DNA from: Olivibacter sp. SDN3
Lineage (GTDB): Bacteria; Bacteroidota; Bacteroidia; Sphingobacteriales; Sphingobacteriaceae
Direction of reading: 5' to 3'
Length of the DNA: 64,000 bases
Assembly (NCBI RefSeq): GCF_014334135.1
Contig: NZ_CP060497.1
Coordinates: 3,410,001-3,474,000, forward strand
The translations under genes were made by a program, and so were the position numbers. Of this stretch, positions 1-64,000 are shown piece by piece. Positions within the stretch are counted from its first letter, which is position 1. Every line of letters begins with the position of its first letter. The notes beneath the pieces are model-generated. The model had not been told where the DNA came from. It was given only the letters and a program-made list of their open reading frames with translations, and did not search any database.

Positions 1-150
1 GGCCAGAACCTGCTAACTTTTACGAAGTATTCCTGGTGGGATCCAGAGGTGAATACCCGCGGTGGTGGTAATTCTACCGCGCAGGGCTTTGATTATTATA
101 GCTATCCAACAGCAAAAACGGTTACGTTCGGCATGAGGGCTAATTTCTAA
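1..150 (+). CDS. SusC-like TonB-dependent receptor, C-terminal end only
   Basis: Frame 1 is open from the window edge to TAA at 148-150 and encodes 49 residues. The end reads ATAKTVTFG-like (PTAKTVTFGMRANF) and finishes in an aromatic residue, which is the usual last outer-membrane beta strand of SusC/RagA receptors. It lies 16 bp upstream of a susD gene, the standard susC-susD order. The receptor would import oligosaccharides across the outer membrane with the SusD lid. The rest of the gene lies outside the window, so substrate and plug domain cannot be judged. Confidence 0.85.
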   Translation, partial: GQNLLTFTKYSWWDPEVNTRGGGNSTAQGFDYYSYPTAKTVTFGMRANF

Positions 151-166
151 CAAAAAATTATTTACA

Positions 167-1609
167 ATGAAAACGATATCCTATATCGCCATACTTATGC
201 TGCTCACAGCTTGTCAGAAGACACTGACAGAGCAGCCCAAATCGCTTTCCGTAGAAAACTTCTATAATTCACCTGCCGAAGTGGAAGCAGCGGTAAATGC
301 GGCCTATGCACCACTTCGGAATGTCGATGGTTTAGGCGGAACCTATCTGCCGCAGGTAGAATCTTATGTGGATTATGCTTATGGGCGTGGCAGTTACGGC
401 CCTTTGAGTGAGTTTCAAGGGCTGGACCCCACGAACATTACCCGTACGCAGACCATGTGGAACTTATTTTACCTGTCTATCAGAAATGCCAATCTAGTGA
501 TCGCAAACGCGCCCAATGGCGAGAACCTATCTGCCGAAGATATCGCCAGTTATGTGGCTGAAGCACGATTCATCCGGGCGCTGGACTATTTTTTTCTGGT
601 GCGGCATTGGGGAGCGGTGATTCTGCGTACAGAAGCAAATGCAGAGGAGGAAGCTGCACCTAAAAGCAGCCCTGAGGCCGTATATGCCCTAATTGAAGAA
701 GATCTCCTATTTGCAGAACAAAATCTGCCAACCAATGCGGCATATGCGGGTAAACCATCTTTGTGGGCGGCAAAAACCTTGCTGGCAGATGTTTATTTTT
801 ACCAGCATAAATATGCGGAGGCCGCCGCCAAGGCAGAGGAAGTGATCACCAATGGGCCTTACAGTCTGGTTCCGGTGAGCACTGCAGACGATTTTATCGA
901 TATTTACGGTCCGGATGTGATCAATACGCCGGAAGAAATATTTTATCTGAAGTTTTCCAAACTGGGAAATAACCAAGGTTGGTTTACCGTCATGTTTTTT
1001 CACATCCCGGGTAGCGATATGCATGGGAATGGTGGCTATTATGCCTTGTACACCAGTACGGATAATCCGGTGTACCAGTCTTGGGATGATCGCGATCTCC
1101 GCAAGGCCTATAACTGGTATTCATGGGATATCGGCTTGGGAAATACGAGCCTGCTATCAAAAAAATTTATCGATCCCACTGCGGTGGGCAATAACGGGGC
1201 TTCTAATGACTATCCTTTGTACCGTTACGCCGATCTGTTGCTTATTCATGCCGAGGCGGCCGCACACGCAAATGGTGCGCCCAACGCACAGGCTATCGAA
1301 AGCTTGAATAGCGTACATAGAAGAGCGTATGGTTATAATCCTGCACAGGCAAGTGAAGTCGATTTCCAATTAGGTGATTATGATCTCGCATCTTTTCTGG
1401 ATCTGGTACTTCAGGAAAGGGGTTATGAAACGCAAATGGAGGGAAAGCGTTGGTTGGATCTGAATCGTACGGGAAAGGTTCGGGAAATTATTCGTGAAGC
1501 TACCGGTAAAGATATTGCTGAAAGACATTTTCTGTGGCCCATACCGGTATCTGAGATGAATTTTAATGAAGCGTTGAATCCGGCAACTGATCAAAATCCT
1601 GGTTATTAA
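167..1609 (+). CDS. SusD/RagB-family glycan-binding lipoprotein
   Basis: A 480-residue surface lipoprotein. The N-terminus is a short hydrophobic signal with a lipobox ending at Cys16 (LLTAC). Family hallmarks are the early LSVENFYNSPAEVEAAVNAAY segment, the helical repeat region around residues 120-220 (ARFIRALDYFFLVRHWG) and the C-terminal part with ERGYETQMEGKRWLDLNRTG and a closing LNPATDQNPGY. SusD proteins cap the SusC barrel and bind glycan at the cell surface. The stop codon overlaps the next gene's start (TAATG at 1607-1611), so translation with the GH2 enzyme is probably coupled. The upstream sequence is A-rich without a Shine-Dalgarno site, as is normal in this phylum. Confidence 0.93.
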   Translation: MKTISYIAILMLLTACQKTLTEQPKSLSVENFYNSPAEVEAAVNAAYAPLRNVDGLGGTYLPQVESYVDYAYGRGSYGPLSEFQGLDPTNITRTQTMWNLFYLSIRNANLVIANAPNGENLSAEDIASYVAEARFIRALDYFFLVRHWGAVILRTEANAEEEAAPKSSPEAVYALIEEDLLFAEQNLPTNAAYAGKPSLWAAKTLLADVYFYQHKYAEAAAKAEEVITNGPYSLVPVSTADDFIDIYGPDVINTPEEIFYLKFSKLGNNQGWFTVMFFHIPGSDMHGNGGYYALYTSTDNPVYQSWDDRDLRKAYNWYSWDIGLGNTSLLSKKFIDPTAVGNNGASNDYPLYRYADLLLIHAEAAAHANGAPNAQAIESLNSVHRRAYGYNPAQASEVDFQLGDYDLASFLDLVLQERGYETQMEGKRWLDLNRTGKVREIIREATGKDIAERHFLWPIPVSEMNFNEALNPATDQNPGY

Positions 1610-4473
1610 TGGCGTTTAAAATGAAAGATATACTGCTTAACCTACTGTGGATATATTGCTGTGCTATAGTTTGTGCACAGCCGGATAAGGAGACACATGA
1701 ACTTTGGCAACCCTATCGCATTAGCCCGAGAGCTGCCGCGCAACAGGTGGATATCAGCGGAACCTGGGAGCTGGCTTATACCGACCGGCCTATTGAGGCT
1801 TTCGATGATTTGAAAGATAAACAGGAGGCCTTTGCTACGGAAGTGCCCAATTCGGTACATTGGTCGCTTTATAAAGCGGGCAAACTGCCGCATCCTTATG
1901 CACATCTGAATGCACAACAATATCGCTGGGTAGAGGCAAAGGTTTGGTATTACAGCAAAAAGGTGGAGATGCCAAAAAGAGAACAGCAGATGCGCGCTTT
2001 TTTGTCTTTCGACGGTATCGACTATTTCTCCAGAGTTTGGTTAAACGGGGAGCTGCTTGGCTCGCACGAAGGTATGTTTGGCGGGCCGGTGCTGGAAATT
2101 TCGGATAAACTGCATTGGGAGGGTAGCAATGAGATCGTTGTGGAGGTTAAAGCTGCCAATTGGGGCAAGATGGGTGATAATTTTACCGAACTCAACCGCA
2201 CCAATTCGGGGGAGTTTGATTACAGCAAATTCAATGGCTTCAACCCCCGGAAGAGTGGAAAGATCGTCCGCCCATGGGTAATTGGCGGAGGCTCTGGAAC
2301 GGAAGCTTTCTTTGTGCTGGGCATGTGGCAGCAGGTGCGCATTGATTTGGTACCGCCCGTGCATGTGGAACGACCTTATTTGACAACAGAGGCAATTGCG
2401 TCGGATGAAGCGACCTTGCAGTTCGCATGCGAGCTTTTTGCCAACAAAACGTCACTGGATTTTTCCTTACATCCCTGGCATAATACGCAGATCAACCACC
2501 CCGATGAGAAAGGTAATGTGTTGGCCCCACTACAGAAAAATGTGCAACTTACGCTCAATTTCCTGAGCCATGGGCAGCAGGTACATTCGTTGAGCTGGGA
2601 ATCTGAGGTGATCGAGGGGAAAAGCTGGGTGGAAAAGCAACTGAAGTTGCCGAACCCGAAGCTTTGGTACCCTAATGGATTGGGCGAAGCACATGTTTAT
2701 GCTGTGGAACTGCTTGTAGAACAGGATGGAAAATTAATCGATCAGCTGAACTTTGACTATGGTGTACGAAGTATCGGGCGTAAACGCACTACTTCCGTGC
2801 GAACAGCCGATAATTGGGAAGACTGGCAGTTTGTGGTGAATAATAAACCCATTTTCGTAAAGGGTATGAATTGGACGCCTGCAGATTTACTCTTGGACTT
2901 AAGTGAAGAGCGGTACCGATGGGCATTGCAGGCCATGAAAGATATGGGCGTGCAGCTCGTTCGGGTATGGGGCGGTGGCTTATTGGAGACGGAGACCTTC
3001 TACAAGCTTTGCAATGAGCTGGGCATTATGGTATGGCAGGATTTTCCCATCGGTAATCAGGATACGCCAGACTATCCGCAGGATATCTGGGAAGCACAGG
3101 TGGTGCAGAATATTATCCGCTTACGCAATCATCCTTCGCTTGTAGTCTGGTGCGGGGGGAATGAATTCAACCCCTATTCCTTCGGCAATGCAGCTTCGAT
3201 CGGTATCCTGGAACGAAACCTTACCATTTTTGATCCGAGCCGTTTGTTTTTGCGCACCTCTCCGGATGGCGGTTCGGCACATGTCTATCCGGATATGGAT
3301 CCGAATTGGTACAAAGTGAGTTACCGGAATGAACCTTGGATTGCCGAAACCGGTATGCACAGTATGCCGGAAGCAAAGCTCTTTTATGAACTCGTGGATT
3401 CCAATGAATTTTTCGGTCTGGGAAAAATGTGGGAAAAGGATTTTGCTGCAAAGCATCCGGAGTTTATCCATCATTTTACCGAATATGGCCCGGCGCGGGT
3501 GCCGCGCATGTTGAGTAGGGCCTCGCATTTCAATAATATGCAAGATCCCAGCATCGAAGAGATTACCGAGGCATCGCAGGTGGGGGCGGGTGAATGGTAT
3601 CAGGTGATGGCCGAAGGCGTTCAGGCAAATTATCCCGTAACCACCGGTTTGATGCCCTGGGTCTTCAAAAGGCATTGGCCGGTTATTGCTATACAGTTGA
3701 TGGATTGGTTCGGTCAGGCGGGGGCACCCTACTATTTTCTGAAGCGCACCTATGAGCCTACGCATGTGATGCTTGATCTGCCACGTTTACTCTTTAAGCC
3801 AGGGGAGCAGATAAGGCTTTCGCCCAAGGTGCTGCATGGGCCATATGAAGCCATACCGAAAGCCAACATACGGGTAACTTATATGGACGATACTTTCCAT
3901 GAGCTCGCGGTACGGGAGCAGTCGCTGGATATTGCCGAAGGCACTGGTGTGCACGAACTGGCAATGGATAGTTTGGCTATAGCTGACGATTATCGGGATA
4001 GGTTTCTTTTCCTGATCGTAGAACTTTTCGATCAAAACGGTAAAAAGATATCGCAGTCGCAATATAACCTGCGCGTACTGGCGCAATTAAACGATGCAGC
4101 TTTATACCGTTCTTATTTGGAGGAGCCTATTCCCTGGATCACGCTCGAAAAAGGGCCCTGGCTCAAGCCGCGTGTGGCGAAATCGTCCACTGCATTGTCT
4201 TTGGTTTTGCTTGATCAACGGGAAGAAGATGGCTTGATGCTCATCAGCTGCAAGGTGAAGAATGAAGGAAAAAAGCCGGCCTTTATGACTACTGTGGATA
4301 TAGGAGGTGTTAAAAGGGTTTTTGTTGCCGATGATAATTATTTTTGGTTAGCACCGGGCGAAGAGCGCACGCTGACATTAAAAATCAATTGGCGGGAAAG
4401 CGTAAAAGGAAAGCAGGCGATAATAACGGTTGATGCCTGGAATGCAAAAAGGCAAGTGATTAAACTTGAATAG
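1609..4473 (+). CDS. Glycoside hydrolase family 2, beta-mannosidase-like (intact catalytic pair)
   Basis: A 954-residue enzyme with a signal peptide (cleavage probably after VCAQ, about residue 24). An N-terminal jelly-roll domain (about 50-240, LPHPYAHLNAQQYRWVE and VWLNGELLGSHEGMFGG) is followed by an Ig-like domain and a TIM barrel from about 430. The likely acid/base is Glu519 in WCGGNE and the likely nucleophile is Glu580 in IAETGMHS. The layout matches the beta-mannosidase/exo-glucosaminidase branch of GH2 rather than beta-galactosidase. It should act in the periplasm on oligosaccharides delivered by the preceding SusC/D pair. It has a paralogue at 8168-11044 of similar length and layout, which lacks the acid/base. 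The sugar specificity cannot be read from the sequence. Confidence 0.88.
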   Translation: MAFKMKDILLNLLWIYCCAIVCAQPDKETHELWQPYRISPRAAAQQVDISGTWELAYTDRPIEAFDDLKDKQEAFATEVPNSVHWSLYKAGKLPHPYAHLNAQQYRWVEAKVWYYSKKVEMPKREQQMRAFLSFDGIDYFSRVWLNGELLGSHEGMFGGPVLEISDKLHWEGSNEIVVEVKAANWGKMGDNFTELNRTNSGEFDYSKFNGFNPRKSGKIVRPWVIGGGSGTEAFFVLGMWQQVRIDLVPPVHVERPYLTTEAIASDEATLQFACELFANKTSLDFSLHPWHNTQINHPDEKGNVLAPLQKNVQLTLNFLSHGQQVHSLSWESEVIEGKSWVEKQLKLPNPKLWYPNGLGEAHVYAVELLVEQDGKLIDQLNFDYGVRSIGRKRTTSVRTADNWEDWQFVVNNKPIFVKGMNWTPADLLLDLSEERYRWALQAMKDMGVQLVRVWGGGLLETETFYKLCNELGIMVWQDFPIGNQDTPDYPQDIWEAQVVQNIIRLRNHPSLVVWCGGNEFNPYSFGNAASIGILERNLTIFDPSRLFLRTSPDGGSAHVYPDMDPNWYKVSYRNEPWIAETGMHSMPEAKLFYELVDSNEFFGLGKMWEKDFAAKHPEFIHHFTEYGPARVPRMLSRASHFNNMQDPSIEEITEASQVGAGEWYQVMAEGVQANYPVTTGLMPWVFKRHWPVIAIQLMDWFGQAGAPYYFLKRTYEPTHVMLDLPRLLFKPGEQIRLSPKVLHGPYEAIPKANIRVTYMDDTFHELAVREQSLDIAEGTGVHELAMDSLAIADDYRDRFLFLIVELFDQNGKKISQSQYNLRVLAQLNDAALYRSYLEEPIPWITLEKGPWLKPRVAKSSTALSLVLLDQREEDGLMLISCKVKNEGKKPAFMTTVDIGGVKRVFVADDNYFWLAPGEERTLTLKINWRESVKGKQAIITVDAWNAKRQVIKLE

Positions 4474-4497
4474 ATACCTAGATACAAATAAGCGAAT

Positions 4498-5298
4498 ATG
4501 AATGCGCATAGCAAGCACAGGAAAACGGCCCTGGTAACAGGCGCCTCCAGCGGAATTGGCAAAGCCATCGCTATACAGTTAGCACATAAGGGTTGGAACA
4601 TATTGCTTCACCACTTCGGGGATGAACGAACGGCCGGGGAGGTATTGGAAGAAATCTTGCAAGGGGGTGGAGAAGGGCATATGCTGACAGCAGATCTGGG
4701 AGATCCCAGCCAGGTAAAGGGCTTGGCAGCCGAAGCCCGGAAGCTATCGGGCGGTGTAGATTTGCTGGTTAACAATGCAGGAGTGTCTTATAAAAAACAT
4801 TTTTTGGATCATACGCTAGAGGACATCGATCACTTCACGAAAGTCAATTTTCGAGGAACGGTATTATTAACGCAGGCCATTGCCCTGCAGATGGTGGAGC
4901 AGGAACGACCGGGCGCTATTTATACGCTTACTTCGGTCAATGCGATACGGCCTGGAATCGGACACAGTGTCTATGGTGCTACCAAGGGTGCTTTGGAAAC
5001 CTTAATGAAGGGCGTGGCGGTGGAATTAGCACCCCATGGCATCCGGGTGAACACCTTGGTCATAGGTGCTATTAAAACGGCAATTAACGAAGCTGTTTGG
5101 CATGATGCGGAGAAGCGGCAAGCGGTAGAGCAGCATATTCCCTTAGGCAGAATGGGCGAGGTGGAAGATATAGCTGCTATCGTGGCACAACTCGTTGATC
5201 ACGATAGGTATATGACGGGATCGAGTATAACCATTGACGGCGGATGGCTTGCCAAGGCAGGTTTTGCGTCTGCTAAACCTTATGGCGATGAAGAATAG
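4498..5298 (+). CDS. SDR-family NAD(P)-dependent oxidoreductase (sugar dehydrogenase type)
   Basis: A 266-residue classical short-chain dehydrogenase. Seen: the cofactor motif TGASSGIG near residues 15-22, NNAG near 97-100, and the catalytic Tyr-x3-Lys in SVYGATKGA with a Ser upstream. The C-terminal MTGSSITIDGGW is the usual end of the fold. The closest-looking relatives are glucose 1-dehydrogenase and 3-oxoacyl reductase-like SDRs. No signal peptide is visible, so it is cytoplasmic. In this operon it most plausibly oxidises an imported sugar to a lactone or acid before the dehydratase at 11077. Its last 17 bases overlap the MFS transporter start. Family is sure; substrate is inference. Confidence 0.9.
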   Translation: MNAHSKHRKTALVTGASSGIGKAIAIQLAHKGWNILLHHFGDERTAGEVLEEILQGGGEGHMLTADLGDPSQVKGLAAEARKLSGGVDLLVNNAGVSYKKHFLDHTLEDIDHFTKVNFRGTVLLTQAIALQMVEQERPGAIYTLTSVNAIRPGIGHSVYGATKGALETLMKGVAVELAPHGIRVNTLVIGAIKTAINEAVWHDAEKRQAVEQHIPLGRMGEVEDIAAIVAQLVDHDRYMTGSSITIDGGWLAKAGFASAKPYGDEE

Positions 5299-6529
5299 AC
5301 ATAAATGGGAACCTTTATTATGGCTGTGGTTGGCTTTTTTTCTCAACCAGGCAGATAGGCAGATATTCGGCGTGGTATTGCCTTTAATTAAGGTGGATCT
5401 TGATTTGACTGACACCGAACTGGGGCTTATTGCATCCGCACTTATCTGGGCATATGGCCTGCTGGTACCCATTGCTGGTTTTGTGGGCGACCGCTATAGT
5501 CGCAGAAACCTGATCGGTTTTTGTTTATTCTTTTGGAGTACGGCAACACTTTTAACGGGTTTTTGCCATACCGTTATGCAGTTTGTACTGCTGCGGGGTA
5601 TTGCAACCGGCGGCGGTGAGGCTTTCTATGCACCGGCGGCCAATGCCTATATCAGTGAAAGGTACCAAAAGCAACGCTCTTTTGCGCTATCACTACATCA
5701 GAGTGCCGTTTACTTTGGTATCGTGCTAAGTGGTTTGATTGCCGGCAGGATAGCCGAAAGCTACGGTTGGCGAAATGCTTTTTACGTCTTTGGCGCGATG
5801 GGCGTGTTGCTCGCGGTGGTGATCTTCCTCCGGATGGCCAAAGATTTGCCTCAACAGGTGGAAGATAAAGTAAGCATCGCAAGCACACTGGCCATCATTG
5901 GTAAAAAGCCTACCGTGCTCTTACTCACTTTTGCCTTTGGATGTATGGTATTTGTAAACGTCGGTTACCTGACCTGGATGCCCTCCTTACTGGTAGAAAA
6001 ATTTAACCTGTCTATTCCGTCCGCTGGCTTCAACTCCATGATTTATCATCATGTGGGTGCATTTACGGGGGTAATTATTGGTGGCTATGTATCGGATAGA
6101 TTAGCTAGGAAGACGGGCAAAAACCGACTGACCTTGCAAGCAATCGCGCTGGCCTGTGGTGTGCCTTTTATATACTTTGTCGGGGCGGCAGGCACAATCA
6201 TCGAAACTTATCTCACTTTATTTGTTTTCGGTGTTTTCCGGGGCATTTATGACGCTAATATTTTTGCTTCACTGTATGAAGTGATTGCACCTAAGATACG
6301 TTCCTCGGCTGCAGGTGTGATGCTGATGATGGCCTTTTTAGTCGGTTCATTTTCACCCTTGTTAATGGGGATACTCAAACCTTTCTGGGGGCTATCATTC
6401 GCCTTTTCGATGTTAAGCGTGAGTTATGCATTGGGTGCTGTGGCCATAGGCTTGGCGGTAAAGTTTTGCTATGCAAATGATAGTTACCTACCTAAAATAG
6501 CTCCGGCACCTTTAACGATTGATACGTAA
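5282..6529 (+). CDS. MFS transporter, probably acid-sugar or sugar uptake
   Basis: About 415 residues with roughly twelve hydrophobic segments. The loop after TM2 carries GDRYSRRNLIG, a variant of the MFS signature, and the N-terminal LNQADRQIFGVVLPLI resembles the anion:cation symporter branch that includes hexuronate, glucarate and galactonate carriers. I chose ATG 5282 (MAMKNRHKWEP) because the longer reading back to 5234 adds a non-hydrophobic stretch lying wholly in the SDR gene. The overlap with the SDR implies coupled translation. It is the only inner-membrane transporter in the cluster and would bring periplasmic hydrolysis products to the cytoplasmic enzymes. Confidence 0.88.
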   Translation: MAMKNRHKWEPLLWLWLAFFLNQADRQIFGVVLPLIKVDLDLTDTELGLIASALIWAYGLLVPIAGFVGDRYSRRNLIGFCLFFWSTATLLTGFCHTVMQFVLLRGIATGGGEAFYAPAANAYISERYQKQRSFALSLHQSAVYFGIVLSGLIAGRIAESYGWRNAFYVFGAMGVLLAVVIFLRMAKDLPQQVEDKVSIASTLAIIGKKPTVLLLTFAFGCMVFVNVGYLTWMPSLLVEKFNLSIPSAGFNSMIYHHVGAFTGVIIGGYVSDRLARKTGKNRLTLQAIALACGVPFIYFVGAAGTIIETYLTLFVFGVFRGIYDANIFASLYEVIAPKIRSSAAGVMLMMAFLVGSFSPLLMGILKPFWGLSFAFSMLSVSYALGAVAIGLAVKFCYANDSYLPKIAPAPLTIDT

Positions 6530-6593
6530 ATCTGGATAAACAACAGCATTAAATGAAATACAAATAGCATAAAAACTCAACAAACAACAAAAT

Positions 6594-7337
6594 ATGAGCA
6601 TAAACCAATATAAGAAAGAAGTAGGCATGATGAACCTGGATGCCTTAATTAAATTACGCGAGCGTAATGAAAAAATAGCTTTTCCGGTGCCGGATAAAGA
6701 ACTGCTCGAAAGGTTTGAAAAGTTATATACCGGTGCGGTTAACGATGTGTTAAGAGAGTTTTGCCTCTTGAATCAGGCACTACCCCATCACATTCTTCCC
6801 TTGCGGGAATACCGCACGGTTGCGGGCTTGGCTTTTACCGTCAAAAGTGCACCGAATGCCATTATTAGTGGTGAAATGGAATTCCGAACGCAAATGTTAG
6901 ACGAGATGCATGAAGACGCCTTTGTGGTTTGGGACACCAGTGCTGATGAACAGGCTACACTATGGGGCGGTGTTATGACGGCAACGGCCAAAGGTAAAAA
7001 GGTGAAAGCGGCATGCATTGACGGCGGCATTCGCGATACCCACCAGATTTTGGAAGCAGATTTTCCGGTGTTTTATAAATACCGCATTTCGAACGGAAGT
7101 CTTGGGCGCTGCCTGATCAGTCATTACCAGGTCACGATCATCATCGGAAATGTAACGATCAAACCGGGAGATATTATACTCGGTGATATCGATGGTGTTC
7201 TAGTGGTGCCACGGGATATGGCTTATAAGGTGCTTCTCCGGGCCGAAGAGATTCTAAAGAACGAGAAGCAGATCTTTGAATGGGTTAAAAACGGCGAATC
7301 GGTCAAAGATATTAAGGATAAAGGAGGTTACTTTTAA
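6594..7337 (+). CDS. RraA-family protein, probable 2-keto acid aldolase/decarboxylase
   Basis: A 247-residue protein with the RraA-like fold signature: TGAVNDVLREF near residue 45, GGVMTATAKGKKVKAACIDG near 125-144 and the GGIRDT segment with the conserved Arg-Asp, then GDIILGDIDGVLVVPRD. RraA relatives include HMG/CHA aldolases, which use a divalent metal and cleave 4-hydroxy-2-oxo acids to pyruvate, as well as RNase E regulators, which are unlikely here. Beside an acid-sugar dehydratase and a dehydrogenase, cleavage of a 2-keto-3-deoxy acid is the best guess. Alternative starts exist at 6627 and 6630. The C-terminal helix (EEILKNEKQIFEWVKNGES) is longer than in minimal RraA proteins. Confidence 0.85.
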   Translation: MSINQYKKEVGMMNLDALIKLRERNEKIAFPVPDKELLERFEKLYTGAVNDVLREFCLLNQALPHHILPLREYRTVAGLAFTVKSAPNAIISGEMEFRTQMLDEMHEDAFVVWDTSADEQATLWGGVMTATAKGKKVKAACIDGGIRDTHQILEADFPVFYKYRISNGSLGRCLISHYQVTIIIGNVTIKPGDIILGDIDGVLVVPRDMAYKVLLRAEEILKNEKQIFEWVKNGESVKDIKDKGGYF

Positions 7338-7401
7338 TCGGAATAACTATTATTGCTTTTATTATATTAAAATTCATTTCCTTAATAATAAATACGTTAA
7401 T

Positions 7402-8139
7402 ATGATACAGGTGATAAATAGGGCTTTTGATATTTTAGAATTGCTGTCAAAAGAGCCAAAAAAAGTATTCTCACTTACAGAGATCGCTAATGAACTGGAA
7501 TTAAACCATGCTACATGTGCTAATATTATGAAAACTATGGTTCACAGAAATTATATTGAGCAATTAGGGCACAAGAAAGGTTATCGTATTGGTTACATGG
7601 CTTACCAGTTGAGCGGAGAATCTTTGTATGAAAAGGAATTGATTAAGGCCGCAAAAGATGAAATGTATAAATTAACGCATGCACTGAATGAGACCAGTCT
7701 CCTGGGTGTTCGAAGGAAAGATATTCGGGTATCGCTTCATCAGGAAATGTCTGACAATGATCTGATGGTAAAATCCAAGATCGAAAAACATGTTTTCAGC
7801 AGTGCTTCAGGAAGGATGTTGGTAGCCGCATTAGGTGCGGCGGAACGCGAAGATTTTATTAAACAATATGGCTTGCCTACACGTGAATTATGGCCGGAGG
7901 CAAGTACTGCGGCAGGATTTGGGCGGGAAGTGAAGAAAATAATCGAACAGGGCTTTGCCAAGCAGATCAGTGAGGCACATATTGTAGGTTATGCGGTGCC
8001 AATAGCTAAAAAACAACTGGTGGTTGCCAGTTTAAGCGTGTATTTACCAGAAGCCAGAGTGAACGATAAGAAGGAGAAAACCATTGTAAAGGCGCTGAAA
8101 CAGACCGCAACGGCAATTGATAAGAAGCTCGTGACCTGA
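7402..8139 (+). CDS. IclR-family transcriptional regulator
   Basis: About 245 residues. An N-terminal winged helix (residues 1-65: NRAFDILELLSKEP, FSLTEIANELELNHATCANI) is followed by an IclR effector domain (SSASGRMLVAALG, and GYAVPIAKKQLVVASLSVYLP near the end). I start it at ATG 7402 because IclR proteins normally begin a few residues before the RAFDIL segment; the longer reading from 7276 runs through the RraA gene. IclR regulators often bind small organic or sugar acids and control catabolic genes for them. A regulator of this type inside a PUL, in place of an HTCS or a sigma/anti-sigma pair, fits sensing a cytoplasmic acid-sugar intermediate. Confidence 0.88.
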   Translation: MIQVINRAFDILELLSKEPKKVFSLTEIANELELNHATCANIMKTMVHRNYIEQLGHKKGYRIGYMAYQLSGESLYEKELIKAAKDEMYKLTHALNETSLLGVRRKDIRVSLHQEMSDNDLMVKSKIEKHVFSSASGRMLVAALGAAEREDFIKQYGLPTRELWPEASTAAGFGREVKKIIEQGFAKQISEAHIVGYAVPIAKKQLVVASLSVYLPEARVNDKKEKTIVKALKQTATAIDKKLVT

Positions 8140-8167
8140 TCAATGCATGGGCCTAAACGAAAATACC

Positions 8168-11044
8168 ATGATAAACCTAAATTTGATTAAACTCGCTGGC
8201 ACATTTCTGCTCGTCTCGTGGGTATTTGTAGGCTCCGGCCAGGAAAAAGCTGCAGGGCAGATCGGCCGGGAAAATCTTGCCGAATCCGGTGCGCCGCTAA
8301 TCGGTCTGCCGGCAAATGATTCCACCAGAGGTGAAACGCTCTGGCAGCCTTATTATGTATACCCCCGAAAGCCGTCGCAGCAGATCGATCTGAGCCGGGG
8401 ATGGGTCTTAACGCACCTTTCCACACCCCTGGATAGCGCCGTAAAATTCCCTGATACCACGCATTGGATTGGCCTTGAACGAAATGCAAGCGTGCATGCG
8501 ACCTTGTTTCAGGCAGGCTTGCTGCCCGATCCCTATAAACACCTCCATGCGGAACAATACCGTTGGGTAGAGCAGCGTGCATGGTATTATCGTAATCATT
8601 TTGAACTCCCAGATGCCGGAGGTGATTATATTTTCCTGAGTTTCGGCGGGATAGATTATTACAGTAGGATATGGCTAAATGGGCAATTGATCGGTCAGCA
8701 TGAAGGCATGTTCGGAGGTCCTGTTATCGAGATAAGTAAGTATGCTAAAAAGGGTAAGAATGACTTGTTGGTAGAGGTACTTTCGGCAAATTTTGGTATG
8801 CAGGAGAAATTTAATCCCAAAGCACCCGGGAGAGCGATTAAGGGATGGGCTTTTACCGGCGGGACGGGGGTAGAGCCTTTTTTTACCGTAGGCATGTGGC
8901 AGGGTGCACGGATAGATCGCGTTGCGCCAGTCCATATGGAACGCCCTTTTCTGGTTACAGAAAACCTGTCTGACGAGTTTGCAGAATTGGAGCTTTCGCT
9001 GGAGCTTTTTTACCGGAAGCACTCGCTCGATTTTACGTTGCATCCCTGGCAGAACACCATCCTCTCGCGTGGTGTGCCCAGCACTAAACTCCAAAAAGTC
9101 GACAGCAATTTGCGCTTGAAGGTCAGTTTAGCGGTGCCGGGCGATGAGGAACAGGTTTTTGAATATCCTTTGTCGCTTTTTGAAGGGCGGAACTGGTTAA
9201 AAGAACGTATCAGGATTGAAAAACCCAAGCTTTGGTGGCCCAATACGATGGGTGAGGCGCAATTGTATAAGGTAACCTTATCTTTAACGGAAAATGGCGA
9301 AGTGCGTGATGAGATAGACTTTGATTATGGTATCCGCACGATTGGGCAGCAGCCAAATTTTGGGCCGCAGGTGGAAGAGCGATGGAAAGACTGGCACTTT
9401 GTGATCAATGGTAAGCCTATTTTCCTGAAAGGCATCAACTGGATGCCTGCTGATGTCTTGCTGGATATGCCCGAAGAACGTTATCGCTGGCTTTTGCAGA
9501 TGGCGAGAGATGCAGGCATACAGATGATCCGGATATGGGGCTCGGGGTTGATCGAAACGGAAACCTTTTATAAGCTGTGTAACGAAATGGGGATCATGGT
9601 CTGGCAGGATTTTCCTATCAGTCATTACGATGCACCGGATTATCCACCGGATGTTTGGGAGGCGCAGATCTTGCATAATGTATTTCGTTTACGGAACCAC
9701 CCTTCACTTTCGGTATACAATGGCGGGAATGGTCATAATCCTTATTCCTATGGCAATAATCGTACATTGGGCATTCTGGAACGCTTGCTCAACGATTTTG
9801 ACCCCTCGCGCTTGTTCAGCCGTACCACTTCTGATGCAGGCAATGCGCATGTCTACCCGGATATTGATCCCAGCTTTTACGATACCTTATATCATTATGT
9901 GCCTTTCATTTCGGAAACAGGCATGCATTCCATTGCCAATCCGAAGGGTTTGCGACAGCTAATCGATCCAAAGGAATGGAACGATCTGGGGAATATCTAT
10001 TCTGATAGTTTTGCGGCAAATCACCCTGAATTTATTTCGCATTTTGCGGAGTTTGAACCGAGCCGGGTACCCCGCATGTTAAGTCGTGCTTCACATATAG
10101 ACGATATGCGTAGCCCGAGCTTGGAAAGTATTGCGGAGGCAACCCAGATCGGTGCAGGCGAATTTTATCAGATTCTGTCGGACGAGTTGCAGGGGAATTA
10201 TCCCTTCAATAACGGCCTCATGCCTTGGGTGTTTAACAGAACCTGGCCGGTGGTATCGGCCATCATGCTCGTCGACGGTTTTGGCCAACCGGTAGCACCT
10301 TATTATTTTTTGAAGCGATCGTACCTGCCTTTACGCGCCAAACTGGATTTAGCATCGCTTTTTTGGGCACCCGGAGAAGACTTCCCGCTGGCCGTTCGTG
10401 TCCTGAACGCTTCAGAAGAGAAAACGTCCGTACAATTAAGCGTTACGGTTTATGACGATGAATTTTCCACCTTATGGGAGCAGCATGAAACGGTAGAAGT
10501 TCAGGAAGGTGTTCCGGTGACAAAAGTGGATTTCGGCACTTTTGCCATCCCGGAAACCTATGCAGACCGTTACCTTTTTGCGCTTGTTGCCTTAAAAGAC
10601 AGTGATGGCAGGGAGATAAGCACCATACCTTATTGGCCAAGGGTACTGAAAGCGATGCAAGATAGCACTTTCCGTGTAGAACAACGGAGTTTGGACGTCT
10701 TGAAACCATGGCCAACATTTAAAGAAGGTCCCTGGCTTAAGCCTACCGTAACCCGTAATAAGAGTGCTTTCAAAGCGCGTATAGCCAGTGTGCTGACGGA
10801 GCAATCTTACACGGTGCTGGAACTGACGATAAAAAACAGTCGTGCAACACCACTCTTCATGACGGAGCTGGCACTCGAGGGCGATACCCATACCTTTTAT
10901 GCAGACGACAACTTTTTCTGGTTACCGGCCGGTGCGGAGAAGAATGTGCGGGTAACCATAAATGCAGCACGCCCCACACTGGGGAAAGAGCGGCTGAAAA
11001 TAGCAGCATGGAACGCAGCACCTCAATTTTTAACGATCGATTAA
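8168..11044 (+). CDS. Glycoside hydrolase family 2, beta-mannosidase-like paralogue lacking the acid/base Glu
   Basis: About 958 residues with signal peptide, the same domain order as the GH2 at 1609 and clearly similar sequence (LPDPYKHLHAEQYRWVE, WLNGQLIGQHEGMFGG, RIWGSGLIETETFYKLC). The nucleophile is kept: Glu583 in ISETGMHS. The acid/base position reads YNGGNG instead of WCGGNE, so Glu is Gly522. The codon is GGT (9731-9733), two changes from GAA or GAG, which argues against a single-base sequencing error. The Trp-Cys before the motif is also lost (Tyr-Asn). The reading frame is otherwise intact and full length, so it does not look like a decaying gene. It may be a binding protein, use another proton donor, or act on a glycoside with a good leaving group. 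ATG 8147 is an alternative start; 8168 gives a cleaner signal peptide. Confidence 0.87.
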   Translation: MINLNLIKLAGTFLLVSWVFVGSGQEKAAGQIGRENLAESGAPLIGLPANDSTRGETLWQPYYVYPRKPSQQIDLSRGWVLTHLSTPLDSAVKFPDTTHWIGLERNASVHATLFQAGLLPDPYKHLHAEQYRWVEQRAWYYRNHFELPDAGGDYIFLSFGGIDYYSRIWLNGQLIGQHEGMFGGPVIEISKYAKKGKNDLLVEVLSANFGMQEKFNPKAPGRAIKGWAFTGGTGVEPFFTVGMWQGARIDRVAPVHMERPFLVTENLSDEFAELELSLELFYRKHSLDFTLHPWQNTILSRGVPSTKLQKVDSNLRLKVSLAVPGDEEQVFEYPLSLFEGRNWLKERIRIEKPKLWWPNTMGEAQLYKVTLSLTENGEVRDEIDFDYGIRTIGQQPNFGPQVEERWKDWHFVINGKPIFLKGINWMPADVLLDMPEERYRWLLQMARDAGIQMIRIWGSGLIETETFYKLCNEMGIMVWQDFPISHYDAPDYPPDVWEAQILHNVFRLRNHPSLSVYNGGNGHNPYSYGNNRTLGILERLLNDFDPSRLFSRTTSDAGNAHVYPDIDPSFYDTLYHYVPFISETGMHSIANPKGLRQLIDPKEWNDLGNIYSDSFAANHPEFISHFAEFEPSRVPRMLSRASHIDDMRSPSLESIAEATQIGAGEFYQILSDELQGNYPFNNGLMPWVFNRTWPVVSAIMLVDGFGQPVAPYYFLKRSYLPLRAKLDLASLFWAPGEDFPLAVRVLNASEEKTSVQLSVTVYDDEFSTLWEQHETVEVQEGVPVTKVDFGTFAIPETYADRYLFALVALKDSDGREISTIPYWPRVLKAMQDSTFRVEQRSLDVLKPWPTFKEGPWLKPTVTRNKSAFKARIASVLTEQSYTVLELTIKNSRATPLFMTELALEGDTHTFYADDNFFWLPAGAEKNVRVTINAARPTLGKERLKIAAWNAAPQFLTID

Positions 11045-11076
11045 CAAACCTCATAATATTTACTTTATCACAAGCT

Positions 11077-12267
11077 ATGAAAATTATAGACTTAAAAGTA
11101 CGCTGTGTAGCGATACCGCTTAACGCCCAATTGCGGCACAACACAGGGGTGCATCCCGGTTATTTCCTGCGCACCATTTTAGAACTCGTTACAGACGAAG
11201 GTTTGATCGGATTGGGAGAGGTGGGGGGAGGCGATCAACGTGCAGCCTTGCTGAAACTCAAACCGAGGGTTGTGGGTATGGATCCCTTTCATCTGGAGCT
11301 GATCAAGCTTAAGGTGCTCCGGAGCATCTATTACCTGTCCAATGCGCGTTTATACGCCGCTATTGAGATGGCCTGCCTGGATATTCAGGGGAAGGTGCTG
11401 AACCGCCCTTTGAGCGATCTGTTGGGCGGAAGTGTTCGTAGTAAGATCCCGATGATTGCTTACCTGTTCTGGCGTTACGACCGCCCGGACGGAAAGCATG
11501 ATGAACGCGCGGAAGATCTGGCAGACCACTGCGTGGAATTGCATGAAACCTTAGGGGTTAAAAGCATGAAACTGAAAGCGGGTGTGCAGTCGCCGGCCGA
11601 GGAAGCGCGCGTGCTGCGCTTATGTCGGGAGCGATTGGGCGATGATTTTGGCTTACGCATCGATCCCAATGGCTTATGGTCTGTTGCTACAGCGGTTAAA
11701 ATCGGCCAGCAATTACAAGATCTGGGCCTGGAATATTTTGAAGATCCTTCCTGGGGGCTGGAGGGAAATGCTGCGGTGCGGAAAAAGCTCAACATTCCGA
11801 TCGCTACCAACATGTACCCCAATAAATTTGACGATCTCGGGCCGGCCATCCGCCTAGGTGCGGTAGATATAGTGCTCACCGATATTCATTATTGGGAAGG
11901 ACCGCGGGGAGTGAAAGATCTATGTGCCGTTTGCCAAACATTTAATTTAGGTGTCGCGATGCACAGTGGTGCCGAATTCGGTATCGAGCTTGCGGCCATG
12001 TTACATACGGCTTCCACCATTCCGACTATGACCTTCGCTGGAGATGCTCATTACCACTATTTATTGGATGATATTATTGAAGGAGGCTTGATGCCTTATA
12101 AAGAGGGTTGTATTGCCGTACCGCAGGGGCCGGGCTTGGGCGTGACCCTCGACGAAGACAAAATGAAGTTCTATGGGACTTATTATGAGAAGAAAGGCGA
12201 CTATTATGCGCGTTTCCATCAGGATCCCTACCGTCCGGATTGGTATCCCACCGTAGGAGGGATGTAA
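11077..12267 (+). CDS. Enolase-superfamily dehydratase, glucarate-dehydratase-like
   Basis: About 396 residues. Visible active-site pattern: Lys165-x-Lys167 (MKLKAG), metal ligands Asp196 (DPNG), Glu222 (FEDP) and Asn245 (ATNM), then Asp269 (LTDIHYW) and His296 (MHSG) as the His-Asp dyad. Asn as third metal ligand, the DxHxW segment and PGLGV near the end match the glucarate dehydratase subgroup. The HSN-type motif of glucarate dehydratase is HSGAEFG here, so the substrate may differ from D-glucarate. The enzyme should abstract the proton alpha to a carboxylate and eliminate water, giving a 2-keto-3-deoxy acid. ATG 11077 begins with the usual capping-domain strand (MKIIDLKVR). No signal peptide, so cytoplasmic. 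Confidence 0.87.
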   Translation: MKIIDLKVRCVAIPLNAQLRHNTGVHPGYFLRTILELVTDEGLIGLGEVGGGDQRAALLKLKPRVVGMDPFHLELIKLKVLRSIYYLSNARLYAAIEMACLDIQGKVLNRPLSDLLGGSVRSKIPMIAYLFWRYDRPDGKHDERAEDLADHCVELHETLGVKSMKLKAGVQSPAEEARVLRLCRERLGDDFGLRIDPNGLWSVATAVKIGQQLQDLGLEYFEDPSWGLEGNAAVRKKLNIPIATNMYPNKFDDLGPAIRLGAVDIVLTDIHYWEGPRGVKDLCAVCQTFNLGVAMHSGAEFGIELAAMLHTASTIPTMTFAGDAHYHYLLDDIIEGGLMPYKEGCIAVPQGPGLGVTLDEDKMKFYGTYYEKKGDYYARFHQDPYRPDWYPTVGGM

Positions 12268-12302
12268 AATGAACAAACCAAATGATAATACCTAAATAAT
12301 GA

Positions 12303-13625
12303 ATGATGAAGAAGTTAATGATCTTATTGTTTTTAGTCGCAAAGCTTAGTTATGCGCAACAGGAAAAGGTGGATTCGCTATGGAGCGATCCGCTGGTGGA
12401 GCAACAGATTGAAGAAGGAATAGAAAAAAATCGTAAAGGTGATTTCGTACTAAAGTTAGATGGATTGGCCAAAGGTGATGCCGAGATAACGATCGAACAG
12501 GTGAGGCATGACTTTTTGTTCGGTGCAAATGCTTTTATGGTAGGCGGCTTTGAAGAAGCGGAGAAAGATCAGCAATACGGACAAGTGTTTGATTCGCTAT
12601 TCAATTTGGCTACCGTTCCTTTTTATTGGAAAACCTTAGAGCCACAGCAGGGAGACCGGCGCTTTGAAAAGGGAAGTGAACCTATTTATCGCCGGCCGGC
12701 ACCGGATGCCGTGCTGGAATTTTGCCAGACGCATCAGCAAACACCGAAAGGCCATACCTTGATCTGGAATAATCCCACACATTCGGTACCTGATTGGCTG
12801 CCGAAAGACACCGCGGCAATTGAAGAGCTGATGGAAGAGCGTATTAAAATCATTGCCGAGCGCTACGGTGATAAAATTAAAACTTGGGATGTGGTCAATG
12901 AAATGTTGCACTATTTTCCGCAGGTAATCATGCCTAAAGATTATGTGTATAAGTCGTTTAAGATGGCTGAGAAATATTTTCCTGCAGACACACGTCTATT
13001 TATTAATGAAGTGACCAGTGTTTGGCTTAATCCGCATGAGTACAGTCCGTATAACCTTTTGATAGATAATCTCTTGAAACGGGGAGCAAAAATCGATGGC
13101 ATTGGCTTACAGTATCATTTTTTCAATGAGGCCGTTCGCGATAACGTACTTGCCGGGAAAGTCATGCGCCCGAAGGATCTGACCGATGCCTTAAATCTCT
13201 ACGGAGCTTATAATTTGCCCATACACGTCTCCGAAATAACCATTCCCGCGATGCCTAATACCGCAGAAGGCCAGGCGTACCAGGCAAAGCTCACGCGCAA
13301 TTATTACCGGCTGTGGTTTAGCCATCCTGCAGTAGAGTCCATTATTTGGTGGAATGTGGTTGACGGCACGGCCGTAAAGGGCGAAGATGTATTTAATGGT
13401 GGGATATTGAATAATGATTTTTCTAAAAAGCCGGTGTACGGGGTGTTGGATGAACTGATTAATAAAGATTGGAAAACAAACATCTCGGATAAGCTTAGCG
13501 ATCAGGGGGAGTATAGTTTTCGAGGTTATTATGGCAGATATAGGATAAGCATAAAACAGAAAGGCAAAAAGGTAATCGAAAAGGAGGTGGCATTTACACG
13601 TGACGCTCCTGTTGTAAGCTTTTGA
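12303..13625 (+). CDS. Divergent GH10 endo-beta-xylanase-like glycosidase
   Basis: A 440-residue secreted protein (signal peptide ending near SYAQ, residue 19). A TIM barrel with the GH10 acid/base Glu200 in TWDVVNE and the nucleophile Glu311 in HVSEITI; IGLQYHF and WWNVVDG are further family segments. Residues lining the minus-one subsite differ from xylanases: the usual ENxxKW strand reads FYWKTLEP and the usual HTLVWH reads HTLIWNN. The N-terminal 60 residues and the C-terminal 60 look like small beta domains. It is the last gene of the first PUL. A xylan substrate should not be assumed; GH10-like enzymes also act on other beta-glycosides. Confidence 0.85.
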   Translation: MMKKLMILLFLVAKLSYAQQEKVDSLWSDPLVEQQIEEGIEKNRKGDFVLKLDGLAKGDAEITIEQVRHDFLFGANAFMVGGFEEAEKDQQYGQVFDSLFNLATVPFYWKTLEPQQGDRRFEKGSEPIYRRPAPDAVLEFCQTHQQTPKGHTLIWNNPTHSVPDWLPKDTAAIEELMEERIKIIAERYGDKIKTWDVVNEMLHYFPQVIMPKDYVYKSFKMAEKYFPADTRLFINEVTSVWLNPHEYSPYNLLIDNLLKRGAKIDGIGLQYHFFNEAVRDNVLAGKVMRPKDLTDALNLYGAYNLPIHVSEITIPAMPNTAEGQAYQAKLTRNYYRLWFSHPAVESIIWWNVVDGTAVKGEDVFNGGILNNDFSKKPVYGVLDELINKDWKTNISDKLSDQGEYSFRGYYGRYRISIKQKGKKVIEKEVAFTRDAPVVSF

Positions 13626-13991
13626 GGTAGGTTTTTTGCTGCTATTTTCGGTCTTCCCTAATATCTTAATCTTTATAATGATTCATAGGTAACAGAAAAC
13701 TCATAGGTAACAGAAAACTATGCGTGCCGTTCTAAAGTAGTCGAGCTAATTTTTGCTACGGTATTTTTCTTCCATCCTTGCCAGGCCTGTTACTGGTTTG
13801 TGGCATAGACTTACAGAACCAAACAGATCATAGGGAGCCCCGGCAGATATATAGGAAGTTCTTGAAGTGTTCTCCGTATGGGGCAGTCTCAGAAAATTCA
13901 TATCTTGCGACTGGTAATCGCAGATACATTGTCCAACGGGCATATAACGCTAACTTGTTCATATGGATGAATGTGATGCACTGAAATTAAG
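13626..13991 (+). other. Intergenic region after the first PUL
   Basis: This stretch of 366 bases separates the GH10 gene from a hypothetical protein gene. It contains one perfect 18-bp tandem duplication (13683-13718) and short open frames on both strands that look like chance. I saw no convincing terminator, promoter or RNA gene. Confidence 0.5.
13683..13718 (+). repeat. Two-copy 18-bp perfect tandem repeat
   Basis: The unit TCATAGGTAACAGAAAAC occurs twice head to tail with no mismatch. It lies in non-coding DNA 58 bp after the GH10 stop. No function is evident; it could be a replication-slippage product or a doubled protein-binding site. Confidence 0.85.
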
Positions 13992-14939
13992 ATGAGTAAG
14001 TTGATAAAATGGTTTTTTTGGTGTGTTTATTTGCTTATAGGAAATATAACCTATGCGCAGGAGACAGACACCATAGCGAACAATAAACTAAATACCATAT
14101 ATAAATTGAGCGGTATATATGGTGGTGCTCACGGGGGGATTTGTTTATTTGACGATGGTAAATTTTTGCTTTATGGATATGCTACTGCCATTTTTGGAGA
14201 TTACCAGTATGCCAATGAAATGATCACGTTTACTCCTGAAAAACCGAATCCATTTGAAGTGTACGCCCATCAAAATAAGAGTATAAGAAGCGGAGCCCGT
14301 ATAAACTTTATAGGTTTTGAGGAAAATCAGACTTTTGTGCGCTTCGATCAGGACAGTCTGTACCGTGTTTTTAACGAGGGCGCAAATTGCTTCGAATTTC
14401 CTTATGTGCACCAGATCAAAATATGTCCGAAAACAGTTGAATTTCGACAGCTTGTGGAAGATTTTAATGGTTATGGAGCAACAGCAGAAACAACAATGAC
14501 TTATGCGCTTGATAGTGGTTATAATGATTTTATATTCATCTATAATGCACCAGTCTTTCCTTCGGAAAAGTTTAGCGTAAGCGTGGAGAAGAACAGCGAA
14601 AATATACTGTCTTTAAGTGGCGACTATCTCGGAACTGATAAATTTTCCCGGCGGGAAGAAGGTGAGGCTTATCGGCAAGATTGGGAAGATCTGTTGGCAA
14701 TTAAAGAAAACCATTTTCGGAAAGTGGCCGCCGACGATTATACTTTTGATGAAACAAAAAATCAGTTTATCCACAGAACGCTACCTGAGCAACAATACCA
14801 CGAAGAGCCTAACATACTGAAGGAATATATTAAATTGCAATCGCTAACCTCGGGAAAGGGGGGCGATCGAACACAGCCTGTCGCATCTGAAAGCATTTTT
14901 TATACCATATGTGATTACGACGTTAATTGGAAACGATAA
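13992..14939 (+). CDS. Hypothetical secreted protein
   Basis: A 315-residue protein not assigned to a family. An N-terminal signal peptide (KWFFWCVYLLIGNITYAQ, cleavage after about residue 22) implies export. The mature part is mixed alpha/beta with many aromatic residues and an early Gly-rich stretch (SGIYGGAHGGICLFDDGKFL) that resembles short secreted proteins of Sphingobacteria describing a simple beta-sheet fold. No catalytic motif is apparent. It is convergent with the response regulator gene at 14972, with 32 bp between stops, and no operon partner is visible, so context does not help. Confidence 0.7.
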   Translation: MSKLIKWFFWCVYLLIGNITYAQETDTIANNKLNTIYKLSGIYGGAHGGICLFDDGKFLLYGYATAIFGDYQYANEMITFTPEKPNPFEVYAHQNKSIRSGARINFIGFEENQTFVRFDQDSLYRVFNEGANCFEFPYVHQIKICPKTVEFRQLVEDFNGYGATAETTMTYALDSGYNDFIFIYNAPVFPSEKFSVSVEKNSENILSLSGDYLGTDKFSRREEGEAYRQDWEDLLAIKENHFRKVAADDYTFDETKNQFIHRTLPEQQYHEEPNILKEYIKLQSLTSGKGGDRTQPVASESIFYTICDYDVNWKR

Positions 14940-14971
14940 ACGCTGTTGCAATTTAGTTAAACTGGAGCTCA

Positions 14972-15748
14972 TTAACCTAATTTTTCTTTTAAGTAGTCTA
15001 TATAAGCTTTTGGCGATAGATTAAAGTGTTTTTGGAAGTTTTTTCCGAAAACACTTTGTGAGCTATAACCTACTTTATTGGCGATCTGAAAGATTTTATA
15101 GTCATTTTCGGCAATAAGTTTTGCAGCTGCGTTCAACCGGATCCGGTCGACAAAATCTTTGGGTGATAGCTGGGAGATTGATTTCATCTTTCGATAAAAA
15201 GTAGGCCTGCTCATGTTCATATGTTCGGCCAATTCTTCTACGCCTAGATGTTGGTTGTCCATATTTTTACAGATATAGTCGTTTAGCTTTTGAAGAAACA
15301 CCTCATCAGACCTCGAAGTTAAGTTCATCTGGAAGTGATCAAGAGGCACGCGCTCCGAATGCTCCCTAATTTTTGATCTGTTTTTCAATAGGTTGACCAC
15401 CTGAACCTGCAAAAGTTTAGGTGAAAAAGGTTTTCCTATATAGGCATCTGCTCCTGTTTCTAATCCTTCAATTTTGGCATGATAACTGTTTTTGGCGGTT
15501 AGGAGGATAACGGGGATATGGCAATAATCGATGTTAGCTTTAAGCATTTGGCACAACTCAAAACCATTTAGGCCGGGCATCATGACATCGCTGATGATCA
15601 GATGAATGATCTGGTTCCGCAATATTTCCAGGGCTTTGTTTGCGTCAATAGCCGCAAATACCTGGTATTGGCTGCCCAGTATCTCCGTTAGAAATTCCAA
15701 TAAGTCTTCTTGATCATCAATTATCAATAATGTTTCTTTCATGGTCAT
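14972..15748 (-). CDS. Response regulator with AraC-type DNA-binding domain (output half of a split HTCS)
   Basis: A 258-residue protein. Residues 5-120 form a receiver domain with the acidic pair at 11-12 (IIDDQED), phospho-acceptor Asp54 (IISDVMMPG) and Lys106 (YIGKPF). Residues about 150-258 hold an AraC helix-turn-helix pair (VEELAEHMNMSRPTFYRKMK and FQIANKVGYSSQSVFGKNF). These are the domains normally fused at the C-terminus of Bacteroidota HTCS proteins. Its start overlaps the kinase gene's 3' end by 32 bases. In its own frame a TGA stop directly precedes the ATG, so it is a separate cistron and not a single-base frameshift of a fused gene. It probably activates the neighbouring susC/D operons. 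Confidence 0.9.
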   Translation of the reverse strand: MTMKETLLIIDDQEDLLEFLTEILGSQYQVFAAIDANKALEILRNQIIHLIISDVMMPGLNGFELCQMLKANIDYCHIPVILLTAKNSYHAKIEGLETGADAYIGKPFSPKLLQVQVVNLLKNRSKIREHSERVPLDHFQMNLTSRSDEVFLQKLNDYICKNMDNQHLGVEELAEHMNMSRPTFYRKMKSISQLSPKDFVDRIRLNAAAKLIAENDYKIFQIANKVGYSSQSVFGKNFQKHFNLSPKAYIDYLKEKLG

Positions 15749-18700
15749 TCAAATTTTCTTTAACATTAAGCTGAAAGGCTATTTGTTGATCTAGCGGTAA
15801 AGTCAATTCAAAAACGGTCAATTGTTCCGCATGTTCCATAATTTCCAGGTGCCCTCCATGTAATTCAGCTAATGACTTAGCTAAAGATAAACCGATGCCG
15901 GTTCCCTTTAAGGCAAAATGGCTAGGAATCCTAAAGAAAGGCTCAAATATTTTTTTGCGGTACATAGGGGGAATAGGCTCACCATCATTGGTAATGCTAA
16001 TCTTAAATGAATCGCCGGTCACAGTAAATAAACGAATTGCTAGATGGTGGTTTCCATATTTAACGGCATTCGATAACAAGTTGCTAACGATCTTGATAAA
16101 AGCCTCTTGATCCACAGGGGCCTTGAGGTGTGGATCAGGCAGCAAAAGTTTTAATTTCAACTGCTTCTTCTCGATCTGCGACCTGAAATTATTTACGCAG
16201 TTAAGCAATATCTGATTGATATCCAGTAATACGAAATTCAGACCAAACTGATCGATCTCCATTTTTCTGAAATCTAATAGCTGCGTGGTAAGTGCCACCA
16301 ATCGATCGGTATTCTTCTCCACTAATCGGAGGTTCCGCTGCACCGTATCGGTATCGTTGATCTGGCTCAAGGCCCATTCTACCGGCCCCTTTATTAAGGT
16401 TAAGGGTGTCTGTATTTCATGGGCGATATTGGTGAAAAACTCAATTTTTGCCTGGTAAACCTCTCGCTCTTTTTCCAGTTCGAATAGTTGCAATCGGCGT
16501 TGGTTCTTTCGTTTAATCCCTTGATGATAAACATAGGCGGCGAGGGAAACAAGCAATATAACAAGCACTGCGTAAAGCAGATAAGCCGGTAAGCTTTTCC
16601 AAAAAGGAGGTAGTACCGTGATCGTAAGGTGCTGTTCTTCACCTGTCCAGTAGCCAACATTACTTTCTGCCTGTACGACAAAATGGTAAACACCCGCCGG
16701 TAAGCCCGTGAAGTAGGCTTTTCGATTAGCGGAAAGATAGGTCCATTCCTTTTCCAGACCCTCCAATCGGTATTTGTATTTGACAACCTCAGGTGAAGAG
16801 AAGTCAAGTGCCGCGAATTCTATATTGAAGCTTGCCTGACGATGATTCAGTACGATGGAGTCTGTAAATAACATCGATTTTTTTAATAGGGAAGAAGAAT
16901 CTCCCGGGAGAATGTCTTTGTTGTTGATCTGTATTTTAGTGATGTAGGTTGGAGGAGGGCTTTTCTTCTTAATGAGGAGATCCTCGGGAACAAAGGCGAT
17001 CATTCCCTTAACAGTACCGAAATACATTTTGCCATTTTTATCCTTATAAGCCGAGTTATAATTAAACTGATCAGTAATCAATCCGTTGGATTTGGTGTAA
17101 ACATGAAATTTTTCGGTCAGTATATTGAAGCATATCAAACCTTTAAGGCTACTGATCCATAGATTCCCGAAATCGTCCTCTAATACTCTATAGATGTTGT
17201 TTGTTGGAAAGCCCTCATCTGTTGTAAATCGCTTGGTTAATTTTCTTGTACTATCGAGTTTAACTAAACCTCCGCCTTCTGTGGCAAACCAGAGCGATTT
17301 TTGGTTATCCTCATAGATGCCCTGAACCGTATAATAATTTTTAACGGTATCAGTTACCTTGTTAAAGCTGATATTGCCATGTTCACCGGTTTTTGGATTG
17401 AAGTAAAAGGCCCCATTATATAGACTTCCTGTCCATATTGTTCCATGGTGATCTTCAGCTATCGCATATACAAATGAGTTACCGGGTATGGGCTTTATTT
17501 GCGATAAGCTCCGCAAATCTAGACGATACTCATGTAGCCCAGCTCCGGTGGTGCCGACTAAAATGCGTTGATCAGCGGTTTTAAATATAGACATGACCAT
17601 GCCACTGATGTCATTCTTTTCCGACCTGATCCATGGATGCCGATCGATTACTTTTCCGGTACGGAAGTCCATGACTTCAAAACCGTGAATGAAAGGACCG
17701 GCAAGTAAATGATTACCCTCTACAAGCAAACCATGGATATTGGGGTAGGAAAGACCCGTATTGGGGTCTTGGTGATTGATGTGCGTAAATTTTCCGGTAC
17801 TTACATCTAATTTGTTGATACCGGCATCTTCGGTGCCTATCCAGATATTTCCCGAACTATCGCCGCAGATTTCACGCACCGCATTACCCGAGATGGAACC
17901 TGCCGTGTTTAGTGGATAATATTTTTCAAAATAGCCGGCCTCTTGGGAGAAATAGTTTAGCCCGCCAAAAAAAGTTCCCACCCACACGCCAGCATTCTTG
18001 TCGGCAAACACCGTATATGTGGCATTATCATTTAGCGAATAGCTATCGCCCGGAATTTTCTTTAAATGGGTGGTATGATTGGTAGCAACATCGTAAATAA
18101 ATACGCCCGACTCGGTAGCAATGTAATGTGTTGTGCCATCCGTATGAATTTCCCTGACATAGATATCTGCCCCGTATTCATTTCTGGAAAGTATATTGGT
18201 GGTGGTCTTAGTACGGCTATCATAAGCAAATAAACCACGCATGGTGCCTATGAGGAGATTATTACCAAAATGCCTTATCTGCGTAACCGCACGATGTTTA
18301 AAAGGTTCATTACTGGCCAAAGGGATATCGCTGGTTTGATGATGTTGCGCATCGAGCTTTTTAATATCGCCCGCTATAGTGGCCAACCAAATATTTCCTT
18401 CGTTATCAATATCAAAGGCGGTAAGCGATAAATCAAAAGCCAATAATTTTGACGAGGATTGGTCGTATTTGTATAAGTTTGCGTTAGCAATAATCCATAG
18501 GTTATTTTTGCTATCAATTTTAAGATCACGGATGTTTAGAAAGGGAAGTAGATTGAACTGCCGAAAGGATTCGGATACTGGATCAAATTTGAATAATCCC
18601 ATTTGCGTGCCCACCCATATAAAACCATCATTATCCTCACGAACTATCCTGATATAGTTTGCGCCGGAATTGTTCGAGGGAATGATATGATGTTTGAAGT

Positions 18701-18899
18701 TATGCCCATCAAAGCGGTTTAGCCCACCACGGGTACCCACCCAAATAAAACCCAGTTTATCTTGAATGATACTCGTTACGTTATTATGCAACAGCCCGTC
18801 ATCCACTTGATAGTGTTTGAAATAATAATGCGTTCCGCTAGCCTGAAAGCTCGCCAGCATAAACGTAAACACTATTAAAATCTGCTTTTTAATTTTCAA
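15717..18899 (-). CDS. Periplasmic-sensing histidine kinase (sensor half of a split HTCS)
   Basis: A 1060-residue membrane sensor. Signal peptide at 1-22, then two seven-bladed propellers made of two-component propeller repeats (recurrent motifs such as IWVGTRGGLNRFDG, IWIGTEDAGINKLD), a Y_Y_Y domain at about 690-760, one transmembrane helix near 770-795, a dimerisation domain with phospho-acceptor His827 (IAHEIQTPLTL) and an ATPase domain (N box SNLLSNAVKYG, G boxes GTGIGLSLAKSLAELHGG). It ends soon after the ATPase domain, where fused HTCS proteins continue into receiver and AraC domains; those are in the next, overlapping gene. The sensor would bind an oligosaccharide in the periplasm. It lies downstream of a SusC/D/DUF3823 set on the same strand. 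Confidence 0.92.
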   Translation of the reverse strand: MKIKKQILIVFTFMLASFQASGTHYYFKHYQVDDGLLHNNVTSIIQDKLGFIWVGTRGGLNRFDGHNFKHHIIPSNNSGANYIRIVREDNDGFIWVGTQMGLFKFDPVSESFRQFNLLPFLNIRDLKIDSKNNLWIIANANLYKYDQSSSKLLAFDLSLTAFDIDNEGNIWLATIAGDIKKLDAQHHQTSDIPLASNEPFKHRAVTQIRHFGNNLLIGTMRGLFAYDSRTKTTTNILSRNEYGADIYVREIHTDGTTHYIATESGVFIYDVATNHTTHLKKIPGDSYSLNDNATYTVFADKNAGVWVGTFFGGLNYFSQEAGYFEKYYPLNTAGSISGNAVREICGDSSGNIWIGTEDAGINKLDVSTGKFTHINHQDPNTGLSYPNIHGLLVEGNHLLAGPFIHGFEVMDFRTGKVIDRHPWIRSEKNDISGMVMSIFKTADQRILVGTTGAGLHEYRLDLRSLSQIKPIPGNSFVYAIAEDHHGTIWTGSLYNGAFYFNPKTGEHGNISFNKVTDTVKNYYTVQGIYEDNQKSLWFATEGGGLVKLDSTRKLTKRFTTDEGFPTNNIYRVLEDDFGNLWISSLKGLICFNILTEKFHVYTKSNGLITDQFNYNSAYKDKNGKMYFGTVKGMIAFVPEDLLIKKKSPPPTYITKIQINNKDILPGDSSSLLKKSMLFTDSIVLNHRQASFNIEFAALDFSSPEVVKYKYRLEGLEKEWTYLSANRKAYFTGLPAGVYHFVVQAESNVGYWTGEEQHLTITVLPPFWKSLPAYLLYAVLVILLVSLAAYVYHQGIKRKNQRRLQLFELEKEREVYQAKIEFFTNIAHEIQTPLTLIKGPVEWALSQINDTDTVQRNLRLVEKNTDRLVALTTQLLDFRKMEIDQFGLNFVLLDINQILLNCVNNFRSQIEKKQLKLKLLLPDPHLKAPVDQEAFIKIVSNLLSNAVKYGNHHLAIRLFTVTGDSFKISITNDGEPIPPMYRKKIFEPFFRIPSHFALKGTGIGLSLAKSLAELHGGHLEIMEHAEQLTVFELTLPLDQQIAFQLNVKENLNDHERNIIDN

Positions 18900-19043
18900 A
18901 ACAACGCTAACTAATAGGATCTTGATAGATATCAGTTAATATCTGGTTTTTACGCCACCGATAAGGAATGGTGTTTTCCTAGGTACCGGTTGCCTAAAAG
19001 TAGTTAAATTTTGATGAAATAAAAACTTAACATTTTCGAATGG

Positions 19044-19715
19044 TTACCTGATTTTCCATACCGTTGAATAGATCATTTCGGGATGACCTACAGCTTTCAC
19101 TCCTATTCGGGCAAACAAATTCGCTTCGTTTTCGAACGCTTGAAGGTCTTGACTTAAGATAACCCGTTCTTCCATATTGATTTCGGAGGCTATTTTCGAA
19201 CTTTCCGGTGATGAAGGCGTTAAACGGTAAACATGGTCAACTAACGTGGTTTTTCCAATAAATAATGACACATTCTCCAGCGGTCTGCCGGATACGTTGT
19301 TTTTGACGTGGCAACTCGCGCTTAATATACCGTCTGTTATGGAAAATTCTGCATCATTAAGAGAAAAGAAGGGTGTAACATGGATATCTACTGTAGTCTC
19401 CCCACTCAGATTGATGGTAATGCTATCGGGGTTGTTTTCCCAAGGGCCACTACCTGCGATGTTAACCATTTTATAAGTCCCTTCAAAAAGCATCGATGAA
19501 AAACTGCCATCTTGCATGACATTAACACGAATAGGGTCAGCATTTTCAAAGCCTGGTTGATATAATTGCAATACATTGATGCCCTGTCTGATACCGATAG
19601 GTTGATTCTCAAAAACTAGCCTACCATTTAGCGGGGCTGAAGGCGGATCGTAATTATCTACTTCACATCCACTTAGACATATTATAGCGAATAGAAAATA
19701 AGTGATTTTATGCAT
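19044..19715 (-). CDS. DUF3823-type surface lipoprotein
   Basis: A 223-residue lipoprotein: signal peptide with lipobox ending at Cys16 (CLSGC). The mature part starts with NYDPPSAPLNGRLVFE, characteristic of the DUF3823 proteins encoded directly after susD in Bacteroidota. Two beta-sandwich-like halves are suggested (about 25-115 and 120-223). Such proteins are thought to be accessory glycan-binding or structural partners of the SusC/D complex; no enzyme motif is seen. The gene lies 18 bp after susD on the same strand. Confidence 0.82.
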   Translation of the reverse strand: MHKITYFLFAIICLSGCEVDNYDPPSAPLNGRLVFENQPIGIRQGINVLQLYQPGFENADPIRVNVMQDGSFSSMLFEGTYKMVNIAGSGPWENNPDSITINLSGETTVDIHVTPFFSLNDAEFSITDGILSASCHVKNNVSGRPLENVSLFIGKTTLVDHVYRLTPSSPESSKIASEINMEERVILSQDLQAFENEANLFARIGVKAVGHPEMIYSTVWKIR

Positions 19716-19733
19716 TACGTTTCAGATTGATTA

Positions 19734-21599
19734 TTAATGGAAAGGATTTCTTGTTAATAGTGGATTGCTGTTCAAGGCATCTTGGGGAATAAGCGAATAG
19801 TAATTACCCAAACGGAAATTACGTGGTTGCGTAAATCTTGGAGCTATCCTTTTTTCGAATACATATTTATTGTGCTTTGTGGGATCATTCGGCCGTACGA
19901 CACGATAGGGCCATAAAGCAAATATCATGGTGTGGGGCGATTGCCGATTGCCGTCGAATACCTCATGCGCAATACGCCAACGTTTTAGATCCCAGAAACG
20001 GTGTTCTTCAAATGCTAATTCCGTTTGGAATTCCTTTTGTATGGTCGCTATTGTTAATGATTGCAGGCTATTAGCTTCAAAGCCGGCACGCTCCCGCAGT
20101 CGATTAACATACGTCAGCGCTTCGTTTGTTAGACCAAGCTCAAAGGCCGCCTCGCTAGCGTTCAGCAATATTTCACCTAAACGAAAGCGGATCCACCAAA
20201 GATCACTGCCTTGACCGATTTGGCCAGAACCCACTCTCGAATCCAGATATTTTTTTATATAAAAACCTGTATTGGTTACGTTTGCGGCATTGGGCAATGG
20301 TCCGTCCGGTCCGACCAGAAAACCTCCATCGGAAAAATAGCTGCCTAGGTTGCCCGACGTTCTTGTCATGTACCGTTGTGCTGTTTCGTCCCATTCCATG
20401 ACACCTGCCTGTATGACCATTTCCTGTTGACGGAACAATGATCCTGGGGTAATGATGCTGCCCATCATCCGATAATCTTTTCCGGCAAAAATATCTTCCA
20501 ACTGATCATAGTAGATATAGTCGGATTCATCTGCTGTATGGGTGTTTAGCGTGCCTGAAGACCCATCGAGATAATCAAAGGCTTCAACAATATTCAGAGA
20601 GGGGGTTACGCCTGCTCCACCGGAAGCACTTTCTCTTAATGAGCGGGGGATATTTTCCACAGTAAAGTCATGATACTTTCCATCTAGGGTATAATCAAAA
20701 GCCCAGATAATCTCTGGATTATTGTTTTTGTTCGTGAAAAGGTCATAAAAATTCTGTGTAAGGTCTGGGTTCTCCCGATACAGCGCAAAGGGACCTTGTT
20801 CCAGAATTTCTTTTGAAGCCAACAAAGATTGTTCGTAATAGGCAGCTGCACGATCAGCAGGAATGCCAATTTCACCATTTGCAGTAAGAATCGGATCGGT
20901 CATCAGATTGTTGTACTTCGCAGTAGACGCTGCATATAGCATGGCCCTGGATTTTAATGCCAATACAGTCCACTTATTTGCCCGCGTTCTGCTACTGGCG
21001 CTCTGGGGCAGTTGGTCTTGTATCGCGTCCAGTTCACTTGCAATAAAATCATATATACCAGCTTCAGTACTCCGCGGTTCACGCATGCCCGCTACATCAT
21101 CCGGTCCACTATATTGATAGGTCCGTAAAATAAGAGGTACGCCGCCCATGCTCCGCACATGCAAAAAATAAATAAAGGCACGAATAAAACGTCCTTCAGC
21201 CAGCAGCTGCAACTTATCTTCGCCTTGTATAAGTGTTGAAGCTTCGATATTTTCCAGAAAAAGTGTGACATCCCGGATCAATCCATAATCCCAATATTGT
21301 TTGATATTGTAGGGATAATTTACCCGGGTATTCCGGTCATTATTACCACCTAAACCACCTGACCACATCGCCTCATCTACATCAGTTGGTGATAGCTTTC
21401 CTCCTTCTAGTCCACCAAAGGGTTGCAGACGGTTATATAGGTTTGCTAATACGGATCTGGCCAGTTCGGGGTCTCCCCATACTTCGTCTTCCAACAGAAT
21501 TTCCGTGGGTTCTCTATCCAACCATTTTTTACAGCCTGATAAAGACATGAGTACGGTAGTAGATAAAAGGCAAATCAATAATTTTCTCTTGATATTCAT
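19734..21599 (-). CDS. SusD/RagB-family glycan-binding lipoprotein
   Basis: A 621-residue protein, long for the family (usually 450-600). The lipobox ends at Cys23 (LMSLSGC) followed by KKWLDREPTEI, typical of mature SusD N-termini. The helical repeat core shows EGRFIRAFIYFLHVRSMGGVPLI, and the C-terminal part has LAFEEHRFWDLKRWRIAHEVF. Extra length lies in the middle (about 320-440), where lid loops often vary with substrate. It follows its SusC by 10 bp and is the second gene of the minus-strand operon. Confidence 0.93.
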   Translation of the reverse strand: MNIKRKLLICLLSTTVLMSLSGCKKWLDREPTEILLEDEVWGDPELARSVLANLYNRLQPFGGLEGGKLSPTDVDEAMWSGGLGGNNDRNTRVNYPYNIKQYWDYGLIRDVTLFLENIEASTLIQGEDKLQLLAEGRFIRAFIYFLHVRSMGGVPLILRTYQYSGPDDVAGMREPRSTEAGIYDFIASELDAIQDQLPQSASSRTRANKWTVLALKSRAMLYAASTAKYNNLMTDPILTANGEIGIPADRAAAYYEQSLLASKEILEQGPFALYRENPDLTQNFYDLFTNKNNNPEIIWAFDYTLDGKYHDFTVENIPRSLRESASGGAGVTPSLNIVEAFDYLDGSSGTLNTHTADESDYIYYDQLEDIFAGKDYRMMGSIITPGSLFRQQEMVIQAGVMEWDETAQRYMTRTSGNLGSYFSDGGFLVGPDGPLPNAANVTNTGFYIKKYLDSRVGSGQIGQGSDLWWIRFRLGEILLNASEAAFELGLTNEALTYVNRLRERAGFEANSLQSLTIATIQKEFQTELAFEEHRFWDLKRWRIAHEVFDGNRQSPHTMIFALWPYRVVRPNDPTKHNKYVFEKRIAPRFTQPRNFRLGNYYSLIPQDALNSNPLLTRNPFH

Positions 21600-21609
21600 A
21601 TTTGCTGAT

Positions 21610-24600
21610 TTAAAAGGTTAGGTTCATACCTACGTTATATATCCTTACGGAAGGATAGTCTAAACCGGTATTCAATTGCGTTTCAGGATCGATTCCGAGA
21701 TCGCGCACATTGTCGATAGAAAATAAGTTAAATCCATTGACATACAGGCGGGCTTTGGTAATTTTTACGGGCGTAAGCCACCTGTTGGGAAATGTATAGC
21801 CTATCTGTACGTCGCGTAGCCGGAGATAAGCCGTATTTCTGAACCAAAAAGACGACGCACGTTGGTTACTTTCATTATTCGATTTTTTTAATGCTGGATA
21901 GGTGCCGGGTACCCAGGGACTGTTTAGATCAAAGATATCTTCGCGATGCCAGCGGTCGTTAAATAAAAAATCAGGTGAATTGGAATCGTTCTGAAAGGGC
22001 ATTTTTAACTCTGCAGCGCGTCCCCGGCTTTGCATAGCGGCACCAGCGAAATTAAAGCTTATGTCAAAACCTTGATAAGCCAATGAAGCATTTAGACCAA
22101 AATTCAGATAAGGTAGATTGCCTTCACTATAGCCATTAGGCCGGACATCAAGATCGTCAATAACACCGTCATTGTTCTGATCCTTATAGATAAAATCGCC
22201 AGGCATTAAGGTGGTATTATTCTGACCGTCTATATTGACGGGGTAGTTGGCGATTTCCTCTTCGGATTGAAATTGCCCGATATATTCGTAACCCCAATTA
22301 ATTCTTGCCCAACGATCTTCGGTTGAATTTCGATACTGATCCCATGAATTGCCAAAGCGAGGCCTGTAGGTATACCAGTTTCGCAAGCGAGCCAATGTTC
22401 CATTAACACCAATGGAATAGTTGAATTGCCCAGTGCTACCGGCGTGGTTTAAGGTCATTTCCATTCCTAACGTACGTGTAGCATTGAGATTTTCCTGTGG
22501 CAGGCCAAAACCCACTTCAACGGGTAGCAGTACATCGTAGCGAGAGGCGGGCAAACCGGTGAGGTCTCTTCTAAATACTTCATAACTTCCGCTAAGTTTG
22601 CTGTTCCAGAGAGAAAAATCAACACCTATATTCGTCATCGTACTTTTTATCCACGTCAATGTGGTTACGGGCAAACCACGGGATACAATGCCGGTAACCA
22701 GCTCGTTGTCCAGATAGGCATTGCCGACGTTCCAGTTATAACCGGGTATATAAGAAAATGCGCCAACACCTGTTGCCTCACTACCCGTTTGCCCATAAGA
22801 CGCTCTGAATTTCAGATCGGTCAGTACATTGCGCTTATCCTTGCCACCAAAGAAATTTTCTTCGGATACCCGCCAACCGACGGTGACAAAGGGGAAGAAG
22901 CCCCAACGTCCGTTGGCTGGGAAGAAGCCCGAACCGTCGTAGCGTCCGCCGGCCTCCAATAGGTATTTATTATCGAAACTATAATTCGTTCGGAAGATGA
23001 AACCTGCCCGCGCTTCTTCAATAACCCTATCGTCTACCGCCTGGAGTTCGTTAAATGTATTGATCAGATCGATATAATTGGTCGTCGGTTGTGAACGGAT
23101 AAAGAATAGATTGTCTAAGCGTTCCTGTGCTTCCATAGCGGCCAATCCGCTTACATCATGCTTACCAAAAGTGCGCTTATAGTTAAGTTGGACACGGTAA
23201 ACATTATCGACAATATAGCCATTGCTGCGTGAACGAAAGGGGTTTTGCTGTCCACCGGTAACCATATATTCTTCATTCTGGGCATTATATGTATAGGTAT
23301 CAAATGTTTTTTCAAAAATGTTTTCAAACAGATTGTTATAAAAGAAGGCATACATCCCGGTTGCGGTCAGGCCTTCGATGGGAAATTTGTATTCCACATC
23401 AAAGCTCGTTTGTAAGGTTCTCCTGAGAATATTAGTGTATCCTGAATAGGGAAAGGTAGCGTAATTGCTTGCGAAATTATTATTTGTCGCCGGATAGGCA
23501 GGATTATCATTAGCGTAGGGTTTTTCTGTGGGGAGATTTCTAAATTGACCAAGTAAAGCTTGGAAATAATCATCTGAGCCCGGCAAGCCCAACAGATCGC
23601 GTTCTTCTATTTTCCCATTTATCCGGACGCCTGCTTTAATGGATCGTCCTATACGTGTTTCGACATTGGTTTGTAAGTTCGTCCGGTTGAAGTTATAGCC
23701 ATCAAAAACGGCATCCTGGCTCAGTCGGCTCAGCGACACATAATAATTCGCTTTTTCGGAGCCACCTGTGGTATTGATATTGGCATAGGTTTGCGGGGCA
23801 TTACTTTTGACATAGCTAGACCAATCAAAACCTTCATAACCCGGTACGCCTTGCTGCCATTTCGCTACTTCATCGCGTGTCCAGTTGGAGGAGCCGTTCT
23901 CATTGATGTCTGCTTCCGCATTGGCGCGGACAAAATCTGCCGCACTGGCTGGTGTTGGAAATCGGAACAAGCTCTGCCAACCATGATAGGCATTGACATT
24001 TATCGTGTTTTCACGGTTTGTTCCACCGCTCTTCGTGGTCACAAGTACAACGCCATTCGCGGCACGGAGCCCATATACCGCAGCTGAGGCGTCTTTGAGA
24101 ATAGAAAGGCTTTCAATATCCTCTGCGTTTAGATTATTAAACTGCTGGGCACCCGAGGGAACACCATCTATCACATATAGTGGTGTCCCGAGGTTTCTGA
24201 TCTGAATATTTGCTTCTGCTCCGGGACGTCCGTCTGGCGCCCGGGAGGTAACCCCTGCTGTCTTCCCAATAAGTGCCTGTGAAAGGGTAGGTACCGGGCT
24301 TTCGGTGAGCTCATCCGAGGTCACGGTGGAAATAGACGCAGTTACGTCGGCTCGACGCTGTTCGCCATAACCCACAACAACCACTTCATTTAAGGATTGT
24401 GGAAGAGCTGTCAGCGTCACATTTACCTCAAGTCTTTTTTCAATGGGTATTTCAAGGGTTTCGTACCCAATAGATGTAAATACGAGTATATCTTCTTCCA
24501 AGGCCTTAATAGCATATTTTCCGTTTTCATCGGTCAGGATTACCCTGTTCTTATTTTTTACGGAAACGGTGACGCCCGGTAGCGGCTCTTCGGTAACGGA

Positions 24601-24735
24601 GATTACTGTTCCCGTAATGAGATTTTCTTGGATTTCATAGGCTAATGATAATTTTTCCTTTGTGTGGCTGGGAATGGCGAAAAAAAAGCTGCTTAAAAAG
24701 AGACAGCATGCCACACTTTTCTTGAAAATAAACAT
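21610..24735 (-). CDS. SusC/RagA TonB-linked outer-membrane receptor
   Basis: A 1041-residue receptor. Signal peptide (to about residue 25), a carboxypeptidase-regulatory-like domain at about 38-110 (ITGTVISVTEEPLPGVTV), TonB-box-like VVVGYGEQRRADVTAS near 125, plug domain (VPTLSQALIGKTAGV, YVIDGVPSG, SILKDASAAVYGLRAANGV) and a barrel ending VRIYNVGMNLTF. There is no N-terminal signalling domain, so it is not a transducer for an anti-sigma factor; control is more likely through the HTCS proteins downstream. It starts the minus-strand operon and is divergent from the GH43/sulfatase genes. Confidence 0.94.
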   Translation of the reverse strand: MFIFKKSVACCLFLSSFFFAIPSHTKEKLSLAYEIQENLITGTVISVTEEPLPGVTVSVKNKNRVILTDENGKYAIKALEEDILVFTSIGYETLEIPIEKRLEVNVTLTALPQSLNEVVVVGYGEQRRADVTASISTVTSDELTESPVPTLSQALIGKTAGVTSRAPDGRPGAEANIQIRNLGTPLYVIDGVPSGAQQFNNLNAEDIESLSILKDASAAVYGLRAANGVVLVTTKSGGTNRENTINVNAYHGWQSLFRFPTPASAADFVRANAEADINENGSSNWTRDEVAKWQQGVPGYEGFDWSSYVKSNAPQTYANINTTGGSEKANYYVSLSRLSQDAVFDGYNFNRTNLQTNVETRIGRSIKAGVRINGKIEERDLLGLPGSDDYFQALLGQFRNLPTEKPYANDNPAYPATNNNFASNYATFPYSGYTNILRRTLQTSFDVEYKFPIEGLTATGMYAFFYNNLFENIFEKTFDTYTYNAQNEEYMVTGGQQNPFRSRSNGYIVDNVYRVQLNYKRTFGKHDVSGLAAMEAQERLDNLFFIRSQPTTNYIDLINTFNELQAVDDRVIEEARAGFIFRTNYSFDNKYLLEAGGRYDGSGFFPANGRWGFFPFVTVGWRVSEENFFGGKDKRNVLTDLKFRASYGQTGSEATGVGAFSYIPGYNWNVGNAYLDNELVTGIVSRGLPVTTLTWIKSTMTNIGVDFSLWNSKLSGSYEVFRRDLTGLPASRYDVLLPVEVGFGLPQENLNATRTLGMEMTLNHAGSTGQFNYSIGVNGTLARLRNWYTYRPRFGNSWDQYRNSTEDRWARINWGYEYIGQFQSEEEIANYPVNIDGQNNTTLMPGDFIYKDQNNDGVIDDLDVRPNGYSEGNLPYLNFGLNASLAYQGFDISFNFAGAAMQSRGRAAELKMPFQNDSNSPDFLFNDRWHREDIFDLNSPWVPGTYPALKKSNNESNQRASSFWFRNTAYLRLRDVQIGYTFPNRWLTPVKITKARLYVNGFNLFSIDNVRDLGIDPETQLNTGLDYPSVRIYNVGMNLTF

Positions 24736-25229
24736 AGTTTTTGGTTTTGGTATTAGATTATATCAAATGGAATATATTTGGTTGTGCTATTTGAGATGGA
24801 TAAAATAAATGAGCGCTTGGCCCAATGCTGTTATGCCAGCGCATAAGGAATAATTAATTTTTTAATCATGCTCTTAATAATTTAGTTATTGGTTTTTTAT
24901 GTATTGGATCAGCTTATTGCCAGGAAAATAATCGACCGTCTTCGTGTCATTTGACGCTGTTGCAAATAAAAGAAGAAGAGAAAGATGATTCTGTTCAAAT
25001 TTTGGATGATTTGTCTCCTTTTTTACGAATTAGGTAATACCTTGTATAGAAAGACGCCATTTTTGTGAGATCATTCAACCAACTTTTGATTCATGTGATC
25101 AACAAAATATAACCTCTTTTGTATAGGACCAAAATTATCCATCTGACAGTAATCTACAAATGCCAAGTCGTTAATGGAAAAGACAGAAAAATATTGAATT
25201 TAGGTAATAGTAAAAATTTTAATAGAAGG
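24736..25229. other. Divergent intergenic region between the two arms of the sulfatase PUL
   Basis: A 494-bp AT-rich gap between susC (minus) and the first GH43 (plus). A plus-strand TATATTTG (24773-24780) resembles a -7 element, with TTTG at 24746-24749 spaced 23 bp, wider than the 19-20 seen at the better promoters here. An imperfect inverted repeat lies around 25060-25107 (GAGATCA and TGATCAACAAAA halves). One or more binding sites of the split HTCS regulator would be expected here, but I cannot identify them by eye. Confidence 0.45.
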
Positions 25230-26387
25230 ATGTGTATAAAAATTCAAACAACAATGCTCTGGTTAGTCGTTATCAGTTGCCTGACACAAGAGGCTAAATC
25301 TCAAGAAAAAAATACAGGAGCAATAGTAAGCGCTTTAAAATCGCATGAGAAGGCCGTTTTGGTAAAAGATGATATATGGATAAGGGATCCTTATATCGTG
25401 TTGGGGTCCGATGACTACTATTACCTTACTGGGACCACGCAAATGCCTGAGGTAAAATTTGACGATGACACCAAATATAATGTGGGTCTGGGCGATTCCA
25501 GTAGGGTAGGATGGGCTGTAAGGGTCTGGAAAAGCAAGGATCTGGCGAATTGGACTTATGTAGGTGAACCATTTGATTTGTCTGATGGCTATTGGGCAGA
25601 AAAGGAGCCGACAGCTTTTAAGAATACTTCCCGAGGGAGGTGGCACTTATGGGCACCGGAATTGCATGTTGTAGGTGATAAATGGGTGTTGATCCATACT
25701 ACTCCCGGTCCGGTAAAGGGCGGATCGAACCTAGCCCTAACGACCAGCAAAAGACTCCAAAAGCCGTATACTTTCCCGCTAGGCGATTTGGCTGCCAATT
25801 TACATGATCCTTCGCTATTTCAGGATACGGATGGTAAAGTATATCTGATATGGGCTAATACTAAAATCGTGCAATTGACAGCAGATATGACGCAGTTTAT
25901 AGGGGAACCGAAAGCCATTCATCCGAGTACATTGAGGCAAATGCCTAATGGCAAACAAGAGCCCGGTATTGGGCATGAAGGCTGCACTGTTTTGAAAATA
26001 GGCGACAAATATGTATTATTCGGAACGGGGTGGTCTACCAATCAAGGTAGAAAAGGGAGCTATAACTTGTATTATGCTATTGCAGATTCCATTATGGGAC
26101 CTTATGGGCCACGTAAGTTCGTCGGCAGATTTTTAGGACATGGTACACCTTTTCAGGATAAGGATGGTAAATGGTGGTGCACGGCGTTTTTTAATGCTAA
26201 TGTACCACCATTGGAGCGGGAATGTATACAAACGAAGGATTTAAGCGATAATGCATACACGATCAATAAACAGGGGGTAACGCTGGTCCCGTTAGAAGTA
26301 AAGATTTTAGATAATGGCGAAATCGATATCCGTGCTAAAGACCTGGATTATGCAATTCCGGGACCGGACGAAGTGCAAAAATTATGA
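25230..26387 (+). CDS. GH43-family glycosidase (arabinosidase/xylosidase-like)
   Basis: About 385 residues, secreted (signal peptide LWLVVISCLTQEAKSQ). A five-bladed propeller with the three GH43 acidic residues: Asp in IRDPYIV (base), Asp in LHDPSLF (pKa modulator) and Glu in GHEGCTVL (acid). WHLWAPELH is a further family segment. GH43 enzymes invert furanosidic or xylosidic bonds, usually alpha-L-arabinofuranose, beta-D-xylose or beta-D-galactofuranose. ATG 25230 gives a normal signal peptide; the longer reading from 25119 adds a polar N-terminus. It is the first gene of the rightward arm, 247 bp before a sulfatase. Confidence 0.85.
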   Translation: MCIKIQTTMLWLVVISCLTQEAKSQEKNTGAIVSALKSHEKAVLVKDDIWIRDPYIVLGSDDYYYLTGTTQMPEVKFDDDTKYNVGLGDSSRVGWAVRVWKSKDLANWTYVGEPFDLSDGYWAEKEPTAFKNTSRGRWHLWAPELHVVGDKWVLIHTTPGPVKGGSNLALTTSKRLQKPYTFPLGDLAANLHDPSLFQDTDGKVYLIWANTKIVQLTADMTQFIGEPKAIHPSTLRQMPNGKQEPGIGHEGCTVLKIGDKYVLFGTGWSTNQGRKGSYNLYYAIADSIMGPYGPRKFVGRFLGHGTPFQDKDGKWWCTAFFNANVPPLERECIQTKDLSDNAYTINKQGVTLVPLEVKILDNGEIDIRAKDLDYAIPGPDEVQKL

Positions 26388-26634
26388 AATGATTTGCTTA
26401 TTTAACGATTCAGAAAAACAAAATTTGGAAAATATGCCATAATTAAATTGCGTGCTTAATATTTTGCGATGTGATACCGGTCCCGGCTTAAAATTGTGGA
26501 GAGAAGATGAGACAAATAGACCAAAAATTGATCGAATATATCATTCTCTTTTTTTTAGCTTTGAAATGGCCAAAGCAATATCGCTAACCTGCGTCAATGG
26601 CCCTATCCCCTGATTGTGTAAATTATTGATTAAT

Positions 26635-28167
26635 ATGATAAGAAAGAACCTGAAAAAGAGCGACCTGAATACTTTAGTAGCACTTTTATTTATAGCTGTT
26701 TTCGCGCTATCAGGATGCGCCATTGATAAGAAAGCCAATGATAAGCGGCCCAATATCCTGTTTATTTTGATAGATGATTTAAAACCGGCCTTGGGCACTT
26801 ATGGTGATTCGATTGCGATAACACCGAGCATGGATGGGCTCGCGGCTAAAGGGATGCGTTTCGATATGGCTTATGCTAATCAGGCGGTATGTGCGCCTTC
26901 TCGTTTTAATTTAATGCTGGGAAGCCGTTCATCGTCATCGGGCATTTATGGATTCGGTCAGAATTTTCGTGATTTTTATCCGGAAGCAACGACATTGCCC
27001 CAGTTTTTTAAAGAGCAGGGCTATCACACCGAGTCAATGGGTAAGGTATTCCATATCGGACACGGTACCTATAATGATGAGGGATCCTGGAGCGTGCCGC
27101 ACCATAAGGATTTGGTCATAGAATATGTCGATCCGGCCAGTAAGGAGGAGGGCTTCACTAGGGAGGAGGCCTTGTTTTCAAATCAAAGCGCAAAAGGGCT
27201 GCCGCGTGGAGTGGCTTGGGAGTCGCCGGAAGTTGCTGACGATGCTTATGCGGATGGCCGAACAGCGGCCCGGGCGGCTAAACGGCTTAAGGAGCTCAGC
27301 GAGAACAAGCAAGGTGATCAGCCTTTTTTCCTTGCAGTGGGCTTTGCCAGACCTCATCTCCCATTTTCTGTACCCCAAAAATATTGGGACCTCTATCAGA
27401 CGGAAAACCTTCCGATGCCTACTTATGAGAAAGCACCCGAGGGAGCTCCGCCTTATGCCGTAAAACGTGATACTGAAATAGACCAATATAAACCCGTACG
27501 ACCGTCGTCGGAGCAGGATCCATTTCCGCTCGAGTTGAAGCAAAAACTTATTCATGGTTATTATGCCGGGGTCAGCTATGTGGATGCCCAGATTGGCAAG
27601 GTGCTACAGGCTTTGGAAGAGTCTGGGCTTGATGAAAACACCATTGTTGTACTTTGGGGAGACCATGGTTACCATCTGGGCGAAATGGGAATCTGGACCA
27701 AGCATGTCAATTACGAGCTGGCTAACAAAATTCCCTTGCTTGTTATTGCCCCGGGTGTTTCGCAGCCTGGTACGGTAACTTCACAGCTTGCAGAAACTGT
27801 AGATATTTATCCGACATTAGTAGAACTTGCCGGCTTTTCGCAACCAAGTGTTGAACAGCCCTTTGATGGTACCAGCCTAGTGCCCGTACTTCGAAATCCC
27901 AAAGCTAAAATCAGCGATCATGCCTATCATTGCTTTCCTCGCGGCGGACGTTTGGGCAGAGCTATTCGTACAGATCGTTACCGTTTGGTGGAATGGAAAA
28001 AAATAGGAGAACCAATCGAATCAGCAGAATACGAATTGTACGATTATCAAGATTCAGCTGTAGAGATAAAAAATATAGCCGCTGATAATCCTTCAGTTCT
28101 AGCTGAAATGAAAGAGATATTGGCCTCACATCCGGAAGCTGTTCCATCTCGGCCTGCAAATAACTGA
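26635..28167 (+). CDS. Sulfatase, iduronate-2-sulfatase-like
   Basis: About 510 residues; lipoprotein (ALSGC lipobox). The metal-binding N-terminus NILFILIDDLKP is followed by the formylglycine motif with Cys86 in QAVCAPSR, then MGKVFH and later LWGDHGYHLGEMGIWTKH, all close to the iduronate-2-sulfatase branch of S1 sulfatases. It should remove sulfate esters from a glycan or monosaccharide in the periplasm or on the surface. Cys86 must be converted to formylglycine by a maturase not encoded in this window. The start at 26635 is chosen because it opens a proper lipoprotein signal. TAGCTTTG at 26556-26563 could be a promoter -7 element but has no matching -33 box. Confidence 0.9.
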   Translation: MIRKNLKKSDLNTLVALLFIAVFALSGCAIDKKANDKRPNILFILIDDLKPALGTYGDSIAITPSMDGLAAKGMRFDMAYANQAVCAPSRFNLMLGSRSSSSGIYGFGQNFRDFYPEATTLPQFFKEQGYHTESMGKVFHIGHGTYNDEGSWSVPHHKDLVIEYVDPASKEEGFTREEALFSNQSAKGLPRGVAWESPEVADDAYADGRTAARAAKRLKELSENKQGDQPFFLAVGFARPHLPFSVPQKYWDLYQTENLPMPTYEKAPEGAPPYAVKRDTEIDQYKPVRPSSEQDPFPLELKQKLIHGYYAGVSYVDAQIGKVLQALEESGLDENTIVVLWGDHGYHLGEMGIWTKHVNYELANKIPLLVIAPGVSQPGTVTSQLAETVDIYPTLVELAGFSQPSVEQPFDGTSLVPVLRNPKAKISDHAYHCFPRGGRLGRAIRTDRYRLVEWKKIGEPIESAEYELYDYQDSAVEIKNIAADNPSVLAEMKEILASHPEAVPSRPANN

Positions 28168-28191
28168 CAGGTTGCAATAATACATATTCAT

Positions 28192-28232
28192 GCCTAAAAA
28201 ACGGATTCAGCCGAATCCTTAGGGCTTTTTTT
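28192..28232 (+). terminator. Rho-independent terminator-like hairpin in front of susC
   Basis: Inner stem GGATTC/GAATCC (28203-28208 with 28213-28218) has the loop AGCC; an outer stem GCCTAA/TTAGGC pairs 28192-28197 with 28219-28225, with one bulged G and an A-rich bulge. Seven T follow (28226-28232). The structure is 24 bp after the sulfatase stop and ends only 31 bp before the susC start, leaving little room for a separate promoter, so it may act as an attenuator or a 3'-end stabiliser rather than a full stop. Confidence 0.75.
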
Positions 28233-28263
28233 GACAAATTATTACCTAACCAATATAGTAAAT

Positions 28264-31200
28264 ATGATGAATCAATGGAGATCAATTAAGTCAATAGGCA
28301 GACTTAAATACCTGATATGGATATGTCTGCTGTTTGTACAGATGCAGGAACTTGCTGCTCAACAAGCGCAGGTGACAGGAAGAGTATTGGATGGAGAGGG
28401 AGAGGCTCTCCCAGGTGTCAGCGTGACGGTGAAGGGAACTTCAAATGCAACGATGTCAGACGGAGAAGGGCGCTTTTCATTACAAATTGCTTCACAAAAC
28501 GCTGTCCTGAGGTTTAGTTCTGTAGGGTATGAAGTAAAGGAATTAGCCTTAAATGGAGAAAAACAAGTAGAGGTGACCTTAATCGCCGAAAGTACGGCTT
28601 TAGACGAAATCGTCGTGATCGGCTACGGCGCCGTAGCTAAAAGTGATCTTACCGGGTCTGTTGCATCGGTCAAAGCGGAAGATCTGACTAAAGGAGCTAA
28701 TATGAACATGCAACAAGCTTTACAAGGCCGCACACCCGGCGTGCAGATCTATCAGAAGAGCGGCGAGCCGGGAGCAGCGATGAGTGTACAGATTCGTGGT
28801 ATTACGTCAATCACGGGGAATAACGCGCCCTTGTATGTAATCGATGGTATGCCCGTAAATGATGCGGCAGCTATTGGCCCTGCAAGTGTTGGCGGCGCAA
28901 CGAACAATCCCAATAACCGCACGCCACTCAACGCCCTTAACCCAGCTGATATCGCATCCATCGAGGTACTCAAAGATGCATCCGCAACGGCTATTTATGG
29001 CTCACGTGGTGCAAATGGTGTAGTGCTTATTACCACTAAAAAAGGTAAAGATGGCCAAATAACGGTAGCTTATGATGCGAGTTACGGTCAACAACAAGTA
29101 GCCAATACGCAGCGCTATATGACTGGTGAGGAATACAGCTCGGCGATAAATGGAATTATAGATGAGGGGCAACTAAATAGGAATACCTTTCAACCTGTTG
29201 AAGGAATCAATCATAATACGGATTGGCAAGCATTACTTTTACGGAATGCACCCATCCAAAGTCATGATGTCGCTTTTAGCGGTGGTAATAACCTAACGAA
29301 GTACCATGTATCGGTCGGCTATTTTGATCAGGAGGGTATTATGCTAAACTCTTCCACTACGCGTTATAACGCAAGGGTCAATCTGGAAACGGGTGTTTCT
29401 TCGAAATACAATATTGGTATTAATTTATCTACGGCTTATATCAAAGACCGCTACAATGCGAATGGAACGGGTGTTAATGACAATGCGAGTGCCTTGTATA
29501 TGGCACAGAATTATGACCCTACGGTTCCCGCTTATGGTGAAGATGGTTCTTATTTTCGTTCACCTTTAATGGCGCCGATGGATAACCCGTTGGCGGTAAT
29601 TAATGGACAGTATACTGATGGTGCCACTTATCGGACTTTCGGTAATCTCTACGCCGAATACTTTATTCTTCCATCACTATCGGCAAAAGCCCGAGTGGGT
29701 ACGGATATCAATATTTCGCAACGGAATTTTTGGATAGACCCATCTACATTGACGGGTGCATCCTATAATGGCTATGCGGATGCCAGAGATGGAAAGCGTA
29801 CCTATTACCTCTTGGAAGGGACCTTAAACTATAACAAGACCTTTGGAGACCATAGCCTGTCTGCCGTGGTAGGTTCTACTTATGAATATTATACTTCCAG
29901 CGTGCTGCTAGCGAACTCCCGTGATTTTCCGCTATCCGACTTGACCTATTACGGTATTGGATGGGGGGATGCAACTTTAAATCGTGTGGATAACGGGGCT
30001 GAGGAAAATATTTTACTTTCATACCTCGGCCGGGTAAATTATAGTTTTGCCGGTAAATATTTATTTACCGGATCAATCCGGGCAGATGGTTCAGCTCGTT
30101 TTGGCTCTGAACAACGTTTTGGCTATTTTCCTTCTGCGGCATTTGCCTGGAAAGCCAAAGAGGAATCGTTTCTTCAGGATGTCTCTTTTCTGAATGACCT
30201 AAAAGTACGAGCGAGTTTTGGTATGACGGGAAATCAACCGAATGTCAATTACCTGTATTTCTCCACCTATGCGCAAGGTCGAATGGCTGTTTTCGATGGG
30301 CAACGCATTAACACTATTGCTCCTACGAGAAGTTCGAATCCGTTCTTAAGATGGGAGTCTGCTAATCAATATGATCTTGGTGTTGATTTTGCGCTCTTTA
30401 ATGCTAGAATATCAGGTACTTTAGATTATTACAATAGAAGAACATCCAACCTGCTCTATAATGTGCCTCAACCGCTAAGCACAGGCTTTGGTGGCCGGAC
30501 GGAAAATGTAGGCAGCATGCAAAATACAGGTGTGGAGTTCTCCTTAAATGGGACGGTTATTGAACATCAGGACTTTAACCTGGATGCCGGTTTTAACATC
30601 ACAACATTAAAAAACAAAATACTAAGTTTAGGTAACGTAGAGGAATTTATCGGTTCTGGGCCGGGTAATGTTGGCCAGTATAGCATTTTAAAGCCTGGTG
30701 AATCTATGGGTTCATTCTATGGATATATCGTGGACGGTGTTTGGCAGGAAGGAGATGATTTCTCTTTGGCGCAACCTGGGGTAAGACCAGGCGATTTAAA
30801 GTATCGCGATATGGACAATAACCGTGTGATCAATGCCAATGATCGTACCATATTGGGCAGTTCATTACCAGACTTTTATTATGGCTTTAATGTAAACATG
30901 CGCTATAAAAGCTTCGGACTATCCGTTTTCTTTGAGGGCTCAAAAGGTGCTATGATGCTGAATAGCAGTTTGATGGACTCTTATTATCCGGTAGATTTTC
31001 GTCGTAATAAATTGGCCGAATTGTATCTGAACCGTTGGACGGCAGCAAATCCAAGCAATGAATATCCGTCATTTATACCTGGGGATGTGCAGGGCGCAAG
31101 ACCAGTCACCAATAAAACTGTTGAAGATGCGTCTTATCTGCGTTTGCAATCGGTACGTTTCTCTTACCAAATTCCTTTGCCCGAGAAGTTCTTTGTACGT

Positions 31201-31362
31201 ACGGCTACACTATTTGTGAACGGACAGAATTTGCACACATTTACTAACTATTCAGGTGCAGACCCTGCGGTAAATGCAATTGGGGATGATATATTGCGTG
31301 TCGATTATAATTCCTATCCGTTGACACGTACATTCTTAGCAGGTTTAAACGTGCAATTTTAA
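28264..31362 (+). CDS. SusC/RagA TonB-linked outer-membrane receptor
   Basis: About 1032 residues. Signal peptide (YLIWICLLFVQMQELAAQ), carboxypeptidase-regulatory-like domain (VTGRVLDGEGEALPGVSVTV), TonB-box region (IVVIGYGAVAKSDLTGSVASV), plug (ALQGRTPGVQI, YVIDGMPVND, EVLKDASATAIYGSRGANG) and a barrel ending RTFLAGLNVQF. No N-terminal transducer domain. ATG 28264/28267 is favoured because the ORF upstream begins with TTG inside the terminator T-run. It pairs with the susD that follows after a few bases and is the second SusC of the divergent sulfatase locus. Confidence 0.93.
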   Translation: MMNQWRSIKSIGRLKYLIWICLLFVQMQELAAQQAQVTGRVLDGEGEALPGVSVTVKGTSNATMSDGEGRFSLQIASQNAVLRFSSVGYEVKELALNGEKQVEVTLIAESTALDEIVVIGYGAVAKSDLTGSVASVKAEDLTKGANMNMQQALQGRTPGVQIYQKSGEPGAAMSVQIRGITSITGNNAPLYVIDGMPVNDAAAIGPASVGGATNNPNNRTPLNALNPADIASIEVLKDASATAIYGSRGANGVVLITTKKGKDGQITVAYDASYGQQQVANTQRYMTGEEYSSAINGIIDEGQLNRNTFQPVEGINHNTDWQALLLRNAPIQSHDVAFSGGNNLTKYHVSVGYFDQEGIMLNSSTTRYNARVNLETGVSSKYNIGINLSTAYIKDRYNANGTGVNDNASALYMAQNYDPTVPAYGEDGSYFRSPLMAPMDNPLAVINGQYTDGATYRTFGNLYAEYFILPSLSAKARVGTDINISQRNFWIDPSTLTGASYNGYADARDGKRTYYLLEGTLNYNKTFGDHSLSAVVGSTYEYYTSSVLLANSRDFPLSDLTYYGIGWGDATLNRVDNGAEENILLSYLGRVNYSFAGKYLFTGSIRADGSARFGSEQRFGYFPSAAFAWKAKEESFLQDVSFLNDLKVRASFGMTGNQPNVNYLYFSTYAQGRMAVFDGQRINTIAPTRSSNPFLRWESANQYDLGVDFALFNARISGTLDYYNRRTSNLLYNVPQPLSTGFGGRTENVGSMQNTGVEFSLNGTVIEHQDFNLDAGFNITTLKNKILSLGNVEEFIGSGPGNVGQYSILKPGESMGSFYGYIVDGVWQEGDDFSLAQPGVRPGDLKYRDMDNNRVINANDRTILGSSLPDFYYGFNVNMRYKSFGLSVFFEGSKGAMMLNSSLMDSYYPVDFRRNKLAELYLNRWTAANPSNEYPSFIPGDVQGARPVTNKTVEDASYLRLQSVRFSYQIPLPEKFFVRTATLFVNGQNLHTFTNYSGADPAVNAIGDDILRVDYNSYPLTRTFLAGLNVQF

Positions 31363-31394
31363 ATATGATAATGACATTAAAAACCACGATCGAG

Positions 31395-32870
31395 ATGAAA
31401 AGGATAATATATTTAATAAGCTTCTTCCTATTGATGGGATGTTTTGTGTCTTGCAGTCATCTGCTTGAGGTGACCCCCAATGCGGAGCTGACACCCGAAA
31501 ACGTATTGACTTCGGAAGCAGGGATGAAGTCATTGTTATTTTCTGCATATGCAGAACAACAAACACAGGAGAATTCAAGGTTTGTGATCAATAGCGCTGA
31601 AGTGTCTACTGATATGGCGTTCAATTCCGGTGGAGCGGAGAACGGGCAGCTTATACATTTTATTAATTTTTCTTGGGATCCTACCATATTTATTTTTCAA
31701 GGAGAACTTTGGGCACCAAACTATCGCTGTATAAGGGATGCCAATGGTGTGATAGAAAACATTGATGGTGTAAACACGACGGAAGAAACCAGAAAGCTTT
31801 TTCTGGCTGAAGCCAGGATGCTACGGGCACAGGCATATGCCATTTTATACAATAGTTTCGGACCGGTTCCGCTTCGCCTTTCTTCAGAGCAAACAGGTGA
31901 TTTGGCAAGGGCAACGGATGAAGAGATGAAAGCCTTTATTGAATCAGAAATTGTCGCTGCTATTCCAGATTTACCTGACCCCGGGCAGGAGGAGGCTTTC
32001 GGACGTTTTAATAAGGGAAATGCAAACGGCATTTTAGCCAAGTTTTTCTTGAATACGAAGCAATGGCAGAAAGCTGCGGACGCGGCAAAAGCCGTGATCG
32101 ACTTCAACTATTATAGTACTACGCAGTATGCATTTAAAGATTTGTTCAAGGTACAGCATGAGGGTATGAGCAATAGAGAAATGATGTTGGTATTGCCCTG
32201 TAGAAACGAGGCGGGTTTCGGTAATTGGTTTATGGCAGGCGCATTGCCACCGGGATTTACAAGTACTCCCCAACTACCTGAATTCAACTATCAGGCTTCC
32301 ATGTCTAATTTTGCTACGCAATACCGCTTGCGTACTGCATTTGTTAATAGCATGGCGGAGGAGGATCTGCGACGATCATTGATCTGCACAAGTTACATCA
32401 ACAATAATAATGTAACGGTAGACCTTCTCGAAGATGATAATGCCCGTAGCTTTAAATATTGGGACAACGCGACGATAGGTAATAATAGCGGAAACGATGT
32501 ACCGGTTTTGCGTTATGCGGATATCTTGTTAACACGGGCAGAAGCTTTAAATGAATTGGCCGGTCCTACGGAAGAATGCTTTTCGCTGATTAATCAGGTT
32601 AGGACACGGGCAGGATTAGGGGATTTAACTTTGGCCGATGCCGGAACACAGGAAGGCTTTCGGGAAGCAGTATTTAGCGAGCGTGGATGGGAGTTTATTT
32701 CGGAAGGTAAACGTCGCGAGGATTTAATTCGTCAGGGAACTTTTTTATCGTCAGCGATTGAAAGGGGTGTTTCGGCTGATCTGGCAACGCCAGATAAAGT
32801 ATTATATCCTATTCCACAGTCTGAAATTCAGGCGAATAAACTTTGCGTACAGAACAGCGGCTATAATTAA
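31395..32870 (+). CDS. SusD/RagB-family glycan-binding lipoprotein
   Basis: About 491 residues. Lipobox ending in Cys (LMGCFVSC, two candidate cysteines; the second fits better before SHLLEVTPNAELTPENVLT). The helical repeat core includes AEARMLRAQAYAILYNSFGPVPL and the C-terminal part SERGWEFISEGKRREDLIRQG with a closing IPQSEIQANKLCVQNSGYN. ATG 31395 gives a clean lipoprotein signal; ATG 31365 would add ten residues and sits 2 bp after the susC stop. It is the glycan-binding partner of the preceding SusC. Confidence 0.92.
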   Translation: MKRIIYLISFFLLMGCFVSCSHLLEVTPNAELTPENVLTSEAGMKSLLFSAYAEQQTQENSRFVINSAEVSTDMAFNSGGAENGQLIHFINFSWDPTIFIFQGELWAPNYRCIRDANGVIENIDGVNTTEETRKLFLAEARMLRAQAYAILYNSFGPVPLRLSSEQTGDLARATDEEMKAFIESEIVAAIPDLPDPGQEEAFGRFNKGNANGILAKFFLNTKQWQKAADAAKAVIDFNYYSTTQYAFKDLFKVQHEGMSNREMMLVLPCRNEAGFGNWFMAGALPPGFTSTPQLPEFNYQASMSNFATQYRLRTAFVNSMAEEDLRRSLICTSYINNNNVTVDLLEDDNARSFKYWDNATIGNNSGNDVPVLRYADILLTRAEALNELAGPTEECFSLINQVRTRAGLGDLTLADAGTQEGFREAVFSERGWEFISEGKRREDLIRQGTFLSSAIERGVSADLATPDKVLYPIPQSEIQANKLCVQNSGYN

Positions 32871-32895
32871 ATAGATTTTAAAAAATATCAGTAAA

Positions 32896-34068
32896 ATGGC
32901 GGCATTCAAATATTTTTTCATACCATTTCTGTTGGTCTTCTCTTTAATTACCTGTTGGGCACAGGTCCATCTCGATAATAATGAAAGTTTCAGCGATCCT
33001 CACGCGCCGATAGGGGACACTGCACTTACCATTCCTCCAACCGTGAAACCTCTATTGGATGTGTGGATGCGGGACACTTATGTTACCTATGGACCTGATG
33101 GCAATTATTATTTAACAGGTACAACAGCTACACCGGGACGTAAATTTCCCGGACAAGTGCATTGTTGGGATTACAATGATGGCTTGTACTTATGGCGCTC
33201 GCCAGATCTTAAAAATTGGGAGCCTTTAGGTAGAATATGGTCTTTTGACGATGATGCCGCGGCTTGGCAAAAAGCTGGTAAGCCCATCAAAGAAGGCAGC
33301 GTATCGTTAAATGGCGATCCGCTCGACTCGATGTACCGTGCGGTATGGGCGCCCGAATTACATTATATTAAAAGTAAAAAGAAATGGCTTCTAATCGCTT
33401 GTTTAAATGGTGATAAAGGCTCCTTTGTATTGGAAAGCATTTCTGGAAAACCGGAGGGGCCTTACCGCAATATAAAGGGGAACGAACAGCAGGCGATTTT
33501 CGATAATATCGATCTCAGCGCTTTTGAGGATGACGACGGCAGCGTTTATCTTCTCGGACACAATCATTATATTGCCCGCATGAAAGACGACCTCACTGAC
33601 ATTGCCGAGCCTTTTAAGCGTCTTGACGAAACGCCCTATCCTAAAGAACCTTATATTGAAGGCGTATGGTTAACTAAGCACCATGGTAAATATCAATTGC
33701 TGCAAACGGTCTGGTCTGTACCTTTACCAGCGGGTGGATATACCTATTTGAGAAATGAAAAGCCCGGTGAAACCTTGCATAGCTATGATGTAGTTGTTGC
33801 AGAATCAGACCACATCTATGGACCTTACGGAGTGCGTTATCCAGCTATTTTGGAAGGTGGGCATAACAATCTTTTTCAAGATAGGAATGGAGGGTGGTGG
33901 TCGACTACGTTTTTTAATCCACGAGGTGTTATGGGAACTAGATTCCCGAAGACATGTCGACCGGCGATTTTTCCGGTAAAGTGGGAGGAAAATCGTCTAA
34001 AGCCGGATGTAAGGGCCACGGCGGATTTTTATTCAACATCAAACAATAATGAATTATATCGTAATTGA
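32896..34068 (+). CDS. GH43-family glycosidase, second copy
   Basis: A 390-residue secreted protein (signal peptide ending near TCWAQ). The GH43 acidic triad is visible as Asp in MRDTYVTY, Asp in NIDLSAFEDDDG and Glu in YIEGVWLTK; VWAPELHYI is the shared strand. It differs a good deal from the GH43 at 25230 (for instance RDTY against RDPY), so it is probably a different subfamily with a different linkage preference. It directly follows susD by 25 bp and is probably cotranscribed with susC/D. Confidence 0.83.
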   Translation: MAAFKYFFIPFLLVFSLITCWAQVHLDNNESFSDPHAPIGDTALTIPPTVKPLLDVWMRDTYVTYGPDGNYYLTGTTATPGRKFPGQVHCWDYNDGLYLWRSPDLKNWEPLGRIWSFDDDAAAWQKAGKPIKEGSVSLNGDPLDSMYRAVWAPELHYIKSKKKWLLIACLNGDKGSFVLESISGKPEGPYRNIKGNEQQAIFDNIDLSAFEDDDGSVYLLGHNHYIARMKDDLTDIAEPFKRLDETPYPKEPYIEGVWLTKHHGKYQLLQTVWSVPLPAGGYTYLRNEKPGETLHSYDVVVAESDHIYGPYGVRYPAILEGGHNNLFQDRNGGWWSTTFFNPRGVMGTRFPKTCRPAIFPVKWEENRLKPDVRATADFYSTSNNNELYRN

Positions 34069-34203
34069 TCATGAATTGCCTAGGTTTAACAAGACAAATA
34101 TGCCAAATTCTGATCAGGTAGTCCTATCGATTTTAGCTACCTTTGAAAGGGTATATGGTTTTTTTGCCTTGGAATTTGCCGATTCGAATCTAAATAAAAG
34201 TGT

Positions 34204-35592
34204 ATGAACAAGTATCTTTTTATTATCGCCTGTTTTTTTCTTCATTCTGCGTCTGCACAAAATAGTGTTGTTGATCAATCGAAGATTACAGGAAGTGAGC
34301 GTCCTAATATTGTGATTATCATGGCCGACGACCTTGATTCAAGGCAGCTAAGCTGTTATGGAGGGGAGAATATTCAAACCAACCATATCGATGAGCTGGC
34401 CACTCAAGGCTTGAAATTCAACTCGCTCATCGCTTCTGAACCCATGTGCATCCCGACAAGAGCATCGCTGCTGACTGGCCTCTACCCGGTAAAGCACGGC
34501 GCCTATCAAAATCATAAACCCGTTTACGGAGACCTAAAAAGTGTAGTGCATTATCTCAATCAAGCAGGCTATCGGGTAGGCTTGACAGGCAAAGATCATA
34601 TGACGAAACCGGTCGCAGTTTTTCCCTTCGATATCGTTCCTGGCTTTGAACCGAACTGCGTATCAGAAACAGACGATTATACCTTGGATAGTGTGCGACA
34701 GTATATCCGGCAAGAGGATCCTTTTTGCCTGTTCGTGATGAGTATTAACCCTCATGCACCTTGGACGGTAGGAGACCCAAGTGAATTCGATCCCGATAAG
34801 CTTAAATTGCCACCACATTGGGTGGATACGGAGCTGACGCGAACCCAGTTCTGCAAGTACCTTGCCGAAGTGCGTCGATTGGACAATCAAGTTGGAGACG
34901 TGATGGCCCTGTTGGCCGAAACGGGAATCGACGATAATACCATCGTTATTTTCCTTGGTGAACAGGGACCGCAATTTCCCGGTGGAAAATGGACATTATT
35001 TGATAATGGGCAACGGAGCTCCATGATCGTTAAATGGCCCGGTAAGGTAAAGCCAAAAACAGAAACTAATGCCATTGTGCAATATGAAGACATCACGCCT
35101 ACCTTGGTGGATATTGTTGGAGCGGATCCGATAAATGCTTTGGATGGAAGGAGTTTTAAAGGAGTCTTGGATGGAAAGACCAAAGAACACAGAAAAGTAG
35201 CCTATGGCATTCATAACAATATACCGGAAGGTCCGCCTTATCCGATAAGAAGCATAAGTGATCACCGTTACAAGCTTATTCGAAATCTTACACCGGATTC
35301 AAGTTATTACATCAAGTATATGATGAATACGCAGAATGACCGATTGGCATGGACAACTTGGGTGCAAAAAGCTGCAGATAGCGATCGCGATAAAAAGCTT
35401 GTTGACAGGATTGCAAATCGACCGGCAATTGAATTTTATGATATACGGAACGACCCCTATGAGTTGGAGAACTTAGCTGAGCACCCCGAACACCAAGCGT
35501 TAATTAAGCAATATATTGATCAACTGGATCAGTGGATGGTCGAACAAGGGGATGAAGGTGCCGCCCTGGATGTGCCTATTAAAAGAAAATAA
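34204..35592 (+). CDS. Sulfatase with CxPTR active-site motif
   Basis: A 462-residue S1-type sulfatase with a signal peptide (FIIACFFLHSASAQ). Metal site NIVIIMADDLDSRQL, formylglycine motif Cys82 in EPMCIPTRASLLTG, TGKDHM in place of the usual GKWHLG, and a C-terminal IRNDPYELENLAEHPE typical of choline-sulfatase/arylsulfatase-like proteins. Position four of the motif is Thr rather than Ser, still compatible with the CxPxR core needed by formylglycine-generating enzyme. Secreted to the periplasm; removes sulfate from the target glycan. TACCTTTG at 34138-34145 is a -7-like element without a clear -33 box. Confidence 0.9.
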   Translation: MNKYLFIIACFFLHSASAQNSVVDQSKITGSERPNIVIIMADDLDSRQLSCYGGENIQTNHIDELATQGLKFNSLIASEPMCIPTRASLLTGLYPVKHGAYQNHKPVYGDLKSVVHYLNQAGYRVGLTGKDHMTKPVAVFPFDIVPGFEPNCVSETDDYTLDSVRQYIRQEDPFCLFVMSINPHAPWTVGDPSEFDPDKLKLPPHWVDTELTRTQFCKYLAEVRRLDNQVGDVMALLAETGIDDNTIVIFLGEQGPQFPGGKWTLFDNGQRSSMIVKWPGKVKPKTETNAIVQYEDITPTLVDIVGADPINALDGRSFKGVLDGKTKEHRKVAYGIHNNIPEGPPYPIRSISDHRYKLIRNLTPDSSYYIKYMMNTQNDRLAWTTWVQKAADSDRDKKLVDRIANRPAIEFYDIRNDPYELENLAEHPEHQALIKQYIDQLDQWMVEQGDEGAALDVPIKRK

Positions 35593-35609
35593 AAAATAAA
35601 CGGTTAAAC

Positions 35610-37235
35610 ATGAAAGCTGAATTATCTTTTTTTATAGGATTTACCCTTCTGCTACATTCCTTTACGCTCAGGGCGCAAGATAAGCGGCCAAACGTCGTGC
35701 TCATTATGGCCGATGATATGGGCTATGCTGACGTGGGCTGTTACGGAGGAGAAATTGAAACGCCTAATATTGATCGATTGGCTTTCAATGGTTTGCGTTT
35801 CAGGCAATTTTATAATAATGCGCGATGCTGTCCCAGTAGGGCTTCTCTAATGACCGGCTTATACGCACATCAAGCAGGAATCGGTCATATGACTAATGAT
35901 CCGGAAGATAGTACGGCTTTTAATTACGGTTCGCCGGCCTATCAAGGCGATATCAATAACCAGTCGCTTACCATTGCCGAGGTAGTCAAAGATGCCGGTT
36001 ACCAAACTTTTATGGCCGGCAAATGGCATTTGGGCTATCATGATAAAGATAAATGGCCTTTACAAAGAGGCTTTGATAAATATTTTGGTATTCTGTCTGG
36101 AGGAGCTAACTATTTTAATCCCACAGGAAAGCGTGGGTTGACGTTTATGAATGATCCAGTTGAACCGGAAGGTACGGAGTTTTATATGACGGATGCCTTT
36201 ACCGATTACGCCATGCGCTTTATAGAAGAAAGTGCTGACAAACCGGAGCGGCCTTTCTTTTTGTATCTGGCCTATACCAGTCCGCATTGGCCTCTCCATG
36301 CACTGGAAAAGGATATTGACAAATACCGGGGAAAATATAAAAAAGGTTGGAAAGAACTCCGTCGGGAGCGTTTGGAGCGTATGAAAAAGTTAGGGGTGGT
36401 AAGTACAGAAACAACACTAAGTCCGGATGATGGTGCCGATTGGGATAGCTTAACTCCCGAACAGCAGGATGAAATGGACTATCGTATGGCGATATATGCT
36501 GCACAGGTGGACCGTATGGATCAGAATATTGGTAGGGTGATAAAAACACTTGAAGATTTAGGTGAGCTTGATAATACACTGATCTTTTTTCTGACGGATA
36601 ATGGCGCCTGTGCTGAGGGCGGGGATTTAGGTGGCGGAAAAAAAGAACTTTTGGGTACCGATCAAGGATTTTTATTGAGCTATGGCCAGTCCTGGGCCAA
36701 TGCTTCTGCCACGCCATTTAAGAGATATAAGCATTGGGTACATGAGGGAGGGATCAATACGCCCTTCATAGTGCATTGGCCCGAAAAGATCCAAAAAGAA
36801 ATACAGGGTAGCTTTACCGACCAATATGGGTTCCTGCAAGACATTATGGCCACCATTGCTGACGTTGCGGTGGCTGAATATCCAACACAATATAAGGGGC
36901 AAGAGACCGTACCCCTACAGGGAGAGAGTATGTCACATTTATTCTCGGGACAAGAAACGCCTATTCATACGGCACCCATTTTTTGGGAACATGAAGGCAA
37001 TGCTGCGGTGAGACAAGGCAATTTTAAATTGGTAAAGGCCTTTGAGCCGGATGGAGGTGCGCGCTGGGAGTTATACGATATTCCAAAAGACCGTTCGGAG
37101 CTGAATGACCTGTCGGAAGCTATGCCGGAGGTGGTTGCTAAGCTTTCTAAAAGTTACGACGAATGGGCTAAAGAAACCGGGGTGATGCCTTATGACGAGA
37201 TTCTCAAAATAAGAGCAGAGCGGGACAAAAAATAA
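35610..37235 (+). CDS. Arylsulfatase-type sulfatase
   Basis: A 541-residue S1 sulfatase with signal peptide (ending LRAQ). Canonical signatures: NVVLIMADDMGYADVGCYGG, formylglycine Cys73 in RCCPSRASLMTG, GKWHLGY, and FLTDNGACAEGGDLGGG. The length and the insertion after GKWHLG fit the arylsulfatase A/B-like large group. It starts 18 bp after the preceding sulfatase stop, so the two are surely cotranscribed. It probably desulfates a different position or residue of the same glycan, as PULs with several sulfatases usually divide positions between them. Confidence 0.92.
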   Translation: MKAELSFFIGFTLLLHSFTLRAQDKRPNVVLIMADDMGYADVGCYGGEIETPNIDRLAFNGLRFRQFYNNARCCPSRASLMTGLYAHQAGIGHMTNDPEDSTAFNYGSPAYQGDINNQSLTIAEVVKDAGYQTFMAGKWHLGYHDKDKWPLQRGFDKYFGILSGGANYFNPTGKRGLTFMNDPVEPEGTEFYMTDAFTDYAMRFIEESADKPERPFFLYLAYTSPHWPLHALEKDIDKYRGKYKKGWKELRRERLERMKKLGVVSTETTLSPDDGADWDSLTPEQQDEMDYRMAIYAAQVDRMDQNIGRVIKTLEDLGELDNTLIFFLTDNGACAEGGDLGGGKKELLGTDQGFLLSYGQSWANASATPFKRYKHWVHEGGINTPFIVHWPEKIQKEIQGSFTDQYGFLQDIMATIADVAVAEYPTQYKGQETVPLQGESMSHLFSGQETPIHTAPIFWEHEGNAAVRQGNFKLVKAFEPDGGARWELYDIPKDRSELNDLSEAMPEVVAKLSKSYDEWAKETGVMPYDEILKIRAERDKK

Positions 37236-37380
37236 TAGCCATTATCTACGGTTGTAAGGTAACAGTTGTCGATCATCGATGACACCACCAAGCGCCTATT
37301 GATAGGAGAACAGCTTTGAGGAGGGGTATACGGGCTTACCGCATAAAAAATGAGTAAGGATGCGTTTAAATTAATTGACA

Positions 37381-38805
37381 ATGAAGGAAAAAATATTAAC
37401 TAATATACATCATGTTTTTAGTGTACGTCGAAAGTTAACAGCATATTTGGGAGTAATGCTCCTGATAGGCATATTGTTCAGTCATAAGAATCGGGAAGAG
37501 CCGGATAGCGCTCAGCCCAATATCATTGTCATTTTAACGGACGACATGGGATTTGGAGATATCGGTTGTTTTGGGGGGCGCTTTGTGCCGACGCCGAACA
37601 TTGATCGTTTAGCTGCTAATGGTTTGAAGTTAACACAATATTACAGTGCAGCGCCAATCTGTTCCCCGTCAAGAGCAGGCTTGTTAACGGGAACCTATCC
37701 CGGCCGATGGAACTTTTCGACTTACCTGGATAACAGGGAACATAACCGAAAGGCCGAGCAGATTGATTTTCTAGATCCGCAGGCGCCTTCTATGGCACGC
37801 TTTTTTAAGCAGGCGGGCTATGTTACCGCGCATTTTGGGAAATGGCACCTTGGGGGAGGACGAGACGTGGATAATGCTCCAGCTTTTGATCAATATGGCT
37901 ATGACGAACATGTAAGTACTTATGAGAGCCCAGAGCCTGACCCCTTGATTACGGCTACGGACTGGATATGGTCTGATGAGGATAGTGTGAAGCGATGGGA
38001 TAGAAGCATGTATTTTGTGGATAAAACCCTGGATTTCCTGGCGAGAAATAAAGAAAAGCCTTGTTTTATCAATCTTTGGCCGGATGATGTGCATACCCCT
38101 TGGGTACCCCGTGAATCCCGGGAGGCAACTGATGGAGACTTAACGCGCCGGGAGGGGGAAACTACGTTTAAATTTGTTTTAAAAGAATATGATATACAGA
38201 TAGGCAGATTAATGGAAGGTTTGGAAAAGTTGGGCCTGGCGGAAAATACTATTGTTATTTTTACCAGTGATAACGGACCACTGCCCAGCTTTCAGGGAAG
38301 TCGGGCAGGGGGGCTAAGGGGTTCTAAGGCATCCTTATATGAAGGGGGTACGCGGATGCCTTTCATCATCAGCTGGCCGGGTCGTATCCAGGCTGGTACG
38401 ACCGACGAAATATCCGAAGTCAGCGCGATCGACTTGGTTCCCACACTGACCGCTATGGCAAATGTGGAGTTACCGGGCGCTTATGAGGGCGATGGCGTTG
38501 ATAGGAGCGCCGTCTTTCTGGGGCAGCCTTCACTGCGGGAAAAAGAAATATACTGGGAATATGGAAGAAATGACATCGCTTTCAATTACCCAAAGGGAAA
38601 AGATAGGAGCCCTAATTTAGCCGTCCGATCAGGAAAATGGAAGTTTTTGATGAACAGTGATGGCAGCAATCAACAGTTGTATAATATTGTGGCAGATAAA
38701 AATGAAACCAGGGATTTGTTAGCAGACCAACCGGAAATAGCCGGAACATTAAAGGGAAAGCTAAAAAAATGGTGGAATTCATTACCTAAATTGACCAACA
38801 ATTAA
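37381..38805 (+). CDS. Sulfatase, N-acetylgalactosamine-6-sulfatase-like
   Basis: About 474 residues. The N-terminus has one hydrophobic segment (about 18-36) after a basic stretch, either an uncleaved anchor or a long signal peptide. Then NIIVILTDDMGFGDIGCFGG, formylglycine Cys94 in PICSPSRAGLLTGTYPG, FGKWHLGGG and FTSDNGPLPSF. The ICSPSR/GTYPGR combination resembles galactosamine-6-sulfatase-like S1 enzymes. The 145 bp before it, after the previous sulfatase, hold only short inverted repeats. It ends 3 bp before the GH95 gene, implying coupled expression. Confidence 0.9.
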   Translation: MKEKILTNIHHVFSVRRKLTAYLGVMLLIGILFSHKNREEPDSAQPNIIVILTDDMGFGDIGCFGGRFVPTPNIDRLAANGLKLTQYYSAAPICSPSRAGLLTGTYPGRWNFSTYLDNREHNRKAEQIDFLDPQAPSMARFFKQAGYVTAHFGKWHLGGGRDVDNAPAFDQYGYDEHVSTYESPEPDPLITATDWIWSDEDSVKRWDRSMYFVDKTLDFLARNKEKPCFINLWPDDVHTPWVPRESREATDGDLTRREGETTFKFVLKEYDIQIGRLMEGLEKLGLAENTIVIFTSDNGPLPSFQGSRAGGLRGSKASLYEGGTRMPFIISWPGRIQAGTTDEISEVSAIDLVPTLTAMANVELPGAYEGDGVDRSAVFLGQPSLREKEIYWEYGRNDIAFNYPKGKDRSPNLAVRSGKWKFLMNSDGSNQQLYNIVADKNETRDLLADQPEIAGTLKGKLKKWWNSLPKLTNN

Positions 38806-38808
38806 ATT

Positions 38809-41274
38809 ATGATGAAACACTTGATTTGTATATACGCTTTACTATTTGCTATAGAACTCGGTGCTCAAGAGCATAGTTCACTTAAGCTTTGGTATGATCA
38901 GCCCTCCGGTAAAACCTGGGAAAATGCTTTGCCCATAGGGAATGGTCGTTTGGGTGCGATGGTCTATGGCAATGTAGGGATGGAAAGTATTCAACTGAAT
39001 GAACACAGCTTCTGGAGCGGTAGCCCAAATAGGAATGATAATTCCAAATCCCTGGATGAGCTGGAACGTATCCGTGCGTTAATATTTGAGGGAAAACAGA
39101 AGGAAGCCGAAGCTTTAGCCAACGATGCCATCGTTAGCGCAACATCACATGGCCAAATGTTTCAGCCTGTAGGTTCGCTTAAATTGGGCTTTGATGGACA
39201 TGATAACTATTCGGATTACTACCGAGAACTGGATCTGGAAAGAGCGCTAACAACAACCCGTTATAAGGTGGAAGATGTAACCTATACCAGGCGGGTGCTG
39301 GCAGCAATTCCAGATCGTGTTATTGCTATACACCTATCGGCTGATAAGGCGGGTAGCCTTTCATTCAATGCGTTTTATGCTACGCCACAACCTCGTGCAA
39401 AGGTAAGCACGGCAGCTAAGAATAGACTACTATTGGCTGGAACGGGTCTCGATCATGAGGGTGTGCCGGGCAAGGTGAAATTTAAAGGGATAGCTGAAAT
39501 CCAACCAACTGGTGGAACACTCGTAGAAACAGATACTTCCATCTTGGTGAAAAATGCTGATGCAGTTACCATTTATATTTCCATTGCTACAAATTTTAAA
39601 CGCTATGATGACTTGAGTGGGGATGAAACGCAAGAGGCAGAAAGATATTTGGACGAGGTGGTTCATAAATCTTTTGATCAGGTGTTTGATGAACATGTGG
39701 TGGCTTACCAGCAGTTGTTTAATAGGGTAGGGCTTGATCTAGGGACTAATGAGGCCGCTAAACTTCCAACTGATCAACGCCTGAAGCAGTTCAATGTTTC
39801 AAATGATCCATCTTTTGCGGCGCTTTATTACCAATTTGGTCGTTACCTGCTGATCTCGTCTTCACAACCTGGAGGGCAACCGGCTAATCTGCAAGGTATT
39901 TGGAATGATAAGTTGGAGCCAGCGTGGGACAGCAAGTACACGATTAACATTAATGCCGAAATGAATTACTGGCCAGCAGAGAAAACTAATCTGGCTGAGC
40001 TGCACGAGCCTTTCTTACAGATGGTGCAGGAGCTGGCCGAAACAGGTAAGCAAACAGCGCGCGATATGTATGGTGCTAGAGGATGGATGGCACACCACAA
40101 TACGGATATATGGCGGATAACCGGAGCGGTAGATGGGGCTTTTTGGGGAGCTTGGACGCAAGGTGGTGCCTGGACCAGCCAACACCTGTGGGAACACTAC
40201 CTCTATAATGGGGATCGGAATTTCCTGAATAAGGTTTATCCGGTATTGAAGGGTGCAGCGATGTTTTATGTAGATTTTTTAGTGAAGCACCCTAAATATA
40301 ACTGGCTGGTGGTTAACCCTGACGAGTCGCCGGAAAACGCACCGGCAGCCCATCAGGGATCTTCTTTGGACGCGGGCACAACGATGACCAACCAATTGGT
40401 GTTTGATGTGTTCTCTGTAGCGATCCGTGCAGCCGAAATATTAAAAAAGGACATACCTTTTGTTGATACCTTGAAGCAGATGCGCAGCCAGCTACCACCA
40501 ATGCATATTGGCCAACATGGGCAATTACAGGAGTGGCTGGATGACGTAGACGACCCAAAGGATAATCACCGGCATATTTCACATTTATATGGCTTATACC
40601 CATCGAACCAGATATCACCGCACCGCACGCCAGAATTGTATAGTGCCGCCAAAAATACATTGATGCAACGTGGGGATGTTTCTACAGGATGGAGCATGGG
40701 TTGGAAGGTGAATTGGTGGGCGAAAATGCTGGATGGCAATCATGCATATAAACTTATTCAAGACCAGTTGACTCCTGTAGGAACTAATGAGGGAGGTGGC
40801 GGAACCTATAATAATCTTTTTGATGCGCACCCACCATTTCAGATTGATGGTAACTTCGGTTGTACATCCGGTATTACTGAGATGCTGATGCAAAGCGCAG
40901 ACGGTAGCTTACATCTTATTCCGGCTTTACCTGATGTATGGAAAGAAAAGGGGAGTGTGGCTGGTTTGCGGGCAAGAGGTGGTTTCGAATTAGTGCGCAT
41001 GATCTGGAAAGACGGCAAGGTAATCAAAGCTGTAATCAAATCTAATCTCGGCGGTAACCTTCGGTTACGTGTGCCGAACGCGATGCGTATAGCGGGAACT
41101 GGAAATCTCGAAAGTGCTTCGGGGGAAAATGACAACCCTTTTTATGTCGTAGAAAACTCCGTGGCGCCCGTCATTTCAACGGACGCAAAGATAAATACAC
41201 CTGATATACAGCAAAGCTTGGTATATGATTTGCCAACCGAACCAGGGAAATTATATACCGTGGAGGCAGAATGA
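38809..41274 (+). CDS. GH95 alpha-L-fucosidase / alpha-L-galactosidase
   Basis: An 821-residue secreted enzyme (signal peptide ending LGAQ). An N-terminal beta-sandwich ([20 protein letters not shown]) and an (alpha/alpha)6 barrel. The family's active-site set is present: Asn380 and Asn382 ([11 protein letters not shown]), general acid Glu506 (NPDESPEN) and Asp680 (FQIDGNFG). GH95 enzymes invert alpha-1,2-linked L-fucose or, in some members, L-galactose. At the end of a cluster with four sulfatases and two GH43s it suggests a sulfated glycan with L-fucose or L-galactose side groups, as in algal or animal mucous polysaccharides. Confidence 0.92.
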
Positions 41275-41398
41275 ACAAGAACTAATCTGCAGACTATAGT
41301 GGTTAAGGTTGTGAGTGGTAATGTTTTTTACCTGACCTATTACGTACAACGGCCGGGTTAATGAGGCGGTCTCGAATTGGAAGGTTATGGTTTGCGGA

Positions 41399-41797
41399 TT
41401 ATTCTTTCGGAAAGTCGGCCATTTGTTTCTGAAATTGTTCGGATTGGTTTCCGCTATGTCCCACAGCCCATTCTGCCATTGCAAACAAAACAGGTCTTAA
41501 TGCTCTGCCCTGTTTTGAAAGTTGGTATGTTACGTGAGGTGGAACAACCGGTTTTGATTTTCTAATAACTAGGCCGTCTGCTTCCAACTGTTTTAAATGT
41601 TGTATCAGTACCTTTTCAGTAATGGTCGGAATGGATTTTTTTAGCTCACTGTATCGTTTTTTCCCCGATAGCAGGTTGAACAAAATAATAGGTTTCCAAT
41701 ATCCGCCAAATTTTTCCATGACAAATGTTACGGGGCAAGAAGCAAAGGCTTTGCTCTTATTTTCCTGAATGGTTGATGCTTCTTTTATCGCGGTCAT
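41399..41797 (-). CDS. HxlR-family transcriptional regulator
   Basis: A 132-residue winged-helix protein: CPVTFVMEKFGGYWKPIILFNLL near residues 20-43, RYSELKKSIPTITEKVLIQHLKQLEADGLV and a Pro-rich wing (PPHVTYQLSKQG) are the standard HxlR pattern. Such regulators often respond to electrophiles or redox stress through a Cys near the N-terminus; Cys21 occupies that place. It is divergent from the NmrA-like gene and the shared 82-bp gap contains a perfect inverted repeat holding both promoters, so it very likely controls itself and that gene. Confidence 0.92.
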   Translation of the reverse strand: MTAIKEASTIQENKSKAFASCPVTFVMEKFGGYWKPIILFNLLSGKKRYSELKKSIPTITEKVLIQHLKQLEADGLVIRKSKPVVPPHVTYQLSKQGRALRPVLFAMAEWAVGHSGNQSEQFQKQMADFPKE

Positions 41798-41820
41798 CGT
41801 TATGCATACTATGGGGTAAG

Positions 41821-41862
41821 TACTTGTACAAAAGTAAGTGCAAATTTACTTTTGTACAAGTA
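41821..41862. promoter_or_regulatory. Symmetric divergent promoter-operator of the HxlR/NmrA pair
   Basis: Two perfect 17-bp inverted arms, TACTTGTACAAAAGTAA at 41821-41837 and its reverse complement at 41846-41862, with 8 bp between. Each arm contains the palindrome TTGTACAA. The repeat also holds two face-to-face Bacteroidota promoters: plus strand TTG 41824-41826, N20, TACTTTTG 41847-41854; minus strand TTG (reverse of 41857-41859), N20, TACTTTTG (reverse of 41829-41836). A bound HxlR dimer on either arm would block both promoters. Confidence 0.85.
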
Positions 41863-41879
41863 ATTTAAAACAAAAAAAG

Positions 41880-42767
41880 ATGAAAGTAACGGTAACGGGC
41901 TCTTTGGGAAATATTAGCCGTATTCTCATAGAAAAATTGGTGGCAATAGGCCATGAAGTAAAAGTAGTAAGTTCCAATGTAGAACGTGCAAAAGAAATTG
42001 AACGGTTAAATGCGATACCAAATATCGGAAGAGCTGATGATTTGGTTTTTGTGAATACAGCGTTTAAAGATGCAGATGTTGTATATACGATGGTCCCGCC
42101 AAGTTACGGCACTACTGCGTTGATAAAAAAGGTTGGAGATATTTACGCAAGCGCTATAAAAGCTAACGAAGTTTCTCGTGTGGTAAATCTGAGTGGAATT
42201 GGGGCGCATTTGCCGGATGGACCCGGACCATCAAGTGCTAATTTTTACATCGAAAATTTATATAATTCTTTAAGTCACACCAATGTTTTGCACTTACGCC
42301 CCGGTATGTTTTACAGTAACTTCTACGGTGCGATGGCGTTGATAAGAACCCAGAATATCATTGGAAATAATTTTGATGAAAATGTTGCTTTAGCATTAAC
42401 TCATCCCCGAGATATTGCAGATGTTGCGTTGGAAGCAATGACCAATAGTGTTTTTGGGGGGAATGCTACTAAATATGTTGTAAGCGATGAAATTACAGGA
42501 AAGGAGATTGCTGAAAAACTTGGAAAAGCAATTGGAAACCCTGATTTAAAATGGATTCAATTTTCTGACGAAGAAATGTTCCAGGGTCTTTTACAGCAAG
42601 GAATGTCCGAACAAATGGCAACCACATATATTATTGATACGGGCAAAGCACTAAGAAACGGAAGTTTGTTGCAAACGTATTTTACTGAGAGAACGGTTTT
42701 ATTGGGCAAAACCAATTTTGATGATTTTGCCAAAGAGTTTTCGGTGATTTACAATTCAAAGTTTTAG
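41880..42767 (+). CDS. NmrA-like NAD(P)-binding oxidoreductase
   Basis: About 295 residues with an N-terminal Rossmann fold (MKVTVTGSLGNISRILIEKLVAIGHEVKVVS) whose glycine motif TGSLGNIS is a variant of TGxxGxxG; no catalytic Tyr-x3-Lys. This fits atypical SDRs of the NmrA/QOR2 type, which sense or reduce with NADPH. ATG 41880 is chosen because it begins the first beta strand and lies 20 bp after the promoter; the longer reading from 41838 starts inside the operator. The divergent HxlR regulator suggests induction by reactive carbonyl or quinone compounds, a common pairing. Confidence 0.88.
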   Translation: MKVTVTGSLGNISRILIEKLVAIGHEVKVVSSNVERAKEIERLNAIPNIGRADDLVFVNTAFKDADVVYTMVPPSYGTTALIKKVGDIYASAIKANEVSRVVNLSGIGAHLPDGPGPSSANFYIENLYNSLSHTNVLHLRPGMFYSNFYGAMALIRTQNIIGNNFDENVALALTHPRDIADVALEAMTNSVFGGNATKYVVSDEITGKEIAEKLGKAIGNPDLKWIQFSDEEMFQGLLQQGMSEQMATTYIIDTGKALRNGSLLQTYFTERTVLLGKTNFDDFAKEFSVIYNSKF

Positions 42768-42944
42768 AAATGGCATAACAAAAAAGAAAAAATAGATTGG
42801 ATAGATAGCCATGAATATCCTTTTGATTCAAAATTCATTGAAACAGACAAAGGAAAAACATGCTATTTGGACGACGGAGTGGGCGGGATCTTACTATTTG
42901 TTCACAGAAACCCGAATCCGGCGAATAACCTGACAGATGAATAG
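42768..42944 (+). pseudogene. Remnant of an alpha/beta-hydrolase (haloalkane-dehalogenase-like) gene
   Basis: After the NmrA stop the same frame reads without ATG through KKEKIDWIDSHEYPF, FIETDKGKTCYLDDGVGG and ILLFVHRNP before diverging and ending at TAG 42942-42944. This matches the N-terminus of alpha/beta hydrolases (WIDxxEYPF...YxDxGxG...ILFVHGNP), with Arg in place of the oxyanion-hole Gly. Only about 55 of the usual 280-300 residues remain; catalytic residues are missing. It is probably a 5' fragment left by a deletion that joined it to the convergent NUDIX gene. Confidence 0.7.
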
Positions 42945-42947
42945 TTT

Positions 42948-43403
42948 TCAGCTGTAGCTTGCTTCCAGTTCTTCGAGCCAAGGTATCTGTGCAGGATTGA
43001 TTTTTAGTTTGTCTTCAGTAATAGTGAACCAGGCAGCCTTGTCGATTTCGGGAAAACGTTGTGCTTTACCAGATCGAGGAGGCCATTCTATCGCAAAGGT
43101 GTTACTATGGATAGTTGCTTCATCCAGATCTGCTTCTACTGCCCATGCAAGGATGATTTTGCCGCCCTTTTGTTTGACCGTTGGTAGAGGGATGAATACG
43201 CCATCGATAAATGTGCCTGTTTCTTCGTGAAATTCACGTTTAGCGGCTTCCAATGGCTGTTCGTGGGATGGGTATTCACCTTTGGGGATGGTCCAGCTAC
43301 TCAGATCTTTTTTTGCAAAATAAGGGCCTCCGGGGTGAACGAGAAATACTTGTAATGCTGGTTTTCTTCTGAAAACCAACAGACCTGCGCTTTGTTTTGC
43401 CAT
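42948..43403 (-). CDS. NUDIX hydrolase
   Basis: A 151-residue protein with the complete Nudix box Gly-x5-Glu-x7-Arg-Glu-x2-Glu-Glu-x-Gly at about 42-64 (GEYPSHEQPLEAAKREFHEE then TG). The beginning SAGLLVFRRKPALQVFLVHPGG and WTIPKGEY resemble small NTP- or dinucleotide-polyphosphate pyrophosphohydrolases. Glu residues of the box would bind magnesium. Likely role: house-cleaning hydrolysis of a nucleoside diphosphate linked compound; exact substrate unknown. It converges on the hydrolase remnant, with 3 bp between them. Confidence 0.92.
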   Translation of the reverse strand: MAKQSAGLLVFRRKPALQVFLVHPGGPYFAKKDLSSWTIPKGEYPSHEQPLEAAKREFHEETGTFIDGVFIPLPTVKQKGGKIILAWAVEADLDEATIHSNTFAIEWPPRSGKAQRFPEIDKAAWFTITEDKLKINPAQIPWLEELEASYS

Positions 43404-43427
43404 AATGTTTATAAAGAATCATCTCGG

Positions 43428-43601
43428 CTAACTATGGAATAATTCCGACCCCGCTAATAGAAATGTTAGAACGACTCCTGTAAAGGTGAGAGCCAACACG
43501 ATAATCGTGTTGCTTTGTTCCAAACGGCGTTTCGCGTGCGCGGTTACCTTGAATATCCGGCCGTGTTTAGCATAGTTGTTTAATGTGCGTCTGCTTGGCA
43601 T
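43428..43601 (-). CDS. Small single-span membrane protein (57 residues)
   Basis: A minus-strand ORF of 58 codons with ATG at 43601-43599 and TAG at 43430-43428. The N-terminal half is strongly basic (MPSRRTLNNYAKHGRIFKV, AHAKRRLEQ), the C-terminal half is one hydrophobic helix (TIIVLALTFTGVVLTFLLAG). This positive-inside pattern looks like a genuine small membrane protein. A TAAATTTG -7 element lies upstream on the same strand (43740-43747). It ends 24 bp before the NUDIX start and may be cotranscribed with it. No family recognised. Confidence 0.5.
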   Translation of the reverse strand: MPSRRTLNNYAKHGRIFKVTAHAKRRLEQSNTIIVLALTFTGVVLTFLLAGSELFHS

Positions 43602-43955
43602 GTTTTTAATAGATTAGATTTAATAATAGTTTGATAATAGTTACAGAGGGCAACTACCCGGTTTGATAAGGTTAATAACACCTAAGAAACCTGTTGCCGG
43701 TGATGTATTCATTTTTAGTTAGTTATAGAGCGATCACAGCAAATTTAGTTCCAAAAATTTCTGATAAAACAAGCTGATCAAATTTTGTATAAATTTGTTT
43801 AAAACCTCTTAGTTGTAACAAATGTGCGACATGCTGATTGAGGCATTGGTTTTGATGTTTACAGTTGAAACCTGACATTTATCACAATTGAGAAAAAAGC
43901 TCTTTTTTAAAAGAGCTTTTTTTATTTTACAGTTTTCACGGTCGCGATTAAGAAG
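43602..43955. other. Intergenic region with terminator and a weak promoter
   Basis: This 354-bp AT-rich gap between the small membrane protein and the response regulator (both minus strand) contains a hairpin terminator (43899-43916) and, on the minus strand, TAAATTTG at 43740-43747 with a TTG 22 bp further upstream (43770-43772), a possible promoter for the small ORF. I see nothing else. Confidence 0.5.
43892..43923. terminator. Bidirectional Rho-independent terminator
   Basis: Perfect 8-bp stem GCTCTTTT/AAAAGAGC (43899-43906 with 43909-43916), TT in the loop, an A-run before and a T-run after. It lies 33-40 bp beyond the stop of the minus-strand response regulator and should end that transcript; the symmetric A/T flanks allow it to work in both directions. 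Confidence 0.8.
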
Positions 43956-44360
43956 TTAGTTTTTTTCGCTACTTGGAATAACTTTAGTTTTGTTTTGATC
44001 TGAATAATTTAGATTTACTGTAGCAATGATATCGTAAATGTCGAAAGGTTTTCTAATATACCCGTCGGCTAAGCAATCTTTTGCGATATGAGGAATGTCC
44101 CACGAAGCGGATATCATAATAACCGGAATATCACGGTAATTACGGTCTGCTTTAAGTTTTTTGCACAGGTCACTCCCTTGGCAACCATTTAATCTTTCGT
44201 CCATAAGGATCAGTCCGAAATTATGCTTTTTTAATAGCGAGAATAGATTTTCTCCAGAATCCATGACGACTTGAACGTCTTCGTCTTTTAAGATGTCTAG
44301 AATTATAGACTGTAAACTGTCGTCGTCTTCAATATACAATACACTTTTCGTGGCTTTCAC
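43956..44360 (-). CDS. Single-domain response regulator
   Basis: A 134-residue stand-alone receiver domain: acidic cluster 11-13 (YIEDDDSLQ), phospho-acceptor Asp54 (LILMDERLNG), Ser at the switch position (MISASW) and Lys104 (YIRKPFD). There is no output domain, and the tail after residue 118 is polar and short. Such proteins work as phosphate shuttles or by binding partners; the cognate kinase is not next to it. It is divergent from a 54-codon ORF and the ECF sigma operon across a gap of about 260 bp. Confidence 0.9.
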   Translation of the reverse strand: MKATKSVLYIEDDDSLQSIILDILKDEDVQVVMDSGENLFSLLKKHNFGLILMDERLNGCQGSDLCKKLKADRNYRDIPVIMISASWDIPHIAKDCLADGYIRKPFDIYDIIATVNLNYSDQNKTKVIPSSEKN

Positions 44361-44620
44361 AGTAATAACTTGTTAATCATTTATACAAAATCTTGATAGA
44401 AAACGAAGGCGAATAAAGGTGTACTACCAGCGATAATAAAGCAAATCCTGTGCAAATGCAAGGTTTAGTCTGTTGATTTATTGTAAAAAGCGGATACTGG
44501 TGTCAATTTAATTTGTGGCTTATGGTTACATTAAAGTTATACTGCAAAACCAGCAGACGGATTTCTTCGTAAATGATAGTGAACGTCTCGTATCTGGCAT
44601 GAAAAAAAATAATTCATAAT

Positions 44621-44785
44621 ATGAATTCGGATAAAATAATGGAGCTTAATGAACATAATGTAGAACAAAAAAACGTAGGAATACAGTCTATAGATGGTAT
44701 TACTGCTTCAAGAATACATTTAAGAGATACCCTGTCATTAATTGAAATAAATAAAGACCTATATCAACCAGAAAATGAGTTTTAA
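44621..44785 (+). CDS. Small hypothetical ORF (54 residues)
   Basis: ATG 44621 to TAA 44785 encodes an acidic, hydrophilic peptide (MNSDKIMELNEHNVEQKN, with SLIEINKDLYQPENEF at the end). No signal, membrane segment or known motif. Codon use is AT-rich but not odd. It precedes the ECF sigma operon by 95 bp and has its own A-rich start region. It may be a real small protein or chance; I cannot decide. Confidence 0.35.
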   Translation: MNSDKIMELNEHNVEQKNVGIQSIDGITASRIHLRDTLSLIEINKDLYQPENEF

Positions 44786-44828
44786 CGTATATGAAAAAAA
44801 AATAAAAACTGAATAGATAAGTTAATTG

Positions 44829-44858
44829 TTGGATAAAAACTAGAAACGGTTATATTTG
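44829..44858 (+). promoter_or_regulatory. Promoter of the ECF sigma operon
   Basis: TTG at 44829-44831, a 19-bp spacer and TATATTTG at 44851-44858 match the Bacteroidota vegetative promoter TTTG-N19/21-TAnnTTTG and the geometry of the two divergent promoters elsewhere in this window. The start of transcription would be near 44864, only about 17 bases before the TTG start codon. Confidence 0.65.
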
Positions 44859-44880
44859 AAGATCATTTACTAATCATTAA

Positions 44881-45420
44881 TTGCCACACAAAAATATCTA
44901 TACAGAAGAAGAGTTAATTTCTTTGCTAATCAGCAAGGAGGAGCAGGGTTATAATTATTTATATGATAACTACGCCGCTGCTTTGTATGGGGTGGTCGTG
45001 CGGGTCGTTGGAGAATCTAACGAAACAGCAGACATCCTGCAAGATAGTTTTGTGAAAATCTGGCAGAATATAGATCAATACGATCCAGCAAAGGGTAGAT
45101 TATTTACCTGGATGTTAAAAATAACTAGAAACTTGGCGATAGATTACATGCGCTCTGCAGATAAAAAAAGGGATAGTAAAACGCATAGTTTAGACCCGGG
45201 GGTGCATATAGAAGGTAATGAAACCTATGCGAATATAGATCACCTCGGATTAAAAAAGGTATTGGGACGACTCAAAAACGAATATAGGATTGTTATCGAG
45301 ATGGCCTATTTTCAAGGGTATACGCAAGATGAGATTTCAAAGGAACTGGATATTCCCTTGGGCACCATCAAAACAAGAGCACGTGCGGCATTGATGCAAC
45401 TAAAACAAATATTGAATTAA
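44881..45420 (+). CDS. ECF RNA polymerase sigma factor (RpoE/SigK type), TTG start
   Basis: A 179-residue sigma factor with region 2 (YDNYAAALYGVVVRVVGE, TADILQDSFVKIWQNIDQYDP, FTWMLKITRNLAIDYMRS) and region 4 (ALRKVLG-like LGLKKVLGRLKNEYRIVIEMAYFQGYTQDEIS, IPLGTIKTRARAALMQLK). It must start with TTG 44881 or later because TAA directly precedes it in frame, and no ATG occurs before region 2. It recruits RNA polymerase to stress or envelope genes. The next two genes encode its probable anti-sigma factor and a cupin relative. Confidence 0.9.
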   Translation: MPHKNIYTEEELISLLISKEEQGYNYLYDNYAAALYGVVVRVVGESNETADILQDSFVKIWQNIDQYDPAKGRLFTWMLKITRNLAIDYMRSADKKRDSKTHSLDPGVHIEGNETYANIDHLGLKKVLGRLKNEYRIVIEMAYFQGYTQDEISKELDIPLGTIKTRARAALMQLKQILN

Positions 45421-46257
45421 TTGGATATAAGGGAATACATATCGTCTGGCGTAATTGATAGCTATGTTCTTGGCATGGCTAATGAGGAGGAGGTTCGTGA
45501 ACTGGAGCAGTTGAGCAGGCAGTATCCTGAAGTTAAACAAGCGCTACTGGATGCCCAGGCAACTATGGAGCAATTTGTAGGTTTGCATACGTTGCAGCCA
45601 CCTGCCGGCAGTCGTGAGAAGATACTGAAAGCCTTGACCGACGAAAATTTGATCGAAGAGTCTTCTTCAGCAATTAAGCCTCCGGTAGAAACGGCCGAAG
45701 AAACTCCAGTTGTTCCTATAAAGAAGGTAGAGCATAGCAATAAAATTGCTGTATATATAGCTGCCGCAAGCATTATATTATTGATTCTGGGAGGGATTTA
45801 TCATTTTGTAACGGTAAATACGCTGAAATCGGAATTGCTACTCATCTCTAGCCAGCAACGTATGCAATCTGCTGAGTTGACAACTTACCGCGATTCATCA
45901 GAAATTTTAAATCAGCGTTTGGCAATTCTCGAAAATCCTGATGTTAAAAAATTGGACTTAACTGGTGTTGCCGGGCATGAAAAGAATTCTGCCATCCTCT
46001 ATTGGAACCAGGAAACGAAAGAAGTTTTCCTTTCGCCGGCAAACTTAGCTGCATTACCTGAAGGAAAGCAATATCAATTGTGGGCAATAGCAGATGGAAA
46101 ACCCGTAAGTGCGGGGGTGTTTACCAGACCTAATTTAACGGAAATCCAGCAAATGTTAAATGTTTCCAATGCAGAAATGTTCGCGATAACTATCGAGAAA
46201 GAAGGGGGAGTAGAGTCGCCTACGCTTGACCAAATGGTTGTTGCTGCTAAACTTTGA
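45421..46257 (+). CDS. RskA-type membrane anti-sigma factor, TTG start
   Basis: A 278-residue protein. N-terminal helical anti-sigma domain (about 1-70, IREYISSGVIDSYVLGMANEEE), one transmembrane helix near 108-130 (IAVYIAAASIILLILGGIY), a short coiled segment and a periplasmic RskA domain (KQYQLWAIADGKPVSAGVF, FAITIEKEGGVESPT). It should hold the ECF factor inactive until a signal triggers release. TTG 45421 is the codon immediately after the sigma factor's TAA and lies in the same frame, so the two ORFs are separated by one stop codon only. No ATG alternative is available before the conserved N-terminus. Confidence 0.88.
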   Translation: MDIREYISSGVIDSYVLGMANEEEVRELEQLSRQYPEVKQALLDAQATMEQFVGLHTLQPPAGSREKILKALTDENLIEESSSAIKPPVETAEETPVVPIKKVEHSNKIAVYIAAASIILLILGGIYHFVTVNTLKSELLLISSQQRMQSAELTTYRDSSEILNQRLAILENPDVKKLDLTGVAGHEKNSAILYWNQETKEVFLSPANLAALPEGKQYQLWAIADGKPVSAGVFTRPNLTEIQQMLNVSNAEMFAITIEKEGGVESPTLDQMVVAAKL

Positions 46258-46518
46258 CCTGAATGTTATCCGTATAATTGACGAATCTTTCTTCGAAATT
46301 ATTCCCCTTAATTTTAGTGCATATGCCGTAATGAGCAGTGAGCATTGCAAACTTTGATTCCTTTTACTTAATTTAGTGTGTTCCTAACCGAGCTGCCTCT
46401 GCAACACTTTTGATGAAACGTATGATAAAAGCATCTGGCTGATTGGCCATAAAAGCAGAGAAGTATTTTTTAAATATTAGTACCAGCATAAAGTAAAAGA
46501 TTTAAATTTGCCATCGCA

Positions 46519-47124
46519 GTGAATATAAACACCTACATACAAAGTGGTATTCTGGAGCTTTACGTGTTGAATTTGCTCGAGCCCCCGGAACGAGCTGAGG
46601 TACAAGACATGATTTGCCTTTATCCTTCAATTAAAGAGGAGGTGGAAAAGCTAGAGCTGAAACTTGAGGCTGACGTGCGACAAGCAGCGGTTACCCCCCC
46701 CTCCACATTGAAGGAAAAAATATATGCGTCTATCCAAGAGATGGAAAGAGCAAAGCAGGTTGATTTTGATTGGACTGCGTTAGGCTTGATCGATCAGAAT
46801 ACCGACTACAAAGCGTGGTATCAAGCGGTGTGTGACCGTTATCCCAAAGCATTTCAGCAGGATAATTATTTTAAAATTTTGCGGGAAGATGCGACGGCCA
46901 AACAATTATTGGTCGTTTCCTCTTCAGATGTCGCAGAAGAAAGCCATGATGATACCTATGAAAGCTTTTTGATTCTTAAAGGTAAATGCATGTGTACAGT
47001 GGAATCGGACACTTTTTTTCTGGAGCCCGGTGGATTTACCCAAATTCCACTCCATACACGTCATCAGGTAAAGATTGTAAAAGGCCCGGTGGTTGCAGTT
47101 GTGCAATATATCGCCTTGTTTTAA
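46519..47124 (+). CDS. Cupin-domain anti-sigma-like protein (ChrR-like), GTG start
   Basis: A 201-residue soluble protein. Residues 1-70 (INTYIQSGILELYVLNLLEPPER) are clearly similar to the N-terminus of the anti-sigma factor before it. Residues about 110-200 form a cupin barrel (FLILKGKCMCTVESD, LEPGGFTQIPLHTRHQVKIVKG) with a His-containing second motif. This is the order of ChrR-type zinc anti-sigma factors, but the usual HxxxCxxC zinc site is not seen. GTG 46519 is chosen because it aligns with the paralogue's start; stops lie upstream. It may be a second, cytoplasmic regulator of the same sigma factor. Confidence 0.8.
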   Translation: MNINTYIQSGILELYVLNLLEPPERAEVQDMICLYPSIKEEVEKLELKLEADVRQAAVTPPSTLKEKIYASIQEMERAKQVDFDWTALGLIDQNTDYKAWYQAVCDRYPKAFQQDNYFKILREDATAKQLLVVSSSDVAEESHDDTYESFLILKGKCMCTVESDTFFLEPGGFTQIPLHTRHQVKIVKGPVVAVVQYIALF

Positions 47125-47174
47125 CAAAACCGTTGCGTTTCATTCAAATTTCTTGATTTAATAAAAAACAAATA

Positions 47175-48371
47175 TTATAAGGTATCTGGAAAAGGGTCTT
47201 TCCATTTTTGACTGTCCCAGTTTCTGGATTCGGCAGCTGTTAATAAACAGTTTTCAATTTCCCTGAGCGTTTTTTCTTTATTTAAGTATTGGCCGATAAA
47301 TACAAGTTCGTTCTGCCGATCGCCCCAAGTTTTGCTCCACCTGTTCTCAATCTCATCTCTGTACTCATGATAGGCCGCATATCGTATCCGTTCGTCATAA
47401 GGCATGCCGCACCACCAAGAGCCGGCATTCTCCATACGAAGACTGCCTCCAGCTTGGCTGAAGTTAATTGCTATATCTGGCCGCGACGCCAACCAGAACA
47501 GGCCTTTAGCGCGTATGATCGAATGTGGATAATGTTCGTTGAGGTATCTGAACCATCTGGTAGGATGGAACGGTCTAGGCGATTTGAAAACGAAGGATGA
47601 AATGCCATATTCTTCCGTTTCAGGGGTATGCTCGTTTTCCAGCTCCTGTTTCCATCCGGCACTGGCCGATGCTTCCTCAAAATCAAACAGTCCGGTGTTC
47701 AGAATGGAGGAGGGCTCTACCACGCCAAATGATGAACGAATGATGCGTGCTGTCGGATTCAGTTTGCTGATTGCCGCTTCCAATGTACCTACGGTTGTTT
47801 CTGCAACGAGGTCTGTTTTGTTCAAGATAATCACATTGGCAAACTCCAATTGATCGGTCAATAAGTTAACGATGGTGCGGCTGTCATAGGAGTCAGCCGT
47901 AAGCGATCGATCACGCAGGGTTTCATCGGTACCAAAATCCCTGAAAAAGTTAAAGCAATCGACAACCGTAACCATTGTGTCAATATAACTAACGGAACGA
48001 AGGTCGATTTGATGTTGCTGGTCTACGTAACTCCAAGTTTGTGCCACAGGTATTGGCTCCGAGATACCTGTACTTTCTATCAGCAGATAGTCAAAGCGGT
48101 TTTCATGTGCTAATTTTGCTACTTCTTCTACCAAGTCTTCACGAAGCGTACAGCAGATACAGCCATTGCTCATTTCTACCAGTTTCTCTTCGGTTCTCGA
48201 CAATACGTTTTCCCGGTCGACCGCCTGCGCATCAATATTGATCTCGCTCATGTCATTTACGATGACAGCCACTTTCAGATTTTGCTTATTATGCAAAATA
48301 TGGTTCAATAAGGTTGTTTTACCCGCGCCAAGGAAACCACTAAGTACAGTTACGGGCAATTTCTTTTTCAT
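47175..48371 (-). CDS. CobW/COG0523 metal-chaperone GTPase (ZigA/YciC-like)
   Basis: A 398-residue G3E GTPase. Walker A at 11-19 (SGFLGAGKT), the metal site Cys71-Ile-Cys73-Cys74 (GCICC), the [10 protein letters not shown] switch and the guanine motif NKTD, followed by the C-terminal CobW domain ([26 protein letters not shown]). The long C-terminal part resembles ZigA/YciC-type zinc-starvation GTPases, which deliver zinc to client enzymes when the metal is scarce. It is divergent from a MerC-like and ABC transporter operon and controlled from a shared inverted repeat, with a 38-codon ORF between. Confidence 0.92.
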
Positions 48372-48396
48372 CTGTTTTGGTCTTTTATAAATTTAA

Positions 48397-48513
48397 CTAA
48401 TGAGCTGCTTTGATCGTATATACCCGATCGGTTTTTTGCAGAACGTTGACTAAAGGGTATCCCACATTTATTGATAGTACAGTTTGCCGGCTTTCGAAAT
48501 CCTTTGGTATCAT
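48397..48513 (-). CDS. Small ORF upstream of the CobW GTPase (38 residues)
   Basis: Minus-strand ATG 48513-48511 to TAG 48399-48397. The peptide starts MIPKDFESRQTVLSINVGYP and ends with KTDRVYTIKAAH. It begins about 23 bases after the predicted minus-strand transcription start and ends 25 bp before the cobW ATG, so it is the first ORF of that transcript. No family is recognised. It may be a genuine small protein or a leader peptide; it lacks a run of Cys or His that would suggest direct metal sensing. Confidence 0.45.
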   Translation of the reverse strand: MIPKDFESRQTVLSINVGYPLVNVLQKTDRVYTIKAAH

Positions 48514-48527
48514 AAGCTTATTTTATT

Positions 48528-48584
48528 ATTGCAATTAAGTTGCAAATATAATAAATGTTATTAATTTTGCAACTTAATTGCAAT
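48528..48584. promoter_or_regulatory. Symmetric divergent promoter-operator, probably metal-responsive (Zur/Fur type)
   Basis: Perfect 19-bp inverted arms: ATTGCAATTAAGTTGCAAA at 48528-48546 and its reverse complement at 48566-48584, 19 bp apart. Each arm holds two TTGCAA hexamers. Face-to-face promoters are interleaved: plus strand TTG 48540-48542, N19, TAATTTTG 48562-48569; minus strand TTG (reverse of 48570-48572), N19, TATATTTG (reverse of 48543-48550). The genes on both sides are zinc-related, hence the Zur guess; the regulator itself is not in the window. Confidence 0.8.
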
Positions 48585-48625
48585 TGAAATCATTTATAGT
48601 AAATAAAGAACAAAAACTAAAAAGT

Positions 48626-49042
48626 ATGAAAGCGAGTTTATTGGGAAAAATGGATCGGGTTGGGTTTACGGCTTCTGCCTTATGTGCCGTTCATTGCGCC
48701 CTTATGCCTTTTATTATCACACTGTTACCCTTGATTGGGTTGGAATTCTTATCAAGCGCCTGGTTTGAAATAGGGATAATCGCGTTGTCTATTGCCATAG
48801 GTCTTAGCTCGTTGATTCCTTCTTATCTCAAATATCATAGGAAGACGATGCCAATCACCTTATTGGTGATAGGTTTTGTGCTGATATTTGGAGCTCATTT
48901 ATTGGGTTTTCATGAATGGGAACCGGTATTGGTGCCCATGGGTGGATTTACGATTGCGGGCGCACATTTTTTAAACTGGAAGTATAATAAGCCCTTTCAT
49001 TGTGATGATTGCCGAAGGGACGTAGAGGAAGAACAGAAGTAG
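48626..49042 (+). CDS. MerC-domain membrane protein
   Basis: About 138 residues with four hydrophobic helices. The first holds the paired cysteines ALCAVHCALMP (CxxxHC) typical of MerC, and the C-terminus has HCDDC after the last helix. MerC proteins bind and move mercury or related soft metals; in Bacteroidota, MerC-like proteins are often found with zinc-starvation genes. ATG 48626 is chosen since the longer reading from 48578 starts inside the operator. It is the first gene of the plus-strand operon, 2 bp before the ABC ATPase. Confidence 0.85.
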   Translation: MKASLLGKMDRVGFTASALCAVHCALMPFIITLLPLIGLEFLSSAWFEIGIIALSIAIGLSSLIPSYLKYHRKTMPITLLVIGFVLIFGAHLLGFHEWEPVLVPMGGFTIAGAHFLNWKYNKPFHCDDCRRDVEEEQK

Positions 49043-49044
49043 CT

Positions 49045-49689
49045 ATGGACCAATTTGCGGCCAATCTAGCGTTCAGGAACATACGGTTTGCCTACGGCAA
49101 GAATGCTCCCATGGAGTTTCCTGATATGTGTTTAACTAACGGCGACCATTGCCTGATACTTGGCGATTCGGGTAGTGGAAAAACCACTCTATTGCATATA
49201 TTGTGTGGTTTGCTACCTCCATCTGATGGTAGTGTTGTGCTTAATGGAGTGGATCTGTATGGGCTTGCAAAAAAGGAAATGGACAAATTCAGAGGACAGC
49301 ATATCGGGCTTGTTTTACAGCAGGCACATTTGTTACGGAGTTTAACCATAGCAGAGAACCTCAAAATGGCCCGCTATCTGGCAGGTCTTCCGAAAAAAGG
49401 TTGGGAGGCGTCTGTTTTGCTTGATAGGTTGGGTTTAACGGGTAAGGGCGATAGCTACACCCACCAACTGAGCCAAGGGCAATTGCAGCGCGCGGCCATT
49501 GCGCGGGCTTTGGTCAATAGACCGTCTTTGCTGGTGGCCGATGAGCCGACATCCTCACTGGACGATAGGAATGCGTTGGCTGTTATTGATCTATTGTCTG
49601 AACAAGCTGCGCTTTGCAACGCGTCTCTGATCATCGCTACCCATGATAAAAGAGTAAAGGACAAATTCCGTAACACTTATCAACTATAG
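49045..49689 (+). CDS. ABC transporter ATP-binding protein (LolD/MacB type)
   Basis: About 214 residues: Walker A GDSGSGKTT (about 35-43), Q-loop LQQAHLL, ABC signature LSQGQLQRAAIARAL, Walker B LLVADEPT and His switch ATHDKR. Sequence and size fit the LolD/MacB/FtsE group, which powers mechanotransmitting permeases rather than substrate channels. ATG 49045 is chosen because the reading from 49009 overlaps the MerC gene. Its partner permease starts 4 bp after its stop. Confidence 0.93.
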   Translation: MDQFAANLAFRNIRFAYGKNAPMEFPDMCLTNGDHCLILGDSGSGKTTLLHILCGLLPPSDGSVVLNGVDLYGLAKKEMDKFRGQHIGLVLQQAHLLRSLTIAENLKMARYLAGLPKKGWEASVLLDRLGLTGKGDSYTHQLSQGQLQRAAIARALVNRPSLLVADEPTSSLDDRNALAVIDLLSEQAALCNASLIIATHDKRVKDKFRNTYQL

Positions 49690-49693
49690 ACAA

Positions 49694-50962
49694 ATGAATA
49701 TATGCTATGTTGCCTGGCGCAATATTATCCATAATTTTTCTACTTCTTTACTGGGAATGCTACTTTCTGCTGTGGGCACGGCCATTCTTTGTCTGGTTAT
49801 GTTGCTGTCTGTACAAATGGATAAGCAATTGGCTTTAAGCAGTAAAAACATTGATTTGGTGCTTGGAGCTAAGGGAAGCCCATTGCAGCTCATTTTAAAT
49901 AGCATCTATCATGTAGACTACCCTACAGGCAACATTAATTTTGAGGAGGCACAAAAGGTTGCTGCTAATCCTATGGTAAAAATGGCTGTTCCCCTGTCGA
50001 TGGGAGACAATTATCAGGGGTTTCGGATTATCGGGACCGATAGCAGTTTTTTAGCCTTATATCAGATGGAGCTGCGTGAAGGAAGATGGGTGTCCAAAGA
50101 ATTTGAAGCTGTTATTGGAGCGCATGTGGCATCGGAGAAAAAAATAGGCATCGGCGACCGTATTGTGGGAGCGCATGGCTTAAGCAGCAACGAAGATTTA
50201 CATGATGACCACCCATATACCATCGTGGGAATATTGCACAAAAGTAATGCGGTGAGAGATAACCTAGTTTTGACAAATCTTTCCAGTGTTTGGCATATGC
50301 ATAGTCATGAACATCAGCACGAAAAAACCGATCATACACATGGCCATGGTACTACCCAACATCGTCAGAAAGAAAATGGTGAGCATGGTGAAGAGACGGT
50401 GCAAAGTTTAGTCAGCTTGGAAGATCAATCGGAGCAGATCACCAGCATGTTAATACAATATAAAAGCCCATCCGCGGTGGCGATGTTTCCTAGAATGGTG
50501 AATCAGAACACCAATATGCAGGCGGCCTCTCCATATATAGAGAGCGCCCGTCTGTTTTCCATTATGGGGGTGGGACTGAATGCCTTACAAATGCTGGCAA
50601 CAATACTAATGTTTATGGCCGCCCTGAGCGTGTTTATAGGTCTTTACAATGCGTTTAAAAACCGGAAATACGAATTGGCTGTCATGCGTGTTATGGGAGG
50701 TTCTGCTACCGAAATATTTACGATGATGATTGCCGAAGGAATACTCATTACTTTTTTGGGCACTTTGTCGGGTATCATTTTAGCTCATATCGCTAGCTAT
50801 TTCATTGCCTCAGTAGGGCAAGATAATGTTTTGTCGGCCAGCTATGTGGACATATTTGAGTTTTGGCTGCTCCTCATTGGTATGATGATCGGCTTCATTG
50901 CTTCTCTGATACCGGCCTTCAGCGCATATACAACAGCTATTTCGACAACTTTATCCGAATGA
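49694..50962 (+). CDS. FtsX/MacB-type ABC permease with His-rich periplasmic loop
   Basis: A 422-residue permease: one N-terminal membrane helix (about 16-40), a large periplasmic MacB-type domain and three C-terminal helices (about 290-420, VGLNALQMLATILMFMAALS and following). Between about 201 and 231 the periplasmic domain contains a His-rich stretch with ten His (HMHSHEHQHEKTDHTHGHG and more), a likely zinc-binding loop. The layout matches zinc-responsive MacB-like transporters known from Pseudomonas and Vibrio zinc-starvation operons. It probably works with the DUF3299 protein and the His-rich lipoprotein that follow. Confidence 0.9.
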   Translation: MNICYVAWRNIIHNFSTSLLGMLLSAVGTAILCLVMLLSVQMDKQLALSSKNIDLVLGAKGSPLQLILNSIYHVDYPTGNINFEEAQKVAANPMVKMAVPLSMGDNYQGFRIIGTDSSFLALYQMELREGRWVSKEFEAVIGAHVASEKKIGIGDRIVGAHGLSSNEDLHDDHPYTIVGILHKSNAVRDNLVLTNLSSVWHMHSHEHQHEKTDHTHGHGTTQHRQKENGEHGEETVQSLVSLEDQSEQITSMLIQYKSPSAVAMFPRMVNQNTNMQAASPYIESARLFSIMGVGLNALQMLATILMFMAALSVFIGLYNAFKNRKYELAVMRVMGGSATEIFTMMIAEGILITFLGTLSGIILAHIASYFIASVGQDNVLSASYVDIFEFWLLLIGMMIGFIASLIPAFSAYTTAISTTLSE

Positions 50963-51432
50963 CTATGACGATGATCAGAAACAGGTTGCTTTTATTGTTT
51001 CTTTCCTTTATGGTTATGGAAGGGAAGGCACAGCAAATTCCGGATCATGAACCAATGATGAATGACGTCTGGGAAGCTTTTGATGAACTGATGTACAAAG
51101 TTACGACCGAGCCAGATGGTACCACGGTGTATACCCCTCATTTCCCAAAAGTACTGAAAGATTTGGAAGATACGGTGGTTACATTGCCCGGGTATATGGT
51201 GCCATTGGAATTGGGAAGGGATCACCGTATGTTCATGCTATCGGTCTTGCCTTTGATGCAATGTATGTTCTGCGGACAGAACGGGATACCACCTTTGGTG
51301 CAGATCACTATGCGAAAGGGGAAAGCGCGTTTTTCAAATGATCCTTTTAAGGTAAGAGGTCGGGTTCATTTAAACACCAATTTAGAAAAGGGATCGGAAA
51401 TCCAGCTATTGGACGCTGAAGTTATAGATTGA
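50959..51432 (+). CDS. DUF3299-family secreted protein
   Basis: About 157 residues with a signal peptide (RNRLLLLFLSFMVMEGKAQ). Typical DUF3299 features: VVTLPGYMVPLEL, a following LSVLPLMQCMFCGQNGIPP with a Cys-x-x-Cys pair, and VRGRVHLN near the end. Members are found beside MacB-like zinc transporters; the Cys pair and the operon suggest metal handling in the periplasm. ATG 50959 overlaps the permease stop by four bases (ATGA), so translation is coupled; several in-frame ATGs follow directly (50965, 50971). Confidence 0.8.
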   Translation: MTMTMIRNRLLLLFLSFMVMEGKAQQIPDHEPMMNDVWEAFDELMYKVTTEPDGTTVYTPHFPKVLKDLEDTVVTLPGYMVPLELGRDHRMFMLSVLPLMQCMFCGQNGIPPLVQITMRKGKARFSNDPFKVRGRVHLNTNLEKGSEIQLLDAEVID

Positions 51433-51555
51433 AACTTGAGAACGATAACCATGCTATTGTATATGTATATCAATAAAGGGCCTCCTTCGCTTAGTGTTTT
51501 GCTAGGAAGAATAATGATTAAATAATTAGGTTAAACGACAAATAAATTCAAAAAG

Positions 51556-52257
51556 ATGACAAAATACGACAAATTAATAACCTTGTTCCTTATGGTTTTT
51601 ACACTCTTTTCACTTGGATCTTGCAGCAAAGATGACGATAATACGCCTATCAGGGAAGGCGTTGAGCGATCGGAATTGATCCTTACCGAAGTTAGCGGCG
51701 AAGAGGTGGAAGCGCACGGCGACCATTTTCATGGACTGAACGATGCTGTGGAAGGTGAGTCCATCGTGATCAAGTTCGATGAAAATGGCATAGCTACTTC
51801 CAATGGTCATCTGCATCTGGAAGTGGACGCCATTTATAAAATCGAGTTGAAAGCTTGGGATTATAACGGACAGGAAGTGCAGCACGATTTCATCGCCAGT
51901 AAAGCGGTGGCCGATGACTATAAGGCATTCCTTGTTGGAGGTGATCTTATCCTGAATCCAGACTCGAAGAATGAAAGCGGTGCAATTTTTCAGCCACGCG
52001 AACAGCAGTATGGTGATGGCAGTGCCGTTAATGGGCAATATGAAACCACTGGTATTCTGAGCTATTTCACCGTGGGACACGATAATGAAGGGCCCACCAA
52101 AGAACTGACTTATGTGCTACGTAAACTCGATAGCGGCTTGAAAGGTACAATCGAACGTACGGATTGGAACCGTAAAGACTATACTGAAGTATTCGCTGGG
52201 GAGAATGTGCTGGAACTCAAATTTGAAGTACACGCCGAAGAAGGTCATCATCACTAA
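51556..52257 (+). CDS. His-rich periplasmic or surface lipoprotein, zinc-binding candidate
   Basis: A 233-residue lipoprotein: lipobox ending at Cys23 (FSLGSC) followed by SKDDDNTP. His clusters: HGDHFHG at 54-60, NGHLHLE at about 84-90 and a terminal EEGHHH. Between them lies a beta-rich domain. The His pairs flank Asp residues and would suit zinc binding. It ends the operon with MerC, ABC and DUF3299 and is followed by a strong terminator. It corresponds in position to the His-rich periplasmic component of MacB-like zinc systems. Confidence 0.82.
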   Translation: MTKYDKLITLFLMVFTLFSLGSCSKDDDNTPIREGVERSELILTEVSGEEVEAHGDHFHGLNDAVEGESIVIKFDENGIATSNGHLHLEVDAIYKIELKAWDYNGQEVQHDFIASKAVADDYKAFLVGGDLILNPDSKNESGAIFQPREQQYGDGSAVNGQYETTGILSYFTVGHDNEGPTKELTYVLRKLDSGLKGTIERTDWNRKDYTEVFAGENVLELKFEVHAEEGHHH

Positions 52258-52288
52258 TTCGATTCAAATTGATGCTTTAATAGTATTT

Positions 52289-52316
52289 AGCGGACCGGTT
52301 AGGTCCGCTTTTTTTT
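52289..52316 (+). terminator. Rho-independent terminator of the zinc operon
   Basis: Perfect 8-bp stem AGCGGACC/GGTCCGCT (52289-52296 with 52302-52309), loop GGTTA, then eight T. It starts 32 bp after the His-rich lipoprotein stop. Confidence 0.92.
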
Positions 52317-52405
52317 CGTAAATCTTACCGATGTGTTTAACGCAGGATGAATAGATAAGGTGCATATGCACTAAACCAAATGATTATCGTGTTGTTCTAG
52401 CTAAT

Positions 52406-52684
52406 ATGGAACATCGTAAAATAACATGTCAAATCCTATTTCATTTGTTTGTATTTCTCTTTGTGGTTTCCTGCACAGAGCGCACAACATCTAAAACGGG
52501 AAGATCCGAAGGGAGGCGAAAGCAAGATGCAACAACGTTAACTACTTATGTTTCAGTGGTATCCTACCGGGTTCCTGTAAATAAGGAAGAGATACAGACA
52601 GTGTATACATCCATCATGGCAATGATGGAAAACGGAACCTTAGACTCGACTTCCTTTGACACTAAAAAAGGTTTCATTGGCTAA
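52406..52684 (+). CDS. Small hypothetical lipoprotein
   Basis: A 92-residue ORF. N-terminal signal with lipobox ending at Cys23 (FLFVVSC), then a basic, Ser/Thr-rich linker (KTGRSEGRRKQDATT) and a short mixed segment (YVSVVSYRVPVNKEEIQ). No family recognised. It lies between the zinc operon terminator and the HTCS gene and could be an accessory of either or stand alone. Confidence 0.55.
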   Translation: MEHRKITCQILFHLFVFLFVVSCTERTTSKTGRSEGRRKQDATTLTTYVSVVSYRVPVNKEEIQTVYTSIMAMMENGTLDSTSFDTKKGFIG

Positions 52685-52751
52685 ATACTGGTATTGAATA
52701 GCACCTATTTCCCAGAAATATTGTAGCTTCGTAAGATATTATAAAATAATT

Positions 52752-55700
52752 GTGATAACAACACTTCTTAGTTTGGTAATGGCCTTAAATGCCGCTGTGT
52801 TTTATGAATTCAATGAAACACCTGGTTATCAAGTGTACAATTATACGTTAAAAGACGGCTTGGCATTTAACAATGTGAATGCAATTGTACAAGATAGCGT
52901 AGGTTTCATTTGGATAGCTACCGAAGATGGACTCAGCCGTTTTGATGGTAAGCACTTCAGGAATTTTAAATACGAGACGAGTAACCCGCACAGTCTGGCA
53001 GGTAATTATATACAGGATCTTTTCCTAGATCAAGAAGGCGTATTATGGTTGACTTCCAGAACGGGTATTAGCAAGTTTAACAGCCGGATTGAGTCTTTTG
53101 AGCACTATAATATATTAGGTGGAATAAAAGGCCACAATAAAATGGATGTGGGGGCCATTCACAGCAGTTTAAACCGAAATATACTTTGGGTGTCAGCTAA
53201 CGGTATGGGCGTCTACAAATTCAATAAAAACAACGGAGATTTCGATCGATATACAGTTGATAATTTGGGAGGTCTACGGTCTAATATGGTTACCCATAGC
53301 TTTGAAGATAGTTCGGGGCTGCTGTGGGTAGGGACTCAAGATCAGGGGCTTCATGTATTTCGTATACATGAAAAAGGCTTGGAATATTTGGACGTATATG
53401 AAAAGCTGATGGAAAATAACATGCACTTTACTGTGCACAATATTTTTGAAGATAGCTACCATCGGATTTTAATTGCTACTAATAAGGGTTTGTTGATATA
53501 TGATCCAATAACATATGCGCACCTTTGGATAAAAGGTACAACATATGGATTGCCAAATGATCGCTTCCTTTCTATAAAAACAGATCGTGAAGGGCAAGTT
53601 TATCTCGGTTTACAGGACGGTGGATTTTACAAGTTGGACTTCAGGAAGGAAGAAAATGGCAAGATCGATGTGCTGGGCTTTCGCGGTATAAATTGTGACG
53701 AATGGCTGCCGAAGGGTATTACAAAAAGATCGGTTTCAGCTCTTTTCTTTGATCGCGATCAGAACCTGTGGGCGGGGTCGTATGGTGATGGCATGTTTTT
53801 ATTGGCAAAACCAAAATATGCCTTTGTAAATTACCCAAAAACAAAGCTGTTGCCATCTAGCGGTGCTAAGGATATGCGCTTTTATGGGATGGCGGAAGAT
53901 CGTCATGGCAACTTATTCGTAGGAACAGATGGACATGGTTTGTTTATGCTCGACAAGCAGAATCATTTGCTTAAACATTTTAAAAAGGGAGATAAAAGTG
54001 GTATTACAGACAATGCCATTCTAGTAGGGTTTAAAGACCATCTACAACAGTTATGGTTTGGAACCTATAGTGGAGGTCTTGTCTTGTATGATACTGAAAA
54101 ACATACATTTAAGAATTATATAAATCATTCGAAAGCTGTTGGATCACTGGGAGCCAATGATGTCCGGGTTATTTATGAAGATCGCAAACACCAACTCTGG
54201 ATAGGAACGAACGGAGGAGGCTTACATAAACTAAATAGATCAACGGATAGGTTTACGCAATATGCGCAGCACAATAGCACGATCCCATCCAATGACATCA
54301 GGTCTATTACTGAAGATAGAAAGGGAAATCTTATTATTGGAACTTATGGTGCCGGTATTACGTATTTTGACCAAGGGAAAGAACAATTTACACCTTATTT
54401 TGCTGAAAAAGAGTTGTATAGCCGCTTAAATGCGGAGGTGATATTTGATATGAAGATTCGGAGCGATGGCAAATTATTGGTTGCTACTGAGGCAAATGGA
54501 CTTTTAGTTTGCGATATGGAAGCAAGGCGTATCATCCGATCATATCATAATAAGAACAGCTTGGTAAGTAATACCATTTTCTCAATCGTAGAAGATAATG
54601 CAGAAAATTGTTGGCTGAGTACAAACAAAGGGCTTACACAGATTAACAAGACGACCGGAAATGTGCATAATTATGGTTCGTTGACCGGGCTCCAACCAGG
54701 TATTTTTAATCCAAAGTCTGCGCATTACAGTGCCCTAAGAAATCAACTGTTTTTTGGAGGAACCGGGGGATTGACTTATTTTGATCCTTTAGCGCTGGAA
54801 ACAAAAGAAAGTGTCGGACCTATCGTTTTTACAGGTTTGGAAGTATTTGGAAAGGAAGTTATAATTGACGGGGAAAATGAGAAAGCTATACTTAATAGAC
54901 CGATAAATGACACCAAGAGTATTGTTTTAAATCCTGATCAATCCACCTTTACCTTGCATTATGCATCGTTGGATTTCGGTATGTCGGGCGAAAACAGATT
55001 TGCCTACAAACTAAGGGGTTTGGAAGAGGAATGGAATTTTGTGCATGATGGTCAATCGGCAACTTATCATTATTTAGCACCGGGGAATTATACTTTTGAA
55101 GTTGCGATGGAACATGCGGGTGTTGTCATCACGGAAAACCTCAAACATCTGCAGATCAAAGTGCTCCCGCCTTGGTATAAGACTTGGTGGGCATATGGCC
55201 TATACCTATGCTTGACCTGTGGGCTTATTCTGATTTATCAACGTTATAGAAGGCAACAGCGGGAACTCGAATACCAATTGAAATGGAGTCAATTGGAGCA
55301 TGAAAAGGATAAAGAGCTGAGCACACTTAAGCTCAATTTTTATACGCGCCTGTCGCATGAATTTAGATCTACATTAACCTTAATATTAAACCCGGTAAAA
55401 GATCTATTGCAAAATAGCGGTGTGCAACAACAAATGGCACCTTCGTTAAATACACTTTACGTCAATACAAATCGATTGTTACGGCTTTCCAACCAAGCCT
55501 TAACATTAAGGTCAAATCATGAAGAGCGGCTTGTAGAAGAAGACATAGATATGGTATTATTGGCTAAAGAGGTGTTGAATTGTTTTGAGCATCAGGCGAA
55601 ACAAAATGGAATTGACCTCGTATTTCAAACCGAGACCCCCGGTATGATGGTTTATGCGGATCTGGAAAAAATGGAAATCATTCTTTTTAACCTTATTTTT

Positions 55701-56915
55701 AATGCTATTAAATTTACTGAGAAAGGTTGGATAAGGGTTGTATTAGGTCAAAAGGAAGACCTGATTTTGTCACTGGATATAGAAGATAGCGGCTGTGGTA
55801 TCGATAAGAAGTTGGGAGATAAGTTGTTTGATCAATTCGTGCATCATGAAGTGCAGGGGCAAGGTCAAAGGAGGGGGCTGGGCTTTGGTGTGGGACTGTG
55901 GATGGTGAAATCTTTTGTAGAGATGCATCGGGGAACGATCACTTATCGGAGCGAGCAAGGGAAAGGGACTTGTTTTCACCTGGAAATGCCGATTAGACAG
56001 TATACCAAAACCTCGGATCCATCGATGGCACACGCAATAGCGGACGAGCAGTCTGCCGTGGAACAAATCTTTGAACCAAGCTACGCATCGATAGCTCAAG
56101 CCACAAAAGCTACCGGAGTGCGGTTTTCGACGATGAAAATGTTAGTAGTAGACGACGACAAAGAGATGACGGCCTTTCTCCAGGATATTTTTACCCCGTC
56201 TTTTGACGTGATAAAAGCGCAGGAGGTTAATGAAGCACTTAGGGTTATAGATAATGTTATACCGGATATTATCTTGTGTGATGTGATGATGAATCATAGT
56301 AACGGTATGGAATTATGTAGGTTTTTGAAGAATGATAATCATTTGAAGCATATTCCTATTATACTGCTTACCGCTATGCAAAGTCTGGAAACACAGTTGA
56401 GTGGATTCCAAAGCGGAGCTGATGATTACGTGATGAAACCTTTTGATAAGGAAGTTTTAAGTGCAAAAGTGGAAAGTTTGATCAAGACACGAAGTAACCT
56501 TAAAGACTATTTCTATAATAGTATAACGCAAAACCTGGCTTATCATAAGATAACACCGGAAGAGAAGCAGCTTTTGGAGAAATGTGTAAAGCTAATAGAA
56601 AGCCATATGGAGGATAGTGATTTTAATGTTCATAAGCTGGCTTCCTTGTGCAGGATGACGTATGCCACATTGACGAACCATATAAAAGAGGTTACGGGCA
56701 TGACCTTGAATGCCTTGATTAGGTTTATTCGCTTGCAGCAGGCAGCTAGATTGTTATTGGACAGTGATGCTACGATTTATGAAGTAGCAGATAAAGTAGG
56801 TTTTCGCGACTTGAAATATTTTAGAGAGCAATTTACCAAACAGTATCAAATGACGCCTTCGTCCTATATTAAAAAGTATCGTCAACCTTTTCATAACATT
56901 TATCATCCCAATTAA
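52752..56915 (+). CDS. Hybrid two-component system protein (HTCS), fused sensor and regulator
   Basis: A 1387-residue fusion. Short signal, two propellers of sensor repeats (VGFIWIATEDGLSRFDGKHF, LWIGTNGGGLHKLNRSTDRF), Y_Y_Y domain at about 735-800, transmembrane helix at about 810-830, HisKA with His869, ATPase domain (N box NLIFNAIKFTEKG), receiver with Asp1177 (ILCDVMMN) and Lys1229 (VMKPFD), and C-terminal AraC domain. The H-box reads SHEFRSTLTLI, without the Pro normally found two residues after the Arg (HEFRTPL), which is unusual. GTG 52752 is the start. It probably controls the susC/D/GH2 operon that follows. Confidence 0.93.
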   Translation: MITTLLSLVMALNAAVFYEFNETPGYQVYNYTLKDGLAFNNVNAIVQDSVGFIWIATEDGLSRFDGKHFRNFKYETSNPHSLAGNYIQDLFLDQEGVLWLTSRTGISKFNSRIESFEHYNILGGIKGHNKMDVGAIHSSLNRNILWVSANGMGVYKFNKNNGDFDRYTVDNLGGLRSNMVTHSFEDSSGLLWVGTQDQGLHVFRIHEKGLEYLDVYEKLMENNMHFTVHNIFEDSYHRILIATNKGLLIYDPITYAHLWIKGTTYGLPNDRFLSIKTDREGQVYLGLQDGGFYKLDFRKEENGKIDVLGFRGINCDEWLPKGITKRSVSALFFDRDQNLWAGSYGDGMFLLAKPKYAFVNYPKTKLLPSSGAKDMRFYGMAEDRHGNLFVGTDGHGLFMLDKQNHLLKHFKKGDKSGITDNAILVGFKDHLQQLWFGTYSGGLVLYDTEKHTFKNYINHSKAVGSLGANDVRVIYEDRKHQLWIGTNGGGLHKLNRSTDRFTQYAQHNSTIPSNDIRSITEDRKGNLIIGTYGAGITYFDQGKEQFTPYFAEKELYSRLNAEVIFDMKIRSDGKLLVATEANGLLVCDMEARRIIRSYHNKNSLVSNTIFSIVEDNAENCWLSTNKGLTQINKTTGNVHNYGSLTGLQPGIFNPKSAHYSALRNQLFFGGTGGLTYFDPLALETKESVGPIVFTGLEVFGKEVIIDGENEKAILNRPINDTKSIVLNPDQSTFTLHYASLDFGMSGENRFAYKLRGLEEEWNFVHDGQSATYHYLAPGNYTFEVAMEHAGVVITENLKHLQIKVLPPWYKTWWAYGLYLCLTCGLILIYQRYRRQQRELEYQLKWSQLEHEKDKELSTLKLNFYTRLSHEFRSTLTLILNPVKDLLQNSGVQQQMAPSLNTLYVNTNRLLRLSNQALTLRSNHEERLVEEDIDMVLLAKEVLNCFEHQAKQNGIDLVFQTETPGMMVYADLEKMEIILFNLIFNAIKFTEKGWIRVVLGQKEDLILSLDIEDSGCGIDKKLGDKLFDQFVHHEVQGQGQRRGLGFGVGLWMVKSFVEMHRGTITYRSEQGKGTCFHLEMPIRQYTKTSDPSMAHAIADEQSAVEQIFEPSYASIAQATKATGVRFSTMKMLVVDDDKEMTAFLQDIFTPSFDVIKAQEVNEALRVIDNVIPDIILCDVMMNHSNGMELCRFLKNDNHLKHIPIILLTAMQSLETQLSGFQSGADDYVMKPFDKEVLSAKVESLIKTRSNLKDYFYNSITQNLAYHKITPEEKQLLEKCVKLIESHMEDSDFNVHKLASLCRMTYATLTNHIKEVTGMTLNALIRFIRLQQAARLLLDSDATIYEVADKVGFRDLKYFREQFTKQYQMTPSSYIKKYRQPFHNIYHPN

Positions 56916-57079
56916 AAGTAAAAAGAAGTTTACCCCCACATTTTTTTGATTTTACCCCTCACTCGTATTAGGTGTACAAGCGAGATTTGTACCCTGTGAA
57001 CCAATTAGGCTAATGAATGGTAGATAGGTGTTTAACGTACAATACCATTTAAATGCTGATCAATTTAACCAAAAAAAAC

Positions 57080-60000
57080 ATGGACAATTTTTGTGGATTT
57101 AGGAAGGCATTGATTTGTTTGAGATGCCTGATGGTGTACCCGTTTATCTTGGGGGGTATCTGTTTTTTTTCTATTGCTTTGGCCAATGAAAAGGACGCTG
57201 CTCCACAACAGCGACAGCAAACTGTCTCGGGAAGAGTGAGCGACCGAAATGGACAACCGTTAATAGGGGTAAGTGTGCGGGTAAAGGAAGGAGCTGGAGG
57301 AACAAGTACGGACGATCAAGGGAAGTATGCTTTACAGGTTTCATCAGAAGAGGCTTCTTTGATATTCAGTTATATTGGATATCATAGTAAAGAAATTCCA
57401 ATAACAGGGCAGCAATCGATCGATGTGATACTGGAAGAGGATGCGCAGGCGTTGGGTGAGGTAGTGGTAGTGGGATACGGTACGCAGAAGAGAGCTACGG
57501 TTACTGGATCGGTATCGGAGGTAAGAGGTGCCGATATCGTAAAAAGCCCGCAGCCCAACGTGTCTAACTCTTTGGCGGGCAGATTCTCTGGTCTTGTTGC
57601 TACAAATCGGGGAGGTGAACCAGGTTACGATGGCTCCCAAATCAGGATCCGTGGTGCATCAACCACCGGGAGTACGGATGTGCTGGTGGTGGTTGACGGT
57701 GTGCCTGGCCAGGTGGGCGGATTGGAACGTTTAGACCCTAATGATATTGAAAGCATCAGTGTATTGAAAGATGCATCCGCAGCGGTATACGGAAGTCGGG
57801 CAGCAAATGGAGTGATTTTGGTCACTACCAAAAAAGGAACCATGGGTAAACCTACTGTGTCTTATAGCTTCAATCAAGGTTTTTCTTCACCTACCAGGTT
57901 GCCACGGATGGCCGATGCAGCTACTTATGCAACTTTAAGAAATGAAATAAGCTATTATGGTAATCCAAACGGTGGGTTGAACCAGTTTTATTCAGAAGAG
58001 GAAATAGAACGCTTTAGAACAGGATCAGATCCCGAACGTTATCCCAACACGAACTGGCAAAAGGAAGCATTGGCTAGTACTGCCTTGCAAAATCAGCATA
58101 ATTTGTCGGTTAACGGTGGTACGGAAACAACAAAATATTTCGTATCTGCTGGAACACTTTCACAAGACGGAATTTTTCGGAATGGTGTTACGAACTTTAA
58201 GCAGTATAATTTCCGTTCCAATATTGATTTTGACGTAACCGAACGTTTTAAAGTGGGCTTATCTGCCGCAGGGCGGGAGGAAAAACGTAAATTTCCTACC
58301 GTCGGTGCAGGTGATATTTTCCGTAATATCTACCGAGCTTACCCAACGGTATTAGCGCGATACGCCAATGGTCTACCATCTACCGGCATCGAGAACAACA
58401 ATCCGGTGATGATGGTGACGGATGCAGGAGGTATCAATGAGAACCCTACACTTGTTTTCAACGGCATACTGAGGGCTTCCTACGATTTACCCTTTTTGGA
58501 TGGCTTGATGTTGGATGGATTCTTGGCTATCGACCGTTCGCAGGAGTCTGGGAAGAATTTTATAACGCCTTATCTAGTATACGGATACAATGCAGCGAAT
58601 GATGAGTATGAACCACGCACAGTAGGTGAACCTAGGGCACAGCTTGAGCAGTTTCAAGAAAATACATCACTTACCACCGCACATATTAAACTTAATTATG
58701 AGCGTAGTTTTGGTGACCATAATGTTGGTGCCTTTGCTGCTTATGAGCAGGCAGAGCGTAAGTTATCGCAATTTGAAGCAGGTAGAAGAAATTTTCCGTC
58801 ATCACTGACGCCAGAGTTATCGCAAGGAGGAACAGCTCTCGAAGACCGTACAAATGCAGGATTTAGCTGGAGGGAAAGTCGGACTAGTTTTATTAGCCGG
58901 GTAAATTATAATTACAAAGAAAAATATCTGGTGGAGGCACAATTACGTGTAGATGGATCGTCTATATTCCCCAAGGATAGTAGGTTCGGTTATTTTCCCG
59001 GTATTTCTGCTGGATGGAGAATATCGGAAGAAGGATGGTTCAAGGATAGGATCTCTTTTTTTGATGATCTGAAGATTCGGGCTTCCTATGGTGAACTCGG
59101 TGGAGACAATGTAGGGGCAAACCAATTCATCAATAACTATGTGTTTAATAGTGTTTATACTTTGGGCGACGGTCTTTATCCAGGTATCGACCTGGAAAAG
59201 CTGGCAAATCCCAGCATCACTTGGGAGGTCTCGAAGAAAACTGATCTAGGGTTCAATGCGCAGTTTCTGAATAAATTCAATATGGAGTTTATCTACTTTA
59301 TGGAAAATAGGTCGCGCATTCTCTTACCTAGAAACGCATCCATTCCGGGAAGTACGGGGATTGTAAACCCTATCGAGAACGATAATACGGTTCCTTTAGT
59401 GCCTTCTGAAAATATCGGTAGAGTAGATAACAGAGGTTTGGAAGCTACCTTAGGCTATACGCATACCGGAAATGTGAGTTTTGGAATAGCAGGAAATGTA
59501 ACTTATGTGAAAAGTAATGTGGTATTTCGTGACGAATCGCCAGCAGTGTTGCCTTATCAAAGCCTTACCGGAAGACCTTTAAACACAGATCTTCTATATC
59601 GGACCCTTGGAATTTTCCGTAATCAGGAAGATTTGGATAATTATCCGCACGTGCCCGGCGCTAAAGTGGGCGATTTGATTTTTGAAGATTATAATCAGGA
59701 TGGAGCGATAACGGCTGATGATATGGTGCGGACAGATCTAGGAAATATTCCGCAGCTTACTTTCGGTCTGAACCTTACCGCTTCTTGGAAAAACTTTGAT
59801 TTTTCTGCGGTACTCGCAGGTCAGGGAAAAGTTAGGCAATATATTTTAGCTGAAGCAGGAACTGTGGGTAATTTCTACCGCACCTGGGCAGACAATCGCT
59901 GGAGCCCTACTCAACCGGATGGTACCTACCCAAGGGTAGATGAACGGGCTTCATCAGCAATTAGTGGAGGCTTGTACCGCAACGATTTTTGGCTCTTCAA

Positions 60001-60220
60001 TACCGCTTTCCTCCGTTTGAAAAATATCGAATTGGGCTACAATTTACCTGGAAATCTCCTGGAAAAGATAGGGATCAGCTCCTTACGGGTGTTTGCTAAT
60101 GGATTTAATTTGTTCACCGTAACCAAATTAAAAGACTTTGATCCCGAGGGAGATAGCCAGAGCGGACAGTTCTATCCGCAACAGCGTATTATTAACCTAG
60201 GGGCCAATGTTCGTTTTTAA
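57080..60220 (+). CDS. SusC/RagA TonB-linked outer-membrane receptor
   Basis: About 1046 residues. Signal peptide (LMVYPFILGGICFFSIALA), carboxypeptidase-regulatory-like domain (VSGRVSDRNGQPLIGVSVRV), TonB-box region (VVVVGYGTQKRATVTGSVSEV), plug (SLAGRFSGLVATNRGGEPG, VVVDGVPGQ, SVLKDASAAVYGSRAANGV) and a barrel ending RIINLGANVRF. ATG 57080 has an A-rich leader; ATG 57053 is an alternative. Together with the next gene it forms the outer-membrane import complex of the third PUL. Confidence 0.94.
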   Translation: MDNFCGFRKALICLRCLMVYPFILGGICFFSIALANEKDAAPQQRQQTVSGRVSDRNGQPLIGVSVRVKEGAGGTSTDDQGKYALQVSSEEASLIFSYIGYHSKEIPITGQQSIDVILEEDAQALGEVVVVGYGTQKRATVTGSVSEVRGADIVKSPQPNVSNSLAGRFSGLVATNRGGEPGYDGSQIRIRGASTTGSTDVLVVVDGVPGQVGGLERLDPNDIESISVLKDASAAVYGSRAANGVILVTTKKGTMGKPTVSYSFNQGFSSPTRLPRMADAATYATLRNEISYYGNPNGGLNQFYSEEEIERFRTGSDPERYPNTNWQKEALASTALQNQHNLSVNGGTETTKYFVSAGTLSQDGIFRNGVTNFKQYNFRSNIDFDVTERFKVGLSAAGREEKRKFPTVGAGDIFRNIYRAYPTVLARYANGLPSTGIENNNPVMMVTDAGGINENPTLVFNGILRASYDLPFLDGLMLDGFLAIDRSQESGKNFITPYLVYGYNAANDEYEPRTVGEPRAQLEQFQENTSLTTAHIKLNYERSFGDHNVGAFAAYEQAERKLSQFEAGRRNFPSSLTPELSQGGTALEDRTNAGFSWRESRTSFISRVNYNYKEKYLVEAQLRVDGSSIFPKDSRFGYFPGISAGWRISEEGWFKDRISFFDDLKIRASYGELGGDNVGANQFINNYVFNSVYTLGDGLYPGIDLEKLANPSITWEVSKKTDLGFNAQFLNKFNMEFIYFMENRSRILLPRNASIPGSTGIVNPIENDNTVPLVPSENIGRVDNRGLEATLGYTHTGNVSFGIAGNVTYVKSNVVFRDESPAVLPYQSLTGRPLNTDLLYRTLGIFRNQEDLDNYPHVPGAKVGDLIFEDYNQDGAITADDMVRTDLGNIPQLTFGLNLTASWKNFDFSAVLAGQGKVRQYILAEAGTVGNFYRTWADNRWSPTQPDGTYPRVDERASSAISGGLYRNDFWLFNTAFLRLKNIELGYNLPGNLLEKIGISSLRVFANGFNLFTVTKLKDFDPEGDSQSGQFYPQQRIINLGANVRF

Positions 60221-60248
60221 GGATCTATATTATAGAAAGGGTAAAATC

Positions 60249-61949
60249 ATGAAGAAAGTCAATATATTTTATTTAGTGTTTTTAAATGTTGCCACATTAT
60301 CCATAACTTCCTGTAAAAAAGATTTTCTGGATGTTGTGCCAACTGATCGGGTTTCTGATGCGGCCGTTTTGGCGGATTCTGTGCTTTTTGAAGCTTTCGT
60401 TGTCAATCGGTACATGGGTGTACAGCTCACGGATAAGGAGGCGGAAGGTACGCCCCCAGGCTTTGGTAGGGGTTTCGAATATGCGATGTGGTCGTCATTA
60501 ACCGACGAGTCTGTGTACAATAATGATGATAATACATGGATTTTGCAGCGTGGACAACTTTCTCCGGAGAATGTTGGTATTGCCGGAACCTTTTGGAAGA
60601 GAAGCTACCGCAGCATAAGGGAATGTAATTTTGCATTAGCAAATATCCATGATGTACCCATGAGCCAGCCACACAAGGATATGCTTATTGCGGAGCTAAA
60701 GTTCATCAGAGCTTTCCGTTACCATGACCTTATCCGTAATTACGGCGGCGTGGTGTTACTTGGTGATGAGGTTTATGAGTTGAACGATGATTTCAGTGAA
60801 GCAACACTGTTCCAACGCGCAGACATCGCAACTTGTATGAACTATGTACTTACACAATTGGATGAAGCTTCAGCAGGTTTACCTGCTGTCAATGACAACA
60901 ACTGGTTAAGGGGGCGTGCAACCCAAGGGGCAGCGCTTGCACTCAAAGCTAGGTTAAGCTTATATGCTGCCAGTTCTTTGTATGCAACAGGTACTTGGGA
61001 AGATGCGGTAAATGCAGCTGTTGATGTAATGGCATTGAATCAATACCGTATTTCACAAAATGGCTATCGGGAGTTATTTAGAAAGACAGCAAATGATAAT
61101 GAAATCATTTTTGCCCGGTATTATACGATCGGTGCGCGGCATGTTCCTATGGAGATAGCCAATGGCCCCAACGGCTACGACGGATGGGGAGGAAATGTGC
61201 CGCTTCAAAACTTGGTAGATGCTTACTTGATGAATAACGGGCGTCCAATTACCGACCCAACCTCGGGATACGATCCACAGAATCCTTATGAGAACAGAGA
61301 TCCGCGATTCTACCAAACAATTCTTTACAATGGAGCAAGTTATCGTGGGCGACAAGTGGAGACCTTTGTTCCGGGCGGACGTGATAGTAGGGAAGGACCG
61401 TCTAATTGGAATACCAGTAGGACGGGATATTACCTGGCCAAGTTTGTTGATGAAGACATGCCGATTAATAACCCTTGGAACATAGCAGGGCTGCAGCCTT
61501 GGATTTATTTCCGATATGCAGAAATTTTATTAAATTTTGCCGAAGCGGCCAATGAAGTTGGCGGGCCTGAAGCGGTTCCTGCGGGTGCAACAATGTCGGC
61601 TAGAGACGCCATCAATCAGCTTAGAAGCAGGACAGGGGTGGAGATGCCGGAAGTTCCCGCTGGTTTGTCAGCTGACGCATTTAGAGAGATTGTTCGTAAC
61701 GAGAGGCAGATAGAGTTGGCCTTTGAGGAGCATCGTTTTTATGATGTTAGAAGGTGGAGAATAGCCGAACAGACCGAGAATGAACCAGCATACGGTATAG
61801 AAATAACCCGCAGTGGAAACTCGTTGAGCTATGAGCGGAAAGTTGCTTTGGATGGTAGGCGATTTCTTCCGCAACATTATTGGCTGCCTATACCAAGAGA
61901 GGAGATTCAGGCATCCAATAATCAATTGGAGCAGAACCCGGGTTATTAG
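60249..61949 (+). CDS. SusD/RagB-family glycan-binding lipoprotein
   Basis: About 566 residues. Signal with lipobox ending at Cys (LSITSC), mature start KKDFLDVVPTDRVSD. Repeats with AELKFIRAFRYHDLIRNYGGVVLL, and the C-terminal ERQIELAFEEHRFYDVRRWRIAEQ, closing with IPREEIQASNNQLEQNPGY. ATG 60249 gives a normal signal; the longer reading from 60207 overlaps the SusC end. Partner of the SusC before it. Confidence 0.93.
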   Translation: MKKVNIFYLVFLNVATLSITSCKKDFLDVVPTDRVSDAAVLADSVLFEAFVVNRYMGVQLTDKEAEGTPPGFGRGFEYAMWSSLTDESVYNNDDNTWILQRGQLSPENVGIAGTFWKRSYRSIRECNFALANIHDVPMSQPHKDMLIAELKFIRAFRYHDLIRNYGGVVLLGDEVYELNDDFSEATLFQRADIATCMNYVLTQLDEASAGLPAVNDNNWLRGRATQGAALALKARLSLYAASSLYATGTWEDAVNAAVDVMALNQYRISQNGYRELFRKTANDNEIIFARYYTIGARHVPMEIANGPNGYDGWGGNVPLQNLVDAYLMNNGRPITDPTSGYDPQNPYENRDPRFYQTILYNGASYRGRQVETFVPGGRDSREGPSNWNTSRTGYYLAKFVDEDMPINNPWNIAGLQPWIYFRYAEILLNFAEAANEVGGPEAVPAGATMSARDAINQLRSRTGVEMPEVPAGLSADAFREIVRNERQIELAFEEHRFYDVRRWRIAEQTENEPAYGIEITRSGNSLSYERKVALDGRRFLPQHYWLPIPREEIQASNNQLEQNPGY

Positions 61950-61998
61950 CATAATCCAGCAATACTAATAGAACTATACGACCATACTATTAATTACG

Positions 61999-64000
61999 AT
62001 GAATATGAAATGTTTTTTGCAAAATGCACAGCTATGGTTATGCTTGCTGCTATTATCGTTTAACGGCTTGGCCCAACAATCGAGGGAAACGGTGCTTTTC
62101 AATGATCATTGGAAATTTCATTTGGGTGAGGTTGATCAAGCCGAAGACGTGAATCACCAGGATACAGCTTGGCGTGAATTGCAGTTACCACATGATTGGT
62201 CTGTAGAAGCCCCACTCAGTCCTTCTCTCGCTAGCGCCAACGGATATCTACCAGGGGGAATAGGATGGTACCGAAAGACTTTTCCCGTTTCAGAAGACAA
62301 GAAAGGTAGACAGCTATACATTTACTTCGGAGGGATATATAATAATAGCGAGGTCTATTTGAATGGTCAACTTTTAGGGAAACGCCCCAATGGTTATGTG
62401 TCGTTTAGCTACGATCTTACCCCGTACATCAAATACGGTGCTGATAATGTGATAGCGGTTAAGGTTGATCATCGTAAGTACAACGACTCCAGATGGTATA
62501 CGGGGTCGGGTATTTTCCGGGATGTTGTACTAAGTTATACCCATCCGGTACATATCGATCTATGGGGAATAGGTTATGAAACAAAACTTGTGAAGGGTAA
62601 CAGCGCGAATCTGGCGATCGCCACAAAAATACGGAACACCGGTACTGAAAAAGCGACGCTTACAGTTATGCAGGAAATAAAAGAAAGGGATAGCGAAAAA
62701 CTAATCGTAAAGAAACAGGGGAAAACTACCGTGAACGGAGGGGAAACAACCGAATTAGCATTGGATGTGACTGTTCCCGCAGCGAAATTGTGGTCTGTAG
62801 CCGAACCAAACCTGTATACCTTGCGAACGACCGTACAGTTAGATGGGAAAACGATTGATGAGGAATCTACAGCAATAGGTATTCGCACGACCACCTTTGA
62901 CGCCGATAAAGGTTTTGCCTTAAATGGCGAATGGATGAAAATGAAGGGCGTGTGCATACACCATGACGCGGGTGTACTGGGTGCGGCAGTACCGCGTGAA
63001 GTATGGGAGAGACGTTTAAAACAGCTTAAAGCGCTGGGATGCAATGCTATTCGTATGAGCCATAACCCGCAGGCAACGGATGTATATGATCTATGCGATG
63101 AGCTGGGTTTATTGGTGATGGACGAAGCCTTCGATGAGTGGCGGAAACCGAAACGCAAATGGGTGGAGGGATGGAACGTGGGGACACCCAGTTATGATGG
63201 TTATGCGGAATACTTCGATGAATGGGGGGAACGGGATTTACGTGATATGGTGTTACGGGATAAACGTCATCCTTCCATTGTTATGTGGAGCATAGGGAAT
63301 GAAGTAGACTATCCCAATGATCCTTATACGCATCCCATTTTGGATAGTGCCCAAATTGGGCAGAAAGTATTCGGTGGTTTCCAGCCGGAAAGACCGCATG
63401 CAGAGGAGCTTGGGGAAATCGCCAAACGCTTGGTAAAAGTGGTTAAAATACATGATCCTTCCAGACCGGTAACAGCGGCATTGGCAGGAGTAGTGATGTC
63501 TAATTTTACGGATTACCCGGGAGTTGTGGATGTGGCCGGATACAATTATACGGAAGACCGTTATGAACAAGATCACAAGGCCTACCCCGAGCGGATTATT
63601 TATGGCAGTGAAAATAGGCATGACATAGCTGCATGGGAAGCCGTGCGTGACAACGAATATATCTTTGGACAATTTCTTTGGACGGGGATTGACTACTTGG
63701 GAGAGTCTGGTAGATGGCCTTCACGTGGCTTTTATTCGGGGCTTATGGATCTGGGCGGTTTCGTGAAACCCCGTGGTTATTTTCGGCAGTCGTTGTGGGC
63801 GTCAGCGCCCATGGCCTATATCGGGACGTACCCCTTGGACGGTGATCGCAAAAGCCTTTCAATGGATGCTTGGCCAGTATGGAATTACAGAGAGGGAGAT
63901 AGTATCCGTGTGGTGTGTTACACCAATTGCTCACAGGCTCAATTGCTTTTGAATGGAAGAGCAATAGGCGAAGTGAAAGCATACGACGATGCTTCGGGGA
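61999..64000 (+). CDS. GH2 beta-galactosidase-like enzyme (cut by window end)
   Basis: Open from ATG 61999 to the window edge (667 codons seen). Signal peptide (LWLCLLLLSFNGLAQ), sugar-binding jelly roll (ELQLPHDWSVEAP, GGIGWYRKTFP, VYLNGQLLGKRPNGY), Ig-like domain, then the TIM barrel (MKGVCIHHDAG, ALGCNAIRMSHNP, LLVMDEAFDEW). Acid/base Glu435 (WSIGNE) and nucleophile Glu538 (YGSEN) are present. Closest to the beta-galactosidase group of GH2 common in PULs. It lies 49 bp after susD and is likely in the same operon. The C-terminal domains are not seen. Confidence 0.9.
   Translation, partial: MNMKCFLQNAQLWLCLLLLSFNGLAQQSRETVLFNDHWKFHLGEVDQAEDVNHQDTAWRELQLPHDWSVEAPLSPSLASANGYLPGGIGWYRKTFPVSEDKKGRQLYIYFGGIYNNSEVYLNGQLLGKRPNGYVSFSYDLTPYIKYGADNVIAVKVDHRKYNDSRWYTGSGIFRDVVLSYTHPVHIDLWGIGYETKLVKGNSANLAIATKIRNTGTEKATLTVMQEIKERDSEKLIVKKQGKTTVNGGETTELALDVTVPAAKLWSVAEPNLYTLRTTVQLDGKTIDEESTAIGIRTTTFDADKGFALNGEWMKMKGVCIHHDAGVLGAAVPREVWERRLKQLKALGCNAIRMSHNPQATDVYDLCDELGLLVMDEAFDEWRKPKRKWVEGWNVGTPSYDGYAEYFDEWGERDLRDMVLRDKRHPSIVMWSIGNEVDYPNDPYTHPILDSAQIGQKVFGGFQPERPHAEELGEIAKRLVKVVKIHDPSRPVTAALAGVVMSNFTDYPGVVDVAGYNYTEDRYEQDHKAYPERIIYGSENRHDIAAWEAVRDNEYIFGQFLWTGIDYLGESGRWPSRGFYSGLMDLGGFVKPRGYFRQSLWASAPMAYIGTYPLDGDRKSLSMDAWPVWNYREGDSIRVVCYTNCSQAQLLLNGRAIGEVKAYDDASG

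Follow-up and report, generated by a model that had tools for sequence, protein, structure and literature searches.

The window, a stretch of 64,000 nucleotides from Olivibacter sp. SDN3, carries near its start a PUL encoded on the plus strand. Its genes encode a SusD-like outer-membrane protein (167-1609; Pfam SusD_RagB, 2.8e-24), a GH2 protein of 954 aa (1609-4473), an SDR oxidoreductase resembling sugar dehydrogenases (4498-5298; below the NCBIfam cut-off for the 25 models shown), an MFS transporter (5234-6529), an RraA-like aldolase family protein (6594-7337), an IclR-family regulator (7276-8139; closest to the NCBIfam models BhcR and KdgR without reaching either cut-off), a second GH2 protein (8147-11044), an enolase-superfamily protein resembling acid-sugar dehydratases (11008-12267) and a GH10-like protein with the motif WDVVNE (12303-13625). 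The transporter, the aldolase, the enolase-superfamily protein and the GH10-like protein were assigned by profile annotation; the RraA-like protein has additional sub-threshold matches to aldolases that act in aromatic catabolism. The loci of relatives, of which nine stretches were counted (hand-picked, not drawn), include an SMP-30 lactonase and a UxuA-like dehydratase. The neighbours can be read as a pathway from aldose through aldonolactone and aldonate to a 2-keto-3-deoxy acid.

Translations and locus annotation bear out the initial annotation in its central claim, that two GH2 paralogues share one PUL and that the second lacks the acid/base Glu. The first paralogue, placed by translation, Pfam and BLASTP, is canonical (GGNE type) and has the residues described for it: acid/base Glu519 in WCGGNE (3163-3165, also placed by alignment) and nucleophile Glu580 in IAETGMHS (3346-3348). 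In a BLASTP comparison the second, hereafter the GGNG protein, is identical to it at 424 of 928 positions (46%), with no gap in the motif region. Its reading frame is intact and full length, as had been stated, with 965 aa and no internal stop, and the translation contains RNHPSLSVYNGGNGHNPYS and FISETGMHS. By eye its N-terminus looks like a signal peptide, and the protein is probably secreted. The YNGGNG motif lies at 9716-9733; it had been read correctly, and the interval first assigned to it, 9719-9736, starts one codon late and spans NGGNGH. The final residue of the motif, Gly529 (9731-9733), follows barrel strand 521-525 in the predicted structure and stands in place of the acid/base Glu; its codon, GGT, is indeed two base changes away from GAA or GAG. 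The expected nucleophile, previously noted within ISETGMHS, is retained as Glu590 (9914-9916; strand 587-591). The ten residues before Gly529 and the ten after it include neither Glu nor Asp. Across a 98-row GH2 alignment that includes E. coli LacZ and GUS, the acid/base column holds Glu in 94 rows and Gly in four.

Across 944 columns, the AlphaFold2 model of the GGNG protein (mean pLDDT 86.4, pTM 0.89) can be aligned to GH2 structures. Pfam reports PF22666 (2.4e-24), PF00703 (2.3e-10) and PF02837 (5.8e-8); PF02836, which models the barrel, is hit by the GGNE paralogue and not by the GGNG protein. N-terminal sugar-binding and Ig domains precede the barrel as is expected of GH2, and the nucleophile Glu590 in loop 7 and Arg462 on strand 2 are both present, while the NE motif of loop 4 reads NG. 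PMC12243196 retains within GH2 the subfamilies whose acid/base has been replaced. Membership of the GGNG protein thus stands by sequence and fold, and canonical function does not follow from it. The protein has the loop-2 Trp of GH2_13 beta-mannosidases (Trp464), with Gly for their acid/base Glu. The NxK motif of Group I hexuronidases (loop 8) is absent: the segment after the last barrel strand is PWVFNRTWP, with N-R-T at the place of N-x-K.

Gly at the acid/base position occurs in four genomes, with 43-62% pairwise identity among the proteins. These are the window's genome, L012 (titled Tannerella sp.), L014 (titled Cytophagaceae bacterium) and L143 (from the family of Pollutibacter L013), the fourth protein having been recovered with a profile built from the first three. 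The initial annotation had proposed asking whether GGNG is conserved in homologues; it is, and in three of the four genomes the locus includes a GGNE copy as well, which in L014 has an in-frame stop. No GGNE copy was found in the L143 genome, a 3.4 Mb draft, at E up to 1e-100. Glu occupies the position in all 49 Glu-type rows compared and in six more read afterwards. Three Gly rows retain 186-191 of the 244 columns that are invariant in 35 Glu-type rows, and eight divergent Glu-type rows, picked by hand and not drawn, retain 189-204. Because distant relatives share both the loss of the Glu and two matching changes nearby, evolution seems to have remodelled the GGNG protein, not broken it.

Within the genomes searched, the Gly type is rare. 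The contig scan used the GGNG protein as its only query and kept 80 of 96 relatives; the genome search covered 1940 overlapping genome slots, mostly drawn samples, at an E limit of 1e-100 or 1e-150. Further Gly proteins may exist, since the scans relied on samples, strict E limits and seeding from a single query. Four other genomes of the window's own genus yielded nothing at an E limit of 1e-100, and 26 pattern matches in viral contigs included no relative. This Gly-type lineage was not described in the titles and abstracts of the literature searched.

How often the Gly type arose was addressed with trees. A first tree, with three Gly rows and the signature columns included, placed them in one clade (SH-aLRT 93). 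One firm Gly clade was not upheld when the fourth row was added and eight signature columns were removed, two changes made together: a Glu-type row, L124, then falls among the Gly rows with support of 50. A single Gly clade is not rejected in a thinned set of 33 rows (AU p 0.097), and with L124 left out the remaining 32 rows recover it with support of 47. The Gly rows sit on long branches. Together the four may represent few independent events.

The loss of the Glu does not stand alone. The 49 Glu-type rows agree completely at 71 columns. All four Gly rows match them at 63 of these, one or two Gly rows deviate at five, and all four deviate at the remaining three. These three are Glu to Gly529, Asn to His493 (9623-9625, codon CAT, in the loop after strand 484-488) and Pro to Ser562 (9830-9832, codon TCT, in the loop after strand 556-558). 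The Asn and Pro changes are absent from the initial annotation. The predicted fold places His493 after barrel strand 3, Gly529 after strand 4 and Ser562 after strand 5, all around the acid/base position. Eight of the 71 columns fall after these strands, and the probability that all three altered columns would do so by chance is 0.001, for windows that were set post hoc. A further residue, Asn697 (10235-10237, in the loop after strand 690-693), is found in all four Gly rows, where 43 close Glu-type rows have Lys (42) or Arg (1). Two other candidates, Glu to Asp679 and Gln to Ile305, held in each of the first three Gly rows but not in the fourth, and were dropped. His493 is the sole ionisable barrel residue that is new in all four Gly rows. 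The only acidic signature change, Asp to Glu411, lies just ahead of the barrel, and the signature columns of the four Gly rows contain no carboxylate gained within the barrel. The initial annotation had suggested looking for another Glu or Asp at the acid/base position, and none stands beside Gly529. Glu590 is present in 49 of 49 Glu-type and four of four Gly rows, and Arg462 is likewise kept by all four Gly rows. The GGNG protein also retains Asn528 of the NE motif and the pocket residues Trp464 and Trp694.

We tentatively favour a reading of the GGNG protein as a maintained, retaining-type GH2 variant whose pocket was rebuilt on the acid/base side, with His493 probably replacing the Glu. The half of the retaining mechanism that handles the covalent intermediate would be kept (Glu590, the supporting Arg462, Asn528, Trp464 and Trp694), and the acid/base side would have been rewritten as a unit through Gly529, His493 and Ser562. 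The glycosyl-enzyme would form on Glu590, and His493, one strand over, would give a proton to the leaving group, activate water, or both, perhaps where the substrate's leaving group departs easily. If His493 takes over the acid/base role, the Glu becomes dispensable. We infer that the protein is catalytically active and that His493 is its acid/base. More speculative is the full scenario, in which a retaining enzyme of clan GH-A moved its acid/base from a strand-4 Glu to a strand-3 His, the vacated Glu becoming Gly and the strand-5 Pro becoming Ser, and, kept beside its canonical paralogue, may have specialised on an unusual substrate. Alignment to E. coli LacZ cuts both ways. The LacZ loop aligned to the His493 region is DEANIETHG, in which E416 and H418 share the active-site Mg with the acid/base E461, and this favours a role for His493. 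Yet His493 itself aligns to the Thr between these two ligands, and by this alignment its side chain may point away.

Alternatively, the Glu may have no substitute. Acid/base-deleted glycosidases and plant myrosinases manage without one when an external anion or acceptor is present or the leaving group is good. An acid-independent glycosidase or transglycosidase of this kind, acting on aryl or acyl glycosides or thioglycosides or passing the glycosyl group to an external anion or acceptor, is rather unlikely here. It would fit the retention of nucleophile, Arg462 and pocket Trp while the acid/base shrinks to the smallest residue, and it would fit a locus with a GH10-like gene and an RraA-like protein that resembles aromatic-catabolism aldolases. 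However, it leaves the unanimous Asn to His change in the adjoining loop unexplained, and no annotated locus gene is clearly dedicated to phenol or thioglucoside catabolism. Somewhat less probable still, the protein may only bind: as an inactive partner subunit, a regulatory protein or a glycan binder, it would capture what the canonical paralogue cleaves or releases. The missing acid/base, the conserved pocket and the GGNE copy in three of four loci are consistent with such a pseudoenzyme, but a nucleophile and its Arg kept in all four rows would be superfluous for a pure binder, and the L143 draft genome may lack the paralogue to be served.

An old family carboxylate could serve in place of His493, although we consider this improbable. 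Glu470, Glu610 and Glu635 are identical in all 53 rows of both types, and another Glu has been proposed for GH2_21 (PMC12243196), but the Glu519 type conserves the three just as strictly and must use them for something else. Assistance by the carboxylate of a uronic acid substrate, the idea raised in the initial annotation, is very unlikely: the regulator's below-cut-off match to KdgR and the UxuA-like dehydratase of relatives lend it weak support, but the neighbours read as an aldose-to-aldonate pathway, for which the glycan need not contain uronate, and this weakens the idea. Moreover, loop-8 Lys687 of Glu-type enzymes, a residue that might contact a carboxylate if hexuronidases are a guide, is missing only in the Gly type, where it is Asn. 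An isolated loss-of-function mutation or a sequencing error is effectively ruled out by the four genomes, the co-changing residues and the different Gly codons (GGT, GGG and GGC in the three genes read at codon level).

The best structural and sequence matches of the GGNG protein are GH2 beta-mannosidases: BtMan2A (2VJX/2JE8), XacMan2A (6BYE) and the Dictyoglomus enzyme (5N6U). Foldseek aligned the model to 2VJX with an E value of 2.1e-52 (TM 0.71 by query, 0.81 by target), and phmmer matched 5N6U at 1.5e-56. The loop-2 Trp, the nucleophile Glu and the Arg are common to both; identity in the Foldseek alignments is about 20%, and unlike the beta-mannosidases the GGNG protein has Gly for the acid/base Glu, His for the loop-3 Cys (47 of 98 rows) and Arg for the loop-8 Asp (74 of 98 rows). 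Closer is the GGNE family, including the paralogue at 1609-4473 and WP_013921645 of the Runella plasmid pRUNSL01, with 43-48% identity for Bacteroidota rows and a like locus type; it has Glu, Asn, Pro and Lys where the Gly type has Gly, His, Ser and Asn. A His acid/base has precedent in GH3 enzymes of the NagZ type, and a Glu-less active site in GH1 myrosinase, both from families unrelated to the GGNG protein. Within GH2, where 6BYE is assigned to GH2_13, subfamilies with a replaced acid/base are already published (PMC12243196). The GH2_21 ulvan beta-glucuronidases keep the nucleophile and have Trp, Lys, Arg or Asn for the acid/base Glu; they belong to another GH2 branch, and the section on them includes no Gly or His signature. 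GH2_19 has TV, NA or NQ for NE (PDB 7XYR), natural proteins without the acid/base and of putative function; it belongs to Group III, NE is still its commonest form, and the section on it includes no linked changes. The same paper calls for functional work on whether NE-altered GH2 proteins are catalytically competent or show original mechanisms or activities. The present locus offers a clean case, with two paralogues side by side and three linked differences at otherwise invariant positions. If His493 is the acid/base, the pair shows how a retaining glycosidase relocates a catalytic residue; if it is not, the GGNG protein is either a strongly conserved pseudoenzyme or nature's equivalent of the enzymes from which engineers delete the acid/base to obtain glycosyl transfer.

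The window encodes an intact GH2 protein of 965 residues (8147-11044) that reads YNGGNG at the acid/base motif (9716-9733; Gly codon GGT, 9731-9733), where its paralogue (1609-4473) reads WCGGNE. The initial annotation had placed this motif one codon too late; its other sequence statements, on the intact protein, the two motifs and the GGT codon, were borne out. The paralogues share 46% identity across 928 columns, the motif region is ungapped, and GH2 domains are found in both. The host genome is a single contig of 6.12 Mb. Best solved-structure matches of the Gly protein are GH2 beta-mannosidases; the 50 matches listed by Foldseek comprise GH2 beta-mannosidases along with the exo-glucosaminidase CsxA and CapGH2b, another GH2 protein. 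The AlphaFold2 model has a mean pLDDT of 86.4 and a pTM of 0.89, and in it we assign barrel strands to residues 427-432, 460-463, 484-488, 521-525, 556-558, 567-569, 587-591 and 690-693. His493, Gly529 and Ser562 thus follow strands 3, 4 and 5, and the nucleophile lies on strand 7. A further GH2-like gene, by eye of beta-galactosidase type, begins within 61999-64000 and continues past the window end; it reads MWSIGNE and has the acid/base Glu.

The Gly-type variant is real and conserved. The initial annotation had considered that Gly might be an isolated mutation, and homologues place it in four genomes. Starting from the Gly protein, a scan of genome contigs yielded 96 relatives, and 80 of them were retained. 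Of 96 hits in 91 loci, three carry Gly: the window protein, one in L012 (titled Tannerella sp.) at 6575-9406 and one in L014 (titled Cytophagaceae bacterium) at 8511-11444, the latter two each with a GGNE copy upstream. A profile of these three proteins, A1, matched one of 395 genomes across the phylum (the window's own), 5/400 in the order, 37/222 in the family of L014, 6/123 in that of L012, 2/244 in that of L013, 1/247 in the order of L012, and 1/2 and 1/1 in two genera. An earlier own-family search with the Gly protein alone had matched 4/301. New relatives whose motif was read, among them seven places examined at a later stage of which one is apparently the Runella plasmid once more, all have Glu, with the single exception of L140/L143 (YCGGNGFNPYS), whose genome belongs to the same family as Pollutibacter (L013). 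This protein scores 1398 bits, whereas no Glu-type row exceeds 1266; it is an out-of-sample case because it was absent from profile building. A plasmid search returned one record, Runella slithyformis pRUNSL01, which is Glu-type. In the GGNE copy of L014 (2858-5713, G804:C27) a single in-frame TAG interrupts the early part of the coding sequence, either a draft-genome error or a sign of decay, so the canonical partner is uncertain in that genome. A third, partial copy there (L104/L142, on another contig) is cut off by the end of its contig ahead of the motif; where the Gly type has His493, it carries Asn.

The Gly is linked to two other substitutions. Our alignment combined the four Gly rows, 43 close Glu-type rows and six more distant Glu-type rows titled as Bacillota; the fragments L098, L103 and L104 were omitted. 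Of 71 columns invariant in the 49 Glu-type rows, 63 are kept by all four Gly rows, five are changed in one or two, and three are changed in all four: Asn to His493, Glu to Gly529 and Pro to Ser562. Six additional Glu-type proteins, read later, also have Asn, Glu and Pro. In a broader set of 98 GH2 rows, E. coli LacZ and GUS among them, His493, Gly529 and Ser562 each occur in four. Further signature residues, common to the Gly rows and present in at most one of the 43 close Glu-type rows, are R308, G309, E411, L449, N566, L602, N697, S704 and M707; the close rows have Asp at 411 (43/43) and Lys (42) or Arg (1) at 697.

By the evidence of its sequences, the Gly type is maintained rather than decaying. 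The nucleophile, Arg462, Asn528, Trp464 and Trp694 are present in all four rows. Of 244 columns that never vary across 35 Glu-type rows, 186-191 are retained in the first three Gly rows and 189-204 in eight divergent Glu-type rows; the Gly codons of the first three Gly rows (GGT, GGG, GGC) all differ. Against maintenance, the branches leading to the Gly rows are long (1.2-1.4 changes per column). With three Gly rows and the signature columns included, a single Gly clade was obtained (support 93); with the fourth row added and eight columns removed, Glu-type L124 split it (support 50). With thinned row sets a single clade was not rejected (AU p 0.097), and it was recovered without L124 (support 47). 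If Gly arose twice, the His-Gly-Ser combination would be convergent, which would strengthen the functional link. L124/L147 (G935), whose locus carries much the usual gene set, may lie close to the Glu-type sister of the Gly proteins.

We looked for a gained carboxylate in the barrel of the Gly rows and found none. Among Asp, Glu, His, Cys, Tyr and Lys residues invariant in these rows (405-724), His493 is the only new one; Glu411 replaces Asp before the barrel, and no new barrel Arg is among the signature residues. The His493 loop aligns with DEANIETHG of LacZ, in which E416 and H418 bind the active-site Mg together with E461, the acid/base, so that in LacZ the loop borders the acid/base site. 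Given the sole new ionisable residue and this loop alignment, we favour, with modest confidence, a relocated acid/base for which His493 is the candidate. Against this assignment, His493 aligns with the residue between E416 and H418 and may point away from the site. Its chief competitors are a glycan-binding role and acid-independent catalysis on activated glycosides or in transfer.

The window locus runs SusD, GH2 (Glu), SDR, MFS, RraA-like aldolase, IclR regulator, GH2 (Gly), enolase-superfamily dehydratase-like and GH10-like. When 15 query proteins were compared with 14 stretches, a largely similar gene set surrounded Glu-type GH2 genes. Nine stretches contain a Glu-type gene together with both flanks (L013, L015, L105, L147-L152); among them, SDR and MFS are always present (some SDR matches weak, 104-141 bits), and RraA (absent from L150, weak in L149), enolase (absent from L015) and SusD (absent from L149) are each found in eight. 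L015 has a UxuA-like dehydratase within an open frame instead of the enolase. This unbroken frame (L015:8981-12778, Pedobacter hiemivivus, about 1265 codons) joins a UxuA-like mannonate dehydratase to GH2, with by eye a signal-peptide-like stretch at the junction, and represents a fusion or an overlapping internal start. The 107 kb plasmid pRUNSL01 (L105) carries an entire Glu-type locus: IclR, SusC, SusD, LamG, GH10, enolase, GH5-like, SDR, GH2, MFS, SMP-30 and RraA. Elsewhere in the window are two very long open frames (15717-18899 and 52752-56915) that, at a guess from their N-termini, may encode hybrid two-component regulators of adjoining loci.

In two of the four genomes the gene immediately after the Gly-type GH2 encodes a PQQ-dependent dehydrogenase (L014:11536-13659; L143:720-2900); none adjoins the window Gly gene, and the L012 contig stops right behind its GH2. 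The surroundings as a whole suggest that released sugars would be oxidised at C1 to aldonates, converted to 2-keto-3-deoxy acids and cleaved by the aldolase. On this reading the cell produces the acid sugars itself, and the neighbours are no evidence of uronic acid in the glycan, whose carboxylate the initial annotation had raised as a possible aid to catalysis.

Departures from the acid/base Glu are known in GH2. According to sections 19 and 23 of the 2025 subdivision of the family (PMC12243196), the acid/base is replaced in GH2_21, for which another conserved Glu is proposed; putative enzymes of GH2_19 have TV, NA or NQ in its place, and GH2_16 has an SD motif. Those sections make no mention of a Gly accompanied by His and Ser in a beta-mannosidase-like branch, nor do the titles and abstracts listed in searches of open-licence papers. 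Loss of the Glu itself is already known; as far as these sources extend, what is new here is the His-Gly-Ser combination in this branch.
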